Positions 1 through 64,000 of a stretch of 64,000 nt of DNA are shown here, one piece after another; the first letter of the stretch is position 1, and each line of letters opens with the position of its first letter. The notes under the pieces are model-generated. The model did not search any database and had not been told where the DNA came from. It saw only the letters and a program-made list of their open reading frames with translations. The DNA comes from Halosimplex salinum (GTDB taxonomy: Archaea; Halobacteriota; Halobacteria; Halobacteriales; Haloarculaceae): NCBI RefSeq assembly GCF_003730195.1, contig NZ_QWGG01000004.1, positions 1 through 64,000 on the forward strand. The letters run 5' to 3'. A program made the position numbers and the translations under genes.

Positions 1-260
1 CCGCGTCCACGCACGAACAGAAGTGTTCCTTGCGTTGTGTCTGCGGCTCGTCGTTGCAATCACCAACTTCGAACGAGGAAACGATCCGGGCTGTGAGAAG
101 CTATGAGATGGATTCTATGACACGCTCCTACATAGGGCATATGGAGAAGGCGATGGGACAAACAGCGGGGCTGGCTATCGAAGGCGGGTACGACTATGTC
201 GCGTCAGAAGCTGCTCAGATCATCCGAGATCTCCAAGCAAGCCAGGCGAACGACGACTAA
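1..260 (+). CDS. Hypothetical protein, 3' part (5' end outside window)
   Basis: The frame is open from position 3 to a TAA at 258-260, giving at least 85 residues, so this is probably the C-terminal end of a gene that begins before the window. A TTG at 30 could be a start but has no visible promoter or ribosome site. The product ends in a short predicted helix rich in Ala, Gln and Asp. I recognise no family. It is followed by a gene-free gap and then a convergent restriction gene. Confidence 0.4.
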   Translation, partial: ASTHEQKCSLRCVCGSSLQSPTSNEETIRAVRSYEMDSMTRSYIGHMEKAMGQTAGLAIEGGYDYVASEAAQIIRDLQASQANDD

Positions 261-392
261 GCGGTCGGTTCATTTACAGGCGATTGGCTGGGGCCGAATA
301 AATATTCGACACGCGTGATAATCCATCACATCGATCACGGGCACAAGGAAAACTCGGACTGCGAGGTTTAGACGGCTCGCAGAAACCGGGCG

Positions 393-2522
393 TTAGGTGG
401 GGGCCTCCACGGTAAGCGCCTCGTCGGTGGGTGACCAGGTGTGCTTGTTCTGTTCAGCGAGACCAACGTTCTGGAGGCGACTCAGAATCGAACCTACCTC
501 GTTTCGTTCTGTACCGTTCGAATTTGGTTCTTTGAACGGTGAATCAGGGAGTTCGCACACATCGCCGTGGATAACACGGCGAACCGCGCCGCCGGTGTTC
601 TGGCGGAGTGCCTTGAGGACGAACTGTTCCTCCGTCGTCAGCCGGTCAATGGCGTCTGCAGGTTCTTCAACGCCGCCAAGACGTGTCTCAGGGGTCTCCC
701 ATTCTTCGAGAACGAACTCGGTTATCGCCTCTTCGCGGTCCTCGATATTTTCGACGGACCACTCGTCGTAGTTGTCTTGGATGTCCCACTGCACCCAGAG
801 CTTCGACTCTACGTACCCCTCGTCGCGCTTTGTCTCGAACGCAGCGTTCCCCCACTTCGAGTTCCACGATCTGCTTGCCAACGTGAGGTTCCCGAGGCGG
901 TGAACATATGCATCATACCGAGCTTCGGGACTAGGATACTCGTCGGCAGCCTGGATCGGGAGTTCGTCAGGACTCTGTGGCCAGATGTGTTCGACCGTGT
1001 ATTCGTTACTCATTGCTTCCGAGAGCGTCGGGCCCCCACGTTCCCCCTTCTCGTCAGCTCGGTGTTCGTTGTAGAAGTAGAAGAGGTACCGGAGATCCTG
1101 TGAGCTTGCTTTCGAGTAGAGGTCAGAAGCGGACAATGATCGCCGGAACTGGGAGTCATCCTCGTATCGGTTCATCAGGGAGACGACTTTGCTCACCCAG
1201 ACATCCGCAGGGCTGTCCTTGCTGAGGTTCCGTGTACGGACGTAGAGGCTGGACTCACCAGTGTGGCTTCGATGGTTGCCAATGGAGTAGACGCGGAAGA
1301 TGTACGTCTCAATGGCGTTCAGGAGCTCCTGTCTCCCATCCTCATCGAGGTTCGGCCACGCTTTGAGGAGCAACGGGTAGAACTTCGTCGCATGACGCAG
1401 GCGATGTATCCGCTGGACAAGCGTCGAGATGTCGTCGTCACCAGTACGGTCGAGTACTTTCGCTAACGCGTTGAATCCTCGCTCTAAGCTGTTAGTGTAG
1501 TCTTGGATGTATTCCAAGCACGCCTGGGGATCCTCCCTTCGAAGCGTACGAACGTGTTCTTTCAATTCGCTGAGAAAGGCAGGATCGCTGTACTCGTCAG
1601 AGTTCGACCAGTCGAAGTACGAGATGAAGTGGTACCGCTGGACTGCATCATCACTGATGTCGGTGATGTACGGTGACTCCAGCATCGTTTGGTGGTCATT
1701 GTACATCTCCCCGAACGACTGCCGAATGCGGCGAATGGTCGCTTGGGCCTCGCCTTCGTCGTCCGCAGCGAGATAGGCCATCCGCATCAGGAAGGACTTC
1801 GTCTTGTCGAACGTTGAGAGTGATCGACCACGATCATTGACGCTGTCGAAGATGAGCGTCGCCTTCTCGGGGTTGGCTGCGTCAACGACGTACACCATCA
1901 GTTCGAGTTCGAGGATGGTTTCCCAGAGTTGCTTGAGCTTGGTGGCGACGTCTACGGGATTAACATCAGGGGACGCAGTGAGATCATCGAGTTGCTCGTC
2001 GAAGTATTCCTTCGCCTCGATCATCTTCCGCTGGGACGGGCGCTCCGGTTCGTGAAGGTCGTGCCCAGTGAGCAACCATTCGAGATACTTGTTGTCCTCC
2101 TCGTCAAGTAATTGGAGCTGGTAGATGTTGTCCTCAATGAGAAGCGTCTCGCGCATCTCTTCGACGTCGCCGAGTATCTCGGCCTCGTGATCCGTCTCAG
2201 GTGCGATATCTTCCAGACACTCCGTCATCGAGCGCACCAACAGCGCAAGCGAGGTGAGACGCTGTTGGCCATCGATGAGGAGGTTGATCGGTTTCTCTCT
2301 GGAAGAGCCGTATCCACCAGTACTCCCACCGCTTTCCGTTTCATCCGTCTTCTGGATGATAATCGTCCCGAAGTAGTGCTGTTTGTCCGGAGGTAGCGTG
2401 TAGAGGTCAGTCCAGAGGTCGTCCCACTCCGGCTCGGTCCAGGAGTAGTACCGCTGGTACTCCGGAACGTGGAACACCCCTGCTGTCGTCAGTTCTTCTA
2501 ACGATTTCTTTCCCGATTCCAT
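393..2522 (-). CDS. GmrSD-like type IV restriction protein (DUF262 + DUF1524 HNH)
   Basis: This 709-residue protein has an N-terminal DUF262 (ParB/GmrS-like NTPase) domain with PEYQRYYSW near residue 20 and the diagnostic IDGQQR at 83-88, plus VFDSVNDRGRSLS further on. Around residues 505-550 it has VEHIWPQ and RLGNLTL, the DUF1524 HNH nuclease of the GmrD half. A basic, winged-helix-like C-terminal tail follows. The family cleaves modified (for example glucosylated hydroxymethyl-cytosine) phage DNA in an NTP-dependent way; the substrate here is unknown. All key motifs are intact, so it should be active. It is transcribed away from the DNA glycosylase gene that starts 104 nt away, suggesting a shared control region and a joint role in sensing modified DNA. 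Confidence 0.88.
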   Translation of the reverse strand: MESGKKSLEELTTAGVFHVPEYQRYYSWTEPEWDDLWTDLYTLPPDKQHYFGTIIIQKTDETESGGSTGGYGSSREKPINLLIDGQQRLTSLALLVRSMTECLEDIAPETDHEAEILGDVEEMRETLLIEDNIYQLQLLDEEDNKYLEWLLTGHDLHEPERPSQRKMIEAKEYFDEQLDDLTASPDVNPVDVATKLKQLWETILELELMVYVVDAANPEKATLIFDSVNDRGRSLSTFDKTKSFLMRMAYLAADDEGEAQATIRRIRQSFGEMYNDHQTMLESPYITDISDDAVQRYHFISYFDWSNSDEYSDPAFLSELKEHVRTLRREDPQACLEYIQDYTNSLERGFNALAKVLDRTGDDDISTLVQRIHRLRHATKFYPLLLKAWPNLDEDGRQELLNAIETYIFRVYSIGNHRSHTGESSLYVRTRNLSKDSPADVWVSKVVSLMNRYEDDSQFRRSLSASDLYSKASSQDLRYLFYFYNEHRADEKGERGGPTLSEAMSNEYTVEHIWPQSPDELPIQAADEYPSPEARYDAYVHRLGNLTLASRSWNSKWGNAAFETKRDEGYVESKLWVQWDIQDNYDEWSVENIEDREEAITEFVLEEWETPETRLGGVEEPADAIDRLTTEEQFVLKALRQNTGGAVRRVIHGDVCELPDSPFKEPNSNGTERNEVGSILSRLQNVGLAEQNKHTWSPTDEALTVEAPT

Positions 2523-2625
2523 ACACCGGATTGCTCAGAGAAGGCAGAAAGTTCCTGTGGGAATCACGCTACTGGAGTTGAAACATCCTCAACAGATTTT
2601 TCGGCAGTGCATAAGACGGATACAT

Positions 2626-3423
2626 ATGGCTCAGGTCGAATGGACGTTCTCGGACGAGGAGATCGACAACGTTCTTGAGATAATCACCAACCAAGAAGAC
2701 GACCCGTTTGTGCAGAAACGACGGGAACAGAACGTGTCCAAAGCCGATATCGAAATCACTCCGGATCAGTTCTGGAATGCGCATCTCGCAGCACTACTCA
2801 CCTCCCAGCAGCGCTCAGGACCGGACAGTCATGTGTCCAAATTTCTGAAGAACAAAATTCAGACGGTGAGTCTCGATCAGTGTCGGGATGTCGATGACGT
2901 CAGCGGATTCGTTTCTGAGACGCTCGAAGAACACGGGGGGATTCGGTACTACAACAACATCGGTGACGCCTGTGAGGCGAATCTCGAACGTCTGGACTCT
3001 GGAGGATGGGACGAACTGTGGAGTGAACTGGAGCTGTTACGGGAGGCACGAACGCGAGAGCCGAAAGCCGGTGATCCGGAGACGGAGCGTGAAGCAGCGA
3101 CTTACCTGTCCGAGCGGCTCGCTGGTGATGGACTCCACAGAGTAGGGTCAAAGCAAGCGCGGAACATCCTCCAGATTCTCGGTCTGACAAGGTTCGAGAT
3201 TCCACTTGATTCTCGTATCACGAAGTGGCTGAACAAGAACTTCGATCTTCCCTACCACGTTTCCGGGTCAGGACTCAGCACGCCGGAGTATTACCACTTC
3301 ATCATGGACATCGTTCAAGACGGCTGTTCAACAGCCGATGTGCTCCCCTGTGTCTTCGACGCCGCGGTGTTCTCAAGCTACGATACGAACTGGACAGAGA
3401 GTGATGCCGATGCAATCTTCTAA
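2626..3423 (+). CDS. HhH-GPD DNA glycosylase/lyase-like protein
   Basis: A 265-residue protein. The segment VGSKQARNILQ (Lys176) followed 19 residues later by PLDSR (Asp195) matches the catalytic Lys/Asp spacing of Ogg1-type bifunctional glycosylase/AP-lyases (Lys249/Asp268 in human OGG1). Upstream, LAALLTSQQRSG fits the first HhH-GPD helix. The ATG at 2626 is preferred over a GTG at 2557 because a T-rich box lies about 26 nt upstream, fitting a leaderless mRNA. Base specificity is unknown. Next to a GmrSD-like enzyme it may excise phage base modifications. The frame stays open and coding-like after the TAA at 3421-3423, so the protein may be truncated. Confidence 0.75.
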   Translation: MAQVEWTFSDEEIDNVLEIITNQEDDPFVQKRREQNVSKADIEITPDQFWNAHLAALLTSQQRSGPDSHVSKFLKNKIQTVSLDQCRDVDDVSGFVSETLEEHGGIRYYNNIGDACEANLERLDSGGWDELWSELELLREARTREPKAGDPETEREAATYLSERLAGDGLHRVGSKQARNILQILGLTRFEIPLDSRITKWLNKNFDLPYHVSGSGLSTPEYYHFIMDIVQDGCSTADVLPCVFDAAVFSSYDTNWTESDADAIF

Positions 3424-3681
3424 GAGGCATTATACGACGCCGTTGCCGATCATTGCGGCCGCAGAACTCCGCACCTAGATTACGCAGCGGAGGTGACGCT
3501 CACAGACGAACAAGCCGGACGACATGCTGTGGTGGGATTTCGCTCACAGGCTGGATCGATAGTAGCTCGAAGTATTACGGTTGACGAGACAACCTATGCT
3601 TCTCTCTCAGTTCTGGCTACAGTATTCATGAACATGTTGCATAATATCGACAATCTCGGTAGGGTGTTCTACATCGTCTAA
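3424..3681 (+). pseudogene. In-frame continuation of the glycosylase gene after a stop codon
   Basis: Directly after the TAA at 3421-3423 the same frame continues open for 85 codons to a stop at 3679-3681. The first residues read naturally on from the glycosylase C-terminus (DADAIF, stop, EALYDAVADHC), with the acidic, Ala-rich composition of a real haloarchaeal protein. A GTG/ATG-type internal start at 3493 gives only 62 residues. The last 75 nt overlap the 3' end of the convergent OLD gene. Simplest reading: a nonsense mutation removed a C-terminal extension of about 60 or more residues. A recoded stop or separate small ORF are less likely alternatives. Confidence 0.4.
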
Positions 3682-5493
3682 TCTCCCCATCTTAAGCCCT
3701 ATGTTTGGTTTAGTCACACTGGGGCAGTCTGGAATATTCTGCGCGCAGCCACTTCGGATGGTGTCAACGATTTCGTCACTCGGTTTCTCTGCCCCGTCTA
3801 CTGACTGGAAATGGATTTCATCCCAGTCATTGCCATCTGCACGCGGCCAGTGTTCTTCAGCGAGTCGGGCTAAGTCGTCCTTCTCCCACGTGTCTTCAAG
3901 TTCCTTGTCACCGATCCAGACGAGTTCTGGCTCCGAACCTCCGACTTCGTATATATCTTCAAGGTGGTCTTCAAGAGTATCTTCATAATGGGTCTCCTCT
4001 TTTGCATCGGAATCCAGGATAACGAACGTTCGTGCTCGCCCGCTATCCTGAAGCCGCTGGAGGGTTTTTACGATATGGCCACATCCCTGACTGTCCCAGA
4101 CTTGGACCCCATCCTCGACGAGGGTGCTACCGGTGACTTGGTGGTATAGTTCTTCGATATAGTTGTGTTCAGTTGCGCCCTCTACGACAATCATCGCTCG
4201 TTCGAGATAGACCCAGCTGGCAGAGAGTCCCAAACCGGCCATGATGTTGCCCATGAAATCCTCCGCCTCTGCTTCGTCTTTCGAAACTAGCGGCGCTCGT
4301 TCGTCGTTCGGATCCACTTCTTCAGGGAGATATACTACTTCGTGTAACGGGGTCCCATCAACCATAATCAAACTATGAGTCGAGACGATACACTGGGAGA
4401 GATAACTATCTTCACCCGAGATATCGCTCCGGAGAAGATTGATCAGCCTCCGTTGGACGTCAAAATGGAGGCGGTGATCCGGTTCGTCCATCGTCCGGAT
4501 GACGGATTCTTTTCCTTTATTGGCCTCTGCGCTCCATTCAAGCATTGAGAGGGCCGAGCGGGCATTAGTTCCGCCACCCAGTTCTTGAAGCGGGATCTGT
4601 TCACCATCTCGGCGAAGCACGATGTTGGAGAGATCTGCTCCGTTGACAAAACTCCAATCAGGATCTACTGTGATCTGGTCCAGACCGGGGAGGTATCGCT
4701 CCATCCTGTCGGAGAGGCTTTCGAGTCGTTCGTTAAGCGCATCCGTCGCTTGCTCTTCAATTTCGACAAGTTCGTCAACTCCACTCTTCTCACCATCCTC
4801 ATCCTCGGCATAGAGGAACGATTTGGTTTCTTGACGGAGTAGTTTTGAGAGTAACTTGATTGGGCTGTCTACATCCTCGGTATCGATTTGCTCACTGGCT
4901 GGAGCTAAACGACCGAATTCTCTGGTTCCGCAAGAGATCCAATCAAGACAGGTGTCTTCAGGATTTTCGAGGATCTCAGCCTTCAATTCCTCGAACTGTT
5001 CTTCCCGCTCATCAGCGTTGCTTCCTGGCTCAATATCGTAATCCTCCAGAATCTCCTTTTCGCCATCCGCATAATAGTCCCATTCGTGGAGCCGCTCATC
5101 TTCGGGAACCCGCTCTCTGAGATAGTGGTCTGGGGACTCCAAATAGACATCTTCTTCTGAATCTCCAGTTACTTCCCATTCGATCTTCAGCCCTGCAGCA
5201 TCGCCCTCCTCAAGATTGGCACGGTCTGCCAGATCGTCCGGCGGGTTTTCAATGATCGCCTCGATTGAGGCGTCGGGTGCTCTTCCGGTGTCTCGTGTCA
5301 CATCACGCCGGATTTGCTTAATGTCCAGCTTCGAATGATCGCATACAGTCTGTAATGCCTCCAAGAGAGTGGTTTTTCCAGCGTCGTTAGGACCCACTAA
5401 GAGTGTGAACGGGGTCAGCTGGAGTGTTAAGTCTTCAAATTTCCCGATGTTCTTGACTGAGAGTCGTGAAACGTGAGTCCGTCCGTCACTCAC
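3607..5493 (-). CDS. OLD-family ATP-dependent endonuclease (AAA + TOPRIM)
   Basis: 628 residues from a GTG start. The N-terminus carries an SMC/RecF-like ATPase with Walker A GPNDAGKTT at 34-42. The central region has the split ATPase lobe (LQELGGGTNARSALSMLEW). The C-terminus is a TOPRIM domain with the acidic VVEGATEHNY near residue 434 and VILDSDAKEE near 493. OLD proteins are overcoming-lysogenisation-defect nucleases, several of which act in phage defence (for example GajA of Gabija, alone or with partners). No UvrD-like GajB partner is nearby, so this is a stand-alone (class 1-like) OLD. It faces the glycosylase gene and precedes a KTSC gene on its 5' side. Confidence 0.88.
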   Translation of the reverse strand: MSDGRTHVSRLSVKNIGKFEDLTLQLTPFTLLVGPNDAGKTTLLEALQTVCDHSKLDIKQIRRDVTRDTGRAPDASIEAIIENPPDDLADRANLEEGDAAGLKIEWEVTGDSEEDVYLESPDHYLRERVPEDERLHEWDYYADGEKEILEDYDIEPGSNADEREEQFEELKAEILENPEDTCLDWISCGTREFGRLAPASEQIDTEDVDSPIKLLSKLLRQETKSFLYAEDEDGEKSGVDELVEIEEQATDALNERLESLSDRMERYLPGLDQITVDPDWSFVNGADLSNIVLRRDGEQIPLQELGGGTNARSALSMLEWSAEANKGKESVIRTMDEPDHRLHFDVQRRLINLLRSDISGEDSYLSQCIVSTHSLIMVDGTPLHEVVYLPEEVDPNDERAPLVSKDEAEAEDFMGNIMAGLGLSASWVYLERAMIVVEGATEHNYIEELYHQVTGSTLVEDGVQVWDSQGCGHIVKTLQRLQDSGRARTFVILDSDAKEETHYEDTLEDHLEDIYEVGGSEPELVWIGDKELEDTWEKDDLARLAEEHWPRADGNDWDEIHFQSVDGAEKPSDEIVDTIRSGCAQNIPDCPSVTKPNIGLKMGRLDDVEHPTEIVDIMQHVHEYCSQN

Positions 5494-5545
5494 GGCTCCG
5501 CCCTCTCGATTCGGGGATCTTGGACACGGACTAAATTGACACGCA

Positions 5546-5758
5546 TTATTTGATCTGATCGTATCGGTATTTATCTTCGATATTCCGGTGGAAGTATTTC
5601 CCGTGCGAACTGGCGTTCATGAGTTCCTGGTGGATTCGTTTGGGGACATCGAAATACTGGTAGACTCTTCCACCGTGGAACTCAATCTCTAGAACTTGGT
5701 TCGACTCATCATACCCTACGCTACTGAGGTTACTTGAGGAGACGGGGGCCCGTTTCAT
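5546..5758 (-). CDS. KTSC domain protein
   Basis: A 70-residue protein made almost entirely of a KTSC domain: SSNLSSVGYDE, a middle VLEIEFHGGRVYQYFDVP, and a C-terminal HGKYFHRNI. The family is usually found in phage- and defence-associated contexts and is proposed to bind nucleic acid or act next to lysyl-tRNA synthetase-like domains; its biochemical role is not established. It lies 52 nt upstream of the OLD gene on the same strand and may share its transcript. The length is normal for a stand-alone KTSC protein. Confidence 0.75.
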   Translation of the reverse strand: MKRAPVSSSNLSSVGYDESNQVLEIEFHGGRVYQYFDVPKRIHQELMNASSHGKYFHRNIEDKYRYDQIK

Positions 5759-5819
5759 ACTGCATTATGTGGCAGAATAGTCATTTAGTTCTATCCATTA
5801 AATAACGATTTGTCTAGCT

Positions 5820-6122
5820 TCAGTTACTGTGTTGGGTGAGGCAGTAGGGGAGTCCTTTGACTTCGACGGCTTCGACGTCTGGGGCTTTGATGACGGCTTG
5901 GCCTTTGCCGTATTTTTGGAGGTCTTGTTCGTAGCCGCGGGGGATGGAGGGGACTTTGGTGATGACTTCTTCGCGGAGACCGAGGAAGATGTTGGTGTTG
6001 GTTTGTTTGAGGATGTCGCCGTCGATGTCTTCGGGGTTTTGGGTGATCATGAAGAGGCCGAGTTTGTCTTTGCGGCCTTGTTTGACGGCGTCACGAGCGC
6101 GGTTGACGATTGTGTGTCGTTT
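5820..6122 (-). pseudogene. HerA/FtsK-like ATPase, C-terminal remnant
   Basis: Reading on the minus strand, the frame gives about 100 residues with the C-terminal hallmarks of a HerA-type ATPase: RARDAVKQGRKDKLGLFMI, TQNPEDIDGDILKQ, TNTNIFLGLREEV and a final PYCL. It is bounded upstream by an in-frame TAA at 6123-6125 and has no start codon before Met at 6050. The P-loop and most of the ATPase are missing. It differs from the intact herA at 12478-14121, so it is not a simple duplication. It probably marks where a previous gene was cut when the adjoining mre11-herA cassette arrived. Confidence 0.65.
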
Positions 6123-6248
6123 TTACTTCACTTTCACCCTGGTTGGATGATGTTTAATAGTCGTCCGGTTACACGTAGTCACATACTTTCAGGCCCGTGA
6201 TTTGGTAGCACGCTCGGCTGAACAAGTACCCTCCACAACACACTGATC

Positions 6249-7766
6249 ATGCTGACACTTACGCACATCGCTGATACGCATCTTGGCCATCGACAGTACG
6301 GGTTGAAACAACGCGAGGACGATATGGTATCGACCACGCGTGCTGCGTTCCAAGAGATGATTGAGGAGCGCGGGACGGATGCGATTCTGTTACCGGGCGA
6401 CCTGTTCCACTCACGGGATTTGCGCCCGAAGATCCTGCATCAGATCGAACAGGAACTCGAACGGATACCTGATGAGGTACCGGTGTTAGTATCGCGTGGC
6501 AACCACGATGAAAACCTGACACCGCGTGACGTGACGTGGTTGAATTACCTGCATCAGCGCGGACACATCGTGTTCTTGCAAGCCAACCTGAATGCGGATC
6601 CCGAAACAGCGTGGCTCAACCCGCACGATCCGGACGAACCGGGGCAGTCTGCAGGGTTTTATGACATCGATGTCGCGGACGTAGACGGGCCGATTCGCGT
6701 GTTCGGCCTGCAGTGGCGCGGCGCGAAGACAGACCAGGCTCTCCAGCAAGTGGCGAAGGGGATCAAGGAGACGAATGAGATGCATGGGGAACCGGCGTGG
6801 ACCGTGCTGCTGGCGCATTTCGGGATGGAAGATGAGGTGCCGACGCTCGGCGGGACAGTCACCCACGGCGAACTGCGAGACGTGAAGGATGTCGTGGATT
6901 ACCTGGCGCTCGGGCACATTCACAAGCGGTACGAGTCGGGCGAGTGGATCTACAATCCCGGGTCGCCGGAAGCGCATAACACGCGAGAAGGACGGGCTGA
7001 GTGGGAGCACGGCTACTACTCGGTTACACTCAACGCCGGAGAATCTGAGGCTGGTGGTGACGCGGTTGGGTGCGACGTGGCGCATCACCCGACGAAGCGA
7101 CGGCCGTACTACCGAATTGAATTCGACGTGACCGCGCATGAGTCACCTGGTGACCTCGGAACCGCGTTTCAGGAGCACGTTCGGGATGAGCAGGCTGCGA
7201 TGACAGAATACTGCAGTCAGGACGCGTTCACGGCACAGGGTGAGCCGCGAGACCCGATTATCGACCTTCGGTTCACGGGCACGTTGCAGTTCAGCCGTGG
7301 AGATTTCCGGACGGATGAGCTTGCGGAGTGGGTGGAAGACGCGTGCGACGCGTTGTACGTCCAGGTGAATACAGGGATTCGGACGGCGAACGTGCAGCAA
7401 CTCCTCTCGGAGATTGACGAGGACGAAGTGTTCAAGGATGGGCAGTTGAACACGGCTGCGTTAGAAAACCGCGTTTTCGAGACGATTGCGAAGGAATCGA
7501 TCTACGATGACCACGCAGCCGATGTCGCTGACGTGTTAGGGAACGCTCATCAGATGGCTCAAGCTGGCGAAGCCGTTGAGGACATCCGTGACTCCGTGAG
7601 TTCGGCGCGCCAGGAGTTGTTCCCGGAGCTGACAGACGACGTCGTGCTGGACATTGAAGAAGATCCGTTCGCCGATGCCGACACAGGCGAGGAAGCGTCT
7701 GATGACACGACAGACGGCGACGAAGCAGACGGAGAGGCGGAGGCAGGGGAGGTGGTGGAGCAATGA
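6249..7766 (+). CDS. mre11: Mre11-family nuclease
   Basis: 505 residues, with every phosphodiesterase motif of Mre11/SbcD present: ADTHLG (Asp9, His11), GDLFHS (Asp51), RGNHDE (Asn85, His86), LLAHFG near residue 197, and LGHIHKR near 220. A capping domain follows, then a long acidic tail (residues 470-505). Mre11 provides the Mn-dependent nuclease of the Mre11-Rad50 DNA end-processing complex. It is the first gene of a tight operon: its stop overlaps the rad50 start by 4 nt. Its placement inside a low-GC island, next to restriction genes, suggests an accessory copy; haloarchaea usually carry a separate chromosomal mre11-rad50, which cannot be checked here. Confidence 0.93.
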   Translation: MLTLTHIADTHLGHRQYGLKQREDDMVSTTRAAFQEMIEERGTDAILLPGDLFHSRDLRPKILHQIEQELERIPDEVPVLVSRGNHDENLTPRDVTWLNYLHQRGHIVFLQANLNADPETAWLNPHDPDEPGQSAGFYDIDVADVDGPIRVFGLQWRGAKTDQALQQVAKGIKETNEMHGEPAWTVLLAHFGMEDEVPTLGGTVTHGELRDVKDVVDYLALGHIHKRYESGEWIYNPGSPEAHNTREGRAEWEHGYYSVTLNAGESEAGGDAVGCDVAHHPTKRRPYYRIEFDVTAHESPGDLGTAFQEHVRDEQAAMTEYCSQDAFTAQGEPRDPIIDLRFTGTLQFSRGDFRTDELAEWVEDACDALYVQVNTGIRTANVQQLLSEIDEDEVFKDGQLNTAALENRVFETIAKESIYDDHAADVADVLGNAHQMAQAGEAVEDIRDSVSSARQELFPELTDDVVLDIEEDPFADADTGEEASDDTTDGDEADGEAEAGEVVEQ

Positions 7767-10474
7767 GAATCACGGAAGTTGCGTTGGAAGACATCAAGTC
7801 GTATGAGGATCGGACTGTCGTGCCAATCGAAGGCGGCGTGACGGCGATTCTCGGTGAGAACGGCGCGGGGAAATCGACGGTTCAGGAGGCTATCGGATTC
7901 GCGTTGTTCGACTCGCTCCCGTTCAACAACAAGGAGTTCGTGCGGGAAGGCGCAAGTTCAGGAACAGTCGAAGTCACGTTCGAGCAAGATACACAGAACG
8001 GGACGGACCGGTACAAAGTTGTTCGATCCGTCGGCCGGTCGAAGTACGGCGTGCACCGGTATGATCCCGATGCTGACGAGTGGATCGATCAGGACATCGA
8101 TTCCAAGACGCAGTTGGTGGACTGGTTGTGTGCGCGCTTCGATGTGGAAGATGGCGACGAGCTTAGCAGTCTCTGGAGTTCCAGCATCGGGGTACCTCAA
8201 ACGCGATTCCTATCGGACTTCTCGCAAACGCCTCGAAATCGCAAGGCAACGTTCGATGCGCTCCTGAATCTGGACGCGTACGAGGAGTCGTGGGAGACGC
8301 TCAAGGACGTGCCGGACGCAATCGAGAGTCGGCAGCAGGATCTCCGTAGGGACATTGATACGCTCACCGGCGAGGTGCAAGGGTTGCCGGACGAGCGAGC
8401 GGAAGCGGAGTCGTTGGCCGATGACGTTGAGGAAATTGAAGCCGGGATCGAACGGAAAACCGGCGAGTTGTCGGAGAAAGAAGACGAGTATGAAGAGTTG
8501 GAAGCTGTTGAAGAGGAAATCGACCGCCTTGACCAGGAGGTTGATTCGCTGGAAGGGGACATCGACTCGACAGAGAGCAATTTGGGGACGGCGAAGGAGG
8601 AACTCGCGGCCGCCGAAGAGGCACAGGAGAAATGCGAGGCGAACCGGGAAGGGCACCGTCGGTACGAGGAGGCACGCGAGCGGCAGGATGAGTTAGAGGA
8701 ACAGGAGGTCGAACGGGACGCGCTCGTCGCGGACCGAGACGAACAGGAAGACACGATCCAGGCGATCGAATTTGAAGTCGAACAGCTGGAAGAGGATCTG
8801 GAAGAACTGGAGACCGCTCGGGAGACGTTGGAGGCGCGTGAAGAGGCGAAAGAACGGTATGAGGAACTCGATGACCGTATTGAGTCGTTGAAAGACCGCG
8901 AAGACGACGTAGACGCATTCGAAGTGGAGATCGAGGAGTTGGCAGAGCAGATCGAATCGAAGGAGCGCGAAATCGAGGCGAAAGAAGAGACGATTGCGGA
9001 GATAGAGGACGAGTGGGAGGGGACGACGGATCCGGAAGCTCTCTCCGGTGAGATCAACGACCGAGAGGCGAGTCGGAAGCAACTGGAGAGCGAACGTGAG
9101 CGGCTCGAAGAACAGTTAGATAGGTTGCGTGACACGGATGTTGATGCGCCGTGCCCGACGTGTGACCGTCCGTTAAACGAGGATCACCGGTCGAAGACGA
9201 TCGAGCAGCGTGAAGCCCGGATCGAGGAAATCGAGACGGAGCGTGAGGAACTCGCCGAGGAACTTGATGCGTTGCGTGAGCGGCGTGCCACGGCGCGAGA
9301 GGTCAAGCAGCGCGTCGATAAGCTCCCTGTGCATCGGGACAAAATCGAGTCGTTGGAAGGTGAGATCGAAGATTTGCGCGCCGACAAGGAAGAGACAGAG
9401 GTGGAGTTAGCGGACTTGGAAGACGAATTGTCGGATCTCCCGGATCTTGAAGCCGAGCAGGATGACTTGGAGGAGGCGTACGACGAATACCAGACTGCTG
9501 AATTCCGAGTTCAGGAGCATGCTGATGTCCCTGATGAGTTGGAGGCAAAACGGGCGGAATTAGAGGAGGAACAGTCGGTACTGGCGGAAATCGAAGACGA
9601 GTTGGAGGAGTTCGAGGGCCTGGATGAAGAGTTGACGGAGGTCAAGGAAACGCTGGAAGAGGCGGAGTCGGCACATCAAACGTATATCAAGTACGAGCAG
9701 CAAGCGTCGCAAGTGGAAGAGCGTCAGGAGAGAGTGGAAGACCTGGAGAGCGAGCTTGCAGACCTCGAAACGAATCTCGAAGAGACGAAGGCAGAACTGG
9801 AGGAGACGAAAGCGTCGTTCGATGAAGAACGATTCGAGACGCTGGAGTCAGACATCGAGGAACTCCGGGAGGAACTGGCCGGTGACCGGCGGTCATTAGA
9901 GCATAAGCGGGAGAATCTGGCGGAGGTTCGTGAAACGATCGAGGAGTTGGAGACGAAGCTAGAGGAGCGTCAGGAGAAACTTCAGCAGGTGAAGGAACTG
10001 AAAGCGGACCAGCAGTTCGCTGACTGGGTGCGGGAGAACGTCCGTGAGGCCGGGCCGAAAATGCGGGAGATCATCACCGATCGGATTGGATCCCGGGCGA
10101 ATGAGTTGTTCCGGTCGATTCGCGGCGCATCGGCTGAGACGCTGGAGTGGACGAGCGACTACGAAATCGTCGTCCACGATGCGGATGTCAGAAAGTCGTT
10201 TTCGACACTGAGCGGTGGGGAGAAGATGGCAGCTGCACTTGCGGTGCGACTGGCGATTCTCGAACAGTTAGCGTCCGTGGGGATCGCATTCTTGGACGAA
10301 CCGACGGCGAACCTCGATCGGCAAAAGAAACGGAATCTTGTCACCCAGCTCAAACAGCTGGATAGCTTCGAGCAACTCACGGTCATTAGTCACGACCAGA
10401 CGTTCGATTCGATGACTGACTACACGATCACCATCGAGAAAGACCAGCAGACGTCGGAGGTGTCGGTCAATTAA
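7763..10474 (+). CDS. rad50: Rad50-family SMC-like ATPase
   Basis: 903 residues: N-terminal Walker A GENGAGKST (31-39), two long Glu/Arg-rich coiled-coil arms, a central zinc hook CPTC (Cys464, Cys467), then the ABC signature LSGGEK (816-821) and Walker B FLDEPTANLD (Asp845, Glu846) at the C-terminus. This is the complete Rad50/SbcC layout, so two heads and a hook-mediated dimer are expected. It partners the Mre11 encoded just upstream (ATGA overlap) to bind and process DNA ends. Its stop codon shares one base with the nurA start. The coiled-coil produces spurious Ser-rich frames on the opposite strand. Confidence 0.95.
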   Translation: MRITEVALEDIKSYEDRTVVPIEGGVTAILGENGAGKSTVQEAIGFALFDSLPFNNKEFVREGASSGTVEVTFEQDTQNGTDRYKVVRSVGRSKYGVHRYDPDADEWIDQDIDSKTQLVDWLCARFDVEDGDELSSLWSSSIGVPQTRFLSDFSQTPRNRKATFDALLNLDAYEESWETLKDVPDAIESRQQDLRRDIDTLTGEVQGLPDERAEAESLADDVEEIEAGIERKTGELSEKEDEYEELEAVEEEIDRLDQEVDSLEGDIDSTESNLGTAKEELAAAEEAQEKCEANREGHRRYEEARERQDELEEQEVERDALVADRDEQEDTIQAIEFEVEQLEEDLEELETARETLEAREEAKERYEELDDRIESLKDREDDVDAFEVEIEELAEQIESKEREIEAKEETIAEIEDEWEGTTDPEALSGEINDREASRKQLESERERLEEQLDRLRDTDVDAPCPTCDRPLNEDHRSKTIEQREARIEEIETEREELAEELDALRERRATAREVKQRVDKLPVHRDKIESLEGEIEDLRADKEETEVELADLEDELSDLPDLEAEQDDLEEAYDEYQTAEFRVQEHADVPDELEAKRAELEEEQSVLAEIEDELEEFEGLDEELTEVKETLEEAESAHQTYIKYEQQASQVEERQERVEDLESELADLETNLEETKAELEETKASFDEERFETLESDIEELREELAGDRRSLEHKRENLAEVRETIEELETKLEERQEKLQQVKELKADQQFADWVRENVREAGPKMREIITDRIGSRANELFRSIRGASAETLEWTSDYEIVVHDADVRKSFSTLSGGEKMAAALAVRLAILEQLASVGIAFLDEPTANLDRQKKRNLVTQLKQLDSFEQLTVISHDQTFDSMTDYTITIEKDQQTSEVSVN

Positions 10475-11739
10475 TGCCGATCGATAAACACGGTGTCGCG
10501 TCTGAATTGGAGGCGAACGTTGACACGATTAAGACGTATCTCGAAGACGATACGGGGATCGTGGAGCGGTATCAAGACGCGTTTCAGCGGTTGCCCGACG
10601 AGTGGACGAGCGAGGAGATTCGAGCGTCGCTCCAGGACGCGTCATACCCAGGGGCGTATCCGACAGACGAGTTCGATGAGGGGGATAGTCTCATCGTTCC
10701 GTACCCCGAGAGTGACGGGTGGGAGAATCACGAGGAGGTCAACGAGTGGGCCCGCGATATTATTCGTGACGTGCCGGTGATGGCTGTCGATGGGTCACAG
10801 CTCCCGCCGACAACGCAATTCAACGTTCCGCTCGCGTACGTCCAAGCGGCATGGGCAGTCAACCACCATCACGCTGAGGGACGGCTTGACCGCGGCGTCG
10901 AAGGACGGCTCTTGACGCCTGACGAGGTCACACAAGAATCAGAGGACGGTGACTACCGGTTCGTTGATTCCCAACTCGTGGGGCATCACCGGTTCGAACA
11001 CGAAGGGCGGCTACTCATCGACCAACTCTCGGAGTTAGCTGATGCGCGTGATGCAGGTGATATCGATCAGACGCCGGTCGTGTTCTATGACGGGCCGTTG
11101 ATCGCGTCGTTTGCGAATCCGTTGAAGCCAGAGACCCGAGAGCGGTACATTTCGACGCTGAGTCGAGTTATTGCAGCGAGTCAGCACCACGAGATTCCGC
11201 TGGTCGGGTACGTTGCCGGGTCGAGCGCCACTGAGCTCGTGAAGATGACACGGCTCCTGTTACGCGAGGAATTCGGGACGGATCGCGTCATTCCGGATGC
11301 ACACGTCTTGACGGAGTTGATGAGCCCGTGGGGGGACACGACAATCCCGTTCATCTCGAAACGCGATGGGAGTATCGACGCGTTGCAGACAACGTACAAC
11401 GGGGAAGCGTACGAATTCCGCGATGACATCTTGTTCTCGTACCTGAACGTACCGCCAGGCGCTGGACTCGACCGAATCGAATTCCCCGGGTGGCTGTGCC
11501 GCAGTAACGGTCCCGACGGGTACGATTCGATGTACGAGTACACCGTCGATATTGTGCGGGCAGAAGCAGGCATCGGACGTGGCTATCCTGAAATCCTGCA
11601 ACAGGCCGACAGTGACGCTGTGTTAGACCATCAGGACCGCCAACAGTTCCAGCGCGTCGTCCAACGCTGGGCTGAATCGAACGACGTACCGCTGGAATGG
11701 GACGCCAAAGCACTAAGCAAGGAACTTCGACGACGATGA
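10474..11739 (+). CDS. nurA: NurA-domain 5'-3' nuclease
   Basis: 421 residues. The NurA active-site motif VMAVDGSQ (Asp106) and the second metal-ligand motif FYDGPL (Asp206) are both present, and the remainder matches the RNase H-like NurA fold in length. NurA is a Mn-dependent 5' to 3' exonuclease that works inside the HerA hexamer during archaeal end resection. It starts at the rad50 stop (TAATG junction), so the two are translationally coupled. The NurA-HerA pair is split here by a further gene rather than adjacent, which is unusual. Confidence 0.9.
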   Translation: MPIDKHGVASELEANVDTIKTYLEDDTGIVERYQDAFQRLPDEWTSEEIRASLQDASYPGAYPTDEFDEGDSLIVPYPESDGWENHEEVNEWARDIIRDVPVMAVDGSQLPPTTQFNVPLAYVQAAWAVNHHHAEGRLDRGVEGRLLTPDEVTQESEDGDYRFVDSQLVGHHRFEHEGRLLIDQLSELADARDAGDIDQTPVVFYDGPLIASFANPLKPETRERYISTLSRVIAASQHHEIPLVGYVAGSSATELVKMTRLLLREEFGTDRVIPDAHVLTELMSPWGDTTIPFISKRDGSIDALQTTYNGEAYEFRDDILFSYLNVPPGAGLDRIEFPGWLCRSNGPDGYDSMYEYTVDIVRAEAGIGRGYPEILQQADSDAVLDHQDRQQFQRVVQRWAESNDVPLEWDAKALSKELRRR

Positions 11740-11812
11740 TTCACCACCACACCCCACACGCACCAGCAGGATGCACCGCTCGACGACCAGACGACAGTAC
11801 GGAGACGAAGCT

Positions 11813-12478
11813 ATGACAGACACACTGGCTGACGGAGACAGTCCGGATCTCGATTCGTGCGTTCGGATTGGCAGCATCGTGTCCTCGAACAGCCATCTGG
11901 ATTACGTCGCCGAGGTGTACAAGGAACGAGACTGTGATCGTCCACCGGAACTGCACGAGCGCGAATTCGGACAACCCGTCTTCATCAAGAAAACTGTCGA
12001 CGGAACCGAGCACGCAGTCATGGGCGTGATTTATGACACGCAGTTAGTCGATCCTGACCAGGGACGAACCGGGCCGCGATTAGCGCAGGACGACCAGGCC
12101 CAATTCACGCCGGGATACATCGAAGAGCGCACCACGCTCGCTGGCGTGGCGCTTCTCGGTACCGCAGAAATCGCCGAAGATGGGACAATACAAGAGCCAA
12201 CGCATCAAATGCCGCGGTGGACGTTAGAAGTCGAGGATACCGTCTTCCACTGTCCTGATCAGGTCACGGTTTCCTTCCATACCGTCGACGATCAGATTCA
12301 GTTGGCGTACATGGATCGACTCTTAGATATTGCTGGTGACCTCGGGTCGGAGGTCATCGTCGCACTGATTGACCGGTTACGAGGGATGCTACCGGAAGAC
12401 GATCCAAATCAGCGAGTACTAGACGTGGTTGAACAGAACGTGCAGTGGCAAGCGCGGGAACAGCGAGGGATGGTCTGA
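11813..12478 (+). CDS. Unrecognised protein between NurA and HerA
   Basis: 221 residues from the ATG at 11813, chosen because GGAG lies about 10 nt upstream; an in-frame ATG at 11771 would add 14 residues. The N-terminal part (VRIGSIVSSNSHLDYVAEVY, then a glycine-containing strand region) is beta-rich and loosely resembles the HAS-barrel found at the N-terminus of HerA ATPases; the C-terminal 60 residues look helical (LLDIAGDLGSEVIVALIDRL). There is no nuclease or ATPase motif. Its stop overlaps the herA start (TGATG), so it is made in step with HerA and likely binds it or regulates NurA loading. The function is unknown. Confidence 0.7.
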   Translation: MTDTLADGDSPDLDSCVRIGSIVSSNSHLDYVAEVYKERDCDRPPELHEREFGQPVFIKKTVDGTEHAVMGVIYDTQLVDPDQGRTGPRLAQDDQAQFTPGYIEERTTLAGVALLGTAEIAEDGTIQEPTHQMPRWTLEVEDTVFHCPDQVTVSFHTVDDQIQLAYMDRLLDIAGDLGSEVIVALIDRLRGMLPEDDPNQRVLDVVEQNVQWQAREQRGMV

Positions 12479-14121
12479 TGACTGATCGATCAGACGTGGT
12501 CGGCACCGTTGCTGGACCGGGTGACGATCCGAACGAATTCGTGTTCGTGACTCCGTCGGACAAGTCGATCAAGACGGGTGAGTTCATCACGTACACTGTC
12601 TCGGTTGAAGGTGAGCCACGATCGGTGTTCGCTCGCGTGACGAACCGTGAGCTGATTCGGGGTCTCCCTGAAGGGTTCCTTGCGGATCCGGAGGTCGGGC
12701 CGGAGACAGTTGCGGCAACGCTCGGTGTGCCGACTGATGACACTGAGTTGTACCGGTTGACAGCAACGGTCATCGGGTACTACGATACGAACATGACGAC
12801 GTTCGCTAATCCTCGCCAGTTGCCTGACCCGGGGACGCCACTGTCGATTGCACCACACCAGCAACTCGAAACCGTGTTGCCGAACCTCGGCTGTGAAACT
12901 GACAGCACAGATGTCACAACACTTGACGGAGTCGCGCACATCGGCTGGCTGTTGAATCGACCAGCAGAGGCGACAAATTTACACATTCCAATCGAAGAAT
13001 TCGCTTCGACACACCTAGCGATTCTCGCTTCAACAGGGAGCGGGAAATCCTACACAGCGTCGGTCCTAATCGAGGAGATGATGCGTCCGAGCTCGCGTGC
13101 ATCACTGCTCGTGTTTGACCCACACGGTGAGTACGACACGTTGGCGGAAATGCAGGGTGAAGAGGCGTTCCAAGGTGCAGATGGGTATGAACCAAGTATC
13201 GAGTATTACGACCCGGAGCGCCTTCGAGTTCGCATCTCTGAACTTGAGATTGGTGACGTGATGGCGATCTTGGACAACCCAAGTAATCGGATGCAAGAGC
13301 GGCTTTCGACGGCGTGGCGCGCGATGCAGAGACAAGAGAGTCGGACGTGGGGTATAGACGAACTCATTGCCGAAATGGAGCGGATCTACGGCGATGATGA
13401 CGCGAGTGTCGGCGCACTAGAGTGGCGACTCCGACGGTCGATTGAACGGAATGATCTCTTCCATCCCGAAGAAAACGTTCCGCTGGACGAGATTGTAGAT
13501 CCGGGGCAGTGTACGGTGCTCCAGATGGATACGTTGGATCAGTGGGACCAGCAACTTATCACGACCGTTCTTCTGCGGCGGATGTATCGAGAGCGACTTG
13601 ATGACGTGCGAGACCGGGATTCGGATATCGAGCATCCGATTTTCGCCTTGTTCGAAGAGGGACACCGCTTTGCTCCAGCCTCCGGTGAAGCCCCATCGCT
13701 AGGGATCATGCGAACGATCACGTCTGAAGGCCGTAAGTTCGGATTCGGACTCGGGATTATCAGTCAACGTCCGTCGAAAATCGATCAAGACGTACTGTCG
13801 CAGTGCGGAACCCAGATCTCGATGCAGATCAAAAACCCGAATGACCAGGACGCGATCAAAAACTCCGTGGAGGCCGCTGGCGAGGACGTGCTTCGGGAGT
13901 TGCCCGGTTTAACCCCAGGGCAAGCGGTCGTGTCTGGTGACGCAATGAACACGCCAGCACTGATCCAAGTTCGACAGCGACGCACACCACACGGTGCTGG
14001 AAGCAGGCCAGTTATCGAAGAATGGCGCGAAGCATATGACGAACGACAACGCGAACCGACACAGTCCGAATCGGCTGATTTCGCGGAGGGAGATTCGACT
14101 GGCGTTCAGAGCTTAGACTGA
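12478..14121 (+). CDS. herA: HerA-family hexameric DNA translocase
   Basis: 547 residues. An N-terminal HAS-barrel-like region (VVGTVAGPGDDPNEFVFV) precedes a FtsK/HerA ATPase with Walker A STGSGKS (185-191), VFDPHGEYD shortly after, Walker B/catalytic FALFEEGHRF, and the sensor segment FGLGIISQRPSKID. The C-terminal tail carries a short basic stretch. HerA translocates on double-stranded DNA and drives resection with NurA and Mre11-Rad50. The ATG at 12478 overlaps the previous stop. The HerA remnant at 5820-6122 is of a different subtype, so this is the only intact copy in view. Confidence 0.92.
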   Translation: MTDRSDVVGTVAGPGDDPNEFVFVTPSDKSIKTGEFITYTVSVEGEPRSVFARVTNRELIRGLPEGFLADPEVGPETVAATLGVPTDDTELYRLTATVIGYYDTNMTTFANPRQLPDPGTPLSIAPHQQLETVLPNLGCETDSTDVTTLDGVAHIGWLLNRPAEATNLHIPIEEFASTHLAILASTGSGKSYTASVLIEEMMRPSSRASLLVFDPHGEYDTLAEMQGEEAFQGADGYEPSIEYYDPERLRVRISELEIGDVMAILDNPSNRMQERLSTAWRAMQRQESRTWGIDELIAEMERIYGDDDASVGALEWRLRRSIERNDLFHPEENVPLDEIVDPGQCTVLQMDTLDQWDQQLITTVLLRRMYRERLDDVRDRDSDIEHPIFALFEEGHRFAPASGEAPSLGIMRTITSEGRKFGFGLGIISQRPSKIDQDVLSQCGTQISMQIKNPNDQDAIKNSVEAAGEDVLRELPGLTPGQAVVSGDAMNTPALIQVRQRRTPHGAGSRPVIEEWREAYDERQREPTQSESADFAEGDSTGVQSLD

Positions 14122-14138
14122 TCACTATCTCACAGTAG

Positions 14139-14145
14139 ATTTACA
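14139..14145 (+). promoter_or_regulatory. TATA-like box of the single-repeat TBP gene
   Basis: An ATTTACA element lies 27-33 nt upstream of the ATG at 14172 with a purine-rich stretch before it. The spacing suits a leaderless archaeal transcript and means this gene can be expressed separately from the mre11-herA operon that ends at 14121. Confidence 0.45.
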
Positions 14146-14171
14146 ACACTGGTGCTCGGTGTGCCATTCAT

Positions 14172-14573
14172 ATGACTACCGAGGGACTTACCCCAGGCAC
14201 GCTACGAGACGCGCTCACTGATGTTGGTGTCGAACTGAACACGGGTGAAACAGCGGGATGCGTCGAATTAGAATCCAATTTAAATCTTAATGCGCTCGCA
14301 ATCGGTCTCGGATTAGCGAATATCGAGTACGAGCCAGAACAATTCCCCGGTTTGATTTACCACGTAGACCAACCAATGACCACCGCTGTGTTGTTCGGTA
14401 ATGGTGTAATCGCAACAGTGGATGGGATGGATGAGCCGGCAGTTACGGATGCCATTTTGACCGTGATTGAACGAGGGGAAGACCTCGGACTCATCGAAGC
14501 CGACTCAACACCATCAGTGAACGTGCCTGTCGAGTCAATTCCAGTCGCTGACATAGTTGAAACTGGGGAATGA
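14172..14573 (+). CDS. Single-repeat TBP-like protein
   Basis: 133 residues. Residues about 35-110 align with the second repeat of haloarchaeal TATA-binding protein: NLNLNALAIGLGLANIEYE, PEQFPGLIYHVDQP, TAVLFGNGVIATVDG and a final helix ending EDLGLIE. Normal TBP has two such repeats (about 185 residues); the first is absent and replaced by a 30-residue N-terminal segment of unknown type. The usual SGK and TG residues in the DNA-contacting strands are changed to NGV and VDG, so DNA binding may be weakened or altered. It might dimerise into a TBP-like saddle, bind TFB, or act as a decoy. It has its own promoter. Confidence 0.8.
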   Translation: MTTEGLTPGTLRDALTDVGVELNTGETAGCVELESNLNLNALAIGLGLANIEYEPEQFPGLIYHVDQPMTTAVLFGNGVIATVDGMDEPAVTDAILTVIERGEDLGLIEADSTPSVNVPVESIPVADIVETGE

Positions 14574-14612
14574 ATCTGATCCGGGCTGACAGCGCTGAAT
14601 CGGCACAACGTG

Positions 14613-15089
14613 TTACGGAACTTCATCTACGACATCGCGTAGACCATCTGGACTGGACCAAGCGAAGCATCGATTGTGAAGTTCGAAGAGGCGGAATTCG
14701 TTGAGATGCACCCAACTGTATGGAACTGGGGCGTCTTCGACGTCGTCTCGATTTTCAAGTCGCTCTATGATGTCTGGTTTCGCAAGATCGATATCGTTCT
14801 TGTTCGCCGCTGTGATGAGGGAGTCCAGCTCTTCTTCGGTGGTAGCTTCGTCGAGATCGTCGTTGAAGTAGATAGTCGCGGCAGCGGCGATGACGTCTGC
14901 TTCCGTGTTGAGGTTCTGTGCGGTCATCCACGCGTAGTCCCGGGGTAGCACGTAGAATTTGTCGAAGTTGTCCAACCGGCGTATCTCTCCCGACTGACCG
15001 AGCAGGCGATGGAGCGCGTGTAGTCTTCCGCGAGAGTCGGACAGAGAATCGACGAGACTAGTCCCCGAACAACCGGGATAGGAATCCAC
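14613..15089 (-). CDS. Small hypothetical protein coupled to PLD-ATPase
   Basis: 158 residues if the first ATG (15089) is used; that start lies inside the 3' end of the PLD-ATPase gene (overlap 32 nt), so the two are probably translationally coupled, though a later start is possible. The product is acidic and mainly helical, with WMTAQNLNTEADVIAAAA and two Leu/Asp-rich helices (EEELDSLI, IIERLENRDDVED). No motif or family is recognised. Its position makes it a likely partner of the PLD-ATPase, for example an inhibitor or a recognition subunit. Confidence 0.6.
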   Translation of the reverse strand: MDSYPGCSGTSLVDSLSDSRGRLHALHRLLGQSGEIRRLDNFDKFYVLPRDYAWMTAQNLNTEADVIAAAATIYFNDDLDEATTEEELDSLITAANKNDIDLAKPDIIERLENRDDVEDAPVPYSWVHLNEFRLFELHNRCFAWSSPDGLRDVVDEVP

Positions 15090-17331
15090 TGGAGTTGTCC
15101 GTATCCGATGCGTCTTCCGTGGTGGTTGACTGCTCGGTGTCTGTGCCGGTTTCGGCTGCTCCGTTCAGGAGGTCGTTGACGGAGTATCCGATCCACTCGG
15201 CGAACTCTTCGGGTGCGCCGATGTAGACGCTCGTGGACGATTTCTCGGACATGAATCGTTTGGGGAGGCGTTTCTCGTAGTCGTAGACCTCGTACTCTTC
15301 GCGGTCGAAGTCAGCTGTGATGGCATTCGGCTCCGACTCGAACGTGACACGGCCGCCTTGAATGTCGCGCTGCCACTTCAGCCGCCCCGTATCGTACGTC
15401 TTCTCGGCCGGTTCGTCGGCGGGGAAATACTCGGGTTTCTCCCGACCGGCTTCGTCGTAGAATTCGCGGACAATACGGCGGACGTCTTCGATAGTGCCGT
15501 TCCCGTCGGTCCACGGTTGTTCGGTGAGCATTCGGCGGGCCACGTAACTGAAGATCGGGTTCTGCCGTTCTAGCACGCCCGAGAGGTCTTTTTGTGCTTC
15601 GCGGAAGCCTGGATCCTCCGGGTTGGAGGGGAATGAGACGTCCATGCTCAGGATTTTCATTCGGTTCCGGAATTCGGATTTCGGGAGAGCGTCGTTGGTC
15701 GTGAAGATGAGGCAAGGCTGATCGACGCTGGTGGGTGTCCAGTCGCCCCAGTAGTTTCGGATCGGGCTCCAGCGCTGGATCTTCTCTTTTTCGGCGTCGA
15801 TGATGGCGTACGGGAAGCACGTGTCCCATTCGCGGACGCCGCGGACCTCTTTGACGCCGACGTCGTCTGCGTCCACACCGGAGATGACCGTGTTGTCGGA
15901 GACGAGTCGCAGGATGTACTCGGTGAGTTTGTCTTTCCCCGCGTCGCTCTTTCCTTCGATGTAGAGGTGCTGCAGAACGTTGTCTAGTGTTCGTGACGGT
16001 GACGACAAGGCCTCGGCGTACTGGTTGGCGAACGGGGCCCAGAACCCGTAGAGGAACGCCTCGTACATCTGCGCCATCACTGCGGTCTCGGATTGCGTGT
16101 GGCCGTGGTTCTGGACGGTCTCGATGTAGTCTTCGATGGTTTCGAGGCAGTGATCTAGAACTTCGGGGGTCGGCTCGTCGGTGGCGACGAGAATCATCTC
16201 GTCATCCTCCCCGATCACGACCTGCTCGGCCTCTGGAAGGACGGACATCGTCGGGATGGCCGTCGACTCCTTGACCTGGTTATTGTACGCGCTCAGCGGC
16301 GCGGTGATACTGTGGTCTTCGACGGTCGCCCCGCGGTCACGGAGCCCGGACCCGAACTCGTCGGCAGTGTCTTTGTCCACCTTGCTGGTTCCCATTCGTA
16401 TCTTCTCGTCGGGCGCGCGGATCCGCGGCCGGTCGAGCCCGTCCGTCAGCCCCGTTTCGTGATCTGATTCGACGAGCCCGACGTCCGGTGATTCATCCTC
16501 GTCCGGAGCGACGGTCGAGTCTTCCTCGTCCGTGGAGTCATCTGGCTCGATGACGTTGCGGTCGGCGTTCTCGGGTTCTTCGACGAATGCAACTGTCTCG
16601 TCGGCCTCCTCTGGGTCGTCAACGACGGCAGTGACCTGATCGGCGACGTCTTTCAGGTCCTCGACGGCGTCCTGATTCAGGGCGGCAGTGTCACTCACGT
16701 CGAGGTCGCCGGCTCCGACCCAGTACTCGATGCGGTTCTCCCGCTCTTCCGGCGAATCGGCTTCTTCTAGCGCCTCAACGAGCCCTTCGAGGAGCGTCTG
16801 GTCGCTGTACCCTTCGCGGTACTCGTCGATGAACCGCTCGAACTCTTCGTCCAGTTCGGTCCCGACATCGGTCGTAATGACGGAGATTTGGTTCGTATGG
16901 TACTCCCAGGAGTTCCGCGAGAGGTTCGCCGACCCTTGGACGAGCTTCACCGTGTCGTCCGGCATAACGATCCGGTAAATCTTCGAGTGGACCGTCTTCC
17001 GGTTCTTCAGCCGAATCGTGAGTCGGTCATCCTGTCGAAGTCGAACGAGTGACCTCGCCGTCGACACTTCGTTCACTTGGTCGGCGTAGTCTTCAGCGTT
17101 CCCGATAAGTACGTCCAGCGACCCGATGTCGTACTCCGTCAGCATCTGTACCATCAGCTCAGGTGTCTCCGCATACGTCACGGCGTCCACGTGACGAGCG
17201 CCTGCGAACAGATCGAGAAAGTCAGCACGCTCTTTCACCATCGCCAGGCGGTATTCCGCAGCCCCCGATCCGTAGAACTCCGGCATATCTGCGAATCGGT
17301 CGAATGAGATATTCGCTGTCAGTTCGTCCAT
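15058..17331 (-). CDS. PLD-like nuclease fused to P-loop ATPase
   Basis: 757 residues from ATG 17331; an upstream frame extension is rejected because a TATA-like box lies 25-30 nt before this ATG. The N-terminal 200 residues form a phospholipase-D-type nuclease domain with one HxK motif (His115, Lys117, HSKIYRI) followed by QGSANLSRNSW. A long acidic linker (about 250-330) leads to an ATPase with P-loop EGKSDAGKDKL near residue 460, and TTND as a likely sensor/motif C, resembling SF3/AAA ATPases. A single HxK suggests a dimer. PLD nucleases joined to ATPases occur in several phage-defence systems (DISARM DrmC, for example), but I do not recognise this exact architecture. It converges on the HerA/TBP genes. 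Confidence 0.75.
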   Translation of the reverse strand: MDELTANISFDRFADMPEFYGSGAAEYRLAMVKERADFLDLFAGARHVDAVTYAETPELMVQMLTEYDIGSLDVLIGNAEDYADQVNEVSTARSLVRLRQDDRLTIRLKNRKTVHSKIYRIVMPDDTVKLVQGSANLSRNSWEYHTNQISVITTDVGTELDEEFERFIDEYREGYSDQTLLEGLVEALEEADSPEERENRIEYWVGAGDLDVSDTAALNQDAVEDLKDVADQVTAVVDDPEEADETVAFVEEPENADRNVIEPDDSTDEEDSTVAPDEDESPDVGLVESDHETGLTDGLDRPRIRAPDEKIRMGTSKVDKDTADEFGSGLRDRGATVEDHSITAPLSAYNNQVKESTAIPTMSVLPEAEQVVIGEDDEMILVATDEPTPEVLDHCLETIEDYIETVQNHGHTQSETAVMAQMYEAFLYGFWAPFANQYAEALSSPSRTLDNVLQHLYIEGKSDAGKDKLTEYILRLVSDNTVISGVDADDVGVKEVRGVREWDTCFPYAIIDAEKEKIQRWSPIRNYWGDWTPTSVDQPCLIFTTNDALPKSEFRNRMKILSMDVSFPSNPEDPGFREAQKDLSGVLERQNPIFSYVARRMLTEQPWTDGNGTIEDVRRIVREFYDEAGREKPEYFPADEPAEKTYDTGRLKWQRDIQGGRVTFESEPNAITADFDREEYEVYDYEKRLPKRFMSEKSSTSVYIGAPEEFAEWIGYSVNDLLNGAAETGTDTEQSTTTEDASDTDNSSGFLSRLFGD

Positions 17332-17355
17332 ACACACGGCAGCGGTCTGAAACGA

Positions 17356-17361
17356 ATAAAA
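17356..17361 (-). promoter_or_regulatory. TATA-like box upstream of PLD-ATPase gene
   Basis: On the minus strand TTTTAT sits 25-30 nt before the ATG at 17331, as expected for a leaderless haloarchaeal mRNA. This supports the chosen start. Confidence 0.5.
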
Positions 17362-17389
17362 CCGTGCCGTGGGGCGGTAGTAGAACATA

Positions 17390-17421
17390 CGCTGTCGACA
17401 CTTGGTGACACTTCGACAGCG
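17390..17421. repeat. Perfect 9-bp inverted repeat upstream of PLD-ATPase gene
   Basis: CGCTGTCGA at 17390-17398 and its exact complement TCGACAGCG at 17413-17421 are separated by 14 nt. The repeat lies about 30 nt upstream of the TATA-like box of the PLD-ATPase gene and could be an operator, possibly for autoregulation. The rest of the gap 17332-17582 holds no gene; a minus-strand stretch GGCACGGGAGGATGTCA near 17430-17446 resembles ends of haloarchaeal IS200/IS605-type elements but no transposase or TnpB is present. Confidence 0.5.
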
Positions 17422-17582
17422 ATGAGCGAGACTGACATCCTCCCGTGCCGGAGACAAGGGAATTCCACGGCACTACACCGCTGGATTTGGTCGTTGATCC
17501 GCCACCTGTATTGTTAAATTTATAAGAAATAGTTGAGACAGGCAGTCTTCGAATCGTTCTATACCCTGCGTAAGCGAGATTA

Positions 17583-18020
17583 TTACTCGCTTGGTCCTCG
17601 AATCACGACTGGGCACCAGTCATCACTGTCACGGCCGTGTAAGCGTCCAGCAAATCGTCGATGTGCTTGTGTTACTGCCATGAGGAGGCGGACTTCGCTC
17701 ATTTCCCAGTGGTAATCTCCCGCATGGTCAGGGAGATGTACGTCACGGAGGAGGTATTTGGGGTGATAGTCCGGGCCCCACGCGATCAGAAATCCTTCCA
17801 CTGTGAACGTCCGGAACCCGGTCGGTCCGAAATGTAGCGCGTAGAAGGTTTCCTCTAGGTCCTCTCTGTGCCCGTCCCAAACTGAACTTCCTTCTTCAAG
17901 AAGTGTATGTAACAACTTTGCGTCGATTTCGTGTTCGTCAGCCACGGAGAGGACGATATCCTTCGGGATTGGATGCGTCCATTCCGCGTCAGCCGAGTTG
18001 GTTGTGCGTGTCTCTGTCAT
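17583..18020 (-). CDS. Hypothetical protein
   Basis: 145 residues, acidic, soluble, with a compact middle rich in aromatic residues (FYALHFGPTGFRTFTVEG, AWGPDYHPKYLLRD) and a helical C-terminal part ending in CPVVIRG. The ATG at 18020 has a TATATTT element 21-27 nt upstream, supporting expression as an independent leaderless gene. I recognise no family and see no catalytic motif. It sits between the PLD-ATPase promoter region and a repeat-containing gap, so it may be part of the defence cargo. Confidence 0.65.
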   Translation of the reverse strand: MTETRTTNSADAEWTHPIPKDIVLSVADEHEIDAKLLHTLLEEGSSVWDGHREDLEETFYALHFGPTGFRTFTVEGFLIAWGPDYHPKYLLRDVHLPDHAGDYHWEMSEVRLLMAVTQAHRRFAGRLHGRDSDDWCPVVIRGPSE

Positions 18021-18136
18021 AGTGCTTCTGAACGGTTGCGTATATTTGCTTGCCGTTCAGGTACACCGGCAAAATAACCACCGTGGTTTAAACCCTGGCC
18101 CGCTGAGAGCACCGCCCCCCGGATTCGGGAAATACG

Positions 18137-18213
18137 ACGAGAGCCGCAGTAAGTACTACTCTCTGCCGGCTCGGATTTTCCGAATCCTGCTGTGATGGCG
18201 TCGGTAATTCAAT
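18137..18213 (+). repeat. Diverged direct repeat, left copy (segment 1)
   Basis: These 77 nt align without gaps to 21026-21102 (about 80% identical by eye; both contain CCGAATCCT and TGATGGCGTCGGT). The pair brackets the DNA methyltransferase gene. The gap 18021-18679 around it has no convincing gene, only this repeat, its second segment and the methyltransferase promoter. Confidence 0.75.
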
Positions 18214-18403
18214 GGAACGTCTAGAACCGCACTCATGCGAGCGGCACAGTCTGGATACGGACGTTCAACATTCTTCAGGTTCTGAAAGGCGCGCTGCTCA
18301 TCACACCGCCGTTAGTGCTTGTGGCCGTATCAGATCGGATGTGCCTCTGATTGGGTGCCTGTAGGTATGATCCTAAGAACGTATCAACCAAGATGTGTCC
18401 CTC

Positions 18404-18447
18404 ATAGCGGCTGAGTGCCGTTGTTCTGGAGAAAGCATTACATCGAA
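18404..18447 (+). repeat. Diverged direct repeat, left copy (segment 2)
   Basis: This stretch, starting ATAGCGGCTGAG and containing TGTTCTGGA, matches 21101-21144. In the right-hand copy segments 1 and 2 are contiguous, while here 190 nt separate them, so either this copy gained an insert or the other lost one. Confidence 0.65.
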
Positions 18448-18643
18448 GAGCGGTTTCACGCGCGCTTGGTATCGCTGATCGTTCTCGTTGTTCGCCGTCT
18501 AAACAAGAACTATGGTTCTAGGAAATTCGACGGGGCCCTCTTGGAATCGCCGTGGACGGGGCTAAGAAGCATGTCTGTCGTGGTGTCCGGTGCGGCCGTA
18601 GCTGTGCAGTGAGTAGAACGGTAACTCCCTGAGTGGCTTACCC

Positions 18644-18653
18644 TTTTAAAAAA
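18644..18653 (+). promoter_or_regulatory. TATA box of DNA methyltransferase gene
   Basis: TTTTAAAAAA lies 27-36 nt upstream of the ATG at 18680, the expected position for a leaderless transcript, and fixes the methyltransferase start. Confidence 0.6.
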
Positions 18654-18679
18654 CCAGCTCCTGAAACTGCATTACTCCG

Positions 18680-20971
18680 ATGTCTCGCACTACTTCAGAA
18701 ACAAAGTCCGTCGGTCGATTACGACCGTCTACTGGTGAGTGCTACAACTCTCAAGATACCGAACGGGTCACCGCCACCCAGAGTGCTAGTGTCGTGTCGC
18801 ATATCACTCCAACCGGGACTGAGAGACTGAGCGTCAGTGACTGGGAACCTGTTCCGGACCGATTCGACGAGAGCACGCATGAAACCCTTGTAGAGAGGCT
18901 CCGGACGGCAGCCGACGCTCTTACCGCGACCATCGATTCTGCTCTGCCCGAGTCCCTACAGGATCAGGTTACGGAGTGGTGCGCACTCCACGGGCTTGAT
19001 ACTCCGGCTACGACGCATACTCGGACGATCATCGCTCGGCAAGCTGTTCTGAACGTGTTTCTCAAGACGACACTCTACGAGTGGCACCACCAGCACGCCG
19101 ACCTGCCATCGCTGCCCACCGATACGCGAGAGGCACTTCGACGAGCAGCGGATCAGACAGAGAATCCAGCGTTCAGCGAGTACGTTCTTGATGAGATTGT
19201 CTGGTTCGCTGACGACGCCGATCTCGAACCGGTCGTCGATGCTCGGGACTGGTTGCTGGAGTCGGGAGAGCCGGCTGAAGCCATCGGCCGGCTCTATGCA
19301 GACCTGACGTCGAACGACGACCGCCAGATACTCGGTCAATTCCGGACGCCTCCATCCGTCGGGACGCTCATGCAGGCGTGGGCAGCCGGTGGCGATGACA
19401 GTGTGCTTGACCCCGGGATGGGAGCTGGTGTCCTAGCAAGCCCATTCCACCCGCAGTGGGAGGTAAGTGCAGAACCAGCCCACGTTAACGGCATTGACAA
19501 GAGTCCCCTCTCAAACCTCATGGGGACGACCGCGCTCACGCTGTACGGGCAGGCGCACGACCCGCGTACGACTGATTTTCTCGACCTCTCACCAGCAGAC
19601 CTGCAGCGAGATGTCGACGCGATCATCTGCAACCCTCCCTACACGAGTGGCGATTCGCTCCCGGCAGCGTACAAAGACCGAATCAACACGCAAATAGAAC
19701 AGTCGATCGGGAGCGAAATCAGCGCACGCTCACCGCTCCATGCATATTTCATCTACCACGCACGACAGTTCCTCTCTGCAGGGGATCGCGCAGCCTTCAT
19801 CACACCGCAAAGCCTCCTCACGACACGTTACGGAGAATCCCTCAAGCAGTACCTCCTAGAGGTGTTCTCGATCAAAGCGTTCGTCCAATTCAACCCGGCT
19901 GGTGAACGAATCTTCCCGGACGCTCACACGACGGCCCTCATCACATTCTTAGAAGCAACACCTGAGAATGAATCAGATGGCGAAACGCGGTTCATTCGTG
20001 TTGATGACTCGGTTAGCGGGTATGAACTTCGTGACGCAGTCAAGGAGGGTGAGTCGGGGCGCACCGACTGGGGGTTCATCAACTGCGTGCAACAAACACA
20101 GCTCGATCCAGTCAAGAACTGGGAATCATTATTCACCCCGACGGACATCGATACGAGCAGTTTCAGACGCCTTGACGAGTTCGCCACAGTACATCGTGGC
20201 GTGACGACTGGCGCAGTCAATTTCTTCTGCCTCTCACAGGCCGACGTTGACGACCTCGAATTAGCCAACGAGCATCTTTCCCGGCTGATTCGGCGGCCAA
20301 GACTCGTCGACGGGTATGATTTCCGTGACGAAGACTGGGAGGAACTACGAGGGAACGGTGAGGACGTGTGGTTGTTCGATCCTGACTTGATCCAAGAGAT
20401 CCCGGAGTCGATCCGCGTATTTACCGAGCAGATGGCTGAGGACTCATCGGTACTACCAGACGACGACTCCGGCAGGGTAGCGAATGTGCTTGCATATCTG
20501 CGTGACGGCGTTAGCAAGCACGGTCTATCAGAGACGACTACGTTCGAAGATCGTCCGTACTGGTACCGGCCGAGGAGACAAGACTCTCCCCAGGTTCTGA
20601 TTCAAAACGCGAGCGGAGACGGATTCACGTTCCTGCTGAATGAGACACCGGCCCGAAACATCCACAATTTCGATGGACTCTACGACGTAACGCTGAACGA
20701 GACGGAACTGAAGGCGTTGCTCGCGTATTTGAATAGTAGCGTTGCCGAGCGCGTCGTTTCCAATTACACGCAGACTCGGCAAGGTGGTTTGGAAAAATTG
20801 GGGCCGGGAGCTCTCAAAAAACTGCCTGTGATTGATGTGACCGACATCGATGATGAGTTGACGACTGACCTTGCTGACTTATTCGATACGCTGCGAGAGA
20901 CCACACGGCGCGACGATGATTGCGAGTCCGTCATTAATCGCATCGATGCTGTACTCCAGCAGACCCTGTGA
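18680..20971 (+). CDS. N6-adenine-type DNA methyltransferase (Eco57I/TaqI-like)
   Basis: 763 residues. After an N-terminal helical region of about 200 residues come GQFRTPPSVGTLM (motif X), VLDPGMGAGVLAS (SAM motif I, near 242-254), and the catalytic NPPY at 318-321 (motif IV), then a long C-terminal region containing a probable target-recognition domain and ending with KLPV-type segments typical of gamma-class enzymes. It should methylate adenine N6. No PD-(D/E)xK nuclease motif is evident at the N-terminus and no restriction gene is adjacent, so it looks like a solitary methylase, or a type IIG-like enzyme that lost its nuclease. It is flanked by diverged direct repeats, suggesting it entered as a cassette. 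Confidence 0.85.
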   Translation: MSRTTSETKSVGRLRPSTGECYNSQDTERVTATQSASVVSHITPTGTERLSVSDWEPVPDRFDESTHETLVERLRTAADALTATIDSALPESLQDQVTEWCALHGLDTPATTHTRTIIARQAVLNVFLKTTLYEWHHQHADLPSLPTDTREALRRAADQTENPAFSEYVLDEIVWFADDADLEPVVDARDWLLESGEPAEAIGRLYADLTSNDDRQILGQFRTPPSVGTLMQAWAAGGDDSVLDPGMGAGVLASPFHPQWEVSAEPAHVNGIDKSPLSNLMGTTALTLYGQAHDPRTTDFLDLSPADLQRDVDAIICNPPYTSGDSLPAAYKDRINTQIEQSIGSEISARSPLHAYFIYHARQFLSAGDRAAFITPQSLLTTRYGESLKQYLLEVFSIKAFVQFNPAGERIFPDAHTTALITFLEATPENESDGETRFIRVDDSVSGYELRDAVKEGESGRTDWGFINCVQQTQLDPVKNWESLFTPTDIDTSSFRRLDEFATVHRGVTTGAVNFFCLSQADVDDLELANEHLSRLIRRPRLVDGYDFRDEDWEELRGNGEDVWLFDPDLIQEIPESIRVFTEQMAEDSSVLPDDDSGRVANVLAYLRDGVSKHGLSETTTFEDRPYWYRPRRQDSPQVLIQNASGDGFTFLLNETPARNIHNFDGLYDVTLNETELKALLAYLNSSVAERVVSNYTQTRQGGLEKLGPGALKKLPVIDVTDIDDELTTDLADLFDTLRETTRRDDDCESVINRIDAVLQQTL

Positions 20972-21025
20972 TTCAGCGTTCGGTTCTGACTCAGATACTT
21001 GGCTTGGTGATCCCGACGCTCCTTC

Positions 21026-21144
21026 ACGAGAGTCGCGGTAAATACCACTCTCAGCCGGATCGGACTTCCCGAATCCTACGATGATGGCGTCGGTGACACA
21101 ATAGCGGCTGAGTATGGATGTTCTGGAACAAGCAATACCACGAG
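21026..21144 (+). repeat. Diverged direct repeat, right copy
   Basis: This sequence starts 55 nt after the methyltransferase stop and matches 18137-18213 (21026-21102) and 18404-18447 (21101-21144). Together the copies frame a unit of about 2.9 kb carrying the methyltransferase. The orientation is direct, not inverted, so this fits an ancient duplication or recombination product better than IS terminal repeats. Confidence 0.7.
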
Positions 21145-21209
21145 ATCCACTGAGGATTCTGGCGTTCGGTAGAATGTACGTACTCACGTACTTGTGGACG
21201 TACACATGG

Positions 21210-21281
21210 ATGTACACAAGTACGTACATAGAGACGTACACAAGTACGTACATAGAGACGTACACAAGTACATACCCAGAG
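21210..21281. repeat. 24-bp tandem repeat, three copies, GTAC-rich
   Basis: Three consecutive 24-nt units occupy 21210-21233, 21234-21257 and 21258-21281, with partial copies upstream from 21174. Each unit contains ACGTAC-ACAA-GTACGT, a 6-bp inverted repeat, so the array is a row of small palindromes. Because 24 is a multiple of three, both strands stay open and encode eight-residue Val-His/Tyr repeats, but no start, promoter or family supports a protein. It lies between the methyltransferase and the toxin-antitoxin-like pair and may be a protein-binding array. Confidence 0.8.
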
Positions 21282-21346
21282 ACGTACTGCCGAATGCTTG
21301 CCATCCTCATCCCAGTGCCGTCACTGAGAGATTCGAAAGCACCGAG

Positions 21347-22222
21347 TTAGTTGGACGAGGGGTGAACAGTCTCCCCTTCTCGGTCAAGAATTTCCTTTTC
21401 GACGAGACGATCGATCCCAGCAGACACCGCCTCCTCGTCGCCAACGGAGAGCTCTCGGACGTTCGAAAGAACACGTTCGCTGATCGCGCGTGGACTCCGA
21501 AGACCCTCATCGACCGCTTCCAAGATACCGTACTCAACTTCGAATTCGGTTGCGAACTCCGACACGCGATCCGTAAACGAGGATGGCAGCCCAGAAAGCG
21601 ACTGTACAGCCACCTCGATAGTAAACAACGGGTGAGATTGATTACGGATATGCGTCGCTTCAATTGACCCCGTATTGAACGGGCGCTGTTCCTCAATCTC
21701 GTTGAGGATCACTTCGTAGGCAAGTCCACGCTGCGCGTACGTCCGCATATCCTCAATGTCGCGTCGTCTGCCAGCCCCTAAGTCACCGCCGGACACTGCC
21801 TTCAACAAGAACAAATCCTCGTCAGCGAGCACGTACGCCGTTGCATACTCCCCTGTCCAGAACTCGTCCGCCCGGTCGTGCATGCTCTCTGTGATCCAGA
21901 CTTTCCCGACAACCTGTTGCTCAAACAAGTCAACCCGAAACCCGCGGTCGGGATGGTAGAGCTCAACCGTTTTCCCAACCCCTTCGAATGACGCGGTCGG
22001 CTCACCCGTCACCTGAAACCCTTGTTCTTGAAGGGCGTGATAGACGTGTTCGAATTCGGTTGGCACGCCGAGGGCCAAGTCGATATCTTCGGTTTGGTCT
22101 TTCAGCCCGCGAACTGTCATTGCAGACCCGCCAAGGAGGTACACGTCCACCGATTCTGAGAGCCACTCGTCAAACTCGGCAAGAAACGTCTTGATGGCCT
22201 CCTCGCCGCTGAAGACGGTCAT
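21347..22222 (-). CDS. AbiEii-like nucleotidyltransferase (toxin candidate)
   Basis: 291 residues. The N-terminal half shows the minimal nucleotidyltransferase motif: VYLLGGSAM (Gly31-Ser33) and TEDIDLAL with Asp46 and Asp48 as metal ligands, followed by a third acidic strand (FRVDLFEQ). The C-terminal third looks like an added winged-helix region (AISERVLSNV, GIDRLVEKEIL). Proteins of this type act as toxins or tRNA-modifying nucleotidyltransferases in AbiE/MenT-type systems. The start codon directly follows the stop of the upstream regulator gene with no gap, so they form one operon. It is a type IV/VII-like toxin-antitoxin candidate; activity is inferred. Confidence 0.75.
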   Translation of the reverse strand: MTVFSGEEAIKTFLAEFDEWLSESVDVYLLGGSAMTVRGLKDQTEDIDLALGVPTEFEHVYHALQEQGFQVTGEPTASFEGVGKTVELYHPDRGFRVDLFEQQVVGKVWITESMHDRADEFWTGEYATAYVLADEDLFLLKAVSGGDLGAGRRRDIEDMRTYAQRGLAYEVILNEIEEQRPFNTGSIEATHIRNQSHPLFTIEVAVQSLSGLPSSFTDRVSEFATEFEVEYGILEAVDEGLRSPRAISERVLSNVRELSVGDEEAVSAGIDRLVEKEILDREGETVHPSSN

Positions 22223-23179
22223 TTATACGACTCCATACTGATCTTTCAGCGCCGCGTATTCTTGAGCACTCGGCAAGGGACTTCCCGCCTCCATCTCATC
22301 GGCGGCGTCAGTGCCTTCGTCTATGAGACGATACATCCGGGGTATCATTGAGTCCAGACCGTACCAAGTCGCAGTCTCGGTGAGTGTTTCCTGTTCGATT
22401 CGTTCCTGTTCGATGAGCAGCATCGCGTAGCTCACGCGTCGGGAGTCAGTGTTGAGGACGAGTGTATGGCAAACGATGTCTGCAAGGGTGAGATCGTCGT
22501 CTGGCGCGTACCAGAAGGCGGGTTCTCCTGCAAGGAAGAACTGCAGGCCGTGCGCTTGAAATTCCGCTAATCCAGTCACGTCCCAGTCGTCGGCGTTCTG
22601 GAGTTTCTCCGTGTCTTCGGAGGTTTGTACTTGGACGAGCGCGCGTTTCGGGTCACACCACGCAATTGTGGCACTGGGCGCGAGTCGCCGAACACGGTTG
22701 CGGTGGCCATGCCTGACGACGGTGTTGGCGAATTCGAGTAAGGGGTGAAGGTCGTCGGCGAGTGCGTACTCTGGGCCGGCGGGCGCGAGCATCGCTCGGT
22801 TCTTCAACGGGGATAACGCCTTGTGGACAGCCTGTCGCGTAATTCCTAATCGGTCAGCGATCGTGGTGATGCGGCGTGGTTCATCAAGGTACCAGCAGAC
22901 CTGTATCGTGGCCGGTGAGAGGAGGTCCGCCCAGTCCACGTGCCCGAGGTTCGATGTCAGGTCCCGGTACGCTTCGACAATCGGATCATCAGAGGCGCGC
23001 AGGACACGCTGATTGTGCTGCGCTCGGGACTCGTCCAGTACCCCTTTGTCGAGTAAGTCGTCAACGACGCGGTAGACCTGCTTGCGACTATACCCGGTTT
23101 CTGCGGCCAGCTCTTGTGCGGTTGCGTCCGCCCCGGAACTCAGCACGTCTAGAATAGCGAGCCCGGCCTTCGTAAGCAT
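22223..23179 (-). CDS. Winged-helix regulator, antitoxin candidate
   Basis: 318 residues, with two helix-turn-helix regions: residues about 15-50 (TAQELAAETGYSRKQVYRVV) and about 95-130 (RITTIADRLGITRQAVHKAL). The C-terminal half has no recognised motif and may contact the partner nucleotidyltransferase. This is the AbiEi-like position: the DNA-binding protein is encoded first and the nucleotidyltransferase second. An inverted repeat spans its own promoter, so it probably represses the operon. The ATG at 23179 lies about 26 nt after a TTTTAA box. Confidence 0.75.
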   Translation of the reverse strand: MLTKAGLAILDVLSSGADATAQELAAETGYSRKQVYRVVDDLLDKGVLDESRAQHNQRVLRASDDPIVEAYRDLTSNLGHVDWADLLSPATIQVCWYLDEPRRITTIADRLGITRQAVHKALSPLKNRAMLAPAGPEYALADDLHPLLEFANTVVRHGHRNRVRRLAPSATIAWCDPKRALVQVQTSEDTEKLQNADDWDVTGLAEFQAHGLQFFLAGEPAFWYAPDDDLTLADIVCHTLVLNTDSRRVSYAMLLIEQERIEQETLTETATWYGLDSMIPRMYRLIDEGTDAADEMEAGSPLPSAQEYAALKDQYGVV

Positions 23180-23181
23180 CC

Positions 23182-23235
23182 TTGTAAACTATATTGTCTT
23201 AACAGTTAAAAGAGTTTCCGCATTTTAGTTTACAA
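23182..23235 (-). promoter_or_regulatory. Operator-like inverted repeat around the toxin-antitoxin promoter
   Basis: TTGTAAACTA at 23182-23191 and its exact complement TAGTTTACAA at 23226-23235 flank a 34-nt stretch that includes the TATA-like TTTTAA and a smaller palindrome, TTAACAGTTAA, at 23199-23209. Binding there would block transcription of the gene starting at 23179, which encodes a winged-helix protein. Confidence 0.65.
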
Positions 23236-23382
23236 CCAGCCTCTATACCGTCGGAATCCCCCGGGTGAAGGATTGTGACTTCCAGCCTCTTCTCAGTTGG
23301 AACACAGACGAGAATCCGCGCGGGATGCGAAGAGTACTGAGTCGAGTTTAACGAATTGGTCGTGAGGAAATCCTAGGGGGTC

Positions 23383-23404
23383 GCCCACGCACCGCTCCGT
23401 GGGC
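23383..23404 (-). other. Stem-loop 3' of tRNA-Phe, island boundary region
   Basis: GCCCACG (23383-23389) and CGTGGGC (23398-23404) form a 7-bp stem about 20 nt beyond the tRNA-Phe 3' end. It may serve in tRNA 3' processing or termination, or be part of the attachment region where the low-GC island meets the high-GC chromosome. The rest of 23236-23424 shows nothing else. Confidence 0.35.
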
Positions 23405-23424
23405 ATTTGAACCGTGAGTATGAT

Positions 23425-23497
23425 GCCGCCTCCCGGATTTGAACCGGGGACAGCTCGATCTTCAGTCGAGTGCTCTCCCAGTCTGAGCTAAGGCGGC
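23425..23497 (-). tRNA. tRNA-Phe (GAA)
   Basis: On the minus strand the 73 nt fold as a full cloverleaf: acceptor GCCGCCT pairing with AGGCGGC, D-arm TTAGCTCAGACTGGGAGAGC, anticodon stem CTCGA/TCGAG with loop CTGAAGA (anticodon GAA), and T-arm CCGGTTCAAATCCGG. CCA is not encoded. Its 3' end faces the low-GC island on the left, which makes it the probable integration target. Confidence 0.95.
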
Positions 23498-23607
23498 GCG
23501 CCGTCGTGCGCATCTCCGACTGCGAGGAGGGGAGAAAAAAGGATTTCGAAAGCCCGCCCAGAGCGTTCGGTTCGTTGACCACACGTTACGGCGCCGTTCG
23601 GGCGCGC

Positions 23608-23727
23608 TCAGGGGAGGAAGAGGTCGGCGGCGTCGTACTCCTCGCCACAGTCTCCACAGACGTACGTCGTCCCGTCTTCGGTAGTGACGGTACCGCTACA
23701 CTTCGGACACGTCGAGCCGTCGATCAT
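23608..23727 (-). CDS. Small zinc-ribbon protein
   Basis: A 39-residue protein from the ATG at 23727. It carries two CxxC knuckles, CPKC near residue 6 and CGDC near residue 25, that would bind one zinc ion. Small one-zinc proteins of this type are common in haloarchaea and some affect biofilm or motility, but the role of this one is unknown. A longer frame upstream lacks a sensible start and composition. Confidence 0.7.
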   Translation of the reverse strand: MIDGSTCPKCSGTVTTEDGTTYVCGDCGEEYDAADLFLP

Positions 23728-23930
23728 GCAACCCGGTCTCTCCCCGGGACACAAAGCCCTTTCTGCTGTGTCGACGTCCGAAGCGGCCGTCGTCCGCGCT
23801 GTGCGGCCGATATCCCGCGATTCCGGGCGGTTGACCACGAAGTATTTGTCCGTGGCAGGCTTTGGACCGGTGAATGCATCGCTCGGAGTGGTCCGTGTCG
23901 CGTCGCCGCCTCCACTGCGCGGTCTGACCC

Positions 23931-26792
23931 GTGAGCGACGCCGACGAGCGATTCGAGTTCGCAGGCGACGCCCCGACCCGGGAGTACGGGTCGGTCGCGC
24001 TCGCGGTGGCCTGCGTGGTCGCGGCGGTCCTCGCGACGGCGCTGGTCCCCGCAGCGACGTCGGTCGGGCTCGGAGACGCGCCCGCGGAGTCGCTGGTGCC
24101 GCTCCCGCCCGGCGCGGAGGGGAGTTCCGGTGACGGGTCTGACGGGTCCGCCGGATCTGGTGCGGGGGCCGGGAACGGGTTCGGCGCGCTGAACGTCGGG
24201 GAAGAGACGTCGGTCGGCGGGTCGATCGGCGACGGTGACGGCAGTCCGTTCCGGTCGCAGGACACGGCGGTCCACTTCCAGGTGAGGAGCGAGGAGTCCA
24301 GTTACTGGCGGACGGGTGCGTACGATACGTACACTGGCCAGGGGTGGTCGCGGTCGGGGCCGAGCGACGCCACGTCGCCGATCGACGGCGAGCAGGTGCG
24401 ATACAGGGTGGAACTCGCGCAGTCGGCGCAGTCGGCGCCGACGGTGTGGCGGCCGACGAGTCTCGACGACGCCGAGGGACTCGAACTCACCGACGGTGGA
24501 CTGGCGCGGGCCGACGGGTCGCTGTCGGCGGGCGAGAGCTACGTCGGAGTGAGCCGGAAACCGCCGCGGGACCCGGAGCTACTGCGGGCGACGGGGCGCG
24601 ACTATCCCGACGCGATCGAGCGCAGATACACGGAGCTGCCGCCCAGTACCGCGGTGTCGCTCCGGCCGTTCACGAACAACGTCACCGACGGGGCGGACAA
24701 CCCCTACGAGACGGCGGTCCGGATCGAGGAGTGGCTGGAGACGAACAAGGAGTACTCGCTGAACGTCTCGGAGCCGTCGGGGGAGAACGTCGCCCGCGAG
24801 TTCGTCACGAAGATGGACGCCGGCTACTGCGAGTACTTCGCGACGGCGATGACGACGATGCTGCGCTCACAGGAGATTCCGGCCCGCTACGTCGTCGGGT
24901 ATTCGACGGGCCAGCAGGTCGGGGCAAACACCTTCCAGGTGCGGGGGATGAACGCCCACGCGTGGGTCGAGGTGTACTTCGAGGACGTCGGCTGGGTGCG
25001 CTTCGACCCGACGCCGGGGTCCGAGCGCCTCCAGCAGGAACAGGCGGCCTACGAGGACAGCGGCGCGCCCGGAACCTACGCGCCCCAGGAGAGCGGGAGC
25101 CCCGGGGAGACGTTCTCCCCCGACCCGGACGCGGAGAACGGCACCGAGACGGACTCCGGGACCGACGCCGCGACCCAGGACGGGCCGGTTGCGACGCCGC
25201 CGCCGACGCCCGAACGGCCGGGTGACGACGGCGAGGCGCGAACGCCGACCGAGCCGGGTCAGGAGCCGGCGAGCGCCTACGAGGTGTCGCTGAACCGGAC
25301 TGCGGTGCCCGGTGCGGTCGTCGAAGTGACTGTGCGAGCGGGCGCCCAGCCGGTCGTGGGAGCGCTCGTCGAGTTCGACGGACGGGGCGTGGGCCGGACG
25401 GACCGTGACGGGACGGTCGACGCCCGAGTGCCCTACACGGAAAATCTCACGATCTCGGTCACCGGCGGGAGCACGGTAGCGTCGGAGGCACCGGACGGCG
25501 GGGCGGCGAGTCTCTCGATGCCACAATCGGTACCGCCGCCCGACGCTGGCGTGCTGCTCGCCCACGCCCGGGCCGACAACACCACGCGGTCGTTTGCGGT
25601 CGAGACGGAGGCGTCGCTGTCGGTCTCCGGCGACGTCCGCACCGGGGAGACGGTTCTCGTCAGCGCGACGGTCGACGGCGTACCGGTCCGGAACGCGAGC
25701 GTGACGCTCGACGGCGAGCAGGTCGCGCGGACGAACGACGAAGGCCGAGCGCAGGTCTCGCTCCCGGACTCGACGGGGAACGTGACGCTCGCGGTCGTGC
25801 GCGACCCGGTCGCCGGCGAGCGGACGCTCCGACTCGACTCGCTGGCCGTGACGGCGGACCCGGTGTGGCCGCTGCCCGTCGCCGGTACGTCGGTCGAGGT
25901 CACCGCCCGACTGGGCAACGAGTCCGTCGCGGGCGTCCCCGTCAGCGTGGGCGGTGAACCGGTCGGCGAGACCGGCGTCGATGGTTCACTCGGGGCGGGG
26001 ATCCCGCTGGAGTCGTCGGTGTCGATCACCGCCTCGGTGGACGGTCAGACGGCCCGGACGACGGTCGCGAACCCGCTGGTCAACGCCGCTGGCGTCGCTG
26101 TCGCCGCCGCCGGACTGGTGGTGGGCGCAGCCGTCGCCCTCGGCGGTCAGTCGGTCGGATTGCGGGCGCTCCCAGGACGGCTCGCGGCGGTGCTACAGGC
26201 GCTGACCCGATGGATAGTTCGCGCGTTCGTGACCCTCGCCGTCGCGGCGGCTGTCCGGGTGGAACGGACGCTCGACCACCTCCACGCGTTCGTGACGGGC
26301 GAGCGCTCCTACGGGGATACGGCAGACGCGTTCCGTGGATGGATCGCGGCATGGCGGGCACGCCTTCGGGACGGAATCGGACGGTCCGGTCCAGCTGCTG
26401 GCGAGTCGGGCGAACCGGGGGCGGAATCCGGTGAGTCCGACGCGGCGCACGTGACGATCCGGGAGGCCTGGGGGCAGTTCCTCGGGCACGTCTCGGTCGG
26501 GCGACCGTGGACGAAGACGCCGGGCCAGCTGGCCGACCACGCGGTCGCCGCCGACGGACTGCCGGCGGGGGCGGTCGCGACGCTCCGGGACGAGTTCCGC
26601 GCCGTCGAGTACGGGCCACGGTCGCCGGACGACTCCGTTCCGGCGGTCGAAGCGGCCATCGACCGTATCGAGCGAGCGGCCGGCGAGGCGGGACAGAATC
26701 CCGGAGACGAAGCCGGTGACGACGGCGACCGCTCGGCGGAACCGGAACCGGAGTCAGAAAACGGAGCAGAGCAGGGAGCGGGTGGTGATTGA
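23931..26792 (+). CDS. Transglutaminase-like/DUF4129 membrane protein
   Basis: 953 residues from GTG 23931. A membrane helix at about 20-42 is followed by an extracellular domain containing the transglutaminase-like triad: Cys300 (GYCEYFATAM), His343 (NAHAWVEV) and an Asp near 360 (RFDPTPG). Low-complexity Thr/Pro/Glu spacing and two carboxypeptidase-regulatory-like beta domains follow, then a second helix near residue 710 and a cytoplasmic DUF4129 domain. It is a TgpA-related protein, probably acting at the cell surface. It heads a cluster with the DUF58 and MoxR genes, a widely conserved set of unknown purpose. Its stop overlaps the next gene (TGATG). Confidence 0.85.
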   Translation: MSDADERFEFAGDAPTREYGSVALAVACVVAAVLATALVPAATSVGLGDAPAESLVPLPPGAEGSSGDGSDGSAGSGAGAGNGFGALNVGEETSVGGSIGDGDGSPFRSQDTAVHFQVRSEESSYWRTGAYDTYTGQGWSRSGPSDATSPIDGEQVRYRVELAQSAQSAPTVWRPTSLDDAEGLELTDGGLARADGSLSAGESYVGVSRKPPRDPELLRATGRDYPDAIERRYTELPPSTAVSLRPFTNNVTDGADNPYETAVRIEEWLETNKEYSLNVSEPSGENVAREFVTKMDAGYCEYFATAMTTMLRSQEIPARYVVGYSTGQQVGANTFQVRGMNAHAWVEVYFEDVGWVRFDPTPGSERLQQEQAAYEDSGAPGTYAPQESGSPGETFSPDPDAENGTETDSGTDAATQDGPVATPPPTPERPGDDGEARTPTEPGQEPASAYEVSLNRTAVPGAVVEVTVRAGAQPVVGALVEFDGRGVGRTDRDGTVDARVPYTENLTISVTGGSTVASEAPDGGAASLSMPQSVPPPDAGVLLAHARADNTTRSFAVETEASLSVSGDVRTGETVLVSATVDGVPVRNASVTLDGEQVARTNDEGRAQVSLPDSTGNVTLAVVRDPVAGERTLRLDSLAVTADPVWPLPVAGTSVEVTARLGNESVAGVPVSVGGEPVGETGVDGSLGAGIPLESSVSITASVDGQTARTTVANPLVNAAGVAVAAAGLVVGAAVALGGQSVGLRALPGRLAAVLQALTRWIVRAFVTLAVAAAVRVERTLDHLHAFVTGERSYGDTADAFRGWIAAWRARLRDGIGRSGPAAGESGEPGAESGESDAAHVTIREAWGQFLGHVSVGRPWTKTPGQLADHAVAADGLPAGAVATLRDEFRAVEYGPRSPDDSVPAVEAAIDRIERAAGEAGQNPGDEAGDDGDRSAEPEPESENGAEQGAGGD

Positions 26793-27457
26793 TGCGCGGG
26801 GCGCTCCGCGGCGCGGTCGGCGCCGTCGGCGTTCTCGCGACCCTGCTGGGCGCGCTCGCGGTCGTGGCGCCGTCGTTCGTCGCGGACACGGAGCCGCTGG
26901 CGACGCTCGTCGGCGCTGCCTCGGGAGTGGGGCCCCGCGACCTCTTCTTCCTCGGAAGCGCCGCCGTCGGGCTCTACCTCGCCGGGTCGGTGTTGCAGTC
27001 ACCGGACGCCCGACTCCTCGCTGGCGACGCGGCGGCCAGCGAGCGATTCGACGGGGTCGTCGCCGACCCGCCGGAGTCGGTGACGGCGGCCGACCGGACG
27101 GTGACCGGGAACGCCTTCGACGTCGCGGTCGAGCGGGCCTGTGCGGGAGACGAGCGCGCGCTCGAACAGGTCCGCGAGCGCCTCCGGGCGCTCGCCGTCG
27201 CGCGCTTCACGCGCGCGGAACGGGACAGTGAGTCCGCGTCCCGGGCCGTCGCGGCCGGCGAGTGGACGGACGACCGGACCGCGGCCGCGTTCCTCTCGGA
27301 GGACGACGGCCCCTACCCGTCGATCTGGTCGCGACTTCGACTGTGGCTCGACGCTGAGACGGAACGCGAGCGCCGTATCCGGCGGACCGTCGAAGGGATC
27401 GACGCGCTCGGGGACACGCTGGGCGCGGGGAGCGAGGACGGGGGTGTAGAGCGGTGA
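26792..27457 (+). CDS. Small membrane protein (DUF7269-like, tentative)
   Basis: 221 residues. Two hydrophobic segments near the N-terminus (GAVGAVGVLATLLGALAVVA and DLFFLGSAAVGLYLAGSVL) are followed by a charged cytoplasmic helical region with a conserved-looking WSRLRLWLDAETERERR stretch. It lies between the transglutaminase and DUF58 genes with overlapping stop/start codons at both ends, so it is surely part of the same operon. By position and size it fits the haloarchaeal DUF7269 family; that name is from memory and not checked. The function is unknown. Confidence 0.75.
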   Translation: MRGALRGAVGAVGVLATLLGALAVVAPSFVADTEPLATLVGAASGVGPRDLFFLGSAAVGLYLAGSVLQSPDARLLAGDAAASERFDGVVADPPESVTAADRTVTGNAFDVAVERACAGDERALEQVRERLRALAVARFTRAERDSESASRAVAAGEWTDDRTAAAFLSEDDGPYPSIWSRLRLWLDAETERERRIRRTVEGIDALGDTLGAGSEDGGVER

Positions 27458-28926
27458 GTTACGAGCGCGTCTCTCGCTGGCGGGTCGGGGCCATCGCCGC
27501 GGCGACGCTGGTCGCGCTCGGTCTGCTGTACGCGTCGCCGCTCCTGCTGGCGGCGACGGTGATACCGCTCGGGTACGTCGTCTACGGCTCGCTCTCGACG
27601 GTTTCGCCGGAGGCGGCCGTCAGGTTCGACCGCTCGTTCGAGACGGCGACCCCGCCTCCCGGCGAGGCCGTGACGGTCCGGCTCACCGTCGAGAACGACT
27701 CGGCCGCGACGCTGCCGGACCTCCGCGTGGTCGACGGTGTCCCGGACGACCTGGCCGTCGTCGAGGGCACGCCCCGGGGCTGCTTCGCGCTCCGACCGGG
27801 CGAGTCGGCGACGGTTACGTACGACGTGGTGGCCAGACGCGGCGACTTCCAGTTCGCCGACCCGCTCGTGCGACTGCGACCGCTCTCGGCCGGCCGGGTC
27901 GTCACGGAGACGGTTCCGGCGGCGGGCGAGACGACGCTCTCCTCGCTGGACCCCGTGTCGGCCGCGCCCGTCGGGTCGGTGACGACGGCGCGGACGGGGA
28001 CACACCCCGTCGACAGCGGCGGCGAGGGCCTCGAATTCCGGTCGACTCGCGAGTACCGGCCGGGCGACTCGATCAACCGGATCCACTGGCGGCGCTTCGC
28101 GAGGACCGGGGAGCTGACGACCGTCTCGTTCCGTGAAGAGCAGGCGATACGGGTGGTCGTGGTCGTCGACGCCCGGCCGGTCGGCCGAGTCAGGCCCCGT
28201 GCCGGGACCCCGACGGCGGCGTCGCTCGCGGGCTACGCGAGCGAGCGGATCTACGAGACGCTCGCCGAGGAGAACGTGACGACGAGCCTCGCGGCGTTCG
28301 GCGTCGACGGGGCCGACCCCTCGGTACCGACCGGCGCCGGCCCAGTGCCCTGGGTCGACGGCGAGCGCGCGAACGCGACGGCGGTCGCACGGACCGTCTT
28401 CGAGGCCGTCCGACAGGTCGCCGACGACTCCGACGGGGAGGCGGGCGTCGGCGGTCGGGGCGACGGGACGCGGCGGGCGACCGACGCTCCCTCGGTCGGT
28501 GGACGAGGGCGACCGACGGGCACGGGTGCGACTGCCGATGGACAGGGCGCGTCGGAGCCGGCGCCCGCCGGGGCGGCGAGTCCCCCGGAGGCGCCCGCGC
28601 CGGACGGCGGCGCCGACGACGTTCGGATGCTGCTCTCGCAGTTCCCGGGGACGGCACGCGTCCTCTTCGTGACGCCGCTGCTCGACGACTGGCCCGTCTC
28701 GTTCGTCCGGCGGCTCCGCCGGCGCGACTACCCGGTGACCGTCCTCAGTCCCGACGGGACCGGCTCGGACTCCATCGGCGGGACGGTCGTGGCGCGCGAA
28801 CGCGACGTCCGCCTCGCCGACCTGTCCGCGACCGGCGCGACGGCCGTCGACTGGGACCGCACGGAGTCGATCGAGGTCGCACTCTCCGCGGCGCTCTCGA
28901 ACCTGTCCGGGGGGCCCCATGACTGA
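27454..28926 (+). CDS. DUF58 domain protein
   Basis: 490 residues from GTG 27454. Two N-terminal membrane helices (residues 8-48), an immunoglobulin-like beta region, and then the DUF58 core with GEGLEFRSTREYRPGDS and INRIHWRRFART. A Gly/Ala/Pro-rich insertion (about 330-390) precedes the von Willebrand-like C-terminal part, where the typical VVDARP strand and FVTPLLDDWP are seen. DUF58 proteins occur with MoxR AAA+ ATPases and are thought to be their substrates or partners in assembling surface complexes. The MoxR gene is 1.7 kb downstream on the other strand. Confidence 0.85.
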   Translation: MSYERVSRWRVGAIAAATLVALGLLYASPLLLAATVIPLGYVVYGSLSTVSPEAAVRFDRSFETATPPPGEAVTVRLTVENDSAATLPDLRVVDGVPDDLAVVEGTPRGCFALRPGESATVTYDVVARRGDFQFADPLVRLRPLSAGRVVTETVPAAGETTLSSLDPVSAAPVGSVTTARTGTHPVDSGGEGLEFRSTREYRPGDSINRIHWRRFARTGELTTVSFREEQAIRVVVVVDARPVGRVRPRAGTPTAASLAGYASERIYETLAEENVTTSLAAFGVDGADPSVPTGAGPVPWVDGERANATAVARTVFEAVRQVADDSDGEAGVGGRGDGTRRATDAPSVGGRGRPTGTGATADGQGASEPAPAGAASPPEAPAPDGGADDVRMLLSQFPGTARVLFVTPLLDDWPVSFVRRLRRRDYPVTVLSPDGTGSDSIGGTVVARERDVRLADLSATGATAVDWDRTESIEVALSAALSNLSGGPHD

Positions 28927-30598
28927 CCGACCGGCCCAGGGCGAGGCGGACGAGCGCCCGTCCAGTCCGCTCGCGAAGAGCGACGCTACCGCGGGAGCGT
29001 CCGCGTTCGAGCGCCCGTCGCGAGTGAGCGCTGCGATAGTCCTCGTGGTGTCGATGGTGGCCGCGGTCGCGTTGATGGCGCAGGTGGGGCCGACGCTGTC
29101 GGTCGTGGTCGCGGTGGTCGACGCGGCGGCGTTCGCCGGGAGCCTGTGGCTCGTCGGTCGCGACCGGTGGCGCACGCTGGCGACGACGACTGCCGGCGTG
29201 CTCGCGCTGTTCGTCGGCGCGGGCTTCGCGTTCGCGGTCGGCTACACGTTCCTCGCCCTCGTCGCGTCGCTGTTCCCCGTCGCGTCGATCGACCAGATCC
29301 GGCCGCGCGGACTCAGGATCGTCAGCGCGTCGCTCGTCGTCCTCGGCGGGACCGTCGCCGCGGTCGGCGCTCTCTCGACGCTGTCGGACGCTCTCCACCC
29401 GGAGCGAGCGTGGGCACACGCGAAGCTCACGGTGAAGACGTTCGTCGTCCCGCTGCTGGTCGCCGCGCTCGTGTTGCTGTCGACGCTCCTCGACCGACTC
29501 GGCGAGACCGGCGACACGCCGGTGCTCGGCGGGCCCGCCGACGCGCTCGGCGGCGTACTCGACGCCTTCCTCTCGCCGGTCCCCGGGCGCACGCATCTGC
29601 TCACCTTCTCGCTGCTCCTCGGGGCGGCCGCGGTAGCGGTCGCTCGCGGCGTCCGGTCGCTCCCCGCTGAAGAGCTGTCGACGCCGCGAACGGACGACCG
29701 CGTCGAGCGAGCGCTCGAATCCGTTCGTGCCGCCGCTCGGCGGATCGCCGTCGTCACCGCGTTCGTTCTCCCGGTGACGCTGGTCGAAGTCGTCGTCCAG
29801 CCCGCGGACCTGCGAGCGCTCGTCACGCCGCCGGTGTACGGGCTCCTCACCGCAGTGACCGCCAGCGGCGTCCTCCGTCTCCTGCTCGTCGGGGCCGTCG
29901 TCCTCGGCGGCGGCGCGGTCGCGACGACCGTCCTGCTCCGCCGAACGGTTCGGACGGAGGCGCGGGACGTGGCGCTCGCGCTGACGCCGTTCCTCGGTGG
30001 CGCGACGGTCGTCGCGCTCGCCGTCGCGCTTCACGGGGCCGTCCTCCCGCCGACGCTGGAGTTCGTCACGGCCGCCCTCCCCGGGGAGTTCGCGACCGCG
30101 TTCTCCCGCCAGTCCGGCGCGATCGTCGAGTTCTACGGGTCGCTCGCGGTCGTCGTCACCGTCGCCGCGATGCTCGTCGGGATGACCGCTCTGCTCTCGC
30201 TCACTCTCGCGCTGGTGTCGGCGGTCGGCGCGCTCCCGGAGACGGCGCCCGCGCCGGCGCTGGCCGCCGCCGGGACGTTCGTCGCCGCCGCCTTCGCCGC
30301 CGGTGCGGGCGTCGGCGCACCGCTCGTCCTCGGCGGCCTCGTCGCCAGCATCGTCGTCTGGGACGCCGGCGAGTTCGGCGCCACGCTCGGCCGTGAGATC
30401 GGTCCGAGCGCCGACACCACCGGCCCGGAGTTCGTCCACGTCGGCGCCTCCGTCGCAGTCGGCGCGCTCGGTGCGCTCGGCGCGGTCGCGGTCCACCGAG
30501 TCTCCACGGCAGCGACGCTCACGGACGTGACTACGATTCCCTTCGCCCTCGCCGTCGTCGTCGCCGGCCTGCTCCTCCTCGTCGTCGCGCTCCGGTGA
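28919..30598 (+). CDS. Polytopic membrane protein of the DUF58 cluster (DUF7519-like, tentative)
   Basis: 559 residues with about 12-13 predicted membrane helices after a charged 35-residue N-terminus. It starts 8 nt before the DUF58 stop, so it is translated in the same operon. No transporter or enzyme motif is visible. The same DUF58-then-polytopic-protein arrangement recurs at the right end of the window (62404-63861), suggesting the pair works together. The family name DUF7519 is recalled from haloarchaeal annotations, not verified. A 583-residue frame on the opposite strand is a GC artefact. Confidence 0.75.
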   Translation: MTDRPAQGEADERPSSPLAKSDATAGASAFERPSRVSAAIVLVVSMVAAVALMAQVGPTLSVVVAVVDAAAFAGSLWLVGRDRWRTLATTTAGVLALFVGAGFAFAVGYTFLALVASLFPVASIDQIRPRGLRIVSASLVVLGGTVAAVGALSTLSDALHPERAWAHAKLTVKTFVVPLLVAALVLLSTLLDRLGETGDTPVLGGPADALGGVLDAFLSPVPGRTHLLTFSLLLGAAAVAVARGVRSLPAEELSTPRTDDRVERALESVRAAARRIAVVTAFVLPVTLVEVVVQPADLRALVTPPVYGLLTAVTASGVLRLLLVGAVVLGGGAVATTVLLRRTVRTEARDVALALTPFLGGATVVALAVALHGAVLPPTLEFVTAALPGEFATAFSRQSGAIVEFYGSLAVVVTVAAMLVGMTALLSLTLALVSAVGALPETAPAPALAAAGTFVAAAFAAGAGVGAPLVLGGLVASIVVWDAGEFGATLGREIGPSADTTGPEFVHVGASVAVGALGALGAVAVHRVSTAATLTDVTTIPFALAVVVAGLLLLVVALR

Positions 30599-30653
30599 GG
30601 GGTCTGTCAGCCCTCACTCGGTCGCTCCGCCGCTCCGCCCTGTGCCCGTGAGC

Positions 30654-31610
30654 CTACCGTTCGTCGACGGCCGGCACGGCCACGCTGTCGAGCACGTCGT
30701 CGACGACGGACGCCGGGTCGGCGCCGCGGACGCTCGCCTCCGTCGTCAGCACGAGTCGGTGTGCGAACGTCGGGTGGACGACGCGCCGGACGTCCTCGGG
30801 GACGACGTACCCTCGCCCCTCGATGACGGCCGCGGCCCGCGCGGCCTCGAAGAGTCGCTGGACGCCGCGGGGCGAGACGCCCACGTCGACGCGGTCGTCT
30901 TCGCGCGTCGCCCGGCCGAGTTCCACCACGTAGTCCCGCAGTTTCCCGTCCACGGAGACGGTCTCGGGCACCGCCTGGAGCGCCCGCACCGTCTCGAGGT
31001 CGACCACCGGGTCGACGCTCGGCGACTGCGACGTGCGGTCGGCGCGGCGGTCGATGAGCGTCCGCTCGTCGTCGTAGCCCGGATACCCCATCGCGAGTTT
31101 GAACACGAACCGGTCGCGCTGTGCCTCGGGCAGGCCGAACGTGCCCTCCTGTTCGATCGGGTTCTGCGTCGCGATGACGAAGAAGGGGTCAGGGAGCGCG
31201 GTGGTCTCGCCGTCGACCGTCACCTGTCCCTCCCCCATCGCCTCCAGCAGCGCGGCCTGCGTCTTCGGCGGCGCGCGGTTGATCTCGTCGGCCAGCACGA
31301 CGTTCGCGAACACCGGCCCGGGGACGAACTCGAACTCCCCGGACCCCTCGTTGTAGACGTTCGAACCGGTGATGTCGGAGGGGAGCAGGTCGGGCGTGAA
31401 CTGGACGCGCGAGAAGGACAGGTCCAGCGCGCTGGCGAATGAGTGTGCGGTCAGCGTCTTCCCCGTCCCGGGGACGTCCTCGAGCAGCACGTGCCCCTGT
31501 GCGAGCACGCCCGTCAGGACGCTCTCCAGGAAGCGGTCCTCGGCGATGACCGCCTCGCCGACGGCGTCGAGAATCCGCCGACAGGTGGCCCCGGCCTCGT
31601 CGTAATCCAT
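30654..31610 (-). CDS. MoxR-family AAA+ ATPase
   Basis: 318 residues from ATG 31610. Walker A DVPGTGKTLTA, Walker B VLADEINRAPPK and the sensor region VIATQNPIEQEGTFGLPEAQ are all typical of MoxR. A winged or lid domain with RGVQRLFEAARA ends the protein. MoxR ATPases act as chaperones that insert cofactors or assemble complexes together with VWA/DUF58 proteins. This one converges with the DUF58 operon, and a longer upstream frame is not preferred because an AACATTT element lies about 30 nt before this ATG. Confidence 0.92.
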   Translation of the reverse strand: MDYDEAGATCRRILDAVGEAVIAEDRFLESVLTGVLAQGHVLLEDVPGTGKTLTAHSFASALDLSFSRVQFTPDLLPSDITGSNVYNEGSGEFEFVPGPVFANVVLADEINRAPPKTQAALLEAMGEGQVTVDGETTALPDPFFVIATQNPIEQEGTFGLPEAQRDRFVFKLAMGYPGYDDERTLIDRRADRTSQSPSVDPVVDLETVRALQAVPETVSVDGKLRDYVVELGRATREDDRVDVGVSPRGVQRLFEAARAAAVIEGRGYVVPEDVRRVVHPTFAHRLVLTTEASVRGADPASVVDDVLDSVAVPAVDER

Positions 31611-31707
31611 ACTCGCGTTCCGGGACGGCCCGACCAAATGTTTTCGGCCTCTGGATCTGACGAGTCGACGAGAGTCACTGCAGCCGCTGAGTCGAACGAG
31701 CCCGCTA

Positions 31708-31972
31708 ACAGCGTGAAAGCCCCCGTGCTCTGCGGTCCCGGGCCTCGCTGCGCGCTTCACTCGCTACGCTCGTTGCAGTGCTTGTGTCGGCCGGGTTCCC
31801 GCAGAGCACGGCCCCTTTCATTCCCGCCCACACAGACTGATCACACAGCCGATGCGGGTGGGAATGAAAGGGGCGACCCGTTCGACCCGGCCCGGACGAA
31901 GCAAGCACGTGAACGGAGTGAGTGCGCGCAGCGAGGCCCGGACGGTCGAACGGGTCGGGGCTTTCACGCTGT
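31708..31972. repeat. Large nested inverted repeat, intergenic
   Basis: A 265-nt imperfect palindrome lies in the 430-nt gap between the MoxR and DUF447 genes. The outer arms are a perfect 16-bp match (31708-31723 and 31957-31972); middle arms pair around GCCTCGCTGCGCGC (31742-31755 with 31925-31938); inner arms 31811-31829 and 31856-31874 match with one mismatch. Each half also folds on itself by other sequences: GTGCTCTGCGG/CCGCAGAGCAC on the left and GACCCGTTCGAC/GTCGAACGGGTC on the right. So one long hairpin or two separate hairpins can form. No ORF in it is convincing. Confidence 0.8.
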
Positions 31973-32040
31973 TCGTAGTACCACGAGCGTCTGCGTTCGC
32001 GGTCAGGTCTACGTGTATCGAGCGTCGACTCGACGGTCCA

Positions 32041-32637
32041 CTACCACTCTGCGTCGACCAGGTCGTCGAGCCGGTCGAACGCGATACGCTCGCGCTCGCC
32101 GCCGCAGGATTCGACGACGCCCTCGAAGTACGCCAGCCGCTCCAGCAACTCCTGCCGGTCGAACCCGGCCACGTCGAGTCGCGAAGCGGCCACGGTCGCC
32201 TCCACCACTGCGTAGAACCCGCGATTCGTCGTGGGAACGACCCGCCGTTCGACGCCGCTGTCGACCGGTTCGAGGTCCCAGGTGACGATCTCTGTGTCTC
32301 CCTCGTGGGAACTCCCGGCACGCTCGACCTCCACTTCGACCCAGGCGTCGGCGCTGTCGAGAACGGCGTCGTCCTCCTCGCGGATCGCGAGCGCGGCCTC
32401 GACGAAGTCGACGGGGTCGCGCGTGAACTGGACGTAGCCGCCGCCGCGCTCGCGGAAGTTCCGCCAGGTGCGCGTCCGGCCGTACGTCTTCGCCGTGACG
32501 GGGTCGCCGGCGTGGAGGCCGAGCGCGGCGACGTTCCAGCGGTCGTTCGGGCCGAGCGTGGTGACGACGGATTCGGTCACTCCCGAGAGGGTCACGGGCC
32601 ACTCCCCGCTGGCCTCTTGCTCGGAATCACCGCTCAT
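32041..32637 (-). CDS. DUF447 family protein
   Basis: 198 residues matching the archaeal DUF447 family, with TVTTLGPNDRWNVAALG-like flavin-reductase-type split-barrel start (here VVTTLGPNDRWNVAALGL), RTRTWRNFRERG and YVQFTRDPVDFVEAAL. The family has a split beta-barrel fold related to FMN-binding proteins and is often linked to pterin or C1-carrier genes. It is the last gene of a four-gene operon; its ATG overlaps the stop of the CitG-like gene by 4 nt. The precise reaction is unknown. Confidence 0.8.
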   Translation of the reverse strand: MSGDSEQEASGEWPVTLSGVTESVVTTLGPNDRWNVAALGLHAGDPVTAKTYGRTRTWRNFRERGGGYVQFTRDPVDFVEAALAIREEDDAVLDSADAWVEVEVERAGSSHEGDTEIVTWDLEPVDSGVERRVVPTTNRGFYAVVEATVAASRLDVAGFDRQELLERLAYFEGVVESCGGERERIAFDRLDDLVDAEW

Positions 32638-33473
32638 ACGTCCATCCCGCGCTCCAGCGCGACGAACAGTCCGGCCGCGACGATATCGGCGGTCGTGCCG
32701 GGGTTGATACCCTCGTCGACGAACTCCTCGGCGAGCGCCTCCGGGTCGATCTCACCGTCCAGTGCCGCCTGTGCCCGCTCGGTGACCGCCTCCGCGGTCG
32801 CCCGGTCGTGCTTCGTCGCGACGAACGTGTCGCCCTCGCTCGCGAGTAGTTCGAGGAACGTCCGGGCGGCGCGGTCGGCGACCGGTCCGTCCCCCGACTG
32901 GATCGACTCGGCGGCCGCGAAACTCCGCTCGAACCCCTCCACCCACTCGCGAGCGACGCCGTCGCGGTCGGCGGAGCGCTCCATGATATCCTGCAGAGTC
33001 AGTTCGCGCTCCGCCAGTACGGGGACGGCGTCGCTCCCGCGGCGCACGTCCAGCGGTTCCATGCCCTCGGGCGGGTCGTCGACGGCCACGTCGACCGCCT
33101 CGAACGCCCGGTAGAAGTTCGCCGCGTCGGCGACGGTCGTCCCCTCGACGACGGCCGAGGCGCGGTCGGGCGAGAGCGCCCGCTCGTCGTCACCCGCGGC
33201 GACGACCAGCGGGACCTGGAGGAGGACCGCGCCGAATTGCGTGTTCCCGCCGCGCTGGTCGCTCATCCCATCGATAGCGTGCAGGAACGACTCGCCGAGC
33301 GGGTCGCCTGCCGCGGCCCGTTCGAGTCCGGGTCGCGCCCCGACGGCGCCGGCGAGGAAGTGCTCGAACCGCAGGTCCGGGTACTCCCGGTGGCGGTCGA
33401 CGTTTCCGGGCTTCGGCGTCCCGGTGACCTCCAGCAGGAGCGCGAGTTCGGCGTTCTGCGCGGTGCTCCTCAC
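32634..33473 (-). CDS. CitG-like triphosphoribosyl-dephospho-CoA synthase family protein
   Basis: 279 residues from GTG 33473. It carries the family hallmarks EVTGTPKPGNVDRHREYPD near the N-terminus and DGMSDQRGGNTQFGAVLL in the middle, within an all-helical protein. Bacterial CitG makes the citrate-lyase prosthetic group precursor; archaeal members lack citrate lyase and are found with pterin or F420 genes, so the substrate is probably a different nucleotide-linked cofactor. Its start overlaps the previous stop by 4 nt (GTGA) and its stop overlaps the DUF447 start. The larger frame in which it is embedded is not real. Confidence 0.8.
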   Translation of the reverse strand: MRSTAQNAELALLLEVTGTPKPGNVDRHREYPDLRFEHFLAGAVGARPGLERAAAGDPLGESFLHAIDGMSDQRGGNTQFGAVLLQVPLVVAAGDDERALSPDRASAVVEGTTVADAANFYRAFEAVDVAVDDPPEGMEPLDVRRGSDAVPVLAERELTLQDIMERSADRDGVAREWVEGFERSFAAAESIQSGDGPVADRAARTFLELLASEGDTFVATKHDRATAEAVTERAQAALDGEIDPEALAEEFVDEGINPGTTADIVAAGLFVALERGMDV

Positions 33474-34318
33474 GACTCGGACCCTCCGGGCCCGGTTGCT
33501 CTCGGCTCGACCGCGGGCGCGCCGCGTCGACTCTCGTCGCGGCCGTCGCCGTTGCCACCGCTCCCGTCGAACCACTCGTCTACCGCGTTTCGGACCCTGC
33601 GGAGGACGCGCGGGTCGTCGCTCGGCCGGCCGACGCTGACGGCGTCGGCGCCGTAGTCGAGGTACTCGCGGGCCGTCGCTCCGTCGCGGACGCCGTTGTT
33701 GGCGACGACGAACGCGTCGGTCGCCGCGACCACGTCGCCCACCACCGCCTCCGAATCCATCGCGTCGACGTGGAGCATGTCCGCGCCAGCGTCGTCGAGA
33801 CGGGTGGCGACGGCGGGCAGGTCGACGCCGGGGAGTTCGGTCCTGATTTTGACGCTCACCGTCGCACCGGTCTCGGCGGCGGCGCGGACGTACTCGGCGA
33901 GCCGGTCGGGATCCCGCAAGAGCGATTCGCCGGCGCCGGCGGCACACATCTCGTCCTGTCGGCAGTGGGCGTTGATTTCGAGGATCGCCCCGTGGTCGGC
34001 GCAGACGGTGGCGGCCTCTCGGATGGGGCCCGGTTCGCTCGCACGGACGTTGTACGCCGACCGCAGGGGCGCGTCGGTGAGGGCGGCCAGCTGATCGTCG
34101 ACGAACGCGAGCGGATCGTCGGGGAGGAACTCCTCGCGGTCCCGGTCGAGCATCTCGCGGGCGGCCGCCCTGGTGGGCTCGTCGAGCGCGATTCCGCCGA
34201 GGAAGGCCGCGCCGGCGAACTCGTCGGCGGCCCGCGCCCACTCGGCGTCGGCTTCGCCGCTCAGGCTCGCGAGCGCGAGCCGGGGTTCGAAGAGGCTCTC
34301 ACTCCCGTCCGCGGTCAT
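33470..34318 (-). CDS. tRNA-dihydrouridine synthase-like TIM-barrel protein
   Basis: 282 residues. ATG 34318 overlaps the cofD stop by 4 nt. The protein shows the Dus/NifR3-like flavin-binding TIM barrel: [42 protein letters not shown], and a C-terminal [13 protein letters not shown] phosphate-binding loop. The catalytic Cys of true Dus enzymes may correspond to Cys in HCRQDEMC. Size is short for a canonical Dus, and the context with CofD and CitG-like genes suggests a role in cofactor biosynthesis rather than tRNA modification. The assignment to a specific reaction is open. Confidence 0.75.
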
Positions 34319-35307
34319 TCGACTGCCTCCAGCGCGTCCGCGACGGCCCGCGCGACACGGGTCGCGTCCTCCTCGTCGTCCATCCGCGTGTCGGTGCGGA
34401 CGACTGGTCGGTCGAGGTCGGTACCGTCGTCCTCGTCGAGGACGAACGCGTCGGCGAAGGGGTACGCTTCGTCGACGCCGGCCGTGCTGGCCTCGTACCC
34501 TTCGGCTTCCAGCAGGTCGTCGGCCGGGCCGGAGAAGACGGTGTCTTCGACGAACGGCGAGACGGCGACGACCGGCGTCTCGGCCAGCGCGTCGGCCACG
34601 CCGTCGAGCGCGAGCATCGGCCCGAGGCTCGTGATCGGGTTCGACGGCCCGATCACGACGGGGTCGGAGAGCGCGTCGAGCACGGCCGGCGTCGCGCTCG
34701 CGTCGCCGGCGCCGCGGAACTCGACGCTCTCGATGGTTGGTTCGCCGCCGCGGGCGACCCAGAACTCCTGGAAGTGCATCGGTCCCTCGGCGGTGTGGAC
34801 GATGGTCGCCACCGGGTCGTCGCTCATCGGCAGCAGGTCGACGGTCAGCCCGAAGGCGTCGGCGAGCGTCCGCGTCGCTTCCGTGAGCGTGTGGCCCTCG
34901 TCGATCAGACTCGTCCGCGTGAGATGGACGGCGCGGTCGGCGTCGCCGATGTGCATGAACTCGCCGACACCGGAGAAGCGGCGCCAGCGGGCGATCTCCC
35001 GCCCCGCGGTCTGGCGGTCGTCGTCGAGGTATCGGGGACCGGGTTCGAGCCCGGCCGAGTCGGCCAGCGAGACGAGTTCCTCGTGAGTGGTCGCGGAGTC
35101 GTCGGCGATACCCCACCACAGCTCGCGGTCGAGGCGCCCGCCGCGGAGATAGAGAACGGTGTCCACGTCCGGGCAGACGAGGTGGCCGCCGAGTTCCACG
35201 TCGTCGCCGGTGTTCCCGACGACGGTCGTCTCCCGGGGCTCGAACACTGCGTCGGCGCCCGACAGGAGCTTCGGCGTGCCCGTCCCGCCGGACAGAAACG
35301 TCACCAT
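34315..35307 (-). CDS. cofD: 2-phospho-L-lactate transferase (CofD)
   Basis: 330 residues with a full set of CofD motifs: [11 protein letters not shown] at the N-terminus, [19 protein letters not shown], and [15 protein letters not shown] in the middle. CofD transfers the phospholactyl (or phosphoenolpyruvyl) group to the deazaflavin Fo, forming the F420-0 precursor in the cytoplasm. It is the first gene of a four-gene operon with 4-nt overlaps throughout. A TTTTAG element 27-32 nt upstream of the ATG fits a leaderless promoter. Confidence 0.95.
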
Positions 35308-35404
35308 ACCCCGGCTACGGGTGACCCCGGGCTAAAACTTTGCGTCCCGGCCGCCACATCGATGAACTCGACACCATCGTATTCAATAATCGGACTAGTG
35401 ATTT

Positions 35405-36217
35405 TCACTCCTCATTTGATATTGTGCCATTCCCAGCCCTCTTGTCCAGTTCCCGAGTGAATCGTTTCTCTTTTGCCGTCTGATTCCGCTCTGTGTTCCA
35501 GTACCGCTCGGTGAACTCTGTCGGCTCGATCTGTCCAGTGTAGTACTCACGGGTCAGTGACGTGTTCACGTGAAGCGTCTTCGGAGTCGCCCCCGTATTA
35601 TTAACCTCCGCAATCCGCAATTTTTTCGGGATTTTTCCGTCGATATTCCCGTTGTCGTAGTGGGCAACTGCTTGTGCGTACCCCGACGTGACGAGTGTGT
35701 TCACTTCTTTAGCTCGACGGACGTCGTTCTCCGATCGTGCAGTCAGATTTACTACGAGGAACATCACATCGTCTTTCACGATACTTGACCCTCGAAGTCT
35801 CAACGGTACCTCAGCGTCCACTCCCGCTTCTCCGAGTACCACACTGACGAACTCGTCAAATTCGCCGTTCGGACCTCCTATTGGAGTCGCAGTTAGAGTC
35901 GGCGTCGGTGACTCTGCCGGAACCGAAGTTGGTGTCGGGATCGCGGTCGCCGTGGGTGATACTGTCGGGCTCGGAGTTGGAACTGTCGTCGTCGCTGTGT
36001 GAGTGATCGTCTTGACTGTCGTGGGCACAACTGTCGAAACCGGATGTTCCGTCTGGGTGGTTGTCTCAGGGCCCGTTCGAGACTCACTTGGTGTGATATC
36101 CACTCCTGAGAGAACGACAGATGCGGCGACGATACTGAAAATGAGAACGACCGCCGCCGCGAGGACGACAACACTACTGACTGCCCGCTCGTTCGCCCAT
36201 GGTCTCTCTTTGTGCAT
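35405..36217 (-). CDS. Membrane-anchored protein with Thr/Pro stalk
   Basis: 270 residues. A short basic N-terminus and one membrane helix at about 12-37 (RAVSSVVVLAAAVVLIFSIV) are followed by a Ser/Thr/Pro-rich stalk to about residue 105 and an extracellular globular domain with many Asn-X-Ser/Thr sites, such as VNLTARS, EVNNTG and HVNTSLT. The N-terminal segment resembles the hydrophobic part of archaeal pilin-like proteins, so processing by the prepilin peptidase is possible. No family is recognised. It lies 21 nt downstream of the PKD protein gene on the same strand and may share its transcript. Confidence 0.7.
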   Translation of the reverse strand: MHKERPWANERAVSSVVVLAAAVVLIFSIVAASVVLSGVDITPSESRTGPETTTQTEHPVSTVVPTTVKTITHTATTTVPTPSPTVSPTATAIPTPTSVPAESPTPTLTATPIGGPNGEFDEFVSVVLGEAGVDAEVPLRLRGSSIVKDDVMFLVVNLTARSENDVRRAKEVNTLVTSGYAQAVAHYDNGNIDGKIPKKLRIAEVNNTGATPKTLHVNTSLTREYYTGQIEPTEFTERYWNTERNQTAKEKRFTRELDKRAGNGTISNEE

Positions 36218-36238
36218 TTGTACTGTCTCCGTAGATAC

Positions 36239-37468
36239 TCAGAACCCCGTCCCGGGGGATCCATTACTGGGAGGGACGCGACCGCTCTGAGTGTTTGTGT
36301 TAGTTCCGTCACTTTCGCTACTATCGTCCCCACTGTCGTCGCTACCCCCTGTATCGGAACCACCCAATCCAGCGATGTCCAAGAAGCTGGTGGGGCCCGC
36401 TCCTTCGTCCTCACTGGGAGTGTCGTTCGAGCTATCCGACATTGTCGCCACATGGGCAAGGCTTTGGATTCCGTCCTCTAGAGTACCGTTCTCGTTTACC
36501 TCAGCAGTTGGGTCGACGTTCACAGTATCGACGCCGACCGCTTCTTTGTACGCCTCCTGACTCTCGAACTTGGCGACGCCGTCCGTCGAGTCGTACGTGA
36601 CGCCGTCGTTGTTTGCAGCGAACGCTTCGTCGAGCGTCACGCCGGCCCACTCAACCGACCCGTCGTTGTCGGCGTCGGAGATGGTGATCCCGTTGCTGTC
36701 GAGGGTCATTCGGTCGTTGTCACAGTAGGTCCCGTCGTCTTCGCCGAACTGCGAGCATCCCTCGCCACTACTGGCGGCCGCGCCGCTACTGACCGGCGAC
36801 GCTGCAGTCACCGTCACGTTCGTTCGGGCCGTTCGCTGGCGGCCCAGGCGGTCGACCGCTGTCACGGCGATGGTGACGGTCCCATCGCTGGTGAACACCT
36901 CCGAATGATTGGTAGTCGCGCTCGCGCCGGCGACGGCCGTCCGATTCTCGAACTGGCCGTCGACGCGCCAGACGACCGCGGCCAGTTCCGTCGCACCGGC
37001 GGAAACGCTCGCCGAATAGTCGGCGAAGCGCCCCTCGACGACGTCCTTCGGCCCTGAGAGCGATACAGAGGGGCCATCAGACGGTTCGACGTGGACGTGG
37101 AGCGTATCCGTCCGGGTCGCGCCTTCGTCGTCGGTGACGGTGATCGTCGCGTTGTACGTCCCGGTCTGGGTGGCGACGAACGACGTTTGGCCGCAGGTCT
37201 GGCAGGCCGGCGCCGTGTAGTTGCCATCCGGTTGTTCCAGGCGCCACGCGTAGGTGCGGATCTCCCCGTCTGGGTCGCGAGAGCCGGTCGCGTCCAGATG
37301 CACGGTCGTGTTGGCACTGACCGTCTGGTCCAGTCCCGCGTCCGCCAGCGGCGCGTCGTTGTCGCCCGCTGCAATCGCTTCTCCGACGGGTACCCCCGAC
37401 AGCATCGCGCTCACGACGAGCGCGAGACTCGCCGCCGTCGCGAGGCCCCCCTGTCTCCCCCTCGACAT
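36239..37468 (-). CDS. Secreted PKD-domain protein with Ca-binding loop
   Basis: 409 residues from ATG 37468. A Sec-type signal peptide (LATAASLALVVSAML, cleavage near AIAAG) precedes a PKD domain (PLADAGLDQTVSANTTVHLD, GSRDPDGEIRTYAW) with a CQTCGQ pair that could form a disulfide. A second Ig-like region follows, then DADNDGSVEW, a DxDxDG calcium-binding loop as in dockerin or EF-hand modules. The tail is Ser/Asp/Gly/Thr-rich with no anchor seen. It is probably a cell-surface or secreted adhesion protein. The longer 809-residue frame upstream is antisense to mrp and not real. Confidence 0.75.
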   Translation of the reverse strand: MSRGRQGGLATAASLALVVSAMLSGVPVGEAIAAGDNDAPLADAGLDQTVSANTTVHLDATGSRDPDGEIRTYAWRLEQPDGNYTAPACQTCGQTSFVATQTGTYNATITVTDDEGATRTDTLHVHVEPSDGPSVSLSGPKDVVEGRFADYSASVSAGATELAAVVWRVDGQFENRTAVAGASATTNHSEVFTSDGTVTIAVTAVDRLGRQRTARTNVTVTAASPVSSGAAASSGEGCSQFGEDDGTYCDNDRMTLDSNGITISDADNDGSVEWAGVTLDEAFAANNDGVTYDSTDGVAKFESQEAYKEAVGVDTVNVDPTAEVNENGTLEDGIQSLAHVATMSDSSNDTPSEDEGAGPTSFLDIAGLGGSDTGGSDDSGDDSSESDGTNTNTQSGRVPPSNGSPGTGF

Positions 37469-37639
37469 GCTCGTAAGAGGGACTGGCTCGCTCTCGCCTA
37501 TAAATGTTCGTGGTTCTGAACGTCTCGCTGTCCAGAGTGAGCGGGGCTGGCCGCGGTCGGCGTCAGCGACCGACAGTCGCCGTCGAACCCGCGATCCACC
37601 TCCACAATCCTTTTCGCCGGGAGCGACGGAGACGAAGGT

Positions 37640-38683
37640 ATGGACGAAGACGACGTGCTCGACCTGCTCGGGACGGTCGAGGACCCGGATCTCGGAGACG
37701 ATATCGTCTCGCTGGGGCTGGTCAACTCGGTCGAACTGACCGACGACGAAGTGCGCGTCTCGCTGGCGCTGGGCGCACCGTACTCGCCGACCGAGACGGA
37801 CATCGCCGGGAAGGTCAGGGAGGCGCTCTCGGACCTCGAACGGTCCGTCGAACTCGAAGCCGACGTCGAGAGCGGACTCGTCGCCGAGGAGTCGGTCCTG
37901 CCGGGCGTCGAGAATGTCATCGCCGTCGCTTCGGGGAAGGGTGGGGTCGGCAAGAGCACCGTCGCGGTGAACCTCGCCGCGGGGCTGGCGCAACTGGGCG
38001 CTCGGGTCGGACTGTTCGACGCCGACGTGTACGGCCCGAACGTGCCGCGGATGCTCGACGCCGACCAGCAGCCGCAGGCGACGCCGGAGGAGACGCTCGT
38101 CCCGCCCGAAAAGTACGGCATGAAGCTGATGAGCATGGACTTTCTGCTGGGGGAGGACGACCCGGTCATCTGGCGCGGACCGATGGTCCACAAGGTGCTC
38201 ACCCAGCTCTGGGAGGACGTCGAGTGGGGTGGCCTCGACTACATGGTCGTCGACCTGCCGCCGGGGACCGGCGACACGCAGTTGACCCTCCTCCAGAGCG
38301 TCCCCGTCACCGGCGCGGTCATCGTGACGACGCCTCAGGAGGTCGCTATCGACGACGCGCGGAAGGGGCTGGAGATGTTCGGCGAGCACGAGACGCCCGT
38401 GCTGGGTATCGTCGAGAACATGAGTTCCTTCCGCTGTCCCGACTGCGGGAGCGACCACGCCATCTTCGGAGAGGGCGGCGGCGAGGCGTTCGCCGAGGAC
38501 GTACAGATGCCGTTCCTCGGCGACATCCCACTCGACCCCGCGGTCCGAGAGGGCGGCGACACCGGCGAACCGATGGTGCTGGACGAGGACAGCGAGACGG
38601 GCGAGGCGCTGCGCTCGTTCGTCAGGAACACCGCGAACAATCAGGGGATCGTCCACCGTCGGCGCCACTCGAACTCTCGCTGA
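37640..38683 (+). CDS. Mrp/ApbC/Nbp35-like Fe-S carrier ATPase
   Basis: 347 residues. The N-terminal DUF59/MIP18 domain (residues 1-80) is followed by the deviant Walker A ASGKGGVGKSTVAVN and a Fe-S-binding CPDC in the segment SFRCPDCGSDH near residue 265. Mrp-type ATPases bind a 4Fe-4S cluster between subunits and pass it to apo-proteins in the cytoplasm. A CCTTTT element lies about 28 nt upstream of the ATG, suggesting a monocistronic leaderless mRNA. It converges with the DUF2298 gene. Confidence 0.93.
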   Translation: MDEDDVLDLLGTVEDPDLGDDIVSLGLVNSVELTDDEVRVSLALGAPYSPTETDIAGKVREALSDLERSVELEADVESGLVAEESVLPGVENVIAVASGKGGVGKSTVAVNLAAGLAQLGARVGLFDADVYGPNVPRMLDADQQPQATPEETLVPPEKYGMKLMSMDFLLGEDDPVIWRGPMVHKVLTQLWEDVEWGGLDYMVVDLPPGTGDTQLTLLQSVPVTGAVIVTTPQEVAIDDARKGLEMFGEHETPVLGIVENMSSFRCPDCGSDHAIFGEGGGEAFAEDVQMPFLGDIPLDPAVREGGDTGEPMVLDEDSETGEALRSFVRNTANNQGIVHRRRHSNSR

Positions 38684-38698
38684 GCGGGACTGTCGCCG

Positions 38699-41125
38699 TC
38701 AGCCGTTCTTCCCGGGATACTCCAGTCGGTCCTGGTCGACGCGGTAAACCACGACGCCGTCCCACCGTTTCTCGACCGTGAGACCCGACATCGACTCGAA
38801 CGCGGCGAGGTCGTCCTGCGTGTAGGCCTCCCGCTCGTTCGATCCGACGTAGACGTACTCCACCTCGTACACGTCGAGATAGTAGGCGCGCTCCTCGGGC
38901 GAACCCGTGTAGATAGTGTTCACGTCGTCGACCCGGGCGCGGTAGGATTCGTCGCCGCGGTAGCCGACCTCGTGAGCCCACCCGGCCAGCGTCGGGACGC
39001 CGGTGAGACTCGAGACGGGGTTCGTCCACTGGTACATGTCTCTCCCGGGTGCGGAGGCGATGTTGGGTTGTCCCTCCACGCGCTCGAACCAGCGGATCGC
39101 CGCGTACTCTTCGGGGTGGGAGTCGTTGACGAAGGTGAACCCGTCGAGCGTCGGATCGTCGGGATGGTCGTAGCGATTGATCGGCGAATCACCGGTCATG
39201 TGGTTCGTGACGGCGAAGGCACCGTACATCGCGGTGGCGACGACGAGGGCGACCGCGAGCACGCGGAACCCCGACGCCCAGCGGTCTCCCGAGAGCGCGA
39301 GCGCGGGCGAGTGGTTCTCGACGAGGTGTGCCAGGATGGCGCCGGCGGCGACCGCCCAGAGGATCCACACGTCCGCGTACGTCTTGAACACGGTGTTCAT
39401 CCGTTCCGGGCCCGCCTGCTCCTGCACGTAGACGAACTCGACGAGCACGACGATCCCAGCCCCGGCGATCAGGAGGAGCGTCTCGAAGCCGACCACGCCG
39501 CGGAGACGTGACCCGTCGTCACTTCGGGTCTCGGCGGCAGAGGCACCGGTCGCCGTTCCACCGTCAGTGACCGTTCCGCCGTCCGTGACCGCTCCTTTCG
39601 CTGTCTCGGCCGCGCGGGAGGTAGCGCGGTGAACGACGTCGGCCTGCGTCCGCAGCAGGACCCACGCGACGACGACCATGGGGCCGAACAGGGCGAGTGC
39701 GACCGACGACGCACCGAGCAACGCGATGAGGACGCCGAGGGCGAGCATCACCAGCAGTTCGCCGAGGTGGTCGCTGTCGATCTGGGGGACCGCGTGACGC
39801 GCCAGGTGAATCACGAACAGGAGCGCGAACGCGCCGTGGGCGAACAGCAAGCCCCCGAGCGAACTCTTGTCCGGGAGGAATGCGATCGACCGGCCGCCGC
39901 CGTTGGCGGTTCCGAGCCAGAACGGGAGCGACCAGACGATCCCGAGCGCGACGACCGCCGCTGCGCCGGCGAGAGCGACGCCGTGGCGACCGAGTTCTCG
40001 CTGCCAGTCCTCGCGCCGGGGGACTCGCTCGGCGAGCGCTCTCGGGAGCAAGGAGACGGGGTCCGAGGGGGCGAGCGCGAGCGTCAGGAAGGTCAGTCCA
40101 CCGACGACCGGGAACGACCACGTGTTGACGACCGCGAGGAGGCCCGCGAGCGGCGGCACCGTCCCCAGCACGAGCAGTCGCCGTCGAGTCCGCGCCGCCT
40201 CGGGCGTGCGGTAGTAACTAAAGAGGAGCGCGGCGGCGAGGAGGACGAACGGCGTACTCATCATGTGCGCGTGCATGTCCCCGTTCAGCCACGCGAACAG
40301 CGGGAACTCGTTTATCGTCCCGTCGATCACGCGACTAGCCGACCAGTATCGGAAGTCACCAGGGCCACCGGTCGCGACTCGCCCGAGTTCCTTGCCGAAC
40401 AGGCCCGCAATGAACGACGCGACGCCGTCTGGGAGGAGCCAGGCGACGAAGTAGACCGGCGTCGAGACGTTGCTCGCGAAGCCGACGAAGAAGGCACCGA
40501 ACGCGCCCGCACGGACGCGAGAGACGCCGCGGCTCGCGGCGACCGAGCCCGCCAGGCCGTAGGCGGCGGTGACGAGCATCCCGAAGAAGCCGGCGAGCGC
40601 GAGGTTGTAGGCGAATCGGGCCTCCGTCCCCGTGATCTTCGTCAGCAGCGCGGCGATCAGGTGCCCGCCGTAGTAGTACTTGACCGGGCGACCCGCGAAC
40701 CACATGTCCTCGGGCGGGAGGGAGTCGGCGCGGAGAAGCGACTGCAGGAGGCCGAAGTCGAGGAACTTCTCGCCCATCAGGGGATGGACGCCGGCGTCGA
40801 CGGCGCGGATGGCGATCATGAACAGGAACGCGAGCGTGAACACCGCTGCGGCCTCGCCGTAGCGTCGACGGTCGAACTCGACACCGCGGTAGGTGGCGCC
40901 GACGGCGGCGACGGCGAGCACCGCGAGGCCGACGAACAGTCCGGCCGTTAGCGAGGCGTGGCCGACGACGTACGCGACGATCCAGAGGACCGCGATCGCC
41001 ACCGGGAGCGCGACGCCCGCCCCGCGGTCGGCGAGGCGCGGGAACAGTACTGCGGCCAGCGGCATCCCCACCGCCATGAAGGCCAGGTAGGCCACGAGCC
41101 ACCAGACGACCAGACCGTACTCCAT
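38699..41125 (-). CDS. DUF2298 (YYY) polytopic membrane protein
   Basis: 808 residues with about 18 membrane segments. It carries the hallmark KYYYGGHLIAALLTKITG and GDMHAHMMSTPFVLLAAA loops of the archaeal/chloroflexal YYY family. These proteins resemble GT-C type polyprenyl-phosphate glycosyltransferases, so a role in surface glycosylation is possible but unproven. A GGTATA box lies 25-31 nt upstream of the ATG, in a divergent promoter region shared with the DPM1-like glycosyltransferase gene. The pairing strengthens the link to glycosylation. Confidence 0.85.
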   Translation of the reverse strand: MEYGLVVWWLVAYLAFMAVGMPLAAVLFPRLADRGAGVALPVAIAVLWIVAYVVGHASLTAGLFVGLAVLAVAAVGATYRGVEFDRRRYGEAAAVFTLAFLFMIAIRAVDAGVHPLMGEKFLDFGLLQSLLRADSLPPEDMWFAGRPVKYYYGGHLIAALLTKITGTEARFAYNLALAGFFGMLVTAAYGLAGSVAASRGVSRVRAGAFGAFFVGFASNVSTPVYFVAWLLPDGVASFIAGLFGKELGRVATGGPGDFRYWSASRVIDGTINEFPLFAWLNGDMHAHMMSTPFVLLAAALLFSYYRTPEAARTRRRLLVLGTVPPLAGLLAVVNTWSFPVVGGLTFLTLALAPSDPVSLLPRALAERVPRREDWQRELGRHGVALAGAAAVVALGIVWSLPFWLGTANGGGRSIAFLPDKSSLGGLLFAHGAFALLFVIHLARHAVPQIDSDHLGELLVMLALGVLIALLGASSVALALFGPMVVVAWVLLRTQADVVHRATSRAAETAKGAVTDGGTVTDGGTATGASAAETRSDDGSRLRGVVGFETLLLIAGAGIVVLVEFVYVQEQAGPERMNTVFKTYADVWILWAVAAGAILAHLVENHSPALALSGDRWASGFRVLAVALVVATAMYGAFAVTNHMTGDSPINRYDHPDDPTLDGFTFVNDSHPEEYAAIRWFERVEGQPNIASAPGRDMYQWTNPVSSLTGVPTLAGWAHEVGYRGDESYRARVDDVNTIYTGSPEERAYYLDVYEVEYVYVGSNEREAYTQDDLAAFESMSGLTVEKRWDGVVVYRVDQDRLEYPGKNG

Positions 41126-41280
41126 TACCAGAGAGGCCGTCTCCGGCCCCTATACCTCTTGTGGACCGACGGAGACCGAGCGCACGGTCCGCCCGCCGCC
41201 GCGGCCGCGACCGCTCCGCCGGCCCCCCGAGTTTCGCCGTTCCGAACCGTTTTTACTCGGCGGGGTGGTCACGTCTGTCA

Positions 41281-42048
41281 ATGAGCGCGTCCGTCGGTAT
41301 CGTGGTCCCCGCCTTCCGGCCCGACGTGGAGCGACTCTCCGCGTACGTCCGGTCGCTGGACGCCGAACTCGCGCCCGACTGCATCCGGATCGAACTCGAC
41401 GACGCGGACGAGCGCGTCGCCACGGCGCTCGCGGACCTGCCCGCCGCTGTCAGCGTCTCGCCGTATCGGCGCGGCAAGGGCGCCGCGGTCACCGCCGGAT
41501 TCGAGGCGCTGGAGACGGACGTCCTCGGCTTCGTCGACGCCGACGGGAGCACCGCGCCCGGGGAGTTCGCCGACGTGCTCGCCGCCATCACGGACGGCGG
41601 GGCAGACGTCTCCGTGGGCTCCCGGCGCCACCCGCACTCGGAGATCACCAGTCACCAGACGTTCGCGCGCCGGTTCCTCGGCGACGGCTTCGCCTGGCTC
41701 GCCCGTCGGATGCTGGACGCCGACCTCTACGACTACCAGTGTGGGGCGAAGGCGATCACCGCCGAGTCGTGGGAGGCCGTCCGCCAGCACCTCTACGAGC
41801 CCGGTTTCGCCTGGGACGTGGAGCTCGTCGCGATGGCGGGCGCGCTGGAACTCGACGTGCGAGAGGTCCCCATCACCTGGGAGGACCAGCCGGGCTCGAC
41901 GGTCTCGCCGGTTCGGACTTCGATCAGGCTCGCGCGTGCGCTGGTGTCCTCGCGTCACCGTGCGAAACAGATCCGCAACAGTCGCGTCCACAACGCCATC
42001 GCGGCGACGCGCGACGACCCGACGGCACTGGTGGACAAGCATGACTGA
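41281..42048 (+). CDS. Dolichol-phosphate-mannose-synthase-like glycosyltransferase 2
   Basis: 255 residues from ATG 41281, supported by TTTTTAC about 27-34 nt upstream. GT-A fold features: VGIVVPAFRPD at the N-terminus, the DxD motif in FVDADGSTAP, and the DPM1-type QCGAKAI segment with YDYQ before it. It probably transfers a sugar from an NDP donor to a dolichol phosphate on the cytoplasmic face of the membrane. It overlaps the GtrA gene by 8 nt. An upstream extension of the frame is rejected. Confidence 0.88.
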   Translation: MSASVGIVVPAFRPDVERLSAYVRSLDAELAPDCIRIELDDADERVATALADLPAAVSVSPYRRGKGAAVTAGFEALETDVLGFVDADGSTAPGEFADVLAAITDGGADVSVGSRRHPHSEITSHQTFARRFLGDGFAWLARRMLDADLYDYQCGAKAITAESWEAVRQHLYEPGFAWDVELVAMAGALELDVREVPITWEDQPGSTVSPVRTSIRLARALVSSRHRAKQIRNSRVHNAIAATRDDPTALVDKHD

Positions 42049-42568
42049 CGGCGAACCGTCCGTCCGAGCGAGATTGGGGTCGCTCGTCTCCGGCGTTCGG
42101 TTCGGCAAGTTCGTCTCCGTCGGCGTCGTCGGGGCGGTCTGTGACACCGCAGTCCTGGTGTTCCTCTCCGAGGTAGTCGGCGCACCCGCAGAGATCGCCT
42201 GGCTCGCGGGGGTTGAGACCGCGATTCTGGTGATGTTCCTCGTCAACGAGAACTGGACGTTCGCCGACCACAGCGACGGTGGGCGGGAGTCGTTCCTCTC
42301 GCGACTCAAGCGGTCGCACGTCGTCCGGGCCGGTGGCGTGACCACCCAGTTCGTGGTCTGGTGGATCATCTACCGACCACTGAACGTCGACCTCGTCTTC
42401 GGTGACGTGGCCGTGTTGGCCGCCGTCGCGGGGGTCGTCGGTCTGGAGTCGACGCTATCGGGTCTCGACCTGTGGCTGCTCGTCGCCAAGGGGAGCGGCG
42501 TCGCGGTCGGGATGGTCGTCAACTACGTCTTCGAGAGTTTGTTCACCTGGCAGGTCCACGAGGGGTAG
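42041..42568 (+). CDS. GtrA-family membrane protein
   Basis: 175 residues with four membrane helices and the GtrA start pattern (RFGKFVSVGVVGAVCDTAVL) and VNENWTF after the second helix. GtrA proteins help move lipid-linked sugars across the membrane or act with the adjacent glycosyltransferase. The ATG is inside the last codons of the glycosyltransferase gene, so the two are coupled. The next feature downstream is the initiator tRNA gene. Confidence 0.88.
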   Translation: MTDGEPSVRARLGSLVSGVRFGKFVSVGVVGAVCDTAVLVFLSEVVGAPAEIAWLAGVETAILVMFLVNENWTFADHSDGGRESFLSRLKRSHVVRAGGVTTQFVVWWIIYRPLNVDLVFGDVAVLAAVAGVVGLESTLSGLDLWLLVAKGSGVAVGMVVNYVFESLFTWQVHEG

Positions 42569-42637
42569 TCGTGGAACTAACTCACGGACGGCGAACGAAT
42601 CACAACCCTTAATTGACGGACCCCGGTATAAACTGAT

Positions 42638-42712
42638 AGCGGGATGGGATAGCCAGGAGATTCCGGCGGGCTCATAACCCGCAGATCGGTAGTTCAAATC
42701 TACCTCCCGCTA
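42638..42712 (+). tRNA. Initiator tRNA-Met (CAT)
   Basis: 75 nt beginning AGCGGGATGGGATAGCCAGG. The acceptor AGCGGGA pairs with TCCCGCT, the anticodon arm is GCGGG CTCATAA CCCGC with CAT, and the T-arm is GGTAG/CTACC around TTCAAAT. A1-T72 and the three G-C pairs in the anticodon stem are initiator features. No intron or encoded CCA. A TTAATTG stretch about 25 nt upstream is a plausible TATA element. Confidence 0.95.
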
Positions 42713-42774
42713 TTTTCGAAGAACCAACGCGAACGAGGAGCGAAGCGACGAGTGAGCCGGGTTCTTCGAAAATA
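42711..42774. repeat. Perfect 15-bp inverted repeat just after initiator tRNA
   Basis: TATTTTCGAAGAACC (42711-42725) is repeated in inverted form at 42760-42774, with a purine-rich GAACGAGGAGCGAAGCGACG-type loop. It starts on the last base pairs of the tRNA and could be a processing signal or a terminator. Similar purine-rich stretches recur nearby at 42810 and 42957. Confidence 0.65.
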
Positions 42775-42841
42775 CTCTGAGGAGATTTGAACGAGACCAG
42801 TCTCGCGCAGCGAACGCAGTGAGCGAGCACGTCTGGGCGTT

Positions 42842-42863
42842 GTTCAAATCTACCTCCCGCTAT
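42842..42863 (+). repeat. Duplicated 3' end of initiator tRNA (22 bp)
   Basis: The 22 nt at 42842-42863 are identical to 42692-42713, the T-arm and acceptor 3' strand of tRNA-iMet, exactly 150 nt away. Duplication of a tRNA 3' end is the typical footprint of an integrated or excised element. The copy also pairs with AGATTTGAAC at 42783-42792, making a larger hairpin. The gap 42864-43008 shows no other feature. Confidence 0.8.
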
Positions 42864-43008
42864 GATTTTGCCGTGAACTACACAGCGAGCACCGCATCGC
42901 GGAACCGAAGACTCGACAACTGCACTATCGGCTCGCGAGCTTCACCGAACTAGTGCGAACGAGGAGTGAACCGAGTCGGGCGGGGGTCGTGAGTCGTAGC
43001 GTCCGTTC

Positions 43009-43287
43009 TCAAGCGAGCGAGCAGAGTCGGATGACGCCGTCGCTGGTCACGACGACCTCGTATCCGAGGTACTCGAAGGAGAGGGTCTTCACGGAGGACC
43101 CCTCGGCGTCGCACAGCTGGTTGAGCAGGTCCGGGTCGATACGCTCCCGGATCGGCGGTAGCGATTCGGGCTCGGTGCCGAGTTCGTCGGCGATACTCGT
43201 CACGACGGTCGTTCCGAACTCGTCGGTAGACGAGGGTCGAGCGTCGATGACGACGTCGGTCAGGCAGTCGTCGTTCGGTCTGTTCAT
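43009..43287 (-). CDS. HalOD1 output-domain protein
   Basis: 92 residues from ATG 43287. It fits the haloarchaeal HalOD1 domain: TTVVTSIADELGTEPESLPP, then DLLNQL, and SFEYLGYEVVVTSDGVIRL at the C-terminus. HalOD1 is a small output domain often found alone or at the end of sensory and regulatory proteins; its ligand is unknown. The longer frame starting at 43809 is unlikely, since it reads through an AT-rich promoter-like region. Confidence 0.75.
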   Translation of the reverse strand: MNRPNDDCLTDVVIDARPSSTDEFGTTVVTSIADELGTEPESLPPIRERIDPDLLNQLCDAEGSSVKTLSFEYLGYEVVVTSDGVIRLCSLA

Positions 43288-43816
43288 GGGTGTGGTGGGT
43301 GGGTTCGCGTTACGCCGGCACGCGTGGGCCGCTCCGGGACGGCGTCGCCACTCGTCCTGGACAACGCTTTTGTCGTCGGAGGGAGAAGCACGACATGTCC
43401 TACCAAGCGTCCTTCTCCGCGCGTTCCAGTCTCTAGCAGTCGCTATACCACTGTCAGAGTTATTAGCTTTATTCTGTAAACATGACATCACACGTGATAG
43501 TAAACGGATAGTTGCGGCGCCGTCCCCCGGTTCGCCGAGATTGTAGGACACGTCTTCGATCTGTAATACGAACCCCTCCGGCGGGCGGCGTCGAACGCCC
43601 GAGACTCCGCCGAAACGGACCAGTCGCCGCCGACCAGGCCGATCGAGCACGGCGGTCGCTCCGGTTTCGGGATAGCGGTGACGAAGGCGATTCGCTCGCG
43701 CGCGGGAGACAGCAGCGCAGACAGATCGGATAGAGAACAGGAACGGCTGCGCGTGCGTCCGGTCGAGTACGGATATGCGGAGGGTTCTTACGGGAGGGCG
43801 AGCAGACACATCACGT
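43288..43816. other. Intergenic region between HalOD1 and htpX, no gene seen
   Basis: 529 nt without a convincing gene. It contains an AT-rich patch near 43455-43500 that could hold the HalOD1-side promoter or a regulatory site, and GTTCTTACG about 27 nt before the htpX ATG as a possible TATA element. Nothing else is supported. Confidence 0.4.
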
Positions 43817-44641
43817 ATGCGTCATCCAAGTCTCGTCGCGCGAATGGCGGTCGTCGGGTCGATCCTGTTCGCGCTGTACGCCGCCGCCGCGATGGTGGCG
43901 TACGCCGCGTTCGGGCTCCCGTACCCGATCATCATCGCCCTCAGCGTCCTCTTCGTGGGCGTCCAGTACAAGATCGGCAAGTGGGCCGCGCTCCGTAGCG
44001 TCGGGGCCGAAGACCTGTCGGAAGACCGGTTCCCGGAGATACACCGGCAGGTCGAGGCGCTGTCCGACGAGATGGGGATCGAGAAGCCGCGACTGATGAT
44101 CGCCCGGATGGGCGTGCCGAACGCCTTCGCCGTCGGGCGGAAAGGCGCCGGGACGGTCGTCGTCTCCGAGGAGTTGCTCCGGACGCTGAACGACGACGAG
44201 GTCGAGGGCGTGCTGGCACACGAGCTGGCACACATCGGCAATCGCGACGTGGTGATGATGGTGCTCGGCCAGGGAATCGCGTCTATCGTCGCCATCGTCG
44301 CCCAGTGGGTCGTCCTGCTGACGGGCGACAACGACATCGCCGACTTCTTCCTCGCACTCGTCGTCGGCCAGATCGTCCAGCTGTTCGTCATGCTGTTCGT
44401 GATGGCCATCTCGCGATATCGCGAGTACGTCGCAGACAGCGACGCAGCGGGGGCCATCGGCGGCGGCGAACCGCTCGCACGCGCGCTCGAAAAGATCAGC
44501 AGCGAGAACGAGCGCGCCCAGGAGTCAGCCATCGACCAGGAGGTCAGCGCGCTGTGTATCTTCGGCGATACGAGCGGCCTCGCGCGGCTGTTCGCCACGC
44601 ACCCGCCGATCGAGAAGCGCATCGAGCGCCTGCGGAACTGA
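43817..44641 (+). CDS. htpX: HtpX-like membrane zinc metalloprotease (M48)
   Basis: 274 residues. Two N-terminal membrane helices, the zinc motif HELAH (His135, Glu136, His139), two more helices, and the C-terminal ISRYREYVADSDAA segment with the third zinc ligand (Glu). HtpX degrades misfolded membrane proteins on the cytoplasmic side. The start at 43817 is preferred over a frame start 42 nt earlier. A short membrane protein gene follows after 10 nt, probably cotranscribed. Confidence 0.9.
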   Translation: MRHPSLVARMAVVGSILFALYAAAAMVAYAAFGLPYPIIIALSVLFVGVQYKIGKWAALRSVGAEDLSEDRFPEIHRQVEALSDEMGIEKPRLMIARMGVPNAFAVGRKGAGTVVVSEELLRTLNDDEVEGVLAHELAHIGNRDVVMMVLGQGIASIVAIVAQWVVLLTGDNDIADFFLALVVGQIVQLFVMLFVMAISRYREYVADSDAAGAIGGGEPLARALEKISSENERAQESAIDQEVSALCIFGDTSGLARLFATHPPIEKRIERLRN

Positions 44642-44651
44642 GTGAGTCGCC

Positions 44652-44894
44652 GTGATCGACTATCGTACCCTGCTCGCGGCGGTGCTCGGCATCGGTCTCG
44701 GCGCGGTCCTGCTCGCCGCACCGGAGTCTATCGTCCGCGCGCACACCGCGGGTCGGGTCCCCGGCGACCGCGGCGGAGAGTACGGCACCGAATCGGGCCT
44801 CGAGGACCGGACGCGGCGACTCGTCCAGGTCGTCGGCGTCGCGCTCGTGCTCGCCGGGCTCTACTTCGGCTGGACGGTCGCAGCGGCGCTGTGA
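44652..44894 (+). CDS. Small two-helix membrane protein
   Basis: 80 residues from GTG 44652. Two membrane helices (residues about 7-23 and 59-77) flank a charged loop with RVPGDRGGEYGTESG. It begins 10 nt after htpX on the same strand and may be a modulator or simply cotranscribed. No family is recognised. Confidence 0.6.
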   Translation: MIDYRTLLAAVLGIGLGAVLLAAPESIVRAHTAGRVPGDRGGEYGTESGLEDRTRRLVQVVGVALVLAGLYFGWTVAAAL

Positions 44895-44921
44895 GGCGAA
44901 CGAAACCGCGGAGAAGGCGGG

Positions 44922-45491
44922 CTATCCGTCGCCCTGTTCGTCGACGATGACGACGTCGCCGTCCTCGACGACGACGTTGATGAGCGTCTTGGCCTCGTAG
45001 CCGGCGTCGGCGAGTTTGTTCTGCCCGTCGTCTTTCTTGATGACGCAGACGATGTCGACGATGTCGGCGCCGATCTCGTCGAGCGCGCCGGTGATCCCCG
45101 AGAGCGTGCCGCCGGTCGAGAGCACGTCGTCGAGCACGAGCACGCGGTCGCCCTCGTACACGTCGTTGACGTACATCTCGGACTCGGAGTAGCCGGTGAC
45201 TTGCGAGAGCGCGACCTCGCCTTCGAGCCCGTACTGGCGCTTGCGGACGACGACGATGGGGATGTCGGTCATCAGCGAGACGGCGGTGGAGATGTGGATC
45301 CCCATCGCGGCGGGCGTGACGATCTTGTCGACGTTCTCCAGCTCCGCCTTGCGGATGATCTTGATGACGATCTCGCGGAGCAGTTCCGGCCGGAGCATCG
45401 GCACGCCGTCGCTGATCGGGTGGACGAAGTAGTGGTACCCCTCTTTCTCGACGATGGGGGCATCGAGCAGCGACTGCTTCAGACGATTCAT
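44922..45491 (-). CDS. hpt: Hypoxanthine/guanine phosphoribosyltransferase (archaeal Hpt)
   Basis: 189 residues from ATG 45491, the usual length of haloarchaeal Hpt. The PRPP-binding loop [13 protein letters not shown] and the base-binding region [19 protein letters not shown] are intact. The enzyme salvages purine bases with PRPP in the cytoplasm. A GCTTTTGG element 26-32 nt upstream supports the start and a leaderless mRNA. An upstream frame extension is rejected. Confidence 0.93.
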
Positions 45492-45539
45492 GCCCGGGGA
45501 ATGGAAACCAGGGGCCAAAAGCCTGACTAGCTTCGCCCG

Positions 45540-47495
45540 TCAGGCCGCCGCCAGCAGATCGGCGAGCCAGTCGACGGCAGGGAGCGCGTACGGGCCGTAC
45601 TGGAAGTAGACGAGTGCGGAGAGGGCGATCAGGTTCGTCCCGAGCGCGGCCGTGATCCCGCTGAGGACGGCCGTCAGACCGTCGAACCGGTCGTCGAGCG
45701 CGCTCGCGGTCGCGGTGACCCCGAACACGACGGCGACTGCGAGCCCGGCGACGGCGTGTAACTGGACTGCGCCACCGCGACCGACCGTCCAGACGGCGAC
45801 GACGACGAACAAGAGTTGCGCGCCGAGGAACACCCCCGCGAGGTAGCTCCACAGCGCCGCCCGTCCGCGGACTCCGAGCGTTCGGCGAACCCAGTCCTGC
45901 CGGACGAGCGCGTAGACGGCGAGGACGTACACCGGCAGGAGATACCGCACCGTCACCTGGGCGAACAGCGGCAGGCGTGGCATGTAGACGAGCACGAACA
46001 GGACGGCGACGAGCGCGACGAACGTATCGGTCGCGGCGGTCGGCGAGGAGCGGGCGGTTCGGACTGCACTGACGAACTGCTCTCGGAGCGGCGTTCGGGT
46101 GTCGCGGCGGACCGCGGCGGTCGCGCGGGTAGCCCCGGTGGCGAGTATCGCGACGACACCCGCGACGAGCGGGGCGGATTCGAGGACCGAGAGGTTGATC
46201 GCCTGGTCGTTGTCGTGACGGCCGATGTACTCGTCGTACCCCGCGCGGACGAACGTCTCGTAGAGCGATTCCGGGTCCGCGAAAACGGACCGAGCACCGG
46301 CGACGAACGGCTCGAAGAGCAGTGCCAGACGGTCGGCGACCGTCGCGAGGACACCGCCGAGCACGGGCGGGAGGACAGCCGTTCCTCCCGCTGTCCCGCC
46401 GGCGCCGTCGGTCCCGCCCGATCCACCGCCGAACGCGGAGCCGCCGGTCGCTTCGGCGGCCGGAGTCAGCATTCGGGGGGCTCGTAACGGGTCGCCGGAG
46501 ATGGCCGCGTTGGTCAGGAGGAACGGGAGGAGCGACGCGAGGAAGGCGCCACCGACGACCGCGAGCGTGCGGCGGTCGTTCGACGGAGCCGTCGGGACGT
46601 CGACCGCGACGAGCGCGACGAAGACGACGAACGCCTCGCCCGCGTGAATCCAGGTCCACAGGCCGACGAGCGCGTAGGCCAGTCCGCGGAACCCGGCCGT
46701 CGTGAGCAGCGAGTCGGTTCCCCCGTCCCGGTCCGCACGGCTCCGGTAGAACGCGTAGACGACCCCGAGGAGGAGCGCGGTGACGGTGACGTGGCGCTTC
46801 GGAATCGCGGCCCAGAACCCGACGGGTGTCGCTGCGACCGCCGTCGCGCCGGCGGCGACGCCGACGCGTCTGTCGTGCAGACGCGTTCCGAGTCGGTACA
46901 CGGTGGTCGCGACGAGCGCGGCCGCGAGCACCGTCCCGAGCTGGAGGGCCGCGACGGGGAGGAGTCGCGCGGCGACCGGTTCGGCGAGTGCGGCGTTGAG
47001 CGCGAACGCGCCGAGCGCGACGCCCGAACCGACGACCGCACACAGCGACGGTCGGCCGACGAGTCGCCCGACCTGCACGGCGAGCGAGAGGACGACGAGC
47101 GACCAGAGCGCCGCGAAGACGAGCCCGAGGTCGGCGACCGTCGTCACGCCACGGAGCGCCCAGAGCAACGGGAGGGCGGCCGCGACCTGCCCGTAGTTGC
47201 GACCGTAGTATCGCCCGTCGTGGACGACCATCCCCGGAGACTCGAGCGTGCCGTACACCGCTTCCTCGACGACCAGACTGCCGTCGGCGAGCGCGACCAG
47301 CGCGTTCGCGAGCGTGTAGCTGTCGCTGATGAAAAACCCGATCCGCCAGGTGAGCCCGATCGCCACGAGAGCGCCGAGAAAGACCGCGAGACCGAGTCGG
47401 TCTCCGACGACGACGCGACAGAGGAGCGTCCGAACGGCCCCGGCCCGGTGTCTCGCGGCGTCGAGGTCGATCCGCCACGCTCGCCCGGTGCTCAT
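45540..47495 (-). CDS. Polytopic membrane protein
   Basis: 651 residues with about 14 membrane helices, and a Gly/Ala-rich extracellular loop (GGSAFGGGSGGTDGAGG). The extracytoplasmic loop after helix 1 (TYTLANALVALADGS-like, here SDSYTLANALVALADGS) resembles polyprenyl-phosphate-dependent GT-C enzymes, but no clear DxD is seen, so a glycosyltransferase assignment is only suggestive. Its start overlaps the stop of the secreted protein gene by 4 nt, so the two form an operon. Confidence 0.7.
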   Translation of the reverse strand: MSTGRAWRIDLDAARHRAGAVRTLLCRVVVGDRLGLAVFLGALVAIGLTWRIGFFISDSYTLANALVALADGSLVVEEAVYGTLESPGMVVHDGRYYGRNYGQVAAALPLLWALRGVTTVADLGLVFAALWSLVVLSLAVQVGRLVGRPSLCAVVGSGVALGAFALNAALAEPVAARLLPVAALQLGTVLAAALVATTVYRLGTRLHDRRVGVAAGATAVAATPVGFWAAIPKRHVTVTALLLGVVYAFYRSRADRDGGTDSLLTTAGFRGLAYALVGLWTWIHAGEAFVVFVALVAVDVPTAPSNDRRTLAVVGGAFLASLLPFLLTNAAISGDPLRAPRMLTPAAEATGGSAFGGGSGGTDGAGGTAGGTAVLPPVLGGVLATVADRLALLFEPFVAGARSVFADPESLYETFVRAGYDEYIGRHDNDQAINLSVLESAPLVAGVVAILATGATRATAAVRRDTRTPLREQFVSAVRTARSSPTAATDTFVALVAVLFVLVYMPRLPLFAQVTVRYLLPVYVLAVYALVRQDWVRRTLGVRGRAALWSYLAGVFLGAQLLFVVVAVWTVGRGGAVQLHAVAGLAVAVVFGVTATASALDDRFDGLTAVLSGITAALGTNLIALSALVYFQYGPYALPAVDWLADLLAAA

Positions 47496-47980
47496 CGCAC
47501 CACCTCGACGGTGACTGGTTCCTCGTAGAGGACGGTCTTTCCGCTGCTGTCGCGCAGGACGATCGATATCGTCCCCTCGTACGCGTCGGCGGTCACCGTA
47601 TCGCTCCCGAGCGTGTCCGACTGGAGCGAGAGTTCGACCCAGCCGGAGGTCCCCTCGGAGAGGAAGTGCGTGGTCGACCGCGAGTAGCCGAAGGCCGGGA
47701 TATCGACGCCGTAGGCGACGGTCGGTTTCCCGGAGAGCGACGCGAGTCGGATCTTCGCGTCGGGGACTGTGAGGTAGTACGACTCCGACTGGTAGCCGCG
47801 TTCGAGCGTCACGGAGTCCGGCGCGTCGATTCGGTCGACGGTGGCGTTGCCCTCCCCGAGGCCGCTCGTGTCGTATCGCGGGGTCGTCAGATCGACGAAG
47901 CCCACGGCCGGGCCGGAGACGAGGGTAACGGCGAGGATCACCGCCGCAGTGCCGTAGACGAGCACCCTGGCCCGATTCAT
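47492..47980 (-). CDS. Secreted or membrane-anchored hypothetical protein
   Basis: 162 residues. An N-terminal signal or anchor helix (VLVYGTAAVILAVTLVSG) precedes a beta-rich domain with PDSVTLERGYQSESYYL and WVELSLQSDTL, resembling an Ig-like fold. The stop overlaps the start of the polytopic protein gene. It likely faces the cell exterior and may work with that membrane protein. No family is recognised. Confidence 0.65.
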   Translation of the reverse strand: MNRARVLVYGTAAVILAVTLVSGPAVGFVDLTTPRYDTSGLGEGNATVDRIDAPDSVTLERGYQSESYYLTVPDAKIRLASLSGKPTVAYGVDIPAFGYSRSTTHFLSEGTSGWVELSLQSDTLGSDTVTADAYEGTISIVLRDSSGKTVLYEEPVTVEVVR

Positions 47981-48066
47981 TGACGAATCACCGCCCCCGA
48001 CCGGGATAAAGCCGTTGGCCGCGGCTGGCGGATCGTCGAAACGGAAAACCGCAGAGAACCGAGGTT

Positions 48067-48639
48067 TCAGGCGTCGGGGCCGGCCTGCTCGTTGAGCGTC
48101 GAGGAGGTGTCGCCCTCCTGGGACTGGTAGACGACGCTGATCTCGTAGTCGGAGGCGACGTAAACACCGGCACGGTCACCGGAGACTAGCTTGCTGTCGT
48201 CACCGCTCGCGGTGCCGTTCCAGACGCCACTGTCGATGTGGTGAATCTGGCTACCACCTTCGTTGATGATGTAGTCCTCTAATATGTCAGAGGCTCCCGG
48301 CGGAGTGCAGAGGTTCCCATCAGAGGCTGAACAGTGTGTTCCACTCGCATTGAATCCGGTTCCACGAACGTACACTTCGTCTTCCGAAATGGATTCGCCG
48401 CCGTTGTGCGAGACTTTGACGACTCCCCAATTGTCCATTCCGCTACCGCTGTTTTCATCGATCTCTGTGTAGTCCATGCCGATCGTCGCTGTCGGTGCGC
48501 CCTGACTCGTCTGATTCCCCAGACCGAGGACGAACGAGGCGATGACGGCGGCCAGGATGACCGTGATGGCGACCATCAGGATCACGCCGATGACCGGCGA
48601 CACCGCGTCGTCGTCGTCGAGTAGTTGTTTGAGTTGCAT
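48067..48639 (-). CDS. Archaeal type IV pilin
   Basis: 190 residues from ATG 48639. The N-terminus has the class III signal: charged LKQLLDDDD, then AVSPVIGVILMVAITVILAA, the conserved hydrophobic helix of haloarchaeal PilA-like pilins. Cleavage by the prepilin peptidase (PibD) is expected just before AVSPVIG. The mature part is an Ig-like domain with a CSASDGNLCTPPG pair that could form a disulfide, and Asn-X-Thr/Ser sites. The hydrophobic helix is nearly identical to the other pilin at 49768. A later or earlier start is excluded by the signal. Confidence 0.88.
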   Translation of the reverse strand: MQLKQLLDDDDAVSPVIGVILMVAITVILAAVIASFVLGLGNQTSQGAPTATIGMDYTEIDENSGSGMDNWGVVKVSHNGGESISEDEVYVRGTGFNASGTHCSASDGNLCTPPGASDILEDYIINEGGSQIHHIDSGVWNGTASGDDSKLVSGDRAGVYVASDYEISVVYQSQEGDTSSTLNEQAGPDA

Positions 48640-48903
48640 CGTTGTGTGTGCCACATCCCGGTCCTGTCGGAGAGTCGACCGCGCCCGAGAGCCGGGAATG
48701 CTATCAGCACAACTCACAGTATCGATACTTAACCCCGACCACCGTTCACTGGCGAGAACGCGGTCAAACCAGTCTTGAGAGAGTTATCTCCGAATATCAG
48801 GACGGAAAATTGGAGTCAGTGGCGGGTTGAGACGGGGGGCGAGAGTGGAACTGTCGGACAGAGGACAGTCGAAGTCAGTTCGCAGTGTCCGGGCGGCGTG
48901 GCC

Positions 48904-49482
48904 TCAGCGGTCGAACTCGTCCGGGACGTACTCGTCGTCGCCGAGTTGCATGTCCGCGCCGCAGTACGTGTGGTAGGCGGCCGAGACGGTGAACGCGGCG
49001 GCGATGACGGTCGCCCACTCCAGCGGGGTGAGGATCGTGAGCGGGAAGAGGCCGGTCCAGAGTCCAGCGACGACCGCGCAGCTGATCGACCCGAGCGAGA
49101 GGTAGAACTCCCGCCACGGGAACTCCGAGCCGGGAACGATCTCGAGGTAGACGGTCATCTCCTCCGTGTACGGGGTGCGCGCGACGAGGTTCTCGTCGCA
49201 GTCGTACTCCACGATGCCTGCCTCCTCCATCCGACCGAGGTGGGTCTGCTGGAGCGTCGTGTAGACGCGTTTCTTCTGCTCGTTCGTGACCTCCTCTACC
49301 GGCGTCTGGTACTCCCAGGCGGCGACCTGCGTGGCGAGGTCGCTCAACGCGACCGGTTCCTCGTATCGCTTGAGATACTCGAGGACGTATCGACGCCGCT
49401 GGTTCTGCAGGACGTCGAATATCTCGCCCTTGGACAGTTCGCCGTCCCCCCGTGCCGGAAGCCGTCTCGTCTCGTTACTCAT
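48904..49482 (-). CDS. DUF7344-like winged-helix membrane protein
   Basis: 192 residues. The N-terminal 110 residues form a haloarchaeal winged helix: FDVLQNQRRRYVLEYLKRY, TPVEEVTNEQKKRVYTTLQQ and HLGRMEEAGIVEYD. Two membrane helices near 130-175 follow, so it is a membrane-bound regulator. It sits between two pilin genes on the same strand, which suggests a regulatory link to pilus production. The family name is from memory. Fits a sensor for envelope state. Confidence 0.75.
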   Translation of the reverse strand: MSNETRRLPARGDGELSKGEIFDVLQNQRRRYVLEYLKRYEEPVALSDLATQVAAWEYQTPVEEVTNEQKKRVYTTLQQTHLGRMEEAGIVEYDCDENLVARTPYTEEMTVYLEIVPGSEFPWREFYLSLGSISCAVVAGLWTGLFPLTILTPLEWATVIAAAFTVSAAYHTYCGADMQLGDDEYVPDEFDR

Positions 49483-49767
49483 GATGTCTGACTCCGTCTC
49501 GCGACCAACGACTCGGCCGCCCTGTTCGCGTGATGATGTGTGTTAGACTGGGCATCCGCTAAGACTGTTTCGGAGCAGTTGTCACGTTCCGATGTGTCGT
49601 ATGCGGTTCGTGACGACTAACTGAACAGAATCGCTGGACAAGTCAATGACTATCACGTTCGATAGTAGTGTCCGCACCCTCAGTATCAAAGATGAATCGA
49701 TTCCGTTCAGCGACCGGGTGTCGGCCTGTGCGCGAACCCGGAGCGTCGGTGCCGAATGGTCACCCGC

Positions 49768-50238
49768 TCAGGCCGTCGGGCCAGTCCACTCTTTCAGGGT
49801 GGAGGAGCTCTCGCCGGTCGCGTCCTGCCAAACGAGGCTCGCTTCGGCGTCGGAGTCGACGTTGTTGACGGTCGCTTGCATACCGGCCTGGATTTCGGAG
49901 GTTGCGCCGGCCGGGTTGTTGTACGTGTCCCACGTCTGCCCGAAGCTGGCGTCGGTCCCACCGCTCACGGTCCCGTCGGAGCCACGAACGTAGAGATTCT
50001 GCGCCTGGATCGTCTCGCCGCCGTTGTGCGTGATCTTCAGATCTGCTTCTTCCCCTGCAGCACCGTTCCACTCGAAGCTGAAGGACGCCTGCGGAGACGT
50101 GTTGCTGACCTGGTCGCCGAGTCCGAGGACGAACGTCGCGATGACTGCCGCCAGAATGACGGTGATAGCGACCATCAGGATGACCCCGATGACCGGCGAC
50201 ACCGCGTCGTCGTCCGTGAACAGTTGATTGAGTTGCAT
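49768..50238 (-). CDS. Archaeal type IV pilin
   Basis: 156 residues. It begins QLNQLFTDDDAVSPVIGVI with the same class III signal and helix as the pilin at 48067-48639, and ends in a similar STLKEWTGPTA tail. The middle differs and lacks cysteines. The two are paralogs, probably alternative or minor pilins of a type IV pilus. A CTTATGTA element upstream (about 50350) may belong to its promoter. Confidence 0.88.
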   Translation of the reverse strand: MQLNQLFTDDDAVSPVIGVILMVAITVILAAVIATFVLGLGDQVSNTSPQASFSFEWNGAAGEEADLKITHNGGETIQAQNLYVRGSDGTVSGGTDASFGQTWDTYNNPAGATSEIQAGMQATVNNVDSDAEASLVWQDATGESSSTLKEWTGPTA

Positions 50239-50674
50239 TGTTTGTCGTCACGCCCGATGCGCGGGGCCGGGCCCCTTTCTCGCCGCCGGACCGCGTCTGC
50301 GGTCCGACCCGACGGCGGTCGGTGCGTGTCACCCGTCACTCTCCCAGCGCGCTACATAAGGGTCACTACCGTATTATCAAAATCGTAAATTCAAGGCCCG
50401 GCTGAATCGTATCAAAATTGATTTTCAGACGTATCGGCGGGCTTGAACGGAGCGTTACGAGCCGGCGAGACAGCCCTCGGTGCGACGGAGAGCCGCCGTT
50501 CGGGCGTGGCAGTCGAGTCCGGTGACCGGTTCGAGGACGAACCGTCCGCTTCGACGGACTTCAGTTGACGGACCGCTCGTAGAGACGGGGCCTGAGTGAC
50601 GGATCGGGCGACGAGATGGGTTCCCGTGACCGAAGTTGGGAAGCATTAAGTCGCGTCTGACTACAAAGACGGGT
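50239..50674. promoter_or_regulatory. Divergent control region between pilin and mrp operons
   Basis: 436 nt without a supported gene. An AT-rich block at about 50360-50425 contains several TATA-like stretches and probably holds the pilin promoter. On the plus strand CATTAAGTC (50644-50652) lies 23-31 nt before the mrpA GTG, fitting a leaderless start of the antiporter operon. Confidence 0.5.
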
Positions 50675-53104
50675 GTGCAACCGAGTTCGTCCGCGCTGCT
50701 GGCGCTGTTGGCACTGCCGTTCCTCGGTGCGGCGTTCGCCCCCCTGGTCTACCGTGTCCTCGGAGAGCGAACCGCCTACTTCGCCGCGGCCGTCGCCGCC
50801 GCGTCACTGGCGCTCGTCGCCAGCCTGTTCGGCACCCAGGGGACCGTCGCGGTCCCGTGGATCCCCACCTACGGCGTCTCGCTCGCGTTCTACGTCGACG
50901 GACTGGCGCTCCTGATCGGGACGCTCGCCAGCGGCGTCGGCGTCCTCGTCTTCACCTACTCCGGCGGCTACATGCACGGCGAGCCCGGCCAGGTGAAGTA
51001 CTACGCGACGCTCCTCGCGTTCATGGGGTCGATGCTCGGCGTCGCGTTCGCCGCCGACCTGATCGCGCTGTTCGTCTTCTGGGAACTGACCAGCGTCTCC
51101 TCGTTCCTCCTGATCGGTCACTACCAGGACGCCGACGCCTCGCAGTACGCCGCCCGCAAGTCGATGCTCATCACGGTCGCCGGCGGCCTGTTCATGCTCG
51201 TCGGCTTCCTCCTGCTCCACGTCGTCGCCACCGGCGTCCCCGCCGTCGACTCCGCGTTCCGCCTCGCCGGCGAAGGGTCGATCCTCGCTAACGCCGACAC
51301 GATGGTCGGCGCGCTGCGCGCGCAGGGACTGTTCGTCCCCGTCCTCCTGCTCGTCGGCGTCGGCGCCGCGACCAAGTCCGCACAGGTCCCCTTCCACATC
51401 TGGCTCCCCAACGCGATGGAGGCGCCCACGCCCGTCTCCGCATTCCTCCACTCCGCGACGATGGTCAAGGCCGGCGTCTACCTCGTCGGCCGCTTCCGAC
51501 CGTTGCTCCTGACCGACGAGTGGACGCTCGTGTTCGGGATCCTGGGGCTCGCGACGATGACGATAACCGCCATCCTGGCCGTCGCCGCCAGCGACATCAA
51601 GGAATTGCTGGCCTACTCGACGGCCTCGCACCTCGGCCTGATCGTCGCCGGCTACGGCATGTCCGGCTACCTCGGCGCCGAGACCGGTGCCTTCCACATC
51701 CTCAACCACGCGCTGTTCAAGGCCGCGCTCTTCCTCGTGGCCGGCATCGTCGCTCACGAAGCGGGGACTCGAGCCATCGACGAACTCGGTGGCCTCGCGA
51801 GCGACCTCCCGCTGACGGCCGCCGTCACCACCGTCGCCGCACTCGGGATGGCGGGCGTCCCACCGTTCAACGGGTTCTACTCGAAGGAGTTCCTCTTCCA
51901 CGCCGTCTACTACACCGCAGAGCACGCGGTCGCCGACGGAGGCTCGGTCCTCTGGTGGCTCCTGCCCGCCGTCGCCGTCTTCGGGAGCATCTTCACGTTC
52001 CTCTACTCCATCAGGTTCCTGATGCTGTTCTTCGGCGACAAGCCCGACGCGCTCGGCGAGGTCCACGCCCCGCCGCTGGCGATGACGGTCCCCGCGGTTG
52101 TGCTCGGTGGACTCGCGCTGGTCGTCGGCCTCGGCGGCGTCGCGGGCACGTTCGGCGTGCACTTCACGCCGCTCGAACGGTTCGTCGGGACGGTCATGGA
52201 GAGTTCGCTCGCCCACGCGGGCGAGGGCGAGCACAGCTTCTCCTACTACCTCCCGACCGAGGTCTCGCCGTGGCTGATCATGAGCGCCGTCACCATCGGC
52301 GTCGGCGCGGTCGCCTACCCGTTCTTCGACGGCATCCGCGACGGCGTCCGCGCGGTCCGAGACGTCGACTACCTCCGCCCGAACTGGTACTACGACGGGA
52401 CCGTGGCCGGACTCGACCGCTCGTCGGCCATCGACGTGATCCAGACCGGGAACCTTCGCACGTACGCGCTCGCGCTGTCGCTCGCGCTCGCGGCACTGAC
52501 GCTCGGCGCCTATGCCGCCGCGGGCGTCGCGGTCCCCGGACTCGCCTTCGCGGGACTCGGGCCCGCGCTCGTGGTCGTGCTCGCGGTCGCCGTCGTCGGT
52601 GCGGTCGCCGTCGCCGCCGCGCCGTCGCACATCGCCGGCGTCCTCACCCTCTCGATCGTCGGGTTCATGGTCGCCATCTTCTACATCCTCGGGAGCGCGC
52701 CCGACCTGGCGCTCACCCAGCTGGTCATCGAGACGCTCGTGCTCGTCATCTTCCTGCTGGTGCTGGACAAGCTCCCCGCGTTCTACGGGACTGCGAACCG
52801 GCTCCGGGCGGCCCGCGACGCCGTCGTCGCGGGCGCGGTCGGCCTCACCGTGACGGTGACGGTACTGCTCTCGACGGCCGCGGGGCCAGACGACGTGATC
52901 GCTCAGTACTTCGTCGAGAACGGGGGTGTTCCGGCAGAGCACGGGCCGATATTCGCCGACGCGGGGGGCGGGGGCAACATCGTCAACGTCATCCTCGTCG
53001 ACTTCCGTGCGTTCGACACGCTCGGCGAGATATCCGTGGTCGCGATGGCCGCGCTGTCGGTCATCACGCTGATCGCCATGCGAGAACGAGGTGAGATCCA
53101 GTGA
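50675..53104 (+). CDS. mrpA: Mrp Na+/H+ antiporter subunit A
   Basis: 809 residues from GTG 50675. It has the proton-channel core of MrpA/NuoL proteins, VGAATKSAQVPFHIWLPNAM and TPVSAFLHSATMVKAGVYLV with the key lysines, about 16 helices, and a C-terminal MbhD/MbhE-like part (NVILVDFRAFDTLGEISVVA). The subunit moves ions across the membrane together with MrpD. It is the first gene of a seven-subunit operon and overlaps mrpB by 4 nt. Upstream in-frame TTG at 50636 is rejected because a TATA-like box lies between. Confidence 0.9.
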   Translation: MQPSSSALLALLALPFLGAAFAPLVYRVLGERTAYFAAAVAAASLALVASLFGTQGTVAVPWIPTYGVSLAFYVDGLALLIGTLASGVGVLVFTYSGGYMHGEPGQVKYYATLLAFMGSMLGVAFAADLIALFVFWELTSVSSFLLIGHYQDADASQYAARKSMLITVAGGLFMLVGFLLLHVVATGVPAVDSAFRLAGEGSILANADTMVGALRAQGLFVPVLLLVGVGAATKSAQVPFHIWLPNAMEAPTPVSAFLHSATMVKAGVYLVGRFRPLLLTDEWTLVFGILGLATMTITAILAVAASDIKELLAYSTASHLGLIVAGYGMSGYLGAETGAFHILNHALFKAALFLVAGIVAHEAGTRAIDELGGLASDLPLTAAVTTVAALGMAGVPPFNGFYSKEFLFHAVYYTAEHAVADGGSVLWWLLPAVAVFGSIFTFLYSIRFLMLFFGDKPDALGEVHAPPLAMTVPAVVLGGLALVVGLGGVAGTFGVHFTPLERFVGTVMESSLAHAGEGEHSFSYYLPTEVSPWLIMSAVTIGVGAVAYPFFDGIRDGVRAVRDVDYLRPNWYYDGTVAGLDRSSAIDVIQTGNLRTYALALSLALAALTLGAYAAAGVAVPGLAFAGLGPALVVVLAVAVVGAVAVAAAPSHIAGVLTLSIVGFMVAIFYILGSAPDLALTQLVIETLVLVIFLLVLDKLPAFYGTANRLRAARDAVVAGAVGLTVTVTVLLSTAAGPDDVIAQYFVENGGVPAEHGPIFADAGGGGNIVNVILVDFRAFDTLGEISVVAMAALSVITLIAMRERGEIQ

Positions 53105-53577
53105 GTCTCGACAGACAACCGACGGTTATCGCACGCACCGTGACGCGACTAGTCGTCCCGCTCATCCTGGTGACGGCTCTCGCGTTGCTCTTCCAGGGGC
53201 ACAACCTGCCCGGCGGGGGGTTCATCGCCGGCGTCCTGACGGTGACGGCCTTCGCGCTCGTCTACGTCATCTTCGGCCTCGACTACCTGGAAGCCGAACT
53301 GCTCGATCGAAACCCCGGGACGCGCTACGAGACCGAGTCCGGCATCATCCGCGAGTACGGCACCGTGTTCGCGGTCGGCCTCGCCGTCGCGGTCGGGAGC
53401 GGGATCGCCGCGATCGCACTGGGGTACCCGTTCCTCACGCAGGCGGTCGCGTTCGTCGAGCCGCTCCCGATCTATCACGAACTGGAGGTCGCCTCTGCGC
53501 TCGTCTTCGACCTCGGGGTGTACGCCGTGGTCGTCGGGGCGCTCCTGACGATCCTCGCGGAGGTGGGCTCGGAATGA
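53101..53577 (+). CDS. mrpB: Mrp antiporter subunit B
   Basis: 158 residues from GTG 53101. It has four helices and the MrpB signature FQGHNLPGGGFIAGVL, followed by a conserved second half with ALVFDLGVYAVVVGALLTIL. It overlaps mrpA and mrpC by 4 nt each. MrpB is part of the membrane domain of the seven-subunit antiporter. Confidence 0.93.
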   Translation: MSLDRQPTVIARTVTRLVVPLILVTALALLFQGHNLPGGGFIAGVLTVTAFALVYVIFGLDYLEAELLDRNPGTRYETESGIIREYGTVFAVGLAVAVGSGIAAIALGYPFLTQAVAFVEPLPIYHELEVASALVFDLGVYAVVVGALLTILAEVGSE

Positions 53578-53942
53578 CCCAGGTCATCCTCGCGACGGTC
53601 CTCGGGCTCCTGTTCGCGCTCGGCACCTACCTGATCCTCCGCCGAGACGTCGTCCGGGTCGTCTGGGGCGTCTCGATCATCGGTCAGGCCGCGAACGTCT
53701 ACCTCGTCACGATGGGCGGGCTCACCGGCCAGTCGCCGATCCTCGGCCACGGCGGCGAGCACCCGGTCGCCTGCTCGGTCCCCGACGCTGGCGCCAACTG
53801 CGTGACCGACCCGCTGGTCCAGGCCCTGGTGCTGACGGCCATCGTCATCGGCTTCGGGACGACCGCGTTCGCCCTGGTCCTGACCTACCGGCTCTACCAG
53901 GAACACAACACCCTCGACCTGACGGAGGTGACCGTCGAATGA
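53574..53942 (+). CDS. mrpC: Mrp antiporter subunit C (NuoK-like)
   Basis: 122 residues with three helices, GTYLILRRDVVRVVWGVSII at the first and second, and DPLVQALVLTAIVIGFGTTA at the third, as in MrpC/NuoK. A short Cys-containing loop (CSVPDAGANC) could form an external disulfide. It overlaps mrpB and mrpD by 4 nt. Confidence 0.93.
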   Translation: MTQVILATVLGLLFALGTYLILRRDVVRVVWGVSIIGQAANVYLVTMGGLTGQSPILGHGGEHPVACSVPDAGANCVTDPLVQALVLTAIVIGFGTTAFALVLTYRLYQEHNTLDLTEVTVE

Positions 53943-55579
53943 GCGCTGACCTCGCCGTGTCGACGACGCACGTCGTCGTCGCGCCGATGCTCGCCGCGCT
54001 CGTCACCGCGGTCCTGACGCTCGGGACGCGCCGGTACGACCGCCTCCAGCGCGTCCTCAGTCTGCTCGGTATCGGCGCCTACGGCGTCGGCGTCATCGTC
54101 CTGACGACCCGGGTCCTCTCCGGCGGGACGCTCACCTACCAGCTGTCGGCCTGGCCCGCACCGTTCGGCATCACGCTCGTCGCCGACGCGCTCGCCGTGT
54201 TCATGCTCGCGCTCGCCGCGCTCACGACGGTCGCGATCCTGATCTTCTCGGTCGCGTACGTCGACGAGGAGGGCCAGCGGGTCTCCTACCACCCGCTCTT
54301 TCACTTCATGCTGCTGGGCGTCTCCGGCTCCTTCCTCACCGGAGACATCTTCAACCTCTTCGTCTGGTTCGAGGTGATGCTCATGCCCAGTTACGTGTTC
54401 GTCGTCTTCTACAGCGGCCCGCGCCAGACCGCCGCGGCGCTCCAGTACACGGTGCTCAATCTCGTCGGGAGCGCACTCATGCTGGTCGCCATCGGCGGCA
54501 TCTACGCGACGACCGGGACGCTCAACATGGCCGACATCACCCGCCGTCTCGCCGACCCCGCGGCGTTCGGCATCGACCCCGCGCCGGTACTCGGCCTCTC
54601 GGCCATCCTCCTGCTCGTCTTCGCGCTGAAGGCCGGTATCGTCCCGTTCCAGTTCTGGGTGCCGCCGGCCTACCGCGCCGCGCCGGCTCCGATCTCCGCG
54701 TTCCTCGCCGGCGTCACCAAGAAGGTCGGCGTCTACGCCATCGTCCGCCTCTACTTCACGGTGTTCGCCGCCGGGGTCGTCGACGGCGGTCTCGGCCTCC
54801 CCGGCCTCTCGGGCGAGTCGTTCCTCGCCTTCTTCGGCCCCGTCCTCTTCCTCATGGCGCTCGCGAGCATGCTCGTCGGCGGCGTCGGCGCCGTGAGCCG
54901 CGACAACCTCGACGACGTGTTCGCCTACTCCAGCATCGGCCAGGTCGGCTTCATCGTCCTGCCCCTGGCGGTCGTCGCCACGATCGGCGACCACTCGTTC
55001 GGGGCGGCGGCGACCGACCTGCAGGTGCTCGGCGTGATCGCGGCGCTGGTCTACTCGCTCAACCACGCCGTCGCGAAGTCGCTCCTGTTCATGGTCAGCG
55101 GCACGGTGTTCGACGCCGCCGACACCATCGAACTCGACCGGCTCGGCGGACTGACGACGCGCTACCCGGTGCTCTCGGGGTCGTTCTTCGTCGGCTCGCT
55201 CGCGCTAGTCGGGATCCCGCCGCTGTCGGGATTCTTCGGCAAGTTACTCGTCTTCGACACGGGCGGTCAGGCGCTCGCGGCCGGCGCACCGGGCGCCGGC
55301 CTGGCGCTGGCGGGTGCACTCGTCGGCGCGATATTCACCATCGCGTACCTCTCGCGAGCGTGGACGAAGGGGTTCTGGGGCGACGTCACGCCCGCCGTCG
55401 AACGCGGCGAGCAGTCGACGGTCCTCGTCGGCGTCGTCGCCGCGCTCGCGCTGGTGGTCGTCGCGATCGGCGTCGGCTTCGACCCGGTGTACTCCTTCGC
55501 GGAGGCCGCGGCCGAGGCCGCCCTCGACAGCGAGGGGTACGTCGACGCCGTGGACCCGGAGGTGGTCGCCCATGAGTGA
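53939..55579 (+). CDS. mrpD: Mrp antiporter subunit D
   Basis: 546 residues, about 14 helices. Key features: FEVMLMPSYVFVV in helix 5 with the conserved Glu, and KAGIVPFQFWVPPAYRAAPA plus GVTKKVGVYAIVR. This is the second large antiporter-like subunit. The last codons overlap a 17-codon ORF that links it to mrpE. Confidence 0.92.
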   Translation: MSADLAVSTTHVVVAPMLAALVTAVLTLGTRRYDRLQRVLSLLGIGAYGVGVIVLTTRVLSGGTLTYQLSAWPAPFGITLVADALAVFMLALAALTTVAILIFSVAYVDEEGQRVSYHPLFHFMLLGVSGSFLTGDIFNLFVWFEVMLMPSYVFVVFYSGPRQTAAALQYTVLNLVGSALMLVAIGGIYATTGTLNMADITRRLADPAAFGIDPAPVLGLSAILLLVFALKAGIVPFQFWVPPAYRAAPAPISAFLAGVTKKVGVYAIVRLYFTVFAAGVVDGGLGLPGLSGESFLAFFGPVLFLMALASMLVGGVGAVSRDNLDDVFAYSSIGQVGFIVLPLAVVATIGDHSFGAAATDLQVLGVIAALVYSLNHAVAKSLLFMVSGTVFDAADTIELDRLGGLTTRYPVLSGSFFVGSLALVGIPPLSGFFGKLLVFDTGGQALAAGAPGAGLALAGALVGAIFTIAYLSRAWTKGFWGDVTPAVERGEQSTVLVGVVAALALVVVAIGVGFDPVYSFAEAAAEAALDSEGYVDAVDPEVVAHE

Positions 55580-55625
55580 GCGACCGGAGCCGTCTTCGGG
55601 CTCCGCGCTGGAGGTGGACTCATGA
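55572..55625 (+). CDS. 17-codon bridging ORF between mrpD and mrpE
   Basis: ATG at 55572 lies 8 nt before the mrpD stop and the TGA at 55623-55625 overlaps the mrpE ATG (ATGA). The product is a 17-residue acidic peptide. The two overlaps suggest translational coupling, handing ribosomes from mrpD to mrpE across a 42-nt gap. Whether the peptide itself has a role is unknown. Confidence 0.45.
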   Translation: MSERPEPSSGSALEVDS

Positions 55626-56275
55626 GACGCTGGATCGGCGTCGGTGTCGGCCTCGCCGTCGCCTGGTTGTTCGTCCGCGGCGTCACGCCGGCGGATGTCG
55701 TCGGCGAGGCGATCATCGGCCTCGCCATCGGGTTCCCCGTCGCCTACGCGTTCCGCAGGTTCTACCTGCCGGAACTGGCGCTGATGGACCGGCTGCGCGG
55801 ACTCCCGTACGTGGCCGCCTACTTCACGCGTTTCGTGTGGGAGCTCCTCACGGCGAACGTCGACGTGGCCTACCGGGTGCTCGCGCCGTCGATGCCGATC
55901 AACCCGGACGTCATCGAACTCCCGCTGCGCGTCGAGACGGACCTGGCCATCACGACCATCGCCAACAGCATTACGCTCACGCCGGGGACGCTGGCGATGG
56001 ACTACGACGCCGATCGCAACACACTGTACGTCCACGCCATCGACGGCCGGGACCACGAGTCCGTCGTCGACCCCATCCGGAGCTGGGAGGACTACGCCCT
56101 CCGGATATTCGACGAGGACCGCAACCCCGGTGACCCCATCCCCGACCCGGACCGTGTCGCGGCGTCGCCGGGGACGGACGACCCGTCCATCGACGGCGAA
56201 ACGGGCTCCGGAGACGCGACGGTCGACGCCGCCGAACAGCCGGCGGACGCGGGAGGTGGGACCGATGGCGAGTGA
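55622..56275 (+). CDS. mrpE: Mrp antiporter subunit E
   Basis: 217 residues. The first 160 match MrpE: two N-terminal helices with GEAIIGLAIGFPVAYAFRR, FVWELLTANVDVAYRVL, and NSITLTPGTLAMDYD with IDGRDHE. An acidic C-terminal tail (about 50 residues, Asp/Pro/Gly-rich) is longer than in bacterial MrpE. It overlaps mrpF by 11 nt. Confidence 0.9.
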   Translation: MRRWIGVGVGLAVAWLFVRGVTPADVVGEAIIGLAIGFPVAYAFRRFYLPELALMDRLRGLPYVAAYFTRFVWELLTANVDVAYRVLAPSMPINPDVIELPLRVETDLAITTIANSITLTPGTLAMDYDADRNTLYVHAIDGRDHESVVDPIRSWEDYALRIFDEDRNPGDPIPDPDRVAASPGTDDPSIDGETGSGDATVDAAEQPADAGGGTDGE

Positions 56276-56555
56276 GGTCCCCGCGTTCCTGGAGACGGCC
56301 GTTCTCGGCGGCCTCGTGCTCGCTTCCGTCGTGACCCTCCTCGCCGGCTACCGGGTCATCCGCGGGCCGACCGTCCCCGACCGCGTGGTCGGACTGGAGA
56401 CCATCGGCACGAACGTCGTCGCCATCGCCGCCCTGTTCGCGCTCCAGACCGGCGAGGGCCTGTTCGTCACGGTGAGCCTCGTCCTCGCCATCATCGGGTT
56501 CATCAGCACCATCGCCGTCGCGCGCTTCATCACCGAGGGTGACATCATCGAATGA
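56265..56555 (+). CDS. mrpF: Mrp antiporter subunit F
   Basis: 96 residues, three helices, with the MrpF pattern YRVIRGPTVPDRVVGLETIG and VARFITEGDIIE at the end. The start at 56265 sits inside the mrpE C-terminal codons, and the stop overlaps mrpG by 4 nt. Confidence 0.92.
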   Translation: MASEVPAFLETAVLGGLVLASVVTLLAGYRVIRGPTVPDRVVGLETIGTNVVAIAALFALQTGEGLFVTVSLVLAIIGFISTIAVARFITEGDIIE

Positions 56556-56914
56556 TCTCGACAGTCCAGGCCGTCGTCGTGACCGCGCTCGTCGTCGTCG
56601 GGAGTTTCTTCCTCCTCGTGGGGACCGTCGGACTCCTGCGACTCCCGAACGTCTACAACCGGATGCACGCCACGAGCAAGGCGGCCACGCTCGGTGCCTC
56701 TTCGATGTTGCTCGCGACCACCGTCTACTACGGCCCGGTCGGTGACGGCCTCACCTCGCTGGTCGGCATCGTCTTCCTCTTCTTCACCGCGCCCACCGGC
56801 GCCCACGTCATCTCGCGGGCCGCCCAGAAGATGGGCGTCCCGTTCCGCGAAGGCGCGGACTGGCCGGGGACCGTCCCGATGCACGACGAGGACGCCCGGC
56901 GCGACGACGACTGA
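56552..56914 (+). CDS. mrpG: Mrp antiporter subunit G
   Basis: 120 residues with three helices and the MrpG motif RLPNVYNRMHATSKAATLG, then FTAPTGAHVISRAA. The acidic C-terminus is a haloarchaeal feature. It completes the Mrp operon; the whole antiporter would export Na+ in exchange for protons. Confidence 0.93.
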   Translation: MISTVQAVVVTALVVVGSFFLLVGTVGLLRLPNVYNRMHATSKAATLGASSMLLATTVYYGPVGDGLTSLVGIVFLFFTAPTGAHVISRAAQKMGVPFREGADWPGTVPMHDEDARRDDD

Positions 56915-56998
56915 GGACTCGACCGTCGCTCGCTCGTCGGTCGTCAACCGGTCACACACCGCCGGGTCGCTTTTCACCGCGACCCTCGATCCACGGGT

Positions 56999-57766
56999 AT
57001 GACTCACTGGACCGATGTCGCCTACCGGGAGCGATCGGAGGTCTTTCGCCCCCACCTCGAAGCCCGGGTCGAGGACGCGGCCGACGAGACGGACGACCTG
57101 CTCGCGCTCCTGGCCGACCACAGCGTCGAACCGGAGACGGCTCTCGACGTGGCCTGCGGCATCGGCCGCCACGCCGTCGAACTCGGCGACCGCGGCGTCG
57201 CGGTCCGCGGGATCGACATCTCCGAGTCCTATCTCGACCGGGCCCGCGAGCGCGCCGCCGACCGCGGGGTGGCCGACTCGGTCGCGTTCGAGCGCGGCGA
57301 CATGCGCGACCTCGGCGAGCGCGAGGGCGCGTACGACCTCGTCGCCAACCTCTGGACATCCTTCGGCTACTACGACGAGGAGACGAACCGGGCGGTGCTG
57401 GCGGGAATGCGCGAGCGGACGGCGGACGACGGCGCGCTCGTGCTCGAACTCGTCGACCGCGAGGGGGTGCTGGCCGACTTCCGGCCGGCGGGCGTCCCCG
57501 AAGACGACGACCGATACGTCGTCGAGTCGGTCGACTACGACCCCGAGACCGCGCGGATGGAGACCACGCGGCGCGTGTTCGCCGCGACCGACGAGGGGTA
57601 CGACTACGAGGGAGAGATGGTGTACGACCTGCGCCTGTACGCCCCGGCCGAACTGGCGCGGGCCTGCCGCGTGGCGGGCTTCGACGAGGTGTCGCTGTAC
57701 GCCGGCCTCGACGGGGCGGCGGTCGAGCGAGAGACGACCCGACTGGTCGTGGTCGCCGAGCCCTGA
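56999..57766 (+). CDS. Class I SAM-dependent methyltransferase
   Basis: 255 residues. SAM motif I is ALDVACGIGRHAVELG near residue 46, then RGIDISESYLDRARER, and VANLWTSFGYYDEETN for motif IV. C-terminal beta strands end RETTRLVVVAEP. The substrate is unknown. It follows the mrp operon after 84 nt on the same strand, with no clear promoter seen. Confidence 0.88.
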   Translation: MTHWTDVAYRERSEVFRPHLEARVEDAADETDDLLALLADHSVEPETALDVACGIGRHAVELGDRGVAVRGIDISESYLDRARERAADRGVADSVAFERGDMRDLGEREGAYDLVANLWTSFGYYDEETNRAVLAGMRERTADDGALVLELVDREGVLADFRPAGVPEDDDRYVVESVDYDPETARMETTRRVFAATDEGYDYEGEMVYDLRLYAPAELARACRVAGFDEVSLYAGLDGAAVERETTRLVVVAEP

Positions 57767-57886
57767 CACGTCGGATCCGTTCCCCCGTCGCGACCGTCCG
57801 GTCTCCCGGGCGACCCGATCTCGATGGCTCAAAGAGTTGTTTGACACCACGGAAGACACTCAAGACAGTCGACAGTAGCGACGAGT

Positions 57887-59196
57887 ATGTCGCTGTTAGT
57901 GAAGCTGTGGGCGCGCCGCCGCGAGCGCCCGGCGCTGGTCGTTCTCGCGGCCCTTCTCGTCGGGACCCTGCTGGTCTACCCCGCGGTCGACTGGTGGCTC
58001 CGCGCGAGCGTCGAGTCCGCGTCGGAGTTCCGCTTCGGCGACTTCGGCGCGTACACGCCGCCGTCGACCGCTGGCAGGCGGGCGAGTCGCTCTACCGGCG
58101 GACCGACGAGGGCGGCTTCTGGGGGACGTACCTCTACCCGCCCGTCGTCGTCCTCCTCTTCTGGCCGTTCACCGCGCCGCTCTCGTTCCGGCCGGCCGCG
58201 ATGGCGTGGGTGCTCGCGACCGCCGTCTTCCTCTGGCTCGGCCTCCAGGCGCTGGTCGCGGCGCTCGGCTACGACCTCCGGCGGTCCGAGCGCCTCGGTC
58301 TCGCCGTCCTCCTCGCGGGCTTTCACCCCGTCGTCCTGACGGCGAAACTCGGCCAGACAGCGCTGTTCATGGGCGGACTCCTCTCGGTCGCCGCGGCCGC
58401 GCTGATTCGGGACGGGACGGGCCGAGCGGATCGCGACCGGGGGGCGACCACCGGGTCCCGATGGGCCTACGTCAGCGGTGCCGCCACCGCCGTCGTCGGG
58501 GTCGTCAAGTTCGCCTACGCGCCCGTCGGCGCCCACCTCCTCCACGACCGCCGCCGCAAAGTTGGAGCGCTGCTGGTCGTTCCGCCCCTCGTCTGGCTCT
58601 CGATCCGGTTTTTCGGCGTCGCCGCTCATCTGACATACGTCGACGTGCTCCGCTGGGGCGTCGAACAGGGGTCGGACGGCGCGCGGTCGCCGACGCTGTG
58701 GCTGGCGCCGTACTTCAAGCCGCTCGCGTGGCTTCCCGCCGCGCAGGCCGTCCGGTTGGTCGTCTGTCTCGGCGTCGTCGCGTGCTCGTTGCTGGCCCCG
58801 CCGCGGGCGCGCCGGACCGTCTTCGCGCTCGGCGTCGCCGCCGTCCCGCTGTTCACGCCACAGACGTACACCTACTACTTCGTCGCGCTCCTGCCGGTCG
58901 CGGTGATCCTCCTCGCCGTCGAACTGGAGCGCGATGGTCGCCCGGAGCTGGTCCTCCTCGGTGTGCTCTGTCTCCACCTCCACGCGTACGGGCTGAAGTT
59001 CCTCGTCCACACGGTGCCGAGCGCGTTCCCGGCGTTCGAGACGCTCCGGCCCGCGTACCTGCTCCTCCAGCCCGGGCTCTGGGGGAACGCCCTCCTCTTC
59101 GGACTCGCCGCTCTCAGGACGGTCCAGTCGATCGACGTCTCGTCGGTGCTCCCGGCCGAGACAGACAGCTTCGATCGCCCGACCGACGGCGACTAG
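57887..59196 (+). pseudogene. DUF2029/GT87-type polytopic membrane protein with a frameshift
   Basis: The N-terminal 57 codons (57887 to about 58057; MSLLVKLWARRRERPALVVL and later FRFGDFGAYT) read in one frame, and the remainder (from about 58060; VDRWQAGESLYRRTDEGGFW onward) in another. The switch lies at 58055-58060, ACG-CC-GCC, where one base seems to be missing from a likely ACG-GAC-GCC. The joined product would be about 435 residues with about 10 helices, of the GT87/DUF2029 type with LYPPVVVLLFWPFTAPLSF and PQTYTYYFVALLP. This is either a true pseudogene or a sequencing error; codon use after the shift is normal. Its stop shares CTAG with the convergent coaBC gene. Confidence 0.75.
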
Positions 59197-60350
59197 GAGA
59201 GGTCCGCGGCGAGTTCGTCGGCGATCCGGGCGCCGAGCCCCGACTTCTCGCCCTCGTACTCGCTGACGTCGTCGTCGCGGACGAGGAGCGCGCGCGTGCG
59301 GTCGGCGGCCATCACGCTCGCGTCGTTACCGACGACGAATGCCATCCCCGCGCGGCCGAGCAACTGGCGGGCGGCAGCGACGATGCCCTCGTCGTCGCCG
59401 CCGGTCTCGGCCTTGAACCCGACGATGGGCAGGTCCGGCCGGGCCTCGCGGACCTCGTCGACGAGTTTCGGCGTCGGTTCGAGTTCGAGCGTGAGGCGCT
59501 CCTTCCCCGAGCGGATCTTCGAGTCGCGGCGCTCGATAGTGTAGTCGGAGATGGCGGCCGCCGAGACGAGCGCGTCGGCGTCCGCGACCGCGTCGAGGGT
59601 CGCGGCCAGCATCTCCGCGGCCGACTCGACCGGGTGGACGCTCGCGTACGGCAGGTCCGGCCCGTCGTGGACCACAGTCACGTCCGCCCCGCGGACGTAG
59701 GAGGCGCGAGCGACGGCCAGTCCGGTTTTCCCCGAGGCGCGATTCGAGAGGGTGCGGATCGGGTCGATCGATTCGGTCGTCGCGCCGCTGGTGACGACGA
59801 CCCGTTCGTCGGCGAGCGGGTCGGGCGTCGCCGCGCGGGCCGTCGCCAGTGCGATGGCGTCCTCTGTCGCGATCTTCGCCTTCCCCTCCTCGACGCGGGG
59901 GTCGACGAAGTCGACGCCCCACGACTCGACGCGCTCGATGGCGTCGAGGACGCCCGGGTGGTCGTACATCGGTTCGTGCATCGCCGGCGCGACGACGACG
60001 GGGACGCCCGCGCCCAGCGCCGTCGTCGCGCAGGTCGTGACAGGCGTGTCGTCCACGGCCGCGGCGATCTTCCCGACGGTGTTGGCGGTCGACGGCGCGA
60101 CGAGCAGCACGTCCGCCCACCCTTCGCGCCCGCAGAGTTCGACGTGTTCGACCGACCCCGTGATCTCGGTGACGACCGGGTTGTCGGTGGCGAACTCCAG
60201 CGCCCAGGGGTGGACGATCCCCTCGGCCGCCCCCGTAGTGACGGCCCTGACGCTCGCGCCCCGGCGGCGCAGTTCGTGAGCGAGTTCGACCGTCTTCACC
60301 GCGGCGATCGAACCGGTGACCCCGAGCGCGACGTTGACGCCGTCCAGCAT
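59193..60350 (-). CDS. coaBC: Bifunctional phosphopantothenoylcysteine decarboxylase/phosphopantothenate-cysteine ligase
   Basis: 385 residues. The CoaC half (1-180) has GVTGSIAAVKTVELAHELRR, HVELCGREGWADVLLVAPST with the catalytic His, and PAMHEPM in place of the bacterial PAMNxxM. The CoaB half begins VVTSGATTESIDPIRTLSNR and shows ASGKTGLAVA. Together they make 4'-phosphopantetheine for coenzyme A. It starts 330 nt before the next gene, and its stop overlaps that of the GT87-type gene within CTAG. Confidence 0.92.
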   Translation of the reverse strand: MLDGVNVALGVTGSIAAVKTVELAHELRRRGASVRAVTTGAAEGIVHPWALEFATDNPVVTEITGSVEHVELCGREGWADVLLVAPSTANTVGKIAAAVDDTPVTTCATTALGAGVPVVVAPAMHEPMYDHPGVLDAIERVESWGVDFVDPRVEEGKAKIATEDAIALATARAATPDPLADERVVVTSGATTESIDPIRTLSNRASGKTGLAVARASYVRGADVTVVHDGPDLPYASVHPVESAAEMLAATLDAVADADALVSAAAISDYTIERRDSKIRSGKERLTLELEPTPKLVDEVREARPDLPIVGFKAETGGDDEGIVAAARQLLGRAGMAFVVGNDASVMAADRTRALLVRDDDVSEYEGEKSGLGARIADELAADLS

Positions 60351-60679
60351 CGCTCACACGTTGGCCCCCGCGGGACTTATAAGGGGCGGCTCGCGGTCGG
60401 CCGCGCCCGACGACGCGACCGCTGGCGGGCGGTACGAGACGAGAGAACGGGGACCGAGGGGGGAGAGTGGGTGCCCGATCCGATGGGGGATGCCTCTGAC
60501 ACCCATCGGATACTCGTCCCGAGCGGGCTATTCAGTGTTCCGTTTGCCCGCGGGTGGCGCACCACCGCGTCCGACCGCAGCGGCGCTCGCGCTCGAAAAT
60601 AGACGAGAGACGGTCTACAGCGCCCGTTCACGGTCCGCAAATCGAAGAGAGAGGCGAGATCAGAGACTGCGTCCCGCCG
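60351..60679. other. Intergenic region, nothing recognised
   Basis: 329 nt between the coaBC start and the DUF1508 gene end. No convincing ORF, RNA or repeat was seen; the coaBC promoter should lie near 60375 (GGGACTTATAAGGGG contains a TATA-like CTTATAAG about 26 nt before the ATG). Confidence 0.5.
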
Positions 60680-62224
60680 TTACGCGTCCGTCTCGGCGTT
60701 CGGCGCGTTGCGCTTGACGCTCTCGATGCCGTCGCGAGCGCCGCTCCGGGAGTCGTACCCCTCGCCGCTGTCCATCAGGATGTTGCCGTTCCGGTGGCGG
60801 AGCCGCCAGCGGTGGTCGCCGCCCGCGTCCTCGTAGATCTCGAAGGCGGCGCGCCCGATGTCGAGCGCGTCCGCTTCGGGCGCGTACTCGCGGACGCGTT
60901 CGACGGCCTCGTCGGCCTCGTCGCGAGCGCTGTAGCCCTCGCCGCCGTCGGCGACGATCTGTCCGTTTCCGCCGCGTGCGCGCCAGCGCCACTCGCCCGC
61001 GTTGTCCTCGTACACCTCGAACGCCAGGTCGTCGACCCCCTCTCGGATCCGGTCGACCGCCCTGTTGGCGTCGTTCCGACGGGAGTACCCCTCGCCGCCG
61101 TCGGCGAGGACGTTCCCGTTCCGGTGGACGAGTCGCCAGCGCCACTCGTCGGCCGCGTCGCGGTACACCTCGAAGCCGGCCGGGTCGAACCAGAGGTAGT
61201 CGGCGGGTCCGACGTACTCGCGGACGCGGTCGATCGCTCGCCGTGCGTTGCTCCGCGAGGCGTACCCCTCGCCGCCGTCGCCGAGGATGTTCCCGTTGTC
61301 GTGGCGGAGGTTCCAGCGGAACTCGCCCGCGCTGTCCTCGCTCAGTTCGAACGTGGCCTGACTCTCCCGTTCCTCGACGGGTTCGAACGCGTCTTCCTCG
61401 TCGGGGAGCGCTTCCTCGCGCTCGAACAGGAGCGTCGTCGCCCCGAGCGCGTTCCGTCGGACGCTCTGCATCCCCTTCTGGGCGTTGTGTTTGCGCGTGT
61501 ACCCCTGTCCGCTGTCCGCGACGACGTTCCCGTTGCGGTGTCGGAGCCGCCATCGCCACTCGTTCGCGCCGTCCTCGTAGAGTTCGAACCGCGCCAGGCT
61601 CGTCCGGATCGAGTCGAGCGTCGCCTGCAGGTCCGCGCTGGCGGTCGCATCGCTCTCGCTCTCGCGTCGCGCCTGTTCGAGTTCGCCTTCGAGTCGGTCG
61701 CGCTCCTCGCGGACCGCGGCCAGTTCGGATTCGAGTTGCGCCGCGCGGCCCTCGCTCGCTTCGAGGTCCTCGCGCGTCACGCCCACGAGCAGCGGGCCGA
61801 CGATGCCGCCGAGCGTGATGATCGCCAGTCCGACGCCGTACAGCACGATCACGGGCTGGTAGCCGGTCTCGACGCTCCACTCCGCGGGGAACACCAGGAC
61901 GAACCACGCGGCCGCGACGAAACAGACCGCCTGACCGACGTACGCCGCCCAGTTCGCCCACGACTGGAGGGGGAGCCGCATCACCGGCCCCGCGACGAGC
62001 ATCGCGAGCCCGACCGCCGCCACGAAGATGCTCCCCTCGCGGAGCGTGAGCCCGGAGGTCCCAACCGCCGACTCGCTCGGCAGGAACAGCAGGATACCGA
62101 GCGTCCCCAGTACCAGCCCCGTCAGAAACACCCAGTACCCGCGCACCTCGTCGTGCGTCGTCGGTTCGCCGACCCTGTTCCGATAGATCCCGTACAGCAT
62201 CCCGTCGCCTGTCTCTGTCGCCAT
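60680..62224 (-). CDS. Membrane protein with five DUF1508 repeats
   Basis: 514 residues from ATG 62224. Four or so membrane helices (residues about 20-150), a coiled coil (about 165-215, EASEGRAAQLESELAAVREE), then five copies of the DUF1508 (YegP) module, each with a W-R-W/L-R-H/GGNGxI-(L/V)-D-(S/G)-GEGY core, such as YEDAGGDHRWRLRHRNGNIL. YegP modules are usually found singly or in tandem pairs and bind unknown small ligands. The fusion to a membrane anchor and coiled coil is unusual and suggests a scaffold or sensor. AT-rich DNA at about 62256-62265 upstream probably holds the promoter. Confidence 0.82.
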   Translation of the reverse strand: MATETGDGMLYGIYRNRVGEPTTHDEVRGYWVFLTGLVLGTLGILLFLPSESAVGTSGLTLREGSIFVAAVGLAMLVAGPVMRLPLQSWANWAAYVGQAVCFVAAAWFVLVFPAEWSVETGYQPVIVLYGVGLAIITLGGIVGPLLVGVTREDLEASEGRAAQLESELAAVREERDRLEGELEQARRESESDATASADLQATLDSIRTSLARFELYEDGANEWRWRLRHRNGNVVADSGQGYTRKHNAQKGMQSVRRNALGATTLLFEREEALPDEEDAFEPVEERESQATFELSEDSAGEFRWNLRHDNGNILGDGGEGYASRSNARRAIDRVREYVGPADYLWFDPAGFEVYRDAADEWRWRLVHRNGNVLADGGEGYSRRNDANRAVDRIREGVDDLAFEVYEDNAGEWRWRARGGNGQIVADGGEGYSARDEADEAVERVREYAPEADALDIGRAAFEIYEDAGGDHRWRLRHRNGNILMDSGEGYDSRSGARDGIESVKRNAPNAETDA

Positions 62225-62403
62225 GTTTCCTGACCAAAAACACACGGACGACACTTAAATTATTTCACGATATCTATGAGTTTACGTGCGTTACAGGTTC
62301 GGGGATCGGCGCGTACAGACACCGTGTTCGGTCAAAACGATATCCGGTCTCCGAGAGCGGCGAGGCGGAAGCGGACGCGGTCGCGGCCGGGAGTCGCCGG
62401 AAC

Positions 62404-63861
62404 TCACCGCCGGAAGGCGAACGCGAAGGCGACGACCGAGAGCATCGTGAGTGCGAGGGCGACCGTCGCGTGCTCGCCGGACACGGGGAGCGGGACGAAG
62501 AGATAGCCGACGGCGGTCGCGAGGACGACGCCGCCGACCAGCGCCGCGGCGACGGCGGTCGCGTGGACCAGTTCGGTCCGCATCGGCGGGCCGACGCCCC
62601 GCAGGTCGCGTTCGAGACCGAGCGTGTGCGCGCCGAGGTCCCACACGAGCAGGCTCGCTCCCGCACCGACCGCGACGACCACTGCCGGGAGCGCTTCGGC
62701 CAGGAAGACCGTCCCCGCGAACAGCAGGACCGCACCGGCGGCGACGCCGGTCGTCGGCCGCGTCCTGGCGACGAGCGCTCGGACGAGCAGCACCAGCGCG
62801 GCCGTCGCGAGGACGGTTCCCAACGCCGCTGCCAGCACGGGGACGGCCGGACCGAGCGTGACGAACAGCGATCCCGAACTCGCGGTCGGATCCGGTCCAC
62901 CGACCGCGGCGGAGAGTGCCACGAACGCCGCCCACGAAACCGAGAGGGCGATCGCCGCGAAGCCGCCGGCCGCGTACGCCAGCGTGTAGCCCGGCGACGT
63001 GCCGGTCCAGAACACCGTCGCCCGCTGTAGCACCGACGCGAACGCGACGAGGGCCATGATCACCGCGACACCCCCGAGCGCGGCGTGGACGACGCCCGAG
63101 AGCAGGACCGTCTCGACGACGCGGTCGAGGACCGGTCGCGTCGCCAGGAACGACTCGACGAGACCGCTCAGAACGTTCGCGCCGAAGAACTGCACCAGGA
63201 GCGCCCCGACGTACCAGCGCGGCACGTCGCCCGGAGCCAGTCTGAACCTGTCGACGAGGCCGCCGCTCGCGGCGTCGCCGTCGGGCGTCCACAGCGCGAC
63301 GGCCCGCGCCGCCCGGTCGACGAGTACGCCGACGGCGAGGACGAAGATCTGAAGCCACCAGAGCGCACCGAGCGGGTCGGAGACGGCCACCGAGAACACC
63401 CCCACGACGACCGCCCAGAGGACGCCCGACGCGACGAACAGATCCCAGACGACGAGGGCGAACAGGGCGACGAGACAGAGGAACGCCGACTCCGACACGC
63501 CGCGTTTGAAGCGCGTGACTCCGTCCGCCGAGAACTCCTCCCCCGTCGCGACCGCGACGACGAACGTCCCGACGACGAGCGGCGCGTACCCGGTCGCGCC
63601 GGCCAGCATCGCCAGCACGAGCCCCGCGACCAGTAACGCGCTCCCGACCGCGAGCGCGACGCTCCCGACCGCGACGCGGCGCTTGCGCTCGGCTGCGACG
63701 GCCGAACCGCCCCACCCAGCCACGACGGCGCCGAAGACGCCGACCGCGGCGACGGTACCGTCGTCGAGCAGGGCGGCGACCAGCGCGGCGAATCCGACCG
63801 CGACCGCGAGCGCTACCCGTCGCGAGACGACGCTGCTCCGCGCTCGGCGTTCGGCGGTCAT
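62404..63861 (-). CDS. Polytopic membrane protein next to a second DUF58 gene
   Basis: 485 residues from ATG 63861, about 13 membrane helices, with charged termini. It overlaps the stop of the partial DUF58-like gene by 4 nt (ATGA). The arrangement mirrors 27454-30598, where a DUF58 gene overlaps a polytopic membrane gene. No specific family is recognised (DUF7519-like is possible). Function unknown. Confidence 0.72.
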   Translation of the reverse strand: MTAERRARSSVVSRRVALAVAVGFAALVAALLDDGTVAAVGVFGAVVAGWGGSAVAAERKRRVAVGSVALAVGSALLVAGLVLAMLAGATGYAPLVVGTFVVAVATGEEFSADGVTRFKRGVSESAFLCLVALFALVVWDLFVASGVLWAVVVGVFSVAVSDPLGALWWLQIFVLAVGVLVDRAARAVALWTPDGDAASGGLVDRFRLAPGDVPRWYVGALLVQFFGANVLSGLVESFLATRPVLDRVVETVLLSGVVHAALGGVAVIMALVAFASVLQRATVFWTGTSPGYTLAYAAGGFAAIALSVSWAAFVALSAAVGGPDPTASSGSLFVTLGPAVPVLAAALGTVLATAALVLLVRALVARTRPTTGVAAGAVLLFAGTVFLAEALPAVVVAVGAGASLLVWDLGAHTLGLERDLRGVGPPMRTELVHATAVAAALVGGVVLATAVGYLFVPLPVSGEHATVALALTMLSVVAFAFAFRR

Positions 63862-64000
63862 CGGCCCCACCTCGCGCTCGCCCGGTCGACCGCGGACTGG
63901 AGCGGCTCGCTCGGCGACCAGTCGACGGCTCGAACGCGTTCGGTCCCGACGAGCGACCGCAGGCGCGCCTCGCGGCGGATCCGTTCGACGGCGCCGCCGG
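63858..64000 (-). CDS. DUF58-like protein, C-terminal part (gene continues beyond window)
   Basis: The visible 46 codons on the minus strand end in RVRAVDWSPSEPLQSAVDRA and SARWGR, matching the usual C-terminus of DUF58 proteins, where a VVDWDP-type strand is followed by a helix and RRW. The upstream part lies outside the window. It overlaps the polytopic gene by 4 nt and suggests a second, paralogous MoxR/DUF58 cluster in this genome. Confidence 0.55.
   Translation of the reverse strand, partial: GGAVERIRREARLRSLVGTERVRAVDWSPSEPLQSAVDRASARWGR

Follow-up and report, generated by a model that had tools for sequence, protein, structure and literature searches.

Few proteins are as conserved across archaea and eukaryotes as TBP, which normally has two lobes, and this raises the question of what a gene encoding a single TBP repeat is doing behind a set of DNA-processing genes in Halosimplex salinum. 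In the window, the whole 64,000-nucleotide stretch of DNA that was analysed, this gene (tbp1, a half-TBP; 14172..14573, + strand) starts 50 bases 3′ of herA and closes an mre11-rad50-nurA-HAS-herA cassette. The reading frame is intact and closed on both sides, with an ATG start, 133 codons and a TGA stop. The product is laid out as an N-terminal segment (residues 1–26), one TBP repeat (27–109) and an acidic tail (110–133).

Pfam finds a single TBP stretch in this protein (PF00352, residues 29–96, E 1.2e-12), and residues 29–109 fall on the last ~80 positions of the NCBIfam TBP models generally and on positions 106–186 of the haloarchaeal TBP model, i.e. the second repeat. Archaeal TBPs in the PDB are matched at 1.7e-18 by phmmer. 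The AlphaFold2 model, made from an input alignment of 21 rows, is of one complete repeat with a core pLDDT of 86–91 (strand 27–32, helix 39–46, strands 51–85, helix 88–104), outside which a short helix is predicted at the N-terminus and disorder in the tail. When this model was searched with Foldseek, all 44 matches at E≤0.001 were TBPs, the best of them with an rmsd of about 1.1–1.5 Å over 81 columns. Pfam, AlphaFold and Foldseek thus agree on a TBP fold, present as one repeat rather than as two in tandem in one chain. The original prediction, that the 133-residue product corresponds to the second TBP repeat only and would be modelled as a saddle repeat, is borne out by these three methods together with NCBIfam and phmmer. 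By sequence, tbp1 is a TBP repeat whose ancestor was the second repeat of haloarchaeal TBP. The host has other TBPs besides: four further TBP genes, all two-lobed, are found elsewhere in the genome, and tbp1 shares 50% identity over the repeat with the main one.

Half-TBPs comprise seven distinct members in five lineages and at least eight haloarchaeal genomes. Four other genomes have full-length relatives: Halovenus salina JCM 30072 (99%), the Haloarculaceae genome G308 (92%), Halorubrum amylolyticum ZC67 (92%) and, at 58%, Halosimplex pelagicum R2. More distant members are found in G259 (134 aa; L243:9341-9745, − strand), G315 (236 aa, with a zinc ribbon; L229:8864-9574, − strand) and G049 (237 aa, with two zinc ribbons; L144:8626-9339, − strand). 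The N-terminal segment and one repeat are common to all, and most carry an acidic tail with an IPV/FPI-like core that is conserved between lineages. By the first profile, half-TBPs were present in at least 4 of 146 Haloarculaceae genomes (5 with G259), at least 1 of 170 of the Halorubrum family (2 with G315) and 0 of 125 of family f7, counts that are lower bounds, since only about ten candidates per genome were scored in two 392-genome searches, which divergent half-TBPs could escape. Carriage as virus or plasmid cargo was rejected, as there was no half-TBP in IMG/VR contigs (where those TBPs read were two-repeat), in phage records, or among the plasmid matches covering the tbp1 protein. Two other candidates were dismissed: an ORF in G026 (L245 9021-9431), which encodes a divergent TBP that includes a portion of repeat 1, and one in G324 (L244), which retains every DNA contact in a canonical repeat 2 and is apparently a broken tbp gene. 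The G026 region (L245:9021-10289) holds a tandem pair of divergent TBP genes behind a type I restriction-like operon, one of the pair having a partial repeat 1 only.

In the IQ-TREE phylogeny, all seven distinct half-TBPs form a single clade (100/99) nested within haloarchaeal repeat 2, on long branches that call for caution. The clade still receives 99/98 after removal of strand S1 and the DNA-facing columns, and convergent, independent origins are therefore disfavoured.

Half-TBPs are under purifying selection, with a pairwise dN/dS of 0.22–0.25 among close copies and of 0.12 against the copy in H. pelagicum R2, for which dS is near saturation. The herA genes of the same cassettes give 0.02–0.06, i.e. 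tbp1 evolves faster, and the half-TBP is thus maintained, yet constrained less than HerA. The faster evolution (0.22 vs 0.02–0.06) would suit a non-functional tbp relic riding on a mobile cassette, as would a 149-base 3′ half-TBP remnant behind an insertion in cassette L189, a clean absence from cassette L191 (HerA 98%) and a Halorubrum copy whose stop comes one codon early. Such a relic is highly improbable, since every one of the five lineages has an intact frame, dN/dS lies well below 1, the tail is conserved, and losses and retentions are concerted. The concern that the frame might be broken or unique to this genome is set aside by the unbroken ORF, the seven distinct members and the dN/dS values.

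Those losses fall on the DNA-binding face. Which residues of the repeat touch DNA is established from TBP structures, and these were compared between 77 distinct repeat-2 sequences of two-repeat TBPs and the 7 half-TBPs. The polar contacts are near-invariant in the former (Asn 77, Arg 77, Ser 75, Lys/Arg 77, made up of 73 Lys and 4 Arg, and Thr 74) vs Asn 0, Arg 1, Ser 1, Lys/Arg 0 and Thr 0 in the latter; half-TBPs therefore lack, in a concerted way, the polar minor-groove and phosphate contacts of a functional TBP. In tbp1, codons 77–85 (NGVIATVDG; 14400..14426, + strand) stand where repeat 2 has its DNA-facing SGKLVITGG strand. The replacement of SGKLVITG by NGVIATVDG, together with YR becoming YH, substantiates the earlier suggestion that DNA-face residues were altered. 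Basic residues number 0–1 on sheet strands S3–S5 of half-TBPs vs 2–3 in two-repeat TBPs, and 1–4 vs 4–9 in the 72-residue core, and the whole tbp1 protein has 0 Lys, 2 Arg and a net charge of −22. Haloarchaeal TBPs otherwise keep the DNA face unacidified (PMC4230888).

A dimeric saddle acting on TATA, one of the functions first proposed, is disfavoured because tbp1 has so few basic residues and the Asn, Lys and Thr contacts are absent in all members. A homodimeric saddle, or a heterodimer with a full TBP, might instead bind DNA or another nucleic acid with a different specificity: the lobe is complete, the intercalating phenylalanine pair (F58 and F75 in tbp1) is present in 7/7 half-TBPs, and bacterial enzymes contain single TBP lobes that are able to bind nucleic acid (PMC7221094). 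With those same contacts gone throughout and a sheet almost without basic residues, this too is decidedly improbable.

The acidic stirrup, by contrast with the TATA contacts, has been retained. Codons 54–62 (EPEQFPGLI; 14331..14357, + strand) are, in alignment with the 77 TBPs, the equivalent of the TFB-contact loop of TBP repeat 2, and acidic residues occupy the two TFB-contact positions in 6/7 and 7/7 half-TBPs (E54 and E56 in tbp1), with one member having Gln at such a position. Stirrup positions C.L3.2/C.L3.4 are TFB contacts conserved in archaea and eukaryotes (PMC7221094), and from a match of the numbering we infer that E54 and E56 correspond to them. This residue pattern suggests that half-TBPs have lost TATA binding and probably kept the TFB surface.

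The reading we tentatively favour, at a probability of roughly 0.4, is that tbp1 is a secondarily halved TBP C-lobe whose TATA contacts have been lost and which may act as a TFB-binding decoy or adaptor. Of the functions first proposed, titration of TFB fits best, because the acidic residues of the putative TFB contact have survived and the TATA contacts have not. A haloarchaeal TBP has lost its N-terminal lobe and TATA contacts, retaining the fold and the stirrup, through which tbp1 would bind TFB. As a decoy, it would fill the TBP site on TFB without binding DNA, and initiation would be damped; as an adaptor, it would recruit TFB and RNA polymerase, or its fused zinc ribbon, to a neighbouring ATPase/nuclease complex. 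For the conserved acidic tail, a role in docking or control is likely. The host genome encodes 25 TFIIB repeats, and half-TBP carriers are rich in TFBs; no TFB gene lies near tbp1, the nearest on the window’s contig being at 192.6 kb. Several points weigh against a TFB-based reading. The acidic stirrup also belongs to the turn of the repeat, TBP repeat 1 is likewise acidic there, and most cassettes work without a half-TBP. TFB binding by TBP normally also involves bent DNA, so a DNA-free lobe may bind TFB weakly.

The cassette that tbp1 closes lies entirely on the + strand. Accessory copies of mre11 (6249..7766; PF00149 and NCBIfam Mre11 models, with the order conserved in related loci) and rad50 (7763..10474; NCBIfam Rad50, 2.2e-70) are followed by the nuclease gene nurA (10474..11739; PF09376, 9e-25), a gene for a 235-aa HAS-barrel-like protein (11771..12478) and the translocase gene herA (12478..14121; PF01935, 4.3e-36; PADLOC HerA, 2e-48), for which a GTG at 12445 is a possible start. 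The 235-aa protein has no Pfam match, and its AlphaFold2 model (pLDDT 79.8) has confident Foldseek matches that are all HerA-type. The model resembles the N-terminal (HAS-barrel) domain of HerA without the ATPase and with a helical C-terminus, making a stand-alone HerA cap or NurA adaptor its candidate role. The five-gene cassette (6249-14121) is patchy and mobile, PADLOC covers only its HerA part, and it is a candidate for a defence system in its own right. H. volcanii is without HerA/NurA (PMC7776575).

About 19 kb of the window (4172-23445) are near-identical to Halovenus salina JCM 30072 (99.6% over 16.9 kb), which indicates that the whole defence island was recently transferred between genera. 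The genes that flank the cassette and make this a defence island are a GmrSD-like restriction gene (393-2522), an AAA_15/OLD-like nuclease (3607-5493) and an Eco57I-like N6-methylase (18680-20971). Downstream of tbp1, a 158-aa ORF (14613-15089) corresponds to the 3′ portion of a 252-aa gene. L062/L065 have that gene intact, together with an additional gene, and in the window a deletion joins the ORF to a PLD-type gene (15058-17457). Between the methylase and a further gene pair, repeats coding YVxxYV-like motifs (20879-21310) differ in length in Halovenus salina.

A search of 392 genomes of the order for the cassette’s HAS gene was positive for 37, and gene order is constant in the 35 cassette loci read, bar copies degraded or cut at contig ends. 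Association of the half-TBP with herA in other genomes, first raised as a possibility, holds only in part: cassette and half-TBP also occur together in three other genera, and the half-TBP stands behind herA in four near-identical cassettes and as a fragment in a fifth. A full half-TBP 3′ of herA is confined to those four closely related copies and is absent from the other cassettes examined. The half-TBP was therefore rejected as a fixed part of the mre11-herA operon. Since most of the 37 cassettes in 392 genomes are without one, and relatives lie behind a Shango operon and an Orc1/Cdc6-like gene, it is an accessory to DNA-processing modules, mobile and optional.

In H. pelagicum R2, the half-TBP begins about 100 bases 3′ of sngC in an operon that PADLOC calls as Shango, a known defence system (SngA 4e-83, SngB 6e-172, SngC 4e-266); an assignment of this operon to PbeABCD did not fit. 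The half-TBP is not a member of the sngABC operon as such: it accompanies a single Shango operon, the two further Shango loci among 146 Haloarculaceae genomes lack it, and there is no Shango in the window. At the H. pelagicum R2 locus (L020:12267-19001, L063:1-4138), an HNH gene and a further set resembling mre11-rad50-nurA-herA lie just downstream of Shango and the half-TBP. In G393 (L227:8399-18449 with L219), a Shango operon adjoins a truncated herA of the window type and a second, divergent mre11-rad50-nurA-HAS-herA cassette, and thus shows how such modules mix. The half-TBP of G259 lies about 45 bases 3′ of an Orc1/Cdc6-like ATPase gene.

Three lineages therefore place the half-TBP directly behind a same-strand ATPase or helicase gene (herA, sngC or Orc1/Cdc6-like), which is what would be seen if tbp1 belonged to the neighbouring ATPase/nuclease complex as a structural or regulatory subunit, its TBP lobe a mere scaffold without TFB contact, and its N-terminal segment and acidic tail binding HerA, SngC or the Orc1-like ATPase. 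The tail, conserved between lineages and predicted to be disordered, is like many interaction tails. This arrangement is possible but unlikely: the three ATPases are mutually unrelated, cassettes in most genomes work without a half-TBP, and the retained acidic stirrup would be left unexplained.

The zinc-ribbon forms have other surroundings. That of G315 (L229:2336-9574) sits amid Ser/Thr kinase, PP2C, FHA and double-zinc-ribbon genes, with a TbsP-like regulator adjoining, and the neighbours in G049 look housekeeping. Such signalling and ordinary chromosomal settings would be expected of a dominant-negative or buffering TBP paralogue (through lobe exchange), or of a promoter-specific cofactor, without any link to neighbouring genes, and haloarchaea already vary their TBPs, e.g. 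in tbpC-like proteins without the first phenylalanine pair (PMC4230888). This is improbable, given that the lineages without zinc ribbons turn up repeatedly in mobile DNA or defence modules. The window neighbourhood and the Shango copy do have a genuine link to defence, which the family as a whole does not share; no general defence role follows, because one of the five known lineages has housekeeping surroundings and one a kinase/phosphatase module.

In a defence setting, the halved C-lobe favoured above would slow viral and host transcription during the action of the nuclease module. A more specific form of this, a defence-linked trap in which, on infection, the C-lobe stirrup would bind TFB, block TBP-TFB-promoter assembly and so switch off transcription while HerA-NurA/Mre11-Rad50 or Shango attacks the invader, is rather unlikely. 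If true, halving TBP would have given archaea an equivalent of an anti-sigma factor.

The TATA-like box with which tbp1 had been credited is TTTACAAC (14140..14147, + strand), 32 bases 5′ of the ATG and kept in all four cassette copies. It is weaker than claimed: about 20% of shuffles match as well (p about 0.2), so it is weak evidence alone. The Shango-linked half-TBP has a better box, ATTATAAA, at the same distance (shuffle p 0.09), and judged from these motifs, separate, leaderless expression of tbp1 is plausible.

Among the known systems that come close to tbp1 is the C-terminal lobe of archaeal TBP, with which tbp1 shares the fold, descent (being nested in haloarchaeal repeat 2) and the stirrup EYEPEQFPGLIY, whereas tbp1 has one repeat, no TATA contacts, an extra N-terminal segment and a 24-residue acidic tail. 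The tbpC-like TBPs (Becker et al. 2014, PMC4230888) are likewise haloarchaeal paralogues with DNA binding degraded in one lobe; they keep both lobes and lose the first-lobe phenylalanines, whereas in tbp1 the first lobe is gone, the phenylalanines are kept and the polar contacts are lost. The lone TBP lobes of bacterial nucleases and glycosylases (PMC7221094) are ancient single-lobe forms, whereas tbp1 is a recent halving of a two-lobe TBP. In Sulfolobales, TFS4 is a transcript-cleavage-factor paralogue turned inhibitor that appears on virus infection (PMC5715097, PMC9501531). By analogy, both would be duplicated general transcription factors stripped of their own activity, but factor and target differ, and inhibition has been shown for TFS4 and is proposed for tbp1. 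The literature searched, which did not extend to an older TBP-superfamily review (2013), describes haloarchaeal TBPs with a damaged first lobe (PMC4230888) and contains no earlier description of a single-lobe, TATA-contact-free TBP family.

Half-TBPs amount to a natural separation-of-function experiment, in which nearly all polar TATA contacts have been lost and the TFB surface kept. They offer a way to ask if a C-lobe on its own is enough to engage TFB, and if archaeal initiation can be controlled or shut down by decoys of general factors, as TFS4 suggests for RNA polymerase. Lying as they do beside several unrelated DNA-processing or defence modules, they suggest that in archaea transcription and defence against viruses are linked.
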